From positions 1 to 15,635 of the forward strand of contig JAEZQX010000395.1 of NCBI GenBank assembly GCA_023441105.1: a stretch of DNA of 15,635 nucleotides, in the 5' to 3' direction. The notes beneath the pieces were generated by a model. That model was not told the DNA's origin and ran no database searches. It saw nothing but the letters and a program-made list of their open reading frames with translations. The position numbers were made by a program, and so were the translations under genes. Position 1 is the first letter of the stretch, and each line of letters starts with the position of its first letter. The DNA is from Pseudomonadota bacterium (GTDB lineage: Bacteria > Pseudomonadota > Gammaproteobacteria > Burkholderiales > Burkholderiaceae). Below, piece by piece: positions 1-15,635 of this stretch.

Positions 1-9
1 TATACGCCG

Positions 10-1566
10 ATGGATTTCAGCACCCTCTCCGACGCGGTTGCGCGACACGCGTGGCGCGAGCCGGATTCGATCGCCCTGCGCCAGGATGGCGCGGCCGTGT
101 CGTACGCGCAGCTGCAGCGGCTCGCCAACCGCGCCGCTTCCGGCCTTGCCCGCCAGGGCGTCGCCGCCGGCGACCTCGTCGCCGTGCAGTTGCCCAACAG
201 CCTGCCCTTCGTGGTCGCGCTACTCGCGGCCGGCGCGCTCGGCGCCGGCGTCCAGATGCTCCACATGCCGTACCGGCGCGCCGAGCTCGCGACGCTGCTG
301 CGACACGGCGGCGCCCGGGTGTTCGTCGGCCTGGCGCGCTTCAAGGACGAAGCGCCGCTCGCCACGGTGGCCGCCCTGCAGCCGGGAATGCTGCTGGTCG
401 CCGCCGACGCCGCGGCCGACGACCCTGCCCTGCCCGCAGGCGCCCGCGCCTGGCAGGCGCTGCTCGACGCCGGCGACGCGGATGCCGTCTTCGCTGCAGT
501 CGATCCCGGCTCGCGCTACGTCCTGCTGCACACCTCGGGCACGACTGCCGAGCCGAAAGGCGTGCCGGTCTCGCATCGCCAGTTCCTCGGCAACGCCGGC
601 GCATCGATCGGACCGCTGCAGGTCCGGCGCGGCGACGTCCTGCTGCCGGCGGCGCCGATGACCCACCTCTACGGCCTGTTCGTGCTCGAAATGGCGCTGC
701 TGGCCGGTGCCGCCGTCGCGCTGCTGCCCGCCTTCAGTCCGGATGCCCTGCTTGCCACCCTGCAGCGCGACGCGGTCACCGCAGTCTTCGCCGGACCGGC
801 GCATTTCCGGCCGCTGCTGGACCTGCCCGCCGAGCGCACCGCCGATGGGCTGCAGGCGCTGCGCCTGGTGTGCTTGTCCGGCACTGCGGTGGCGCCGGCG
901 CTCGCCGAAGCGGTCGAGGCGCGCCTGCCCCGTGGCAAGGTCATCCAGTTGTGGGGCATGAGCGAGTTGCAGGCCGGCTCGTACGGTCGCCCGGACGATC
1001 TGGCGGAGCTGCGCCACCATACTGCCGGCCGGCCCAGCCCGGGGACGCAACTGCGCGTCGTCGGCGACGACGGCATGCCCGCGAGCGGATCGGGTCGGCT
1101 GCAGATGCGCGGGCCGTCGCTCTTCGATGGCTACCTGGACAATCCCGCCGCCACCGCCGCCGCCTTCCAGGACGGCTGGTTCGACACCGGCGACCTGGCC
1201 TGCCTGCGCGACGACGGCGCGCTGGTCCTCACCGGCCGGGTCAAGGAGATCATCAACCGCGGCGGCGTGAAGTTCAATCCGCTCGACATCGAGGCGTTGA
1301 TCGACCGCCTGCCCGGCGTCGTGCGCAGCGCCGTCGTGCCGATGCCCGATCCGGTGCTCGGCGAGAAGGCCTGCGTCTTCGTCGAGGCGCAGGCGCCGGT
1401 CAGCCTGGCGCAGGTGACGGCGGCTCTCGACGCGGCGGGGGTTGCCCGCTACAAGTGGCCGGAGCGGCTGGAGATGGTGGAACAGATGCCGATGACGCCG
1501 ACGCAGAAGGTCATGCGCGGCCGGCTCGCGGCCCTGCTGCGACAACGGGAAGAGGAAGACAGATGA
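10..1566 (+). CDS. AMP-forming acyl-CoA synthetase / acid-CoA ligase (ANL superfamily)
   Basis: 518-residue adenylate-forming enzyme, expected to activate a carboxylic acid with ATP and transfer it to CoA. The full set of ANL motifs is visible. A3 (TSGTTAEPKG) is near residues 175-184. A5 is the variant WGMSEL at 315-320. A7 (FDTGD) is at 391-395. The A8 hinge (GRVKEIINRGG) is at 409-419. The A10 lysine is K500 in PTQKVMR. The length is normal for the family and there is no fused carrier domain. The ATG at 10 is the first possible start in the window and gives a normal N-terminus; the promoter lies outside. The gene overlaps the next one by ATGA, so the two are probably translated together. 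With the glutathione transferase behind it and a dioxygenase nearby, an aromatic or aryl-alkyl acid is a plausible substrate, but this is inference. An acyl-ACP or other ligase cannot be excluded. Confidence 0.9.
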   Translation: MDFSTLSDAVARHAWREPDSIALRQDGAAVSYAQLQRLANRAASGLARQGVAAGDLVAVQLPNSLPFVVALLAAGALGAGVQMLHMPYRRAELATLLRHGGARVFVGLARFKDEAPLATVAALQPGMLLVAADAAADDPALPAGARAWQALLDAGDADAVFAAVDPGSRYVLLHTSGTTAEPKGVPVSHRQFLGNAGASIGPLQVRRGDVLLPAAPMTHLYGLFVLEMALLAGAAVALLPAFSPDALLATLQRDAVTAVFAGPAHFRPLLDLPAERTADGLQALRLVCLSGTAVAPALAEAVEARLPRGKVIQLWGMSELQAGSYGRPDDLAELRHHTAGRPSPGTQLRVVGDDGMPASGSGRLQMRGPSLFDGYLDNPAATAAAFQDGWFDTGDLACLRDDGALVLTGRVKEIINRGGVKFNPLDIEALIDRLPGVVRSAVVPMPDPVLGEKACVFVEAQAPVSLAQVTAALDAAGVARYKWPERLEMVEQMPMTPTQKVMRGRLAALLRQREEEDR

Positions 1567-2249
1567 TCGAGATGTGGGAACTCGTCGGCGAAAACGACCG
1601 GCGCTACAGCAATTTCTCCTGGCGCACGCGCATGGCGTTGCGGCACAAGCAGCTCGCGGTCACGTACCGGCCGATCCTGCTGACCGACAAGCAGAGCATC
1701 GCCTTCTCGGGCGGCACCACGGTGCCGGTGATCCGCGACGGCGACACCGTGGTGCGCGACTCGTGGGCCATCGCCGAACATCTCGAGGCCACTTATCCGG
1801 ACCAGCCGTCGCTGTTCGGTGGCGAGACCGGCAAGGCGCTGGCCCGCCTCGCCAACAACTGGGTGGACCGCACCGTCCTCGCGGCGGCCTTCCCGCTGCT
1901 TGCGATCGACGCCCTGGCGGTCCAGGACGAAGCCGATCGGCCGTATTTCGCCGGCCTGATCGAGCGGCTCTGCCGCGCGACGCCGGCCGAGCTGCGCGAG
2001 CAGCAGCCGCGCCAGGCCAAGCGCTTGGCGACGACGGTCGATCCGGCGCGCGCCACGCTCAAGCGCCAGCCGTTCCTGAGCGGCGCGGCCCCCGCCTATG
2101 CCGACTACGCGCTCTTCTCCATCTATCAATGGGCCAGGATCGTCTCGCCGCTGGACCTGCTGGCCGACGACCCGGTGATGCACGCCTGGTTCGAGAAGCT
2201 CCTCGACCTCGACGACGGCTTCGCCCGCTCGGCGCCGGCCTTGCGCTGA
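1563..2249 (+). CDS. Glutathione S-transferase, LigE/beta-etherase-like
   Basis: 228-residue cytosolic GST. The thioredoxin-like N-terminal domain has the cis-proline VPVI motif at 54-57 and the glutathione-contacting D66-S67 (RDSWAIAEHL). The helical C-terminal domain carries an ADYALF segment near 180. The segment FSWRTRMALRHK (18-29) and the run from DSW to YPDQPSLF, with NNW near 98-100, closely resemble LigE/LigP-type beta-aryl etherases as I recall them. There the active-site region has Ser (here S16 or S19) rather than the Tyr of classical GSTs. Those enzymes cleave lignin-type ether bonds with glutathione. The ATG overlaps the ligase stop (ATGA), and a strong Shine-Dalgarno run (GGAAGAGGAAG) sits inside the ligase end. 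Membership in the GST fold is secure. The etherase assignment is inference from motif likeness, and maleylacetoacetate-isomerase or dehalogenase-type roles remain possible. Confidence 0.88.
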   Translation: MIEMWELVGENDRRYSNFSWRTRMALRHKQLAVTYRPILLTDKQSIAFSGGTTVPVIRDGDTVVRDSWAIAEHLEATYPDQPSLFGGETGKALARLANNWVDRTVLAAAFPLLAIDALAVQDEADRPYFAGLIERLCRATPAELREQQPRQAKRLATTVDPARATLKRQPFLSGAAPAYADYALFSIYQWARIVSPLDLLADDPVMHAWFEKLLDLDDGFARSAPALR

Positions 2250-2251
2250 CC

Positions 2252-2274
2252 GGGGCCGGCCCCCCGTGCCGGGG
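2252..2274. terminator. GC-rich hairpins between convergent genes, possible terminator
   Basis: The 27-nt gap between the convergent GST gene and the ABC binding-protein gene holds a perfect 12-nt palindrome (GGGGCCGGCCCC, 2252-2263). It also holds a hairpin CCCCG-TGC-CGGGG at 2262-2274. Neither is followed by a T-run on either strand, so this is not a canonical intrinsic terminator. It could still stall polymerase from both sides. Confidence 0.35.
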
Positions 2275-2276
2275 CG

Positions 2277-3494
2277 TCAATCCTTCATCTTGCAGTCCTG
2301 CACGTAGGCATCGCCGTGCATCTTGAGCAGCGGCTCGCCGAGGGTCTTGTTGATCAGGCGGCCCTTGGCATCCTTGGTGACCACGCGCAGGTAGTAGTTC
2401 TGGATCGGGAACTGGTTGACGTTGAACTTCAGGTCGCCACGCACCGACTTGAAGTTGGCCTTCTGCAGCGCCCGGCGCAGCGCCTTCTTGTCGGTCAGGT
2501 TGCCTTTGACGTCGCGCACCGCCGCGTCGATCATCAGCGCGGTGTCGTAGCCCTGGGCGGCGAACACCGACGGCAGCCGGCCGTACTCCTTTTCGAAGGC
2601 GGCGACGAACTTGCGGTTGGCATCGTTGTCGAGGTCCATCGCCCAGTGGGCGGTGTCGAAGATGCCGGCCATGGCGTCGCCCACCGGCCGGATCACGTCC
2701 TGGTCGGAGCCGAAGCCGGGGGTCAGCAGCTGGGTGTCCTTGGACAGCCCGGCCCCGACGAACTGCTTGATGAAGTTGATGCCCATGCCGCCGGGCAGGA
2801 AGATGTACAGCACCTCCGGCTTGGCGGCACGGATGGCGGCGATCTCCGCGGCGTAGTCGAGCTGGCCCAGGTTGGTGTAGACCTCGTTGACCACCGTGCC
2901 CTTGTACATGCGCTTGAAGCCGGCCAGCGAATCCTTGCCCGCCTGGTAGTTGGGCGCCAGGAGGTAGACGTTCTTGAAGCCCTTGTTGGTGGCGTACTGG
3001 CCGGCAGCCTCGTGATAGGCGTCGTTCGGCCAGGCGGAAGCGAAGAAATAAGGGTTGCAGCTCTTGCCGGCCAGCGGCGACGGCGCGGCGTTCGGGCTGA
3101 TGTAGATGGTCTCGCTGCGAAAGGCCTCCTGGATGCCGGCCATCAGCACGTTGGAGAACACGACGCCGGTGAGGAAGTCGACCTTGTCGCGCTTGACGTT
3201 CTTCTCGAACAGCTGCTTGCCGACGTCCGGCTTGAACTGGTCGTCGCTGATCAGCACCTCCGCCGGCAGGCCGCCGAGCTTGCCGCCGTTCATCTTCACC
3301 GCCAGCATGAAGGCGTCGCGGATGTCCACCCCGAGGCTCGCGGACGGACCCGACAAGGTGCTGACGAAGCCCACCTTGACCGCGTCGGCCGCCGTTGCCG
3401 GCTGCATCAGGCCCAGTGCGCCCAGCAGCGCCGCCGCGACTGCCGCCTTCGGCAACAGCTGGTTCCTGGCTTCGTTCCGCATGTCCTTACGCAT
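2277..3494 (-). CDS. Periplasmic ABC substrate-binding protein, LivK/branched-chain amino acid type
   Basis: 405-residue secreted binding protein of the Leu/Ile/Val-binding (type I periplasmic) family. The N-terminus has a basic stretch, a hydrophobic core (AAVAAALLGALGL) and a likely cut after ATA at residue 35. The mature start VKVGFVSTLSGPSASLG is the usual first strand and ligand-binding loop. The Cys pair of the family lies in the second half. The GTG/ATG choice is settled by GGGGAG seven bases before the ATG at 3494; an inner ATG (3482) lacks proper spacing. No permease or ATPase genes are adjacent, so it must use transporter parts encoded elsewhere. It lies 94 nt behind the dioxygenase beta gene on the same strand. 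In betaproteobacteria such proteins next to aromatic catabolic genes often bind aromatic acids, so the dioxygenase substrate is a reasonable ligand guess (inference). Confidence 0.88.
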   Translation of the reverse strand: MRKDMRNEARNQLLPKAAVAAALLGALGLMQPATAADAVKVGFVSTLSGPSASLGVDIRDAFMLAVKMNGGKLGGLPAEVLISDDQFKPDVGKQLFEKNVKRDKVDFLTGVVFSNVLMAGIQEAFRSETIYISPNAAPSPLAGKSCNPYFFASAWPNDAYHEAAGQYATNKGFKNVYLLAPNYQAGKDSLAGFKRMYKGTVVNEVYTNLGQLDYAAEIAAIRAAKPEVLYIFLPGGMGINFIKQFVGAGLSKDTQLLTPGFGSDQDVIRPVGDAMAGIFDTAHWAMDLDNDANRKFVAAFEKEYGRLPSVFAAQGYDTALMIDAAVRDVKGNLTDKKALRRALQKANFKSVRGDLKFNVNQFPIQNYYLRVVTKDAKGRLINKTLGEPLLKMHGDAYVQDCKMKD

Positions 3495-3588
3495 GGCTCA
3501 GCTCCCCGATGAGTATTTTTCGTGCCGCCGATTATGCCGCCGCGGCGTTCGCGCGCAAGCGGCGTTTCCCCGACCCGTCCCGCCGCGC

Positions 3589-4260
3589 TCAGACCCAGGC
3601 CTGCAGCACGTACTCGTAGGCCGCCTGGGCATTCATCATGTCCACCCGCTGCAGCCGGATGCGCAGGCCATCGGCCGTGCGGACCAGCTGGTGCCGGTAG
3701 GTGCCGCCGAAATGCCGGACTTCATCGCGGCGCATCTCCATCATCTGGAAGCGCGAGTAGACCGTGAGCGACTGCAGGCCGTCGCCGCCGCCGGTGGCCT
3801 CGGGAGCGGCGACCGACTCGATCACCAGGTTCGACACCAGGTGGTTCGTGCCCCACAGCGCCGCCTGCGACCAGGCATTGGGATGATTGAGCCGGCCCAT
3901 GCGGATCTCCATCATCAGCTTGTCCTCGGCAAAGATGGATGGCTCCGACAGCCAGTCGTTCTGGCTCGGCTGCACCGGCATCCAGTAGATGCCGTCGTCG
4001 GTGAACAGGTCGATCCACTCCTGCCAGCGGCGCGCGTCGAGCAGCGCCGCCTGCCGGTACAGCAGGTCCTCGACCTCCTCGCGCAGCCGCCCGTTGGTCC
4101 CGGCGGCGAGCGGCACCGAAGGCCGCGGCACATACATCGTCGGCAGCTCCGCCCCGCGTCCGCGGTGGTTCGGGGCGATCGAGTCGGCGCCGGTCAGCGA
4201 TTCGACCGCCTCGATCACCACGCTCTTGCCCAGCGCCTGCTCCACGTGTTTTCGTTCCAT
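3589..4260 (-). CDS. Ring-hydroxylating dioxygenase, small (beta) subunit
   Basis: 223-residue beta subunit of a Rieske non-heme iron dioxygenase, an NTF2/scytalone-dehydratase-like fold that packs under the catalytic alpha subunits. The family core begins near residue 57 (EVEDLLYRQAALLDARRWQEW) and runs through DLFTDDGIYWMPV, an Arg-rich central part and the closing YRHQLVRT and LRIRLQRVDMMNA segments. The ATG at 4260 lies 14 nt after the alpha stop and has GGAG nine bases upstream. This start gives about 55 residues before the core, more than usual. An inner ATG at 4137 (MYVPRPS) also has GGAG eight bases upstream and would give a standard-sized protein of 182 residues. The gene is certainly coupled to the alpha gene; the exact start is less certain. 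Confidence 0.9.
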   Translation of the reverse strand: MERKHVEQALGKSVVIEAVESLTGADSIAPNHRGRGAELPTMYVPRPSVPLAAGTNGRLREEVEDLLYRQAALLDARRWQEWIDLFTDDGIYWMPVQPSQNDWLSEPSIFAEDKLMMEIRMGRLNHPNAWSQAALWGTNHLVSNLVIESVAAPEATGGGDGLQSLTVYSRFQMMEMRRDEVRHFGGTYRHQLVRTADGLRIRLQRVDMMNAQAAYEYVLQAWV

Positions 4261-4274
4261 GTCCAAACTCCGTC

Positions 4275-5567
4275 TCAGGCCGCTGAGAGATATTCGCGCC
4301 AGGCGCGGAACTGGTTGCGCATCACGACTTCGGAAGTGCCGTTGTTCGAATAGAGCACGCCGTCCTTCTCGGTGTCGCCGCCCATGTTGCGGTGAAAGCT
4401 CACCCAGTCGCCGCCGCGTGACTGCAACCCGTTCTGGCCGCGCGTCCAGTTCTCCAGGTCGTCGGCGTTGACCATCGTGGCCGGCGAATTGACGAGGTTG
4501 AAGTACCACAGCGAGCGCCGGTAGATCGCCTCCGGCACGCCCTTGAGGCGGAAGTGCCAGATCTCCGACAGGGTGCGGTCTGCCGAGATCGGCCGCAGGC
4601 AGCGCAGCTGCTGCAGCGGCGACTGCACCGACAGGTACGGGTAAACCAGCACGTGGTGGATGCTGCGCGACAGGTACTCCTCGGCCTGCTGCTCGCCGTA
4701 GGCCTGCTTGAGCAACGCCTCGTGCTCGAGCGTGTCGGGATCGGTCGGGCGCAGACCCATGTAGGCCTGCAGGATTCCGTGGCCGCGCGGCAGGTTGATG
4801 GTCTGCACCGAATCCCACTGCGAGAAGCTCGACGCGAAGCTCGACAGGTAGTGCAGATAGAGCGGCGCCTTGCCCTCCTTCTCCTTGACCCGCTGCTCGA
4901 CCCGCCGGGCCGGCACGCCGGTGGACTGGTGGGTGACCGAGGGATGCAGCGCGTCGAGCTGGTTCTCCATGAAGAACTTCCAGTTGGACCGCTGGATGAC
5001 CCGATGGCAGACCGGCACCACCTCCACTTCGCCCACCGGCGAGCGATCGCACATGTCGTCGAACGCCACCTTGGCGTCGCCGAGGAATTCCAGCAGGCTC
5101 GGTCCCTCCGGGTCCAGGCTGGCGAACACGAAGCCGCGGTAGCTGTCGACGCGAGCCGCCGCCTTCATGCTGCAGTCGGGATTGTCGGTGTTCAGGCGCG
5201 TGCCGTCATAGCCCTGCTTGAGGGGGATCGCCCGCACCCGGCCGTCGAGGTTGAAGCTCCAGGCGTGGTACGAGCAGACGAAGGCGTTGCCGGTGTTGCC
5301 CTTCTGGTTGCCGCACACCTGCACCCCGCGGTGCGGGCAGCGGTTGTAGAGCACGTGGATGCCGTTGTCGCGGTTGCGCACCATCAGCATCGGCTGGCGC
5401 CCGATGGTGACGGCGTGGTAGTCGCCCGGATTGGGCACCTGCGAGACATGCCCGCAGTAGATCCAGATGCGCTCGAAGATCGTGCGCATCTCGAGCTCGA
5501 AGATTTCCGGATCGGTGTAGCACCGGCGATGCACGCGGTCGGGTTCAACCAGTTGATCGAGATCCAT
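4275..5567 (-). CDS. Ring-hydroxylating dioxygenase, large (alpha) catalytic subunit
   Basis: 430-residue Rieske dioxygenase alpha subunit, which adds O2 to an aromatic ring as a cis-diol or hydroxylates it. The Rieske [2Fe-2S] ligands are C77-P-H79 and C98-S-Y-H101. The bridging and mononuclear-iron site is in the NWKFFMEN segment, with D205, H208 and H213; the third iron ligand is probably D369 or D370 in NADDLENW. Length is normal. I place the start at 5567 (MDLDQLVEPD), preceded by AGAGGCAGGAG. An upstream in-frame start at 5618 would add 17 unconserved residues. The beta gene follows 14 nt later, and a LysR gene diverges upstream. No ferredoxin or reductase gene is in the window. The motifs do not fix the substrate; a benzoate/anthranilate/terephthalate/salicylate-type acid is likely because a ligase and an acid-type binding protein lie nearby (inference). 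Confidence 0.95.
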   Translation of the reverse strand: MDLDQLVEPDRVHRRCYTDPEIFELEMRTIFERIWIYCGHVSQVPNPGDYHAVTIGRQPMLMVRNRDNGIHVLYNRCPHRGVQVCGNQKGNTGNAFVCSYHAWSFNLDGRVRAIPLKQGYDGTRLNTDNPDCSMKAAARVDSYRGFVFASLDPEGPSLLEFLGDAKVAFDDMCDRSPVGEVEVVPVCHRVIQRSNWKFFMENQLDALHPSVTHQSTGVPARRVEQRVKEKEGKAPLYLHYLSSFASSFSQWDSVQTINLPRGHGILQAYMGLRPTDPDTLEHEALLKQAYGEQQAEEYLSRSIHHVLVYPYLSVQSPLQQLRCLRPISADRTLSEIWHFRLKGVPEAIYRRSLWYFNLVNSPATMVNADDLENWTRGQNGLQSRGGDWVSFHRNMGGDTEKDGVLYSNNGTSEVVMRNQFRAWREYLSAA

Positions 5568-5696
5568 TGCTCCTGCCTCTGACGGGTGGTGGATCGGCGT
5601 CCGCGGGTGACGCCGCAACGATCGACTGTAGACCAGCGGCCGAGCGCTGACCAGTACTTGGCGACGGCATCCGGGAATCCGCTAACTGCCTTTTCC

Positions 5697-5711
5697 ATAA
5701 CCGTCGGTTAT
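5697..5711. promoter_or_regulatory. Perfect inverted repeat, candidate LysR-regulator operator
   Basis: ATAACC-GTC-GGTTAT is a perfect dyad with 6-bp arms. Its core 5698-5710 fits the LysR-family T-N11-A box. It lies in the 154-nt divergent gap between the dioxygenase alpha gene and the lysR gene, ending 10 nt before the lysR start. That position suits autorepression of lysR plus control of the divergent dioxygenase operon. A TATAGA hexamer (5709-5714) overlaps its right arm. I could not settle -35/-10 pairs for either gene. Confidence 0.6.
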
Positions 5712-5721
5712 AGACTGCGGC

Positions 5722-6618
5722 ATGGATTACCGCCACATCCTCCACCTCGCCACCGCCGCGCGCAGCGGCAGCCTGACGGCGGCCGCGGCGGAGCTCGGCA
5801 TCTCGCAGCCGGCCCTCTCCAAGAGCATCGGGGCGTTCGAGCGGGCCGTCGGCGTGCCGCTCCTGGAGCGCGGCCGCTTCGGCGTGCGCCCCACCCGCTA
5901 CGGCGAAGCGGTGATCGCGCGCGGCAGCGTCATCGAGGCCGAGATCCGCGGCGTCGCCGCCGAGATTGCCGCCATGCGCCGGACCGCGCATGTCCGGGTG
6001 ACCATCGGCTGCGGCCCGTCCGAAGCTACCCGGCTGCTGCCGCAGACGCTGGCCGCGATGCGGCGCAGCCATCCCGAGATGCGGGTCACCGTCCTCTACG
6101 GCCTCAACGAAACGCTGATGCCGATGGTCAAGAAAGGCGAGATCGAATTCGCCCTCTCGTCGGTGCCGCGGACGGCCTCGGATCCGGACCTTGCCCACCA
6201 GGTACTGCACGCCGATTCGGCGGCGGTGATCGCCAGGCCTGACCATCCGCTCGCCCAGCGCCGGCATCTGGTGCCGGCGGACCTGCTCGGCCAGCGCTGG
6301 GTGCTCGCCCGCCGCCGCGAGCTCGAGCGGCGCGCGCTCGACGAGCTGTTCCTCGATGCCGGCTTCAAGCCGGTGGAGGCGGAGATCGAGACCACCTCCT
6401 CGGTGCTGCTGAAGACGCTGGTGATGCAGGGCGAGTACCTGAGCTTCCTGCCGCGGGAGCTGATCCACTGGGAGGAGCAGGCCGGGCAGCTGACCGTGCT
6501 GGCAGTGGACGCCCCACCCTGGGAGCGGCTGGTCGGCATCACCGCCCGGCGCCGCGGCACGCTGACCAGCGCCGCCAAGACGCTGGTCAAGGCGTTGAAG
6601 GAGCAGTGCGCGCGCTGA
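5722..6618 (+). CDS. LysR-family transcriptional regulator
   Basis: 298-residue LysR-type regulator. The winged HTH spans about residues 1-60, with the recognition region LTAAAAELGISQPALSKSI near 17-35 followed by PLLERG. The periplasmic-binding-protein-like effector domain runs from about 90 (VRVTIGCGPSEATRLLP) to the end. It is divergent from the dioxygenase operon and is therefore its likely activator, responding to an aromatic substrate or intermediate. The ATG at 5722 puts the HTH at the usual distance from the N-terminus. There is no Shine-Dalgarno sequence (upstream is TATAGACTGCGGC), so initiation may be from a very short or leaderless transcript. The perfect dyad just upstream suggests autoregulation. 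The effector is not readable from the sequence. Confidence 0.93.
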   Translation: MDYRHILHLATAARSGSLTAAAAELGISQPALSKSIGAFERAVGVPLLERGRFGVRPTRYGEAVIARGSVIEAEIRGVAAEIAAMRRTAHVRVTIGCGPSEATRLLPQTLAAMRRSHPEMRVTVLYGLNETLMPMVKKGEIEFALSSVPRTASDPDLAHQVLHADSAAVIARPDHPLAQRRHLVPADLLGQRWVLARRRELERRALDELFLDAGFKPVEAEIETTSSVLLKTLVMQGEYLSFLPRELIHWEEQAGQLTVLAVDAPPWERLVGITARRRGTLTSAAKTLVKALKEQCAR

Positions 6619-6623
6619 GCCGC

Positions 6624-6654
6624 GCAGCCGGCGCCGGCGGGCGCCGGCCGCTGC
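6624..6654. terminator. Large GC-rich hairpin between convergent lysR and enolase-like genes
   Basis: GCAGC and CCGGCGCC pair with GGCGCCGG and GCTGC around a short loop, with a small bulge on the right arm. The structure fills most of the 54-nt convergent gap. On the plus strand it is followed by AAAAG, not T's; on the minus strand the TTTT precedes it. It is a stable barrier but not a textbook intrinsic terminator, and may act for both genes. Confidence 0.4.
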
Positions 6655-6672
6655 AAAAGACCAGGACGCCGC

Positions 6673-7965
6673 TCAGGCAGTGCTGCCGGGCATCCAGGAA
6701 CAACCGGCGAAGCGCGCGCTGCTGCCGAGCGCCTGCTCGATGCGGATCATCTCGTTCCACTTGGCCATCCGCTCCGAGCGCGAGAACGAGCCCACCTTGA
6801 ACTGGCCGGCGTCCCAGCCGACCGCCAGATGGGCGATGGTCAGGTCCTCGGTCTCGCCGGAGCGGGCCGAGACGATGGTGCCGAGGCCCGCCGCCTTGGC
6901 GGCGGCCAGCGCCGCCCGGGTTTCGGTGACGGTGCCGGCCTGGTTGACCTTGATCAGGGCCGCATTGACGCTGCGATCGGCGGCGGCCTGCGCGATGCGG
7001 CCGGCATTGGTGACCAGGAAGTCGTCGCCGATCACCTGGACCTTGTCGCCGACCGCCGCGGTAAAACGCTGCAGGCCGACGGGATCGTCCTCCGCGAGCG
7101 GATCCTCGATCGAGACGATGGGATAGCGCCGGCACCAGCCGGCAAGCAGCTCGCCGAGGCCGTCGCTGTCGAGCTCGCGCGACTCCAGCCCCAAGCGGTA
7201 GCGGCCGTTGGCGCCGAACTCGGAGGCGGCGATGTCGAGAGAGATGGCGACGTCGCTGCCCGGCGCGAAGCCGGCAGCTTCGATCGCCCGTACCAGCGTC
7301 TCGATCGCCTCCTCGTTGCTGTCGAACACCGGCCAGTAGCCGCCTTCGTCGGCGACGCCCTGGCGCTTGCCGGCGTCGGCCATCAGGCGGCCCGCGGCCA
7401 GGTAGACCTCGGCCGTCATCTCGAGCGCCTGCTCGAACGACCTGGCGGCGACGGCCATCACCATCAGGTCCTGGATGTCGATGCGGCGACCGGCATGCGC
7501 GCCGCCGCCGAAGATCTGGATCTCCGGCATCGGCAGGCTCACCGGCGCCCCGTCGGCGAGGTACTGCCAAAGCGGCACGCCGGCGCTCGCGGCGGCCGCA
7601 TGCAACGTGGCGATCGAGACCGCCACGACGGCATTGCCGCCAAGGCGCGACTTGGCCGGCGTGCCGTCGAGCTTGATCAGGCGCTCGTCGATGGCGGCCT
7701 GCTCCGAGGCGTCCATGCCGATCAGCGCCGGCGCGATCTCCTGCGCGATGCCGGCCAGGGCCTCCTTAACGTCCTGGCCGCCCAGCCGCGAGCCGCCGTC
7801 GCGCTTGTCGATCGCCTCGCGCGAGCCGCGCGAGGCGCCGGCCGGCGCGATGCCGCGGCCGACGCTGCCGTCGTCGAGCCAGACCTCCGCCTCGATCGTC
7901 GGCCTTCCGCGCGAATCCCAGATCCGCCGGCCATAAACTTCCACGATTTCACTGCTACGTATCAC
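6673..7965 (-). CDS. Enolase-family protein, divergent paralog with altered active site
   Basis: 430-residue full-length enolase homolog; enolase interconverts 2-phosphoglycerate and phosphoenolpyruvate. Metal ligands D244, E287 and D314 are present, as are general acid/base residues E207 (DEGGY) and K339 (ALIKVNQ), plus K390, H157, R368 and S369. Three conserved positions differ. The SHRSGETED motif reads SARSGETED (A367 for yeast H373). QEFM is QDLM (D166 for yeast E168). The mobile loop PSGASTG is PAGASRG. I checked the A367 (GCC) and D166 (GAC) codons in the DNA. The start is GTG and overlaps the upstream kinase stop (GTGA), so the two are translationally coupled. The genomic setting is not the usual housekeeping one. 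It is most likely an enolase-related hydratase/dehydratase on another phosphorylated hydroxy acid, or an impaired enolase; glycolytic enolase is less likely. Confidence 0.88.
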   Translation of the reverse strand: MIRSSEIVEVYGRRIWDSRGRPTIEAEVWLDDGSVGRGIAPAGASRGSREAIDKRDGGSRLGGQDVKEALAGIAQEIAPALIGMDASEQAAIDERLIKLDGTPAKSRLGGNAVVAVSIATLHAAAASAGVPLWQYLADGAPVSLPMPEIQIFGGGAHAGRRIDIQDLMVMAVAARSFEQALEMTAEVYLAAGRLMADAGKRQGVADEGGYWPVFDSNEEAIETLVRAIEAAGFAPGSDVAISLDIAASEFGANGRYRLGLESRELDSDGLGELLAGWCRRYPIVSIEDPLAEDDPVGLQRFTAAVGDKVQVIGDDFLVTNAGRIAQAAADRSVNAALIKVNQAGTVTETRAALAAAKAAGLGTIVSARSGETEDLTIAHLAVGWDAGQFKVGSFSRSERMAKWNEMIRIEQALGSSARFAGCSWMPGSTA

Positions 7966-9008
7966 GCTGTTCGACTCCAGTATTCGGCGATCTCGGCCAG
8001 GCGCCGGGCCGGCTGCACGAGAAAACGGCCGGCGGCCTCGCGTACGGCCTGCCGGCGCGGTTCATCAGTCAGGTATTCCACCGGCGACTTGCCGTCGATC
8101 CGCGCCAGCCACAGCCCGGGCAGCAAGGCGGCGCAGCGCGCTTCGAAGGCGTCCGCCGGCTCCCAGTCAACGGTAGCCAGATAGGACTGCGAAAGGCGCT
8201 CGAAACAGGCAAGGTACCGGGCCTTCCATTGTGGCTGCCAGGAACCCTTCAGCAACAGGTGATTCAGACAGAAGGCGAGATCGAAGGCCGGATCGCCGTA
8301 CCAGGCGCATTCCGCATCGAGGAAGATCGGGCCGGCGGGTCCGCGCAGGATGTTCTTCGGGCTGATGTCGCCGTGCACCAGCGCCAGCCGGGTGGCCAGG
8401 GTGGTCGCTGCCAGTTGCTCCAGCCGCTCTGCCAGTGCCGGATGGCGCGCGGCCGTGGCGCGCAGGTAGGGTTCGATACGGATCGGCTCGAAGGTCGCGT
8501 CGTTGGCGAACTGCGCCGCGAGGTCCGTCCGGCGGGCGCTGCGGCCATGGATCAGCGCGAGCCGCGAGCCGACCTCGGCGGCGAAGTCGCCGTCGATCTC
8601 GCCGTCGCGCAGCTGGTTCTTCCAGACGGGATAGTCCTGCGGCGGCAGGTACTCCATCGCGAACATGCCCTGCGCCGGATCCTCGCCCAGCAACCGCGGA
8701 ACGCTGTCGGGCAACCAGCCTCCGACCGTCCTGAGCCAGGCTGCCTCGGCGGCATTGCGTTCGACCGGCGCCTCCCACAGCGCGGCGACCTTGAGCCGGG
8801 GCAGCGCCCGCTTGAGGCAGAAGCGGCGACCGGCGGCTTCCGCCAGCAGGATGTCCGAGGACACGCCGCCGGCGAGCGGCTGGAACCGCGGCACCTCGCC
8901 CTGCGCCACCAGGCCGAGCTTGCGCAGCGACTCCACCAGCTCCCCGAGCCTCTCGATCGGTGGCTGCAACCCCGCCTGCGCGCCGGTGGGCGTGATGTCG
9001 TCATTCAT
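7962..9008 (-). CDS. APH/choline-kinase-fold small-molecule phosphotransferase
   Basis: 348-residue member of the phosphotransferase enzyme family (aminoglycoside phosphotransferase, choline kinase, methylthioribose kinase fold). Visible parts are a glycine-rich loop (AGGVSSDILL, 46-55), the ATP-binding lysine K66 (FCLKRAL), and the hinge FAMEYLPP near 116-123. The catalytic loop is HGDISPKN (H212, D214, N219), and the metal-binding D231 lies in FLDAECAWYGDPAFDLAF. All catalytic residues are intact. It should phosphorylate a hydroxyl on a small metabolite; the family does not fix which. The stop overlaps the GTG of the enolase-like gene by 4 nt, and the RES toxin ends only 24 nt upstream. That suggests this kinase makes the phosphorylated substrate of the enolase paralog (inference). 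The start ATG has AAGGG about ten bases upstream. Antibiotic resistance is possible by fold but not supported by context. Confidence 0.85.
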   Translation of the reverse strand: MNDDITPTGAQAGLQPPIERLGELVESLRKLGLVAQGEVPRFQPLAGGVSSDILLAEAAGRRFCLKRALPRLKVAALWEAPVERNAAEAAWLRTVGGWLPDSVPRLLGEDPAQGMFAMEYLPPQDYPVWKNQLRDGEIDGDFAAEVGSRLALIHGRSARRTDLAAQFANDATFEPIRIEPYLRATAARHPALAERLEQLAATTLATRLALVHGDISPKNILRGPAGPIFLDAECAWYGDPAFDLAFCLNHLLLKGSWQPQWKARYLACFERLSQSYLATVDWEPADAFEARCAALLPGLWLARIDGKSPVEYLTDEPRRQAVREAAGRFLVQPARRLAEIAEYWSRTA

Positions 9009-9032
9009 GGCGGCTCATCCCTTCGTCCCTGC

Positions 9033-9770
9033 TCATCCTGCCATCTCCTCCGGACCATCGGTCTGCTGGTAGACGCCCGAGAACCGCATTCCGTCCCAGG
9101 CGTACAGCAGGTAGGCCGCATGGACGCAGTTGCGCGCGGCCTTCGGCTTGAACAACCCGGCGCACTGGCCGCCGCGATGGCGGGCACTGCGGTAGGCAAC
9201 GCCATTCGAGCCGCCGGCGCGCAAGGCGGCGCCCACCTGCCGCGACTGGGCATAGCTCTCCGGATCGTCGATGCGCGCGTCGACCACGCCGTCGAGCCGC
9301 AGGTCATGCAGCCTGGCGTCGATGTCCACATGGTAGAGGCGCATGGGCAGGTGCATCGAGCCTTCGCCGGTGGCTGCGAGGAACCGGCCATGGTGGTAGC
9401 GGGTCTCGGCGATGGCGGTCGCGCGCTCCTTGCCGGCATAGAAGACGCCATAGCTGCCATCCGAGAAACGGCTGCCCTGGGGGTTGAGATGGGTGAAGGC
9501 AGCCATGATCGGCCCGCTCCCCGGTCCCAGCAGCCGGTCCTGCGGCGCGACCAGCTCGATCTTGCCGACTTCGTCGCGGATGCGGTCGTTGGTCAGCGCC
9601 TCCCGCGCATAAAGCGCCTCGAAGTCCTCCGGATCCGCCACCCGATCGAAAAGAAACACGCTCGGATAGCGGGTCGGGACGATGCGGAAGGCGGGCTGCC
9701 AGCGGATCCGGCGTAGCGGGACCCGTGCCATCCACGGCGGGTCCGGCTCGCCGGCCGGGTGAGCAGTCAC
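9033..9770 (-). CDS. RES-domain toxin (NAD+-degrading type) of a type II toxin-antitoxin pair
   Basis: 245-residue RES-family protein. Characterised relatives such as MbcT and Xre/RES toxins deplete NAD+. The domain is recognised from FRIVPTRYP (28-36), GSRFSDGSYGVFYAG (99-113, with R101), TAIAETRYH (118-126, with E122), and GVAYRSARHRGGQCAGLF (190-207, with S195). R101, E122 and S195 are my candidates for the Arg-Glu-Ser set that names the family. I chose the GTG at 9770, which overlaps the antitoxin stop as GTGA, the usual coupling in these pairs. An ATG at 9731 would give 232 residues and also keeps the whole domain. The reading frame stays open further upstream across the antitoxin gene, but that part is a shadow. 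A phosphotransferase gene follows after 24 nt without an intervening hairpin. Confidence 0.87.
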   Translation of the reverse strand: MTAHPAGEPDPPWMARVPLRRIRWQPAFRIVPTRYPSVFLFDRVADPEDFEALYAREALTNDRIRDEVGKIELVAPQDRLLGPGSGPIMAAFTHLNPQGSRFSDGSYGVFYAGKERATAIAETRYHHGRFLAATGEGSMHLPMRLYHVDIDARLHDLRLDGVVDARIDDPESYAQSRQVGAALRAGGSNGVAYRSARHRGGQCAGLFKPKAARNCVHAAYLLYAWDGMRFSGVYQQTDGPEEMAG

Positions 9771-10180
9771 GACCAGCCGCCGCCGCGGGCCGCATCCAGG
9801 TAGCGGCGCACGGCGTTGAGATCGCTGACGTTGCCGGCCAGCATCCGCTCGAGTGCGGACCGCCCGCCGAACATCGCTGCCGCGTTCGGCTTGCGGACCC
9901 AGGCGTCCGCGACCGCCGGGTCGGGAAACAGGATCTGCAGCGCCTTGTAGATGCCCAGCAGATTGGAAATCCGCTCGAGCGTATCGCGCGGCAAGCTGGC
10001 GCGTTCCGGATGCTTGCGCCAGGCGAAGAAGGTGGACCGGGCCGGCTCGCCCAGCAGCGCCAGCTGCTCCTCGATGCTCAGGCCCCACAAGGCGGCGATA
10101 CGGGTGAAGGCGCGGACGCCGGCCGCGCTCATCTGGGCGAGACCGGGCTCGTTGGCGGCTTCTTCGGCGCGCGTGGTCAT
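9767..10180 (-). CDS. MbcA/ParS/Xre-type antitoxin (DUF2384)
   Basis: 137-residue antitoxin partner of the RES toxin. The N-terminal part holds an Xre-like helical DNA-binding region (FTRIAALWGLSIEEQLALLG, about 25-44, then STFFAWRK). The C-terminal DUF2384 region has the signature LPRDTLERISNLLGIYKAL, then AWVRKPN and FGGRSALERMLAG, ending in the family-typical RRYLDAARGG tail, which in homologs caps the toxin active site. I chose the ATG at 10180. A TTG seven codons further upstream is in frame but has no ribosome-binding site. The stop overlaps the toxin GTG. It probably represses its own promoter through the dyads just upstream. Confidence 0.87.
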   Translation of the reverse strand: MTTRAEEAANEPGLAQMSAAGVRAFTRIAALWGLSIEEQLALLGEPARSTFFAWRKHPERASLPRDTLERISNLLGIYKALQILFPDPAVADAWVRKPNAAAMFGGRSALERMLAGNVSDLNAVRRYLDAARGGGWS

Positions 10181-10221
10181 GATATTCGGCTCAGGCGGCA
10201 AAGCGTGCGGGTTAATCCTGA

Positions 10222-10235
10222 TTTAGACTTATAAA
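10222..10235. promoter_or_regulatory. AT-rich imperfect dyad at the predicted transcription start
   Basis: TTTAGACTTATAAA has 4-bp perfect outer arms (TTTA/TAAA) and partial inner symmetry, and lies over the predicted +1 of the antitoxin operon. It could be a second operator half-site for the antitoxin. It is short and AT-rich, so it could also be chance. Confidence 0.3.
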
Positions 10236-10237
10236 CC

Positions 10238-10266
10238 ACCATAGTCCATTCCAGGACTGCTGTCAA
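10238..10266 (-). promoter_or_regulatory. Sigma70-like promoter of the toxin-antitoxin / kinase / enolase operon
   Basis: On the minus strand a consensus -35 TTGACA (10266-10261) is followed after exactly 17 nt by TATGGT (10243-10238, four of six matches to TATAAT). The predicted start of transcription is near 10231, leaving about 50 nt of leader before the antitoxin ATG. The -35 begins only 11 nt beyond the lacI stop. It is the clearest promoter in the window. Confidence 0.7.
10243..10258. promoter_or_regulatory. Inverted repeat between -35 and -10, candidate antitoxin operator
   Basis: AGTCC-ATTCCA-GGACT is a perfect 5-bp-arm dyad lying almost wholly in the 17-nt spacer of the promoter, where a bound repressor would block RNA polymerase. 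The neighbouring antitoxin is the natural candidate to bind it. Confidence 0.5.
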
Positions 10267-10277
10267 ATTGCCGATGC

Positions 10278-11297
10278 TCAGGCGGTGGCGCGCCGGACGA
10301 CTTCGTAGCCGAGGTCGATATTGCGCTTTGGCGGGCCGCTGCTGCCGGTTGCCCGGGCGAGCAGCGACTCCGCCGCCACCACGCCCATGCGATAGCCCGG
10401 CACGCGGACCGTGGTGAGGGCGGGCGTGGCGATCGAGGCGATGTCGAAGTCGCCGAAGCCGACGACCGCCACCTCCTCCGGCACCCGCCGCCCTGCCTCG
10501 CGCGCCACCTGCAGGAAGCCGCAGGCCAGCAGGTCGTTGGCGCAGAAGACGGCGTCGATGGGCGGGTCCTGCTGCAGCAGCCGCCGCGCCGCGGCGCGCG
10601 CCTGCTCGATGACCATGCCGTTGTCCACCAGGGCGTCGACCGGCCGAGCCAGGCCGGCCTCCTGGGCGCCGCGCCGGAAGCCCTCCCGCCGCTTGCGCGA
10701 GCGATGCTCGCCGTCGCTGCCGATGAAGGCAAGCCGGCGCCGGCCATCGGAGGCAAGCAGCAGGCCGACCGTCCGGCCCGCGCTGCGGTTGGAGAAGCCG
10801 ACGCAGATGTCGAGCGGGTCGCGGGTGACGTCCCAGATTTCCGCGACCGGCACGCGGTGCGCGGCAACCAGGCCGCGGATCCCGGCATCATGCTCGACAC
10901 CGGTCAGCACCAGCGCATCGACGCCGCGGGCGATGAAGGCCTCGACCAGCGATCGCTCGTTGCGCGTGTCGTAACCGCTGTCGCCGAGCATCAGCTCGAA
11001 GCCGGCGCCGCGCAATCCGTCGGACAGGCCCTGCAAGGTGCCGGCATAGACGGAGAACGACAGCGTCGGCACCACGGCGGCGACGATGCGGCTGCGGCGG
11101 GAGGCCAGCGACCGGGCGCTGCCGTTGGGCAGGTAGCCGAGCGCGTCGATCTTCGCCCGGATCCGCTCGAGGGTTCGCGGATCGAGGCGGTGCGGCTCGC
11201 GCAGGGCCCGCGACACGGTCATCGCCGACACGCCGGCGGCGGCGGCGACGTCCGCCAGCCGCGGGCGCGCGCCGGATGGTGCGTCGTTCCTTGACAT
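10278..11297 (-). CDS. LacI-family transcriptional repressor, GntR (gluconate)-like
   Basis: 339-residue LacI/GalR-family regulator. The HTH is LADVAAAAGVSAMTVSRAL (14-32), followed by the hinge YLPNGSARSLASRRS (55-69) and a sugar-binding-type effector domain (VVPTLSFSVYAGTLQG, LDICVGFSNRSAGR, DAVFCANDLLACG, EEVAVVGFGDFDIA). The effector domain resembles E. coli GntR, for instance in the PLDICVGF and FCANDLLA segments as I recall them. This points to a sugar acid or similar hydroxy acid as inducer (inference). I chose the ATG at 11297, which has GGGGA eight bases upstream. Two upstream in-frame starts (11306, 11342) would add unconserved residues, and the longer one reads through the operator. 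It is divergent from the oxygenase-TRAP operon, which it probably represses. Confidence 0.92.
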   Translation of the reverse strand: MSRNDAPSGARPRLADVAAAAGVSAMTVSRALREPHRLDPRTLERIRAKIDALGYLPNGSARSLASRRSRIVAAVVPTLSFSVYAGTLQGLSDGLRGAGFELMLGDSGYDTRNERSLVEAFIARGVDALVLTGVEHDAGIRGLVAAHRVPVAEIWDVTRDPLDICVGFSNRSAGRTVGLLLASDGRRRLAFIGSDGEHRSRKRREGFRRGAQEAGLARPVDALVDNGMVIEQARAAARRLLQQDPPIDAVFCANDLLACGFLQVAREAGRRVPEEVAVVGFGDFDIASIATPALTTVRVPGYRMGVVAAESLLARATGSSGPPKRNIDLGYEVVRRATA

Positions 11298-11317
11298 GCA
11301 GGCCATCCCCGGATAAT
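11291..11317 (+). promoter_or_regulatory. Candidate promoter of the oxygenase-TRAP operon
   Basis: TTGACA (11291-11296) matches the -35 consensus, and GATAAT (11312-11317) matches five of six -10 bases, with a spacer of 15 nt, shorter than ideal. The predicted start of transcription would fall just before or in the LacI-type operator, the normal arrangement for repression. The -35 overlaps the lacI start codon on the other strand. Confidence 0.45.
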
Positions 11318-11327
11318 TTGCCGTCGA

Positions 11328-11341
11328 TGTTAGCGCAAACA
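11328..11341. promoter_or_regulatory. LacI-family operator (near-palindrome around GCGC)
   Basis: TGTTAGC-GCAAACA is a 14-bp dyad whose halves match at six of seven positions (the perfect partner of TGTTAGC is GCTAACA). It has the central CG of LacI/GalR-family operators. It lies between the divergent lacI and oxygenase genes, 30 nt from the lacI ATG and 18 nt from the oxygenase ATG, just after the candidate promoter. The neighbouring repressor is the obvious ligand. Confidence 0.65.
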
Positions 11342-11359
11342 CCGGCAGGAACGACAGCG

Positions 11360-12259
11360 ATGCAGCAGGCCATCCGGACCATCGGCGACCGCGACGTCGC
11401 CTTCTATCGCGAGCACGGCTACCTGGTCGTGCGCGACGTGCTGGACGCGGGCCAGCTCGAGACGCTGCGCGAGGCGGTGGCGCAGCTGCTGGCCGGCGCG
11501 CACGGCGTCACCGGCAACACCGATCTCTACGACCTCGAGGACAGCCACAAGCCCGAGGCGCCGCGCGTGCGCCGGCTCAAGCTGCCGCATCGCAACCACC
11601 CCGCCTTCGGCGCGCTGATCCGCTCCGAAGCCGTGCTGCGGCTGATGAGGCCGCTGCTCGGGGACAGCATCCGGCTGCAGACGTCCAAGCTCAACCTCAA
11701 GTCGGCGGGCTACGGCGCCCCGGTGGAGTGGCACCAGGACTGGGCCTACTACCCGTACACCAACCAGGACGTGCTCGCGGTCGGCGTGCTGCTCGACGAT
11801 TTCACCGAGGACAACGGCGCGATGATGGTGGTGCCCGGCAGCCATCGCGGCCCGGTCTACGACCATCATTCCGCCGGCCGCTTCTGCGGCGCGATGGACC
11901 CGACCGTGACCGGCTTCGATGTCAGCCAGGCGATCAAGCTGATCGCGCCCGCCGGCTCGATCACCCTGCATCACGCGCGCACGGTCCACGGATCGGCGCC
12001 GAACACCTCCGGCGCATCGCGCAACTTCCTGCTCTACGAGGCGATGGCGGCGGATGCCTGGCCGCTGGCAGGCACCTTCGCGCCGTTCTCCGACCTCGAG
12101 GAATTCAACAGCCGGCTCCTGTGCGGCGAGGCCACCCTGCAGCCGCGGCTGGAGGCGGTGCCGGTGCGCATCCCGCTGCCCAAGCCGCTGGACCCGTCGT
12201 CGCTCTACCAGGCGCAGAAGGGACTCGGCAACCGTTATTTCGAGCCGGTGAACGCCTGA
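11360..12259 (+). CDS. Phytanoyl-CoA dioxygenase (PhyH) family Fe(II)/2-oxoglutarate oxygenase
   Basis: 299-residue cytosolic oxygenase with the double-stranded beta-helix of the PhyH family. These enzymes hydroxylate a substrate C-H bond while decarboxylating 2-oxoglutarate. The iron facial triad is H125-x-D127 (EWHQDWAYYP) and H210 (HARTVHGSAPN). R221 (SGASRNFLLYE) is the likely 2-oxoglutarate-binding arginine. I chose the ATG at 11360 because AGGA lies nine bases upstream. The longer in-frame starts at 11276 and 11327 would put the operator and promoter inside the gene. The TRAP genes follow after 86 nt, so the enzyme probably acts on the imported compound. Family members act on very different molecules (phytanoyl-CoA, ectoine, phosphonates, amino acids), so the substrate is open. 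Confidence 0.9.
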   Translation: MQQAIRTIGDRDVAFYREHGYLVVRDVLDAGQLETLREAVAQLLAGAHGVTGNTDLYDLEDSHKPEAPRVRRLKLPHRNHPAFGALIRSEAVLRLMRPLLGDSIRLQTSKLNLKSAGYGAPVEWHQDWAYYPYTNQDVLAVGVLLDDFTEDNGAMMVVPGSHRGPVYDHHSAGRFCGAMDPTVTGFDVSQAIKLIAPAGSITLHHARTVHGSAPNTSGASRNFLLYEAMAADAWPLAGTFAPFSDLEEFNSRLLCGEATLQPRLEAVPVRIPLPKPLDPSSLYQAQKGLGNRYFEPVNA

Positions 12260-12345
12260 CGCCGGCGCGGGACGCAGCAGGCCCGGCGGCCTGCGCATCG
12301 CTTCGCGGCCGCTGTGCCGCATCCGAAAACACGAGGAGACTGGGC

Positions 12346-13335
12346 GTGAGACACCCGAAAAAAACGAGGCTCGCCGCTTTGGCCTGCGGGCTGCTGCTGC
12401 CGCTGCTTCCCCTGGGCGCGACGGCGCAGACGACGTTGACCCTGGGCGGATCGGACTCCATCGGCACCACCATCGACCGCGGCAACGCCTTGTTCGCCAA
12501 GCTGGTCAACGAGCGCGCCGGCGGCAAGCTCAAGATCAACTTCATCCAGGGCGAGCAGCTCGGCAACGACGTCCAGGTCATCGAGCAGATGATGAAGGGC
12601 TCGGTGCAGGTCTACGGCGACGTGCTCGACTGGTACGCCAATTGGGTCAAGGACTTCGCGATCTTCGCCTGGGGCTTCACCTTCCGGGACAACGACCATT
12701 TCCAGCAGTTCCTCGAATCCGACACTTTCCGCAAGATGTCGGAGGAGCTGCGCAACAAGCAAGGCATCCGCATCCTCGCCAGTGCGCCGACACAGCCGCG
12801 GGTGCTGTTCGCCAAGCGCCCGGTCAACGCGCCCGACGATCTCAAGGATCTCAAGATGCGCGTGCCGGAGATCAAGACCTACCTCAACCTCTGGAGCACG
12901 CTCGGCACGCGGCCGTCGCGCGTCGCCTGGGCGGAAGTCTTCCTCGGCCTCAAGACCGGCGTCATCGACGCAGCGGAAGGTCCGATCTCCTCGGCCTACG
13001 GCGCGAAGTTCCACAACGCCGCCAGCAACATGATGCGCACCGACCACCTGGTCTCGTCGCAGCACATCACCATGAACGAGAAGGCCTTCCAGGCGCTGTC
13101 GCCGGAGCTGCAGAAGATCGTCATCGAAGCGGCGCAGGAGTCGGTGGCCTGGGGTCGCAAGGAAGCGGAGAAGGAAACCGAGGAGCTGACGGCGAAGATC
13201 GCGTCCGAAGGGGCCAAGGTGATCAAGCCCGAGCGCGGACCGTTCGCCGAGAAGGCCATCGCCGCGGTCCAGAAGATGGAAGAGGACGGCGCCTGGAGCC
13301 CGGGACTGTGGCAGAAGATCCGCGACCTCAAGTAG
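12346..13335 (+). CDS. dctP: TRAP transporter periplasmic solute-binding protein DctP
   Basis: 329-residue secreted binding protein of a tripartite ATP-independent periplasmic transporter. A signal peptide (KKTR, then LAALACGLLLPLLPLG, likely cut after ATA at residue 27) precedes the mature domain. Family features include the ligand-carboxylate-binding arginine in LKMRVPE (R172), a second arginine in QPRVLFAK (R152), and the LKTGVIDAAEGP segment (202-213) that replaces the usual LQTGVVDGQENP. The start is GTG at 12346, chosen for GAGGAG seven bases upstream and because it begins the signal peptide. The frame stays open far upstream, but that is a shadow of the oxygenase gene. The small membrane subunit gene begins at the very next base after the stop. 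The conserved arginine suggests an organic-acid ligand (known for the family); identity is unknown. Confidence 0.95.
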   Translation: MRHPKKTRLAALACGLLLPLLPLGATAQTTLTLGGSDSIGTTIDRGNALFAKLVNERAGGKLKINFIQGEQLGNDVQVIEQMMKGSVQVYGDVLDWYANWVKDFAIFAWGFTFRDNDHFQQFLESDTFRKMSEELRNKQGIRILASAPTQPRVLFAKRPVNAPDDLKDLKMRVPEIKTYLNLWSTLGTRPSRVAWAEVFLGLKTGVIDAAEGPISSAYGAKFHNAASNMMRTDHLVSSQHITMNEKAFQALSPELQKIVIEAAQESVAWGRKEAEKETEELTAKIASEGAKVIKPERGPFAEKAIAAVQKMEEDGAWSPGLWQKIRDLK

Positions 13336-13905
13336 ATGTCTGATCCGCTCGCCGCCAGCTGGCGGCTGTTGCGCGCCCTCGGCACGCTCGAGCGCGCTGC
13401 CTGCGTGGTGCTGCTGGCCGGCATCGTGATCTCCATCACGGTGCAGATCGTCACCCGCTACCTGTTCGGGCAGCCGCTGGTCTGGGTGGAGGAAGCCGCC
13501 GGCTACTCGTTCATCTGGGTGGTATTCCTCGGCGCCGCCGCCGGCTTCAAGGAGCTGCGCCACATCCGCATCGACACCTTCGTGAGCCGGATGCGGCCCC
13601 GGCCGCAGAACCTGATCCGGGCAGCACTCTACGCCCTGTGCACGCTGCTGATGCTGATGGTCGCCTGGTATGCGTGGGAGATCATGGACGTCGAGGCGCG
13701 CAGCAGCACCATGGCGCTGCCGGTCGAGCTGCCGCGGCATCTGTTCTATTCCGTGCCGCTGTTCGCGAGCACCCTGTCGATCGCCCTCACCGGCGCCTGG
13801 CTGGTCGCCGCCTGCATCGCCCATGCCGTCGCCGGCCGTCCCATCGATGCCGAGCTCGACGTGATCGAGCGGCGCCGCCTCGACGAAGAACTGCTCAACC
13901 ACTGA
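13336..13905 (+). CDS. dctQ: TRAP transporter small membrane subunit DctQ
   Basis: 189-residue inner-membrane protein with four hydrophobic segments, near residues 20-38 (ACVVLLAGIVISITVQIV), 55-70 (YSFIWVVFLGAAAGF), 96-115 (ALYALCTLLMLMVAWYAWEI) and 136-160 (LFYSVPLFASTLSIALTGAWLV). Between the second and third lies the family motif FKELRHIRIDTF. The charged C-terminal tail (ERRRLDEELLNH) is cytoplasmic. The ATG directly abuts the dctP stop (TAGATG), so translation is coupled. It bridges the binding protein and DctM in the sodium- or proton-driven importer. Confidence 0.93.
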   Translation: MSDPLAASWRLLRALGTLERAACVVLLAGIVISITVQIVTRYLFGQPLVWVEEAAGYSFIWVVFLGAAAGFKELRHIRIDTFVSRMRPRPQNLIRAALYALCTLLMLMVAWYAWEIMDVEARSSTMALPVELPRHLFYSVPLFASTLSIALTGAWLVAACIAHAVAGRPIDAELDVIERRRLDEELLNH

Positions 13906-13956
13906 GCCGCGGCGATCCACCCGTCCACCGATGATGCACCTTCCGCCGGCCCGCCC

Positions 13957-15234
13957 ATGATCCTGCTGATGTTCGGCGTGATGTTCCTGCTGATCGCAGT
14001 GGAACTGCCGATCGCCTTCGCCCTCGTCGCCGCCGCGTTCTTCTACCTGCACACCGGCACCCAGATCCCGCCGTCGATCGTGGTGCAGCGCATGTCGACC
14101 GGCATCGACAGCTTTCCGCTGCTGGCGATCCCGCTGTTCGTGCTGGCCGGCAACCTGCTCAACTCCGGCGGCATCGCCCGGCGCCTGTTCGATTTCTCGA
14201 TCGCCTTGATCGGGCACATGCGCGGCGGTCTGGCCCAGGTCAACATCCTGGCAAGCCTGATCTTCTCCGGCATGTCGGGCGTGGCACAGGCCGACGCGGC
14301 CGGCCTCGGCACCGTCGAGATCAAGGCGATGAAGAGCGCCGGCTTCAATGCCTCGTTCGCCGCGGCCGTCAGCGCCTCGTCGGCGATCATCGGTCCGATC
14401 ATCCCGCCGTCGGTGATCATGGTGATCTACGGCGTGCTGGCCCAGGTGTCGGTCGGCGACCTGTTTCTGGCGGGCATCGTTCCCGGGGTCGTCATCGGCC
14501 TGCTGCTGATGCTCACCGTCTACATCCTGGTGGTGACCCGCACCGTGCATGCGCCGGTGCAGCCGCAGGCATCGGCGCTGGAATTGCGCCGGACCTTCTT
14601 CGCCGCCATCCCCCCGCTGATGGCGCCGATCATCCTCATGGGCGGCCTGCTGACCGGCGTGGCCACGCCCACCGAGCTGGGCGCGATCACCGTGGTCTAC
14701 GCGGTGATCCTCGGCTTCATCTATCGCGAGCTGACCTGGAAGATCCTGGTGCGGGCCATGTCCGAAACCGCCGTCGCGACCGGCGTGCTGGTGTTCATCA
14801 TGGCCGCCGCCGTGCCGATCGGCTGGGCGATCGCGGTCAACAACGTGCCGGCGCTGTTCGCCGGCTGGCTGCTGTCGATCACGCAGGAGCCGTGGGCGGC
14901 GCTGATGGTGATCAACATCATCCTGCTGATCGTCGGCTGCTTCATGGAGACGACCGCGATCCTGCTGATCGCCGTGCCGACGCTGCTGCCGCTGATCCTG
15001 CAGCTGGGCATCGATCCGGTGCAGTTCGGGCTGATCATGATCATCAACCTGCTCATCGGCGCGACCACCCCGCCGTTCGGCGTGCTGCTGTTCATCGTCC
15101 AGGACATCGCCCGGGTCAGCTTCGGCGAGATCGTGCGGGCGATGCTGCCGTTCTACGTCCCGCTGCTCCTCGCGCTGCTGCTGGTGACCTACTGGCCGTC
15201 GCTGTCGCTCTGGCTGCCGTCGATGATGAAGTAG
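13957..15234 (+). CDS. dctM: TRAP transporter large permease subunit DctM
   Basis: 425-residue polytopic inner-membrane protein, the ion-coupled transport channel of the TRAP system. The length is typical and there are about a dozen hydrophobic segments. Recognisable family stretches are PLLAIPLFVLAGNLLNSGG (about 54-72), SGMSGVAQADAAGLGTVEI, ASSAIIGPIIPPSVIMVIYG and GATTPPFGVLLF near the C-terminus. It is separated from dctQ by 51 nt and has no good Shine-Dalgarno sequence. A nine-codon ORF starting at 13931 ends in TGA overlapping this ATG and could couple translation. It completes a dctPQM set, so the transporter is likely functional. Confidence 0.95.
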   Translation: MILLMFGVMFLLIAVELPIAFALVAAAFFYLHTGTQIPPSIVVQRMSTGIDSFPLLAIPLFVLAGNLLNSGGIARRLFDFSIALIGHMRGGLAQVNILASLIFSGMSGVAQADAAGLGTVEIKAMKSAGFNASFAAAVSASSAIIGPIIPPSVIMVIYGVLAQVSVGDLFLAGIVPGVVIGLLLMLTVYILVVTRTVHAPVQPQASALELRRTFFAAIPPLMAPIILMGGLLTGVATPTELGAITVVYAVILGFIYRELTWKILVRAMSETAVATGVLVFIMAAAVPIGWAIAVNNVPALFAGWLLSITQEPWAALMVINIILLIVGCFMETTAILLIAVPTLLPLILQLGIDPVQFGLIMIINLLIGATTPPFGVLLFIVQDIARVSFGEIVRAMLPFYVPLLLALLLVTYWPSLSLWLPSMMK

Positions 15235-15240
15235 GCGATC

Positions 15241-15263
15241 GCCGGCCAGGGATCCCAGCCGGC
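15241..15263. terminator. Hairpin between convergent dctM and DUF1631-like genes
   Basis: GCCGGC pairs with GCCGGC over six base pairs, with a small mismatch and a short inner GG/CC stem around GAT. It sits just after the dctM stop, in the 46-nt convergent gap, and has no T-run. It is a weak or factor-dependent terminator candidate only. Confidence 0.35.
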
Positions 15264-15280
15264 AGTCCCACCGCCGAGGC

Positions 15281-15635
15281 TCAGCGGGCCTTCAACGATT
15301 CGATGGCGGCACCGGTCCGCGGAATCCGGCCGACCAGGCGGATGCGTCCTTCCGCCAGCAAGGCATTGAGCATCGGCCGGCGCACCGTCCAGTGATCGCG
15401 CGGGTAGCGCGAGAAGATGAAGACGCTGCGGCTCGGGCTCATCCAGCCGACCTTGAAGCGCTTGGCCTCGCCGGCGGTATCGGCGACCTCGACCTCGGAG
15501 CCATTGGTCAGGCCCAGTCGCGCCACCTCGTCGTCGAGTGGCATCGCCGGCGGGTCGTCGGCGACGGGCCTGGCGCCGGCATCGCGGGCGGACGCCGCGA
15601 CCGGCAGCGGCACCGATGGCGGCACCGGCTCCGGC
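15281..15635 (-). CDS. C-terminal part of a DUF1631-like protein (runs off window)
   Basis: About 117 residues are visible; the reading frame stays open to the window end, so the start lies outside. The visible part opens with a proline/alanine-rich linker (PEPVPPSVPLPVA), then a compact beta-rich domain. That domain has LGLTNGSEVEVADTAGEAKRF, KVGWMSPSRSVFIFSRYP and a closing ALLAEGRIRLVGRI. The pattern of a value-setting strand, a W-x-SP-x-R-x-x-F-x-F segment and a final L-x-x-G-R-x-R resembles the C-terminus of DUF1631 proteins, common in beta- and gammaproteobacteria with no firmly known role. Assignment is tentative. The GTG at 15625 is an internal valine codon rather than a start. Confidence 0.6.
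   Translation of the reverse strand, partial: PEPVPPSVPLPVAASARDAGARPVADDPPAMPLDDEVARLGLTNGSEVEVADTAGEAKRFKVGWMSPSRSVFIFSRYPRDHWTVRRPMLNALLAEGRIRLVGRIPRTGAAIESLKAR

What the first reader, a model, noticed from the sequence alone, without database searches (positions are those of the whole stretch)
6673..10266. Four-gene operon joining a Xre-RES toxin-antitoxin module to a kinase and an enolase paralog
Antitoxin, toxin, kinase and enolase are on one strand with gaps of -4, 24 and -4 nt and no hairpin between them, downstream of a single strong promoter. RES toxins consume NAD+, so accessory metabolic enzymes tied to the toxin could modify or detoxify its products, or replenish a metabolite. 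Alternatively, the toxin-antitoxin pair may have landed upstream of an existing metabolic pair and stabilises it.
Basis: partly seen in the sequence, partly recalled or inferred. Interest (0 to 1): 0.7.

Follow-up and report, generated by a model that had tools for sequence, protein, structure and literature searches.

The report
Toxin-antitoxin promoter leading kinase-enolase operon
In one bacterial lineage a toxin-antitoxin pair of a familiar kind sits, with its own probable switchable promoter, in front of an older and widespread two-enzyme metabolic unit, so enzymes of a still unknown pathway may have come under the control of a toxin thought to destroy NAD+.

Summary
In detail: Xre, RES, an APH-fold kinase and an enolase paralog lie on the minus strand with junctions of -4, +24 and -4 nt behind one promoter-like site. 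The kinase-enolase pair is an older unit: 73 of 80 kinase loci from genome contigs have the enolase next door, and RES was found within 1.5 kb in 0 of 80. Of 13 RES neighbourhoods read, 12 show neither kinase nor enolase. The exception, a Lautropia-like MAG, keeps all four genes in order with low dN/dS. Two palindromes in the Xre promoter, one perfect, recur upstream of other Xre-RES pairs (13 of 23 promoters score 9-10 of 10, against 0 of 79 kinase upstream regions), so the enzymes are probably under Xre-RES autoregulation; this is inferred. The enolase is unusual: 114 of 115 distinct relatives have Ala where 11 of 11 second copies have His. Its substrate is unknown. New variant of a known kind.

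The parts
10238..10266 (-). sigma-70-like promoter TTGACA-17-TATGGT
   Evidence: one site in 6500-11500 against 0.2 expected; TTGACA-17-TAGTGT at the same place in L180 (sequence printed, read by eye)
10243..10258 (-). perfect palindrome AGTCC-N6-GGACT in the promoter spacer, touching the -10 box; putative Xre-RES operator 1
   Evidence: 13 of 23 distinct Xre promoters score 9-10 of 10, 0 of 79 kinase upstream regions
10214..10229 (-). imperfect palindrome AGTCT-N6-GGATT, 29 nt downstream of the first; putative operator 2
9767..10180 (-). Xre/MbcA/ParS-type antitoxin, 137 aa
   Evidence: PF09722 2.2e-13, PF20432 3.6e-11; NCBIfam Xre_ParS_antitoxin only 22.1 bits, cut-off 90
9033..9770 (-). RES-domain toxin, 245 aa (GTG start, 4-nt overlap with the antitoxin)
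   Evidence: PF08808 2.2e-35; profile match to chain 8qnl (the NatT structure), 2.3e-5
7962..9008 (-). APH-fold small-molecule kinase, 348 aa; model closest to 5-methylthioribose kinase
   Evidence: PF01636 4.1e-19; model pLDDT 88.7; best fold matches 2pyw and 2pul, TM (query) 0.75-0.76, 17% identity
6673..7965 (-). enolase paralog with altered substrate-pocket residues, 430 aa
   Evidence: TIGR01060 473.2 bits, cut-off 300; site comparison
10278..11309 (-). LacI-family regulator upstream on the same strand (start codon not settled)
   Evidence: syntenic in L180
11276..12259 (+). PhyH-type dioxygenase, divergent from LacI; found near kinase-enolase in a few other loci

Best explanation
An intact-looking Xre-RES toxin-antitoxin pair, with its own probably autoregulated promoter, became the leader of an older, independent two-gene metabolic unit in a Lautropia-like betaproteobacterial lineage and has been kept there. 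Shown here: gene order, conservation in one relative, tandem palindromes in the promoter, and separate existence of the two halves elsewhere. Inferred: one transcript runs through all four genes; the Xre-RES complex binds the palindromes and represses it; when the complex shifts to its non-binding, active form (as described for NatR-NatT) RES cleaves NAD+ and the operon, kinase and enolase included, is derepressed. The pair itself probably makes an enol phosphate: the kinase phosphorylates a hydroxyl of a 2-hydroxy acid and the enolase-like enzyme eliminates water. D-glycerate to 2-phosphoglycerate to phosphoenolpyruvate is the simplest version, but the changed pocket argues for a bulkier or different acid.
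For: Pair is older: enolase next to the kinase (same strand, within 700 nt) in 73 of 80 genome-contig loci, RES within 1.5 kb in 0 of 80; in 58 loci of later searches, partly the same genomes, enolase adjacent in 58 and RES in 1. TA pair is separable: 12 of 13 RES neighbourhoods without kinase or enolase. Linkage kept: L180 is syntenic from AMP ligase to PhyH; dN/dS RES 0.105, Xre 0.118, kinase 0.209, enolase 0.117. Palindromes shared with unlinked Xre-RES pairs. P. putida Xre-RES represses its promoter through an imperfect repeat (PMC12204516: passages; section 7); transcription is coupled to toxin activity in NatR-NatT (PMC11535050: passages). Metabolic role: a cluster whose scanned representative is a 2-hydroxyacid dehydrogenase in 20 of the 85 loci L001-L085, and PEP carboxylase one gene away from the kinase on a Rhizobium plasmid.
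Against: No transcript or binding data. The motif was drawn from an alignment that included the window, so its shuffle values are partly circular, and 2 hits with up to 1 mismatch in the whole window are not unusual (34 of 200 shuffles have at least 2). 10 of 23 Xre promoters score 8 or less. Only one relative with the linkage could be read. Glycerate is weakened by the pocket changes. In RES, NatT N193 faces a gap and Y108 a His, so activity is not certain.
Confidence: 0.6

Rival explanations
1. The TA pair is only a passenger or addiction element: it inserted between LacI and the kinase, stabilises the catabolic cluster or merely persists, and does not regulate the enzymes, which have a promoter of their own inside RES.
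For: Plasmid relatives of RES are often on mobile replicons (80 of 154 plasmid records conjugative or mobilizable by PLSDB typing, all under 60% identity); the pair lives elsewhere without TA.
Against: The one promoter-like site in 6500-11500 is upstream of Xre, though the scan covers only sigma-70 consensus; 24-nt RES/kinase junction; L180 keeps the arrangement.
Confidence: 0.25
2. A true four-gene system in which kinase and enolase act on products of RES NAD+ cleavage (nicotinamide, ADP-ribose 1''-phosphate) or restore a depleted metabolite.
For: Linkage conserved in one relative with low dN/dS and probably in several metagenome contigs (contig lengths only).
Against: RES near the kinase in 0 of 80 loci; six genomes hold both genes on different contigs; 2-hydroxyacid dehydrogenase, ABC and TRAP neighbours point to carbon catabolism.
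Confidence: 0.06
3. The enolase copy is a plain glycolytic duplicate and the kinase an unrelated neighbour.
For: TIGR01060 equivalog score above cut-off; catalytic Lys, Glu and metal ligands kept.
Against: Split from 11 SHRSGETED-type enolases with support 0.999, His to Ala in 114 of 115 distinct relatives, near-constant adjacency to the kinase; 11 of 12 genomes searched also hold another, 45-49% identical copy.
Confidence: 0.07

Closest known systems
Xre-RES type II toxin-antitoxin systems (P. putida Xre-RES, P. aeruginosa NatR-NatT)
   Same: Antitoxin-toxin order, overlapping genes, both domains, repeats in the promoter; NatT R82, Y93, S184 and R186 have identical counterparts (chain numbering taken as paper numbering plus 13, my assumption)
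   Different: Leads a metabolic pair; NatT N193 faces a gap and Y108 a His; R23 and Y162 not compared; palindromes not compared with the P. putida sequence
Enolase (phosphopyruvate hydratase)
   Same: Whole-length match, catalytic Glu, Lys and metal ligands conserved
   Different: Ala for the His of SHRSGETED, GGG for NGG, Trp in DEGGxW; split from 11 SHRSGETED-type copies
5-methylthioribose kinase (APH fold)
   Same: Best fold match, TM 0.75-0.76; HGD and DxE invariant in the 37 rows of A2
   Different: 17% identity; NCBIfam MTRK 52.5 bits against a cut-off of 275; paired with an enolase
Kinase-enolase pairs of other bacteria (no name found in my searches)
   Same: Same two genes, usually kinase then enolase
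   Different: No Xre-RES in front

Membership tests
Xre-RES type II TA | RES toxin domain | tested here: met
   PF08808 122.4 bits, cut-off 23.2
Xre-RES type II TA | Xre/MbcA/ParS antitoxin directly upstream | tested here: met
   PF09722 and PF20432 above cut-off; 4-nt overlap; below the NCBIfam Xre_ParS cut-off
Xre-RES type II TA | Repeat operator in the promoter | tested here: inconclusive
   Two palindromes, at 9-10 of 10 in 12 of the 22 other distinct Xre promoters scored; binding not tested
Xre-RES type II TA | Active-site residues | tested here: inconclusive
   R101, Y111, S195, R197 align with NatT R82, Y93, S184, R186; N193 faces a gap, Y108 a His
Xre-RES type II TA | NAD+ cleavage and neutralisation by the antitoxin | not testable with these tools
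   needs an assay
Housekeeping enolase | Catalytic Lys and Glu, metal ligands | tested here: met
   K339, E207, D244, E287, D314 conserved in 115 of 115 distinct relatives; the roles of these sites are recalled
Housekeeping enolase | His of SHRSGETED (yeast H373, numbering recalled) | tested here: not met
   Ala here and in 114 of 115 distinct relatives; His in 11 of 11 second copies
5-methylthioribose kinase | NCBIfam equivalog cut-off | tested here: not met
   52.5 bits, cut-off 275
5-methylthioribose kinase | Fold | tested here: met

The most novel reading that the evidence does not exclude
Xre-RES has been recruited as an NAD+-linked transcriptional switch of a catabolic operon: the state of the toxin complex sets the supply of an enol phosphate made by a new kinase and a new enolase subfamily, tying a carbon pathway to NAD+ status.
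Probability: 0.15. Interest if true: 0.8.

Novelty: new variant of a known kind. Interest (0 to 1): 0.45.

Why it matters
It would give a physiological output to a RES-type system, whose role PMC11535050 calls unresolved (passage). Apart from that, it points to a widespread kinase-enolase pair with a changed enolase pocket, scored as ordinary phosphopyruvate hydratase by the annotation model, whose substrate is open and testable.

Tried and rejected
Own genome: none held. PDB by sequence: no match for the antitoxin. Papers: 7 searches listed none that I recognised as being on this pair; 'Xre-RES' with 'enolase' returned 0 papers. Only listings were seen, of open-licence papers; PMC4390880, which holds 'enolase paralog' once, was not opened. 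Papers looked into: PMC11535050 and PMC12204516 (passages; of the latter also section 7) and PMC5237310 (passages). Longest-ORF gene picking failed in GC-rich DNA and was replaced by a GC3-based pick, which still found the kinase in only 65 and the enolase in only 64 of 85 loci; two of its clusters (7 and 6 loci, minus strand) look like wrong-frame shadows of enolase and kinase and were not counted. Of the 2-hydroxyacid dehydrogenase cluster only one member was scanned.

Contig-length pairing: among the 120 kinases and 120 RES proteins listed I found by eye ten shared contig lengths. Six are distinctive (65158, 48921, 44033, 9488, 5575, 4298), two short ones plausible (2493, 2250), one discordant in identity (2445: kinase 93%, RES 73%) and one probably chance (1499). 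These contigs were not read. In the trees the putatively linked kinases fall in one clade with low basal support (0.354) together with unlinked or unknown ones; the RES proteins fall in two groups.

Misses and dropped rows: L032, L036, L055, L058, L064, L072, L083 lack an enolase within 700 nt on the same strand; of these L032, L055, L072, L083 have one further off, L036 and L064 end within 131 bases after the kinase, and L058 holds about 1.6 kb without one. 8 of the 80 loci hold less than 1.5 kb upstream of the kinase, and 4 of the 58 less than 1 kb. RES was sought by tblastn with the window protein (E up to 1e-20, 1e-5, 1e-3), so divergent RES could be missed. Weaker RES hits (E up to 1e-5) exist in five more kinase-bearing genomes (G009-G012, G016); the one in G016 lies on the kinase contig, about 4 kb beyond the enolase (L070). 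L099 and L114 are one place and were counted once; L100/L115, which begins just upstream of Xre, was not scored. The 139 enolase rows hold repeats from overlapping fetches: 115 are distinct. One search (4 genomes) found nothing.
Full report
Observation. The four genes, strands and junctions are as described. Pfam places them as Xre-type antitoxin, RES toxin, APH kinase and enolase. One promoter-like site (10266-10238) lies upstream and no terminator-like site was found in 6500-11500.

The kinase-enolase pair stands alone. The enolase is next to the kinase in 73 of 80 (71 downstream, 2 upstream) and RES was found within 1.5 kb in 0 of 80; 8 of the 80 hold less than 1.5 kb upstream. L070 has a 28% identical RES with an Xre about 4 kb beyond the enolase. 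In 58 loci from order and family searches, partly the same genomes, the enolase is adjacent in 58 and RES in 1. In the order sample 54 of 399 genomes carry the kinase at E up to 1e-60; in the family of G013, 38 of 74.

The TA pair stands alone. RES at E up to 1e-60 occurs in 14 of 300 genomes of the order, and at E up to 1e-80 in 3 of 74 of the family. Of 13 neighbourhoods read (10-19 kb each), 12 show no kinase or enolase. Five of those 14 genomes (G017, G133, G170, G183, G265), and G008, also carry the kinase, each on another contig. Five more kinase-bearing genomes have only weaker RES hits (E up to 1e-5); one of them, G016, is the L070 case.

The linkage is real in at least one lineage. 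In G417 (whose kinase is identical to P0008, named Lautropia sp.), L180 repeats AMP ligase, GST, ABC binding protein, dioxygenase beta and alpha, enolase, kinase, RES, Xre, LacI and PhyH; the LysR gene of the window was not detected there. The Xre/RES overlap is 4 nt there too and the RES/kinase gap 63 nt. dN/dS between window and L180: RES 0.105 (read from 9731), Xre 0.118, enolase 0.117, kinase 0.209, LacI 0.240, so toxin and antitoxin are under constraint. Metagenome proteins suggest more linked contigs by shared contig length, which is a proxy only.

The promoter. Upstream of Xre lie AGTCC-N6-GGACT (10258-10243), in the spacer and touching the -10 box, and AGTCT-N6-GGATT 29 nt further on. 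Of 23 distinct Xre promoters 13 score 9 or 10 of 10 on this motif; of 79 upstream regions of the kinase in the genome-contig loci none does. The consensus was drawn with the window included, and the hit count in the window as a whole is not unusual; it is the place and the recurrence that speak. P. putida Xre-RES represses its promoter through an imperfect inverted repeat (PMC12204516: passages; [quoted passage not shown] By inference the kinase and enolase are under the same control here.

The enzymes. The kinase model (pLDDT 88.7) is nearest to 5-methylthioribose kinases (TM 0.75-0.76, 17% identity), but misses that family's cut-off. The enolase keeps the catalytic residues. In 139 relatives of at least 55% identity, 115 of them distinct, the His of SHRSGETED is Ala in 114 of 115 and Gly in 1, the Asn before GG is Gly in 115, and the second residue after DEGG is Trp in 115; 11 of 11 second copies from the same set of genomes have His, Asn and Ala there. 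Of five further sequences under 55%, three (L003, L065, L179), all next to the kinase, also have the Ala; the other two, L005 and L212, are divergent at that motif. Of twelve genomes searched with the enolase, 11 hold a further copy of 45-49% identity, taken here as the housekeeping one; G417 showed only the paralog. The yeast His373 mutagenesis paper (Brewer et al. 1997) was seen only as a reference-list entry; the residue's role is recalled. A cluster whose scanned member is a 2-hydroxyacid dehydrogenase is the commonest further neighbour (20 of the 85 loci L001-L085). On one Rhizobium plasmid a PEP carboxylase gene, a dehydrogenase gene annotated 'C-terminal binding protein' and the kinase follow each other.

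Verdict. The combination is a lineage-specific joining of a known TA type to an older metabolic pair, probably with transfer of the promoter. The idea that the enzymes treat RES products is unlikely. The most novel reading left open is that Xre-RES now works as an NAD+-linked switch of the pathway.

Noticed in passing
L003, L065, L179: A more divergent enolase group (44-51% identical) lies upstream of the same kinase family and also has Ala for the active-site His.
   Followed up: partly
L005, 6193-16867: On an Enterobacter plasmid a 38% identical kinase sits beside a divergent enolase-like gene (motif AGRSIDSED) and a run with aminotransferase, peptidase and MFS transporter genes, which looks like a biosynthetic cluster.
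   Followed up: no
window 5722-6618 and L180 7249-7303: The window has a LysR gene between enolase and the ring-hydroxylating dioxygenase; in L180 it was not detected and the dioxygenase follows the enolase on the same strand.
   Followed up: partly
L110, just after the RES stop (10625 in reverse orientation): A 211-aa ORF starts about 4 nt before the RES stop ends in an unlinked Xre-RES locus; not identified.
   Followed up: no
window 1-15635: The setting looks catabolic: acyl-CoA ligase, GST, ABC binding protein, Rieske dioxygenase, LacI, PhyH, TRAP transporter.
   Followed up: partly
L013, L014, L019, L028: A cluster of FGGY carbohydrate kinases (one member scanned) lies just upstream of the APH kinase on the opposite strand in these 4 loci.
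   Followed up: no
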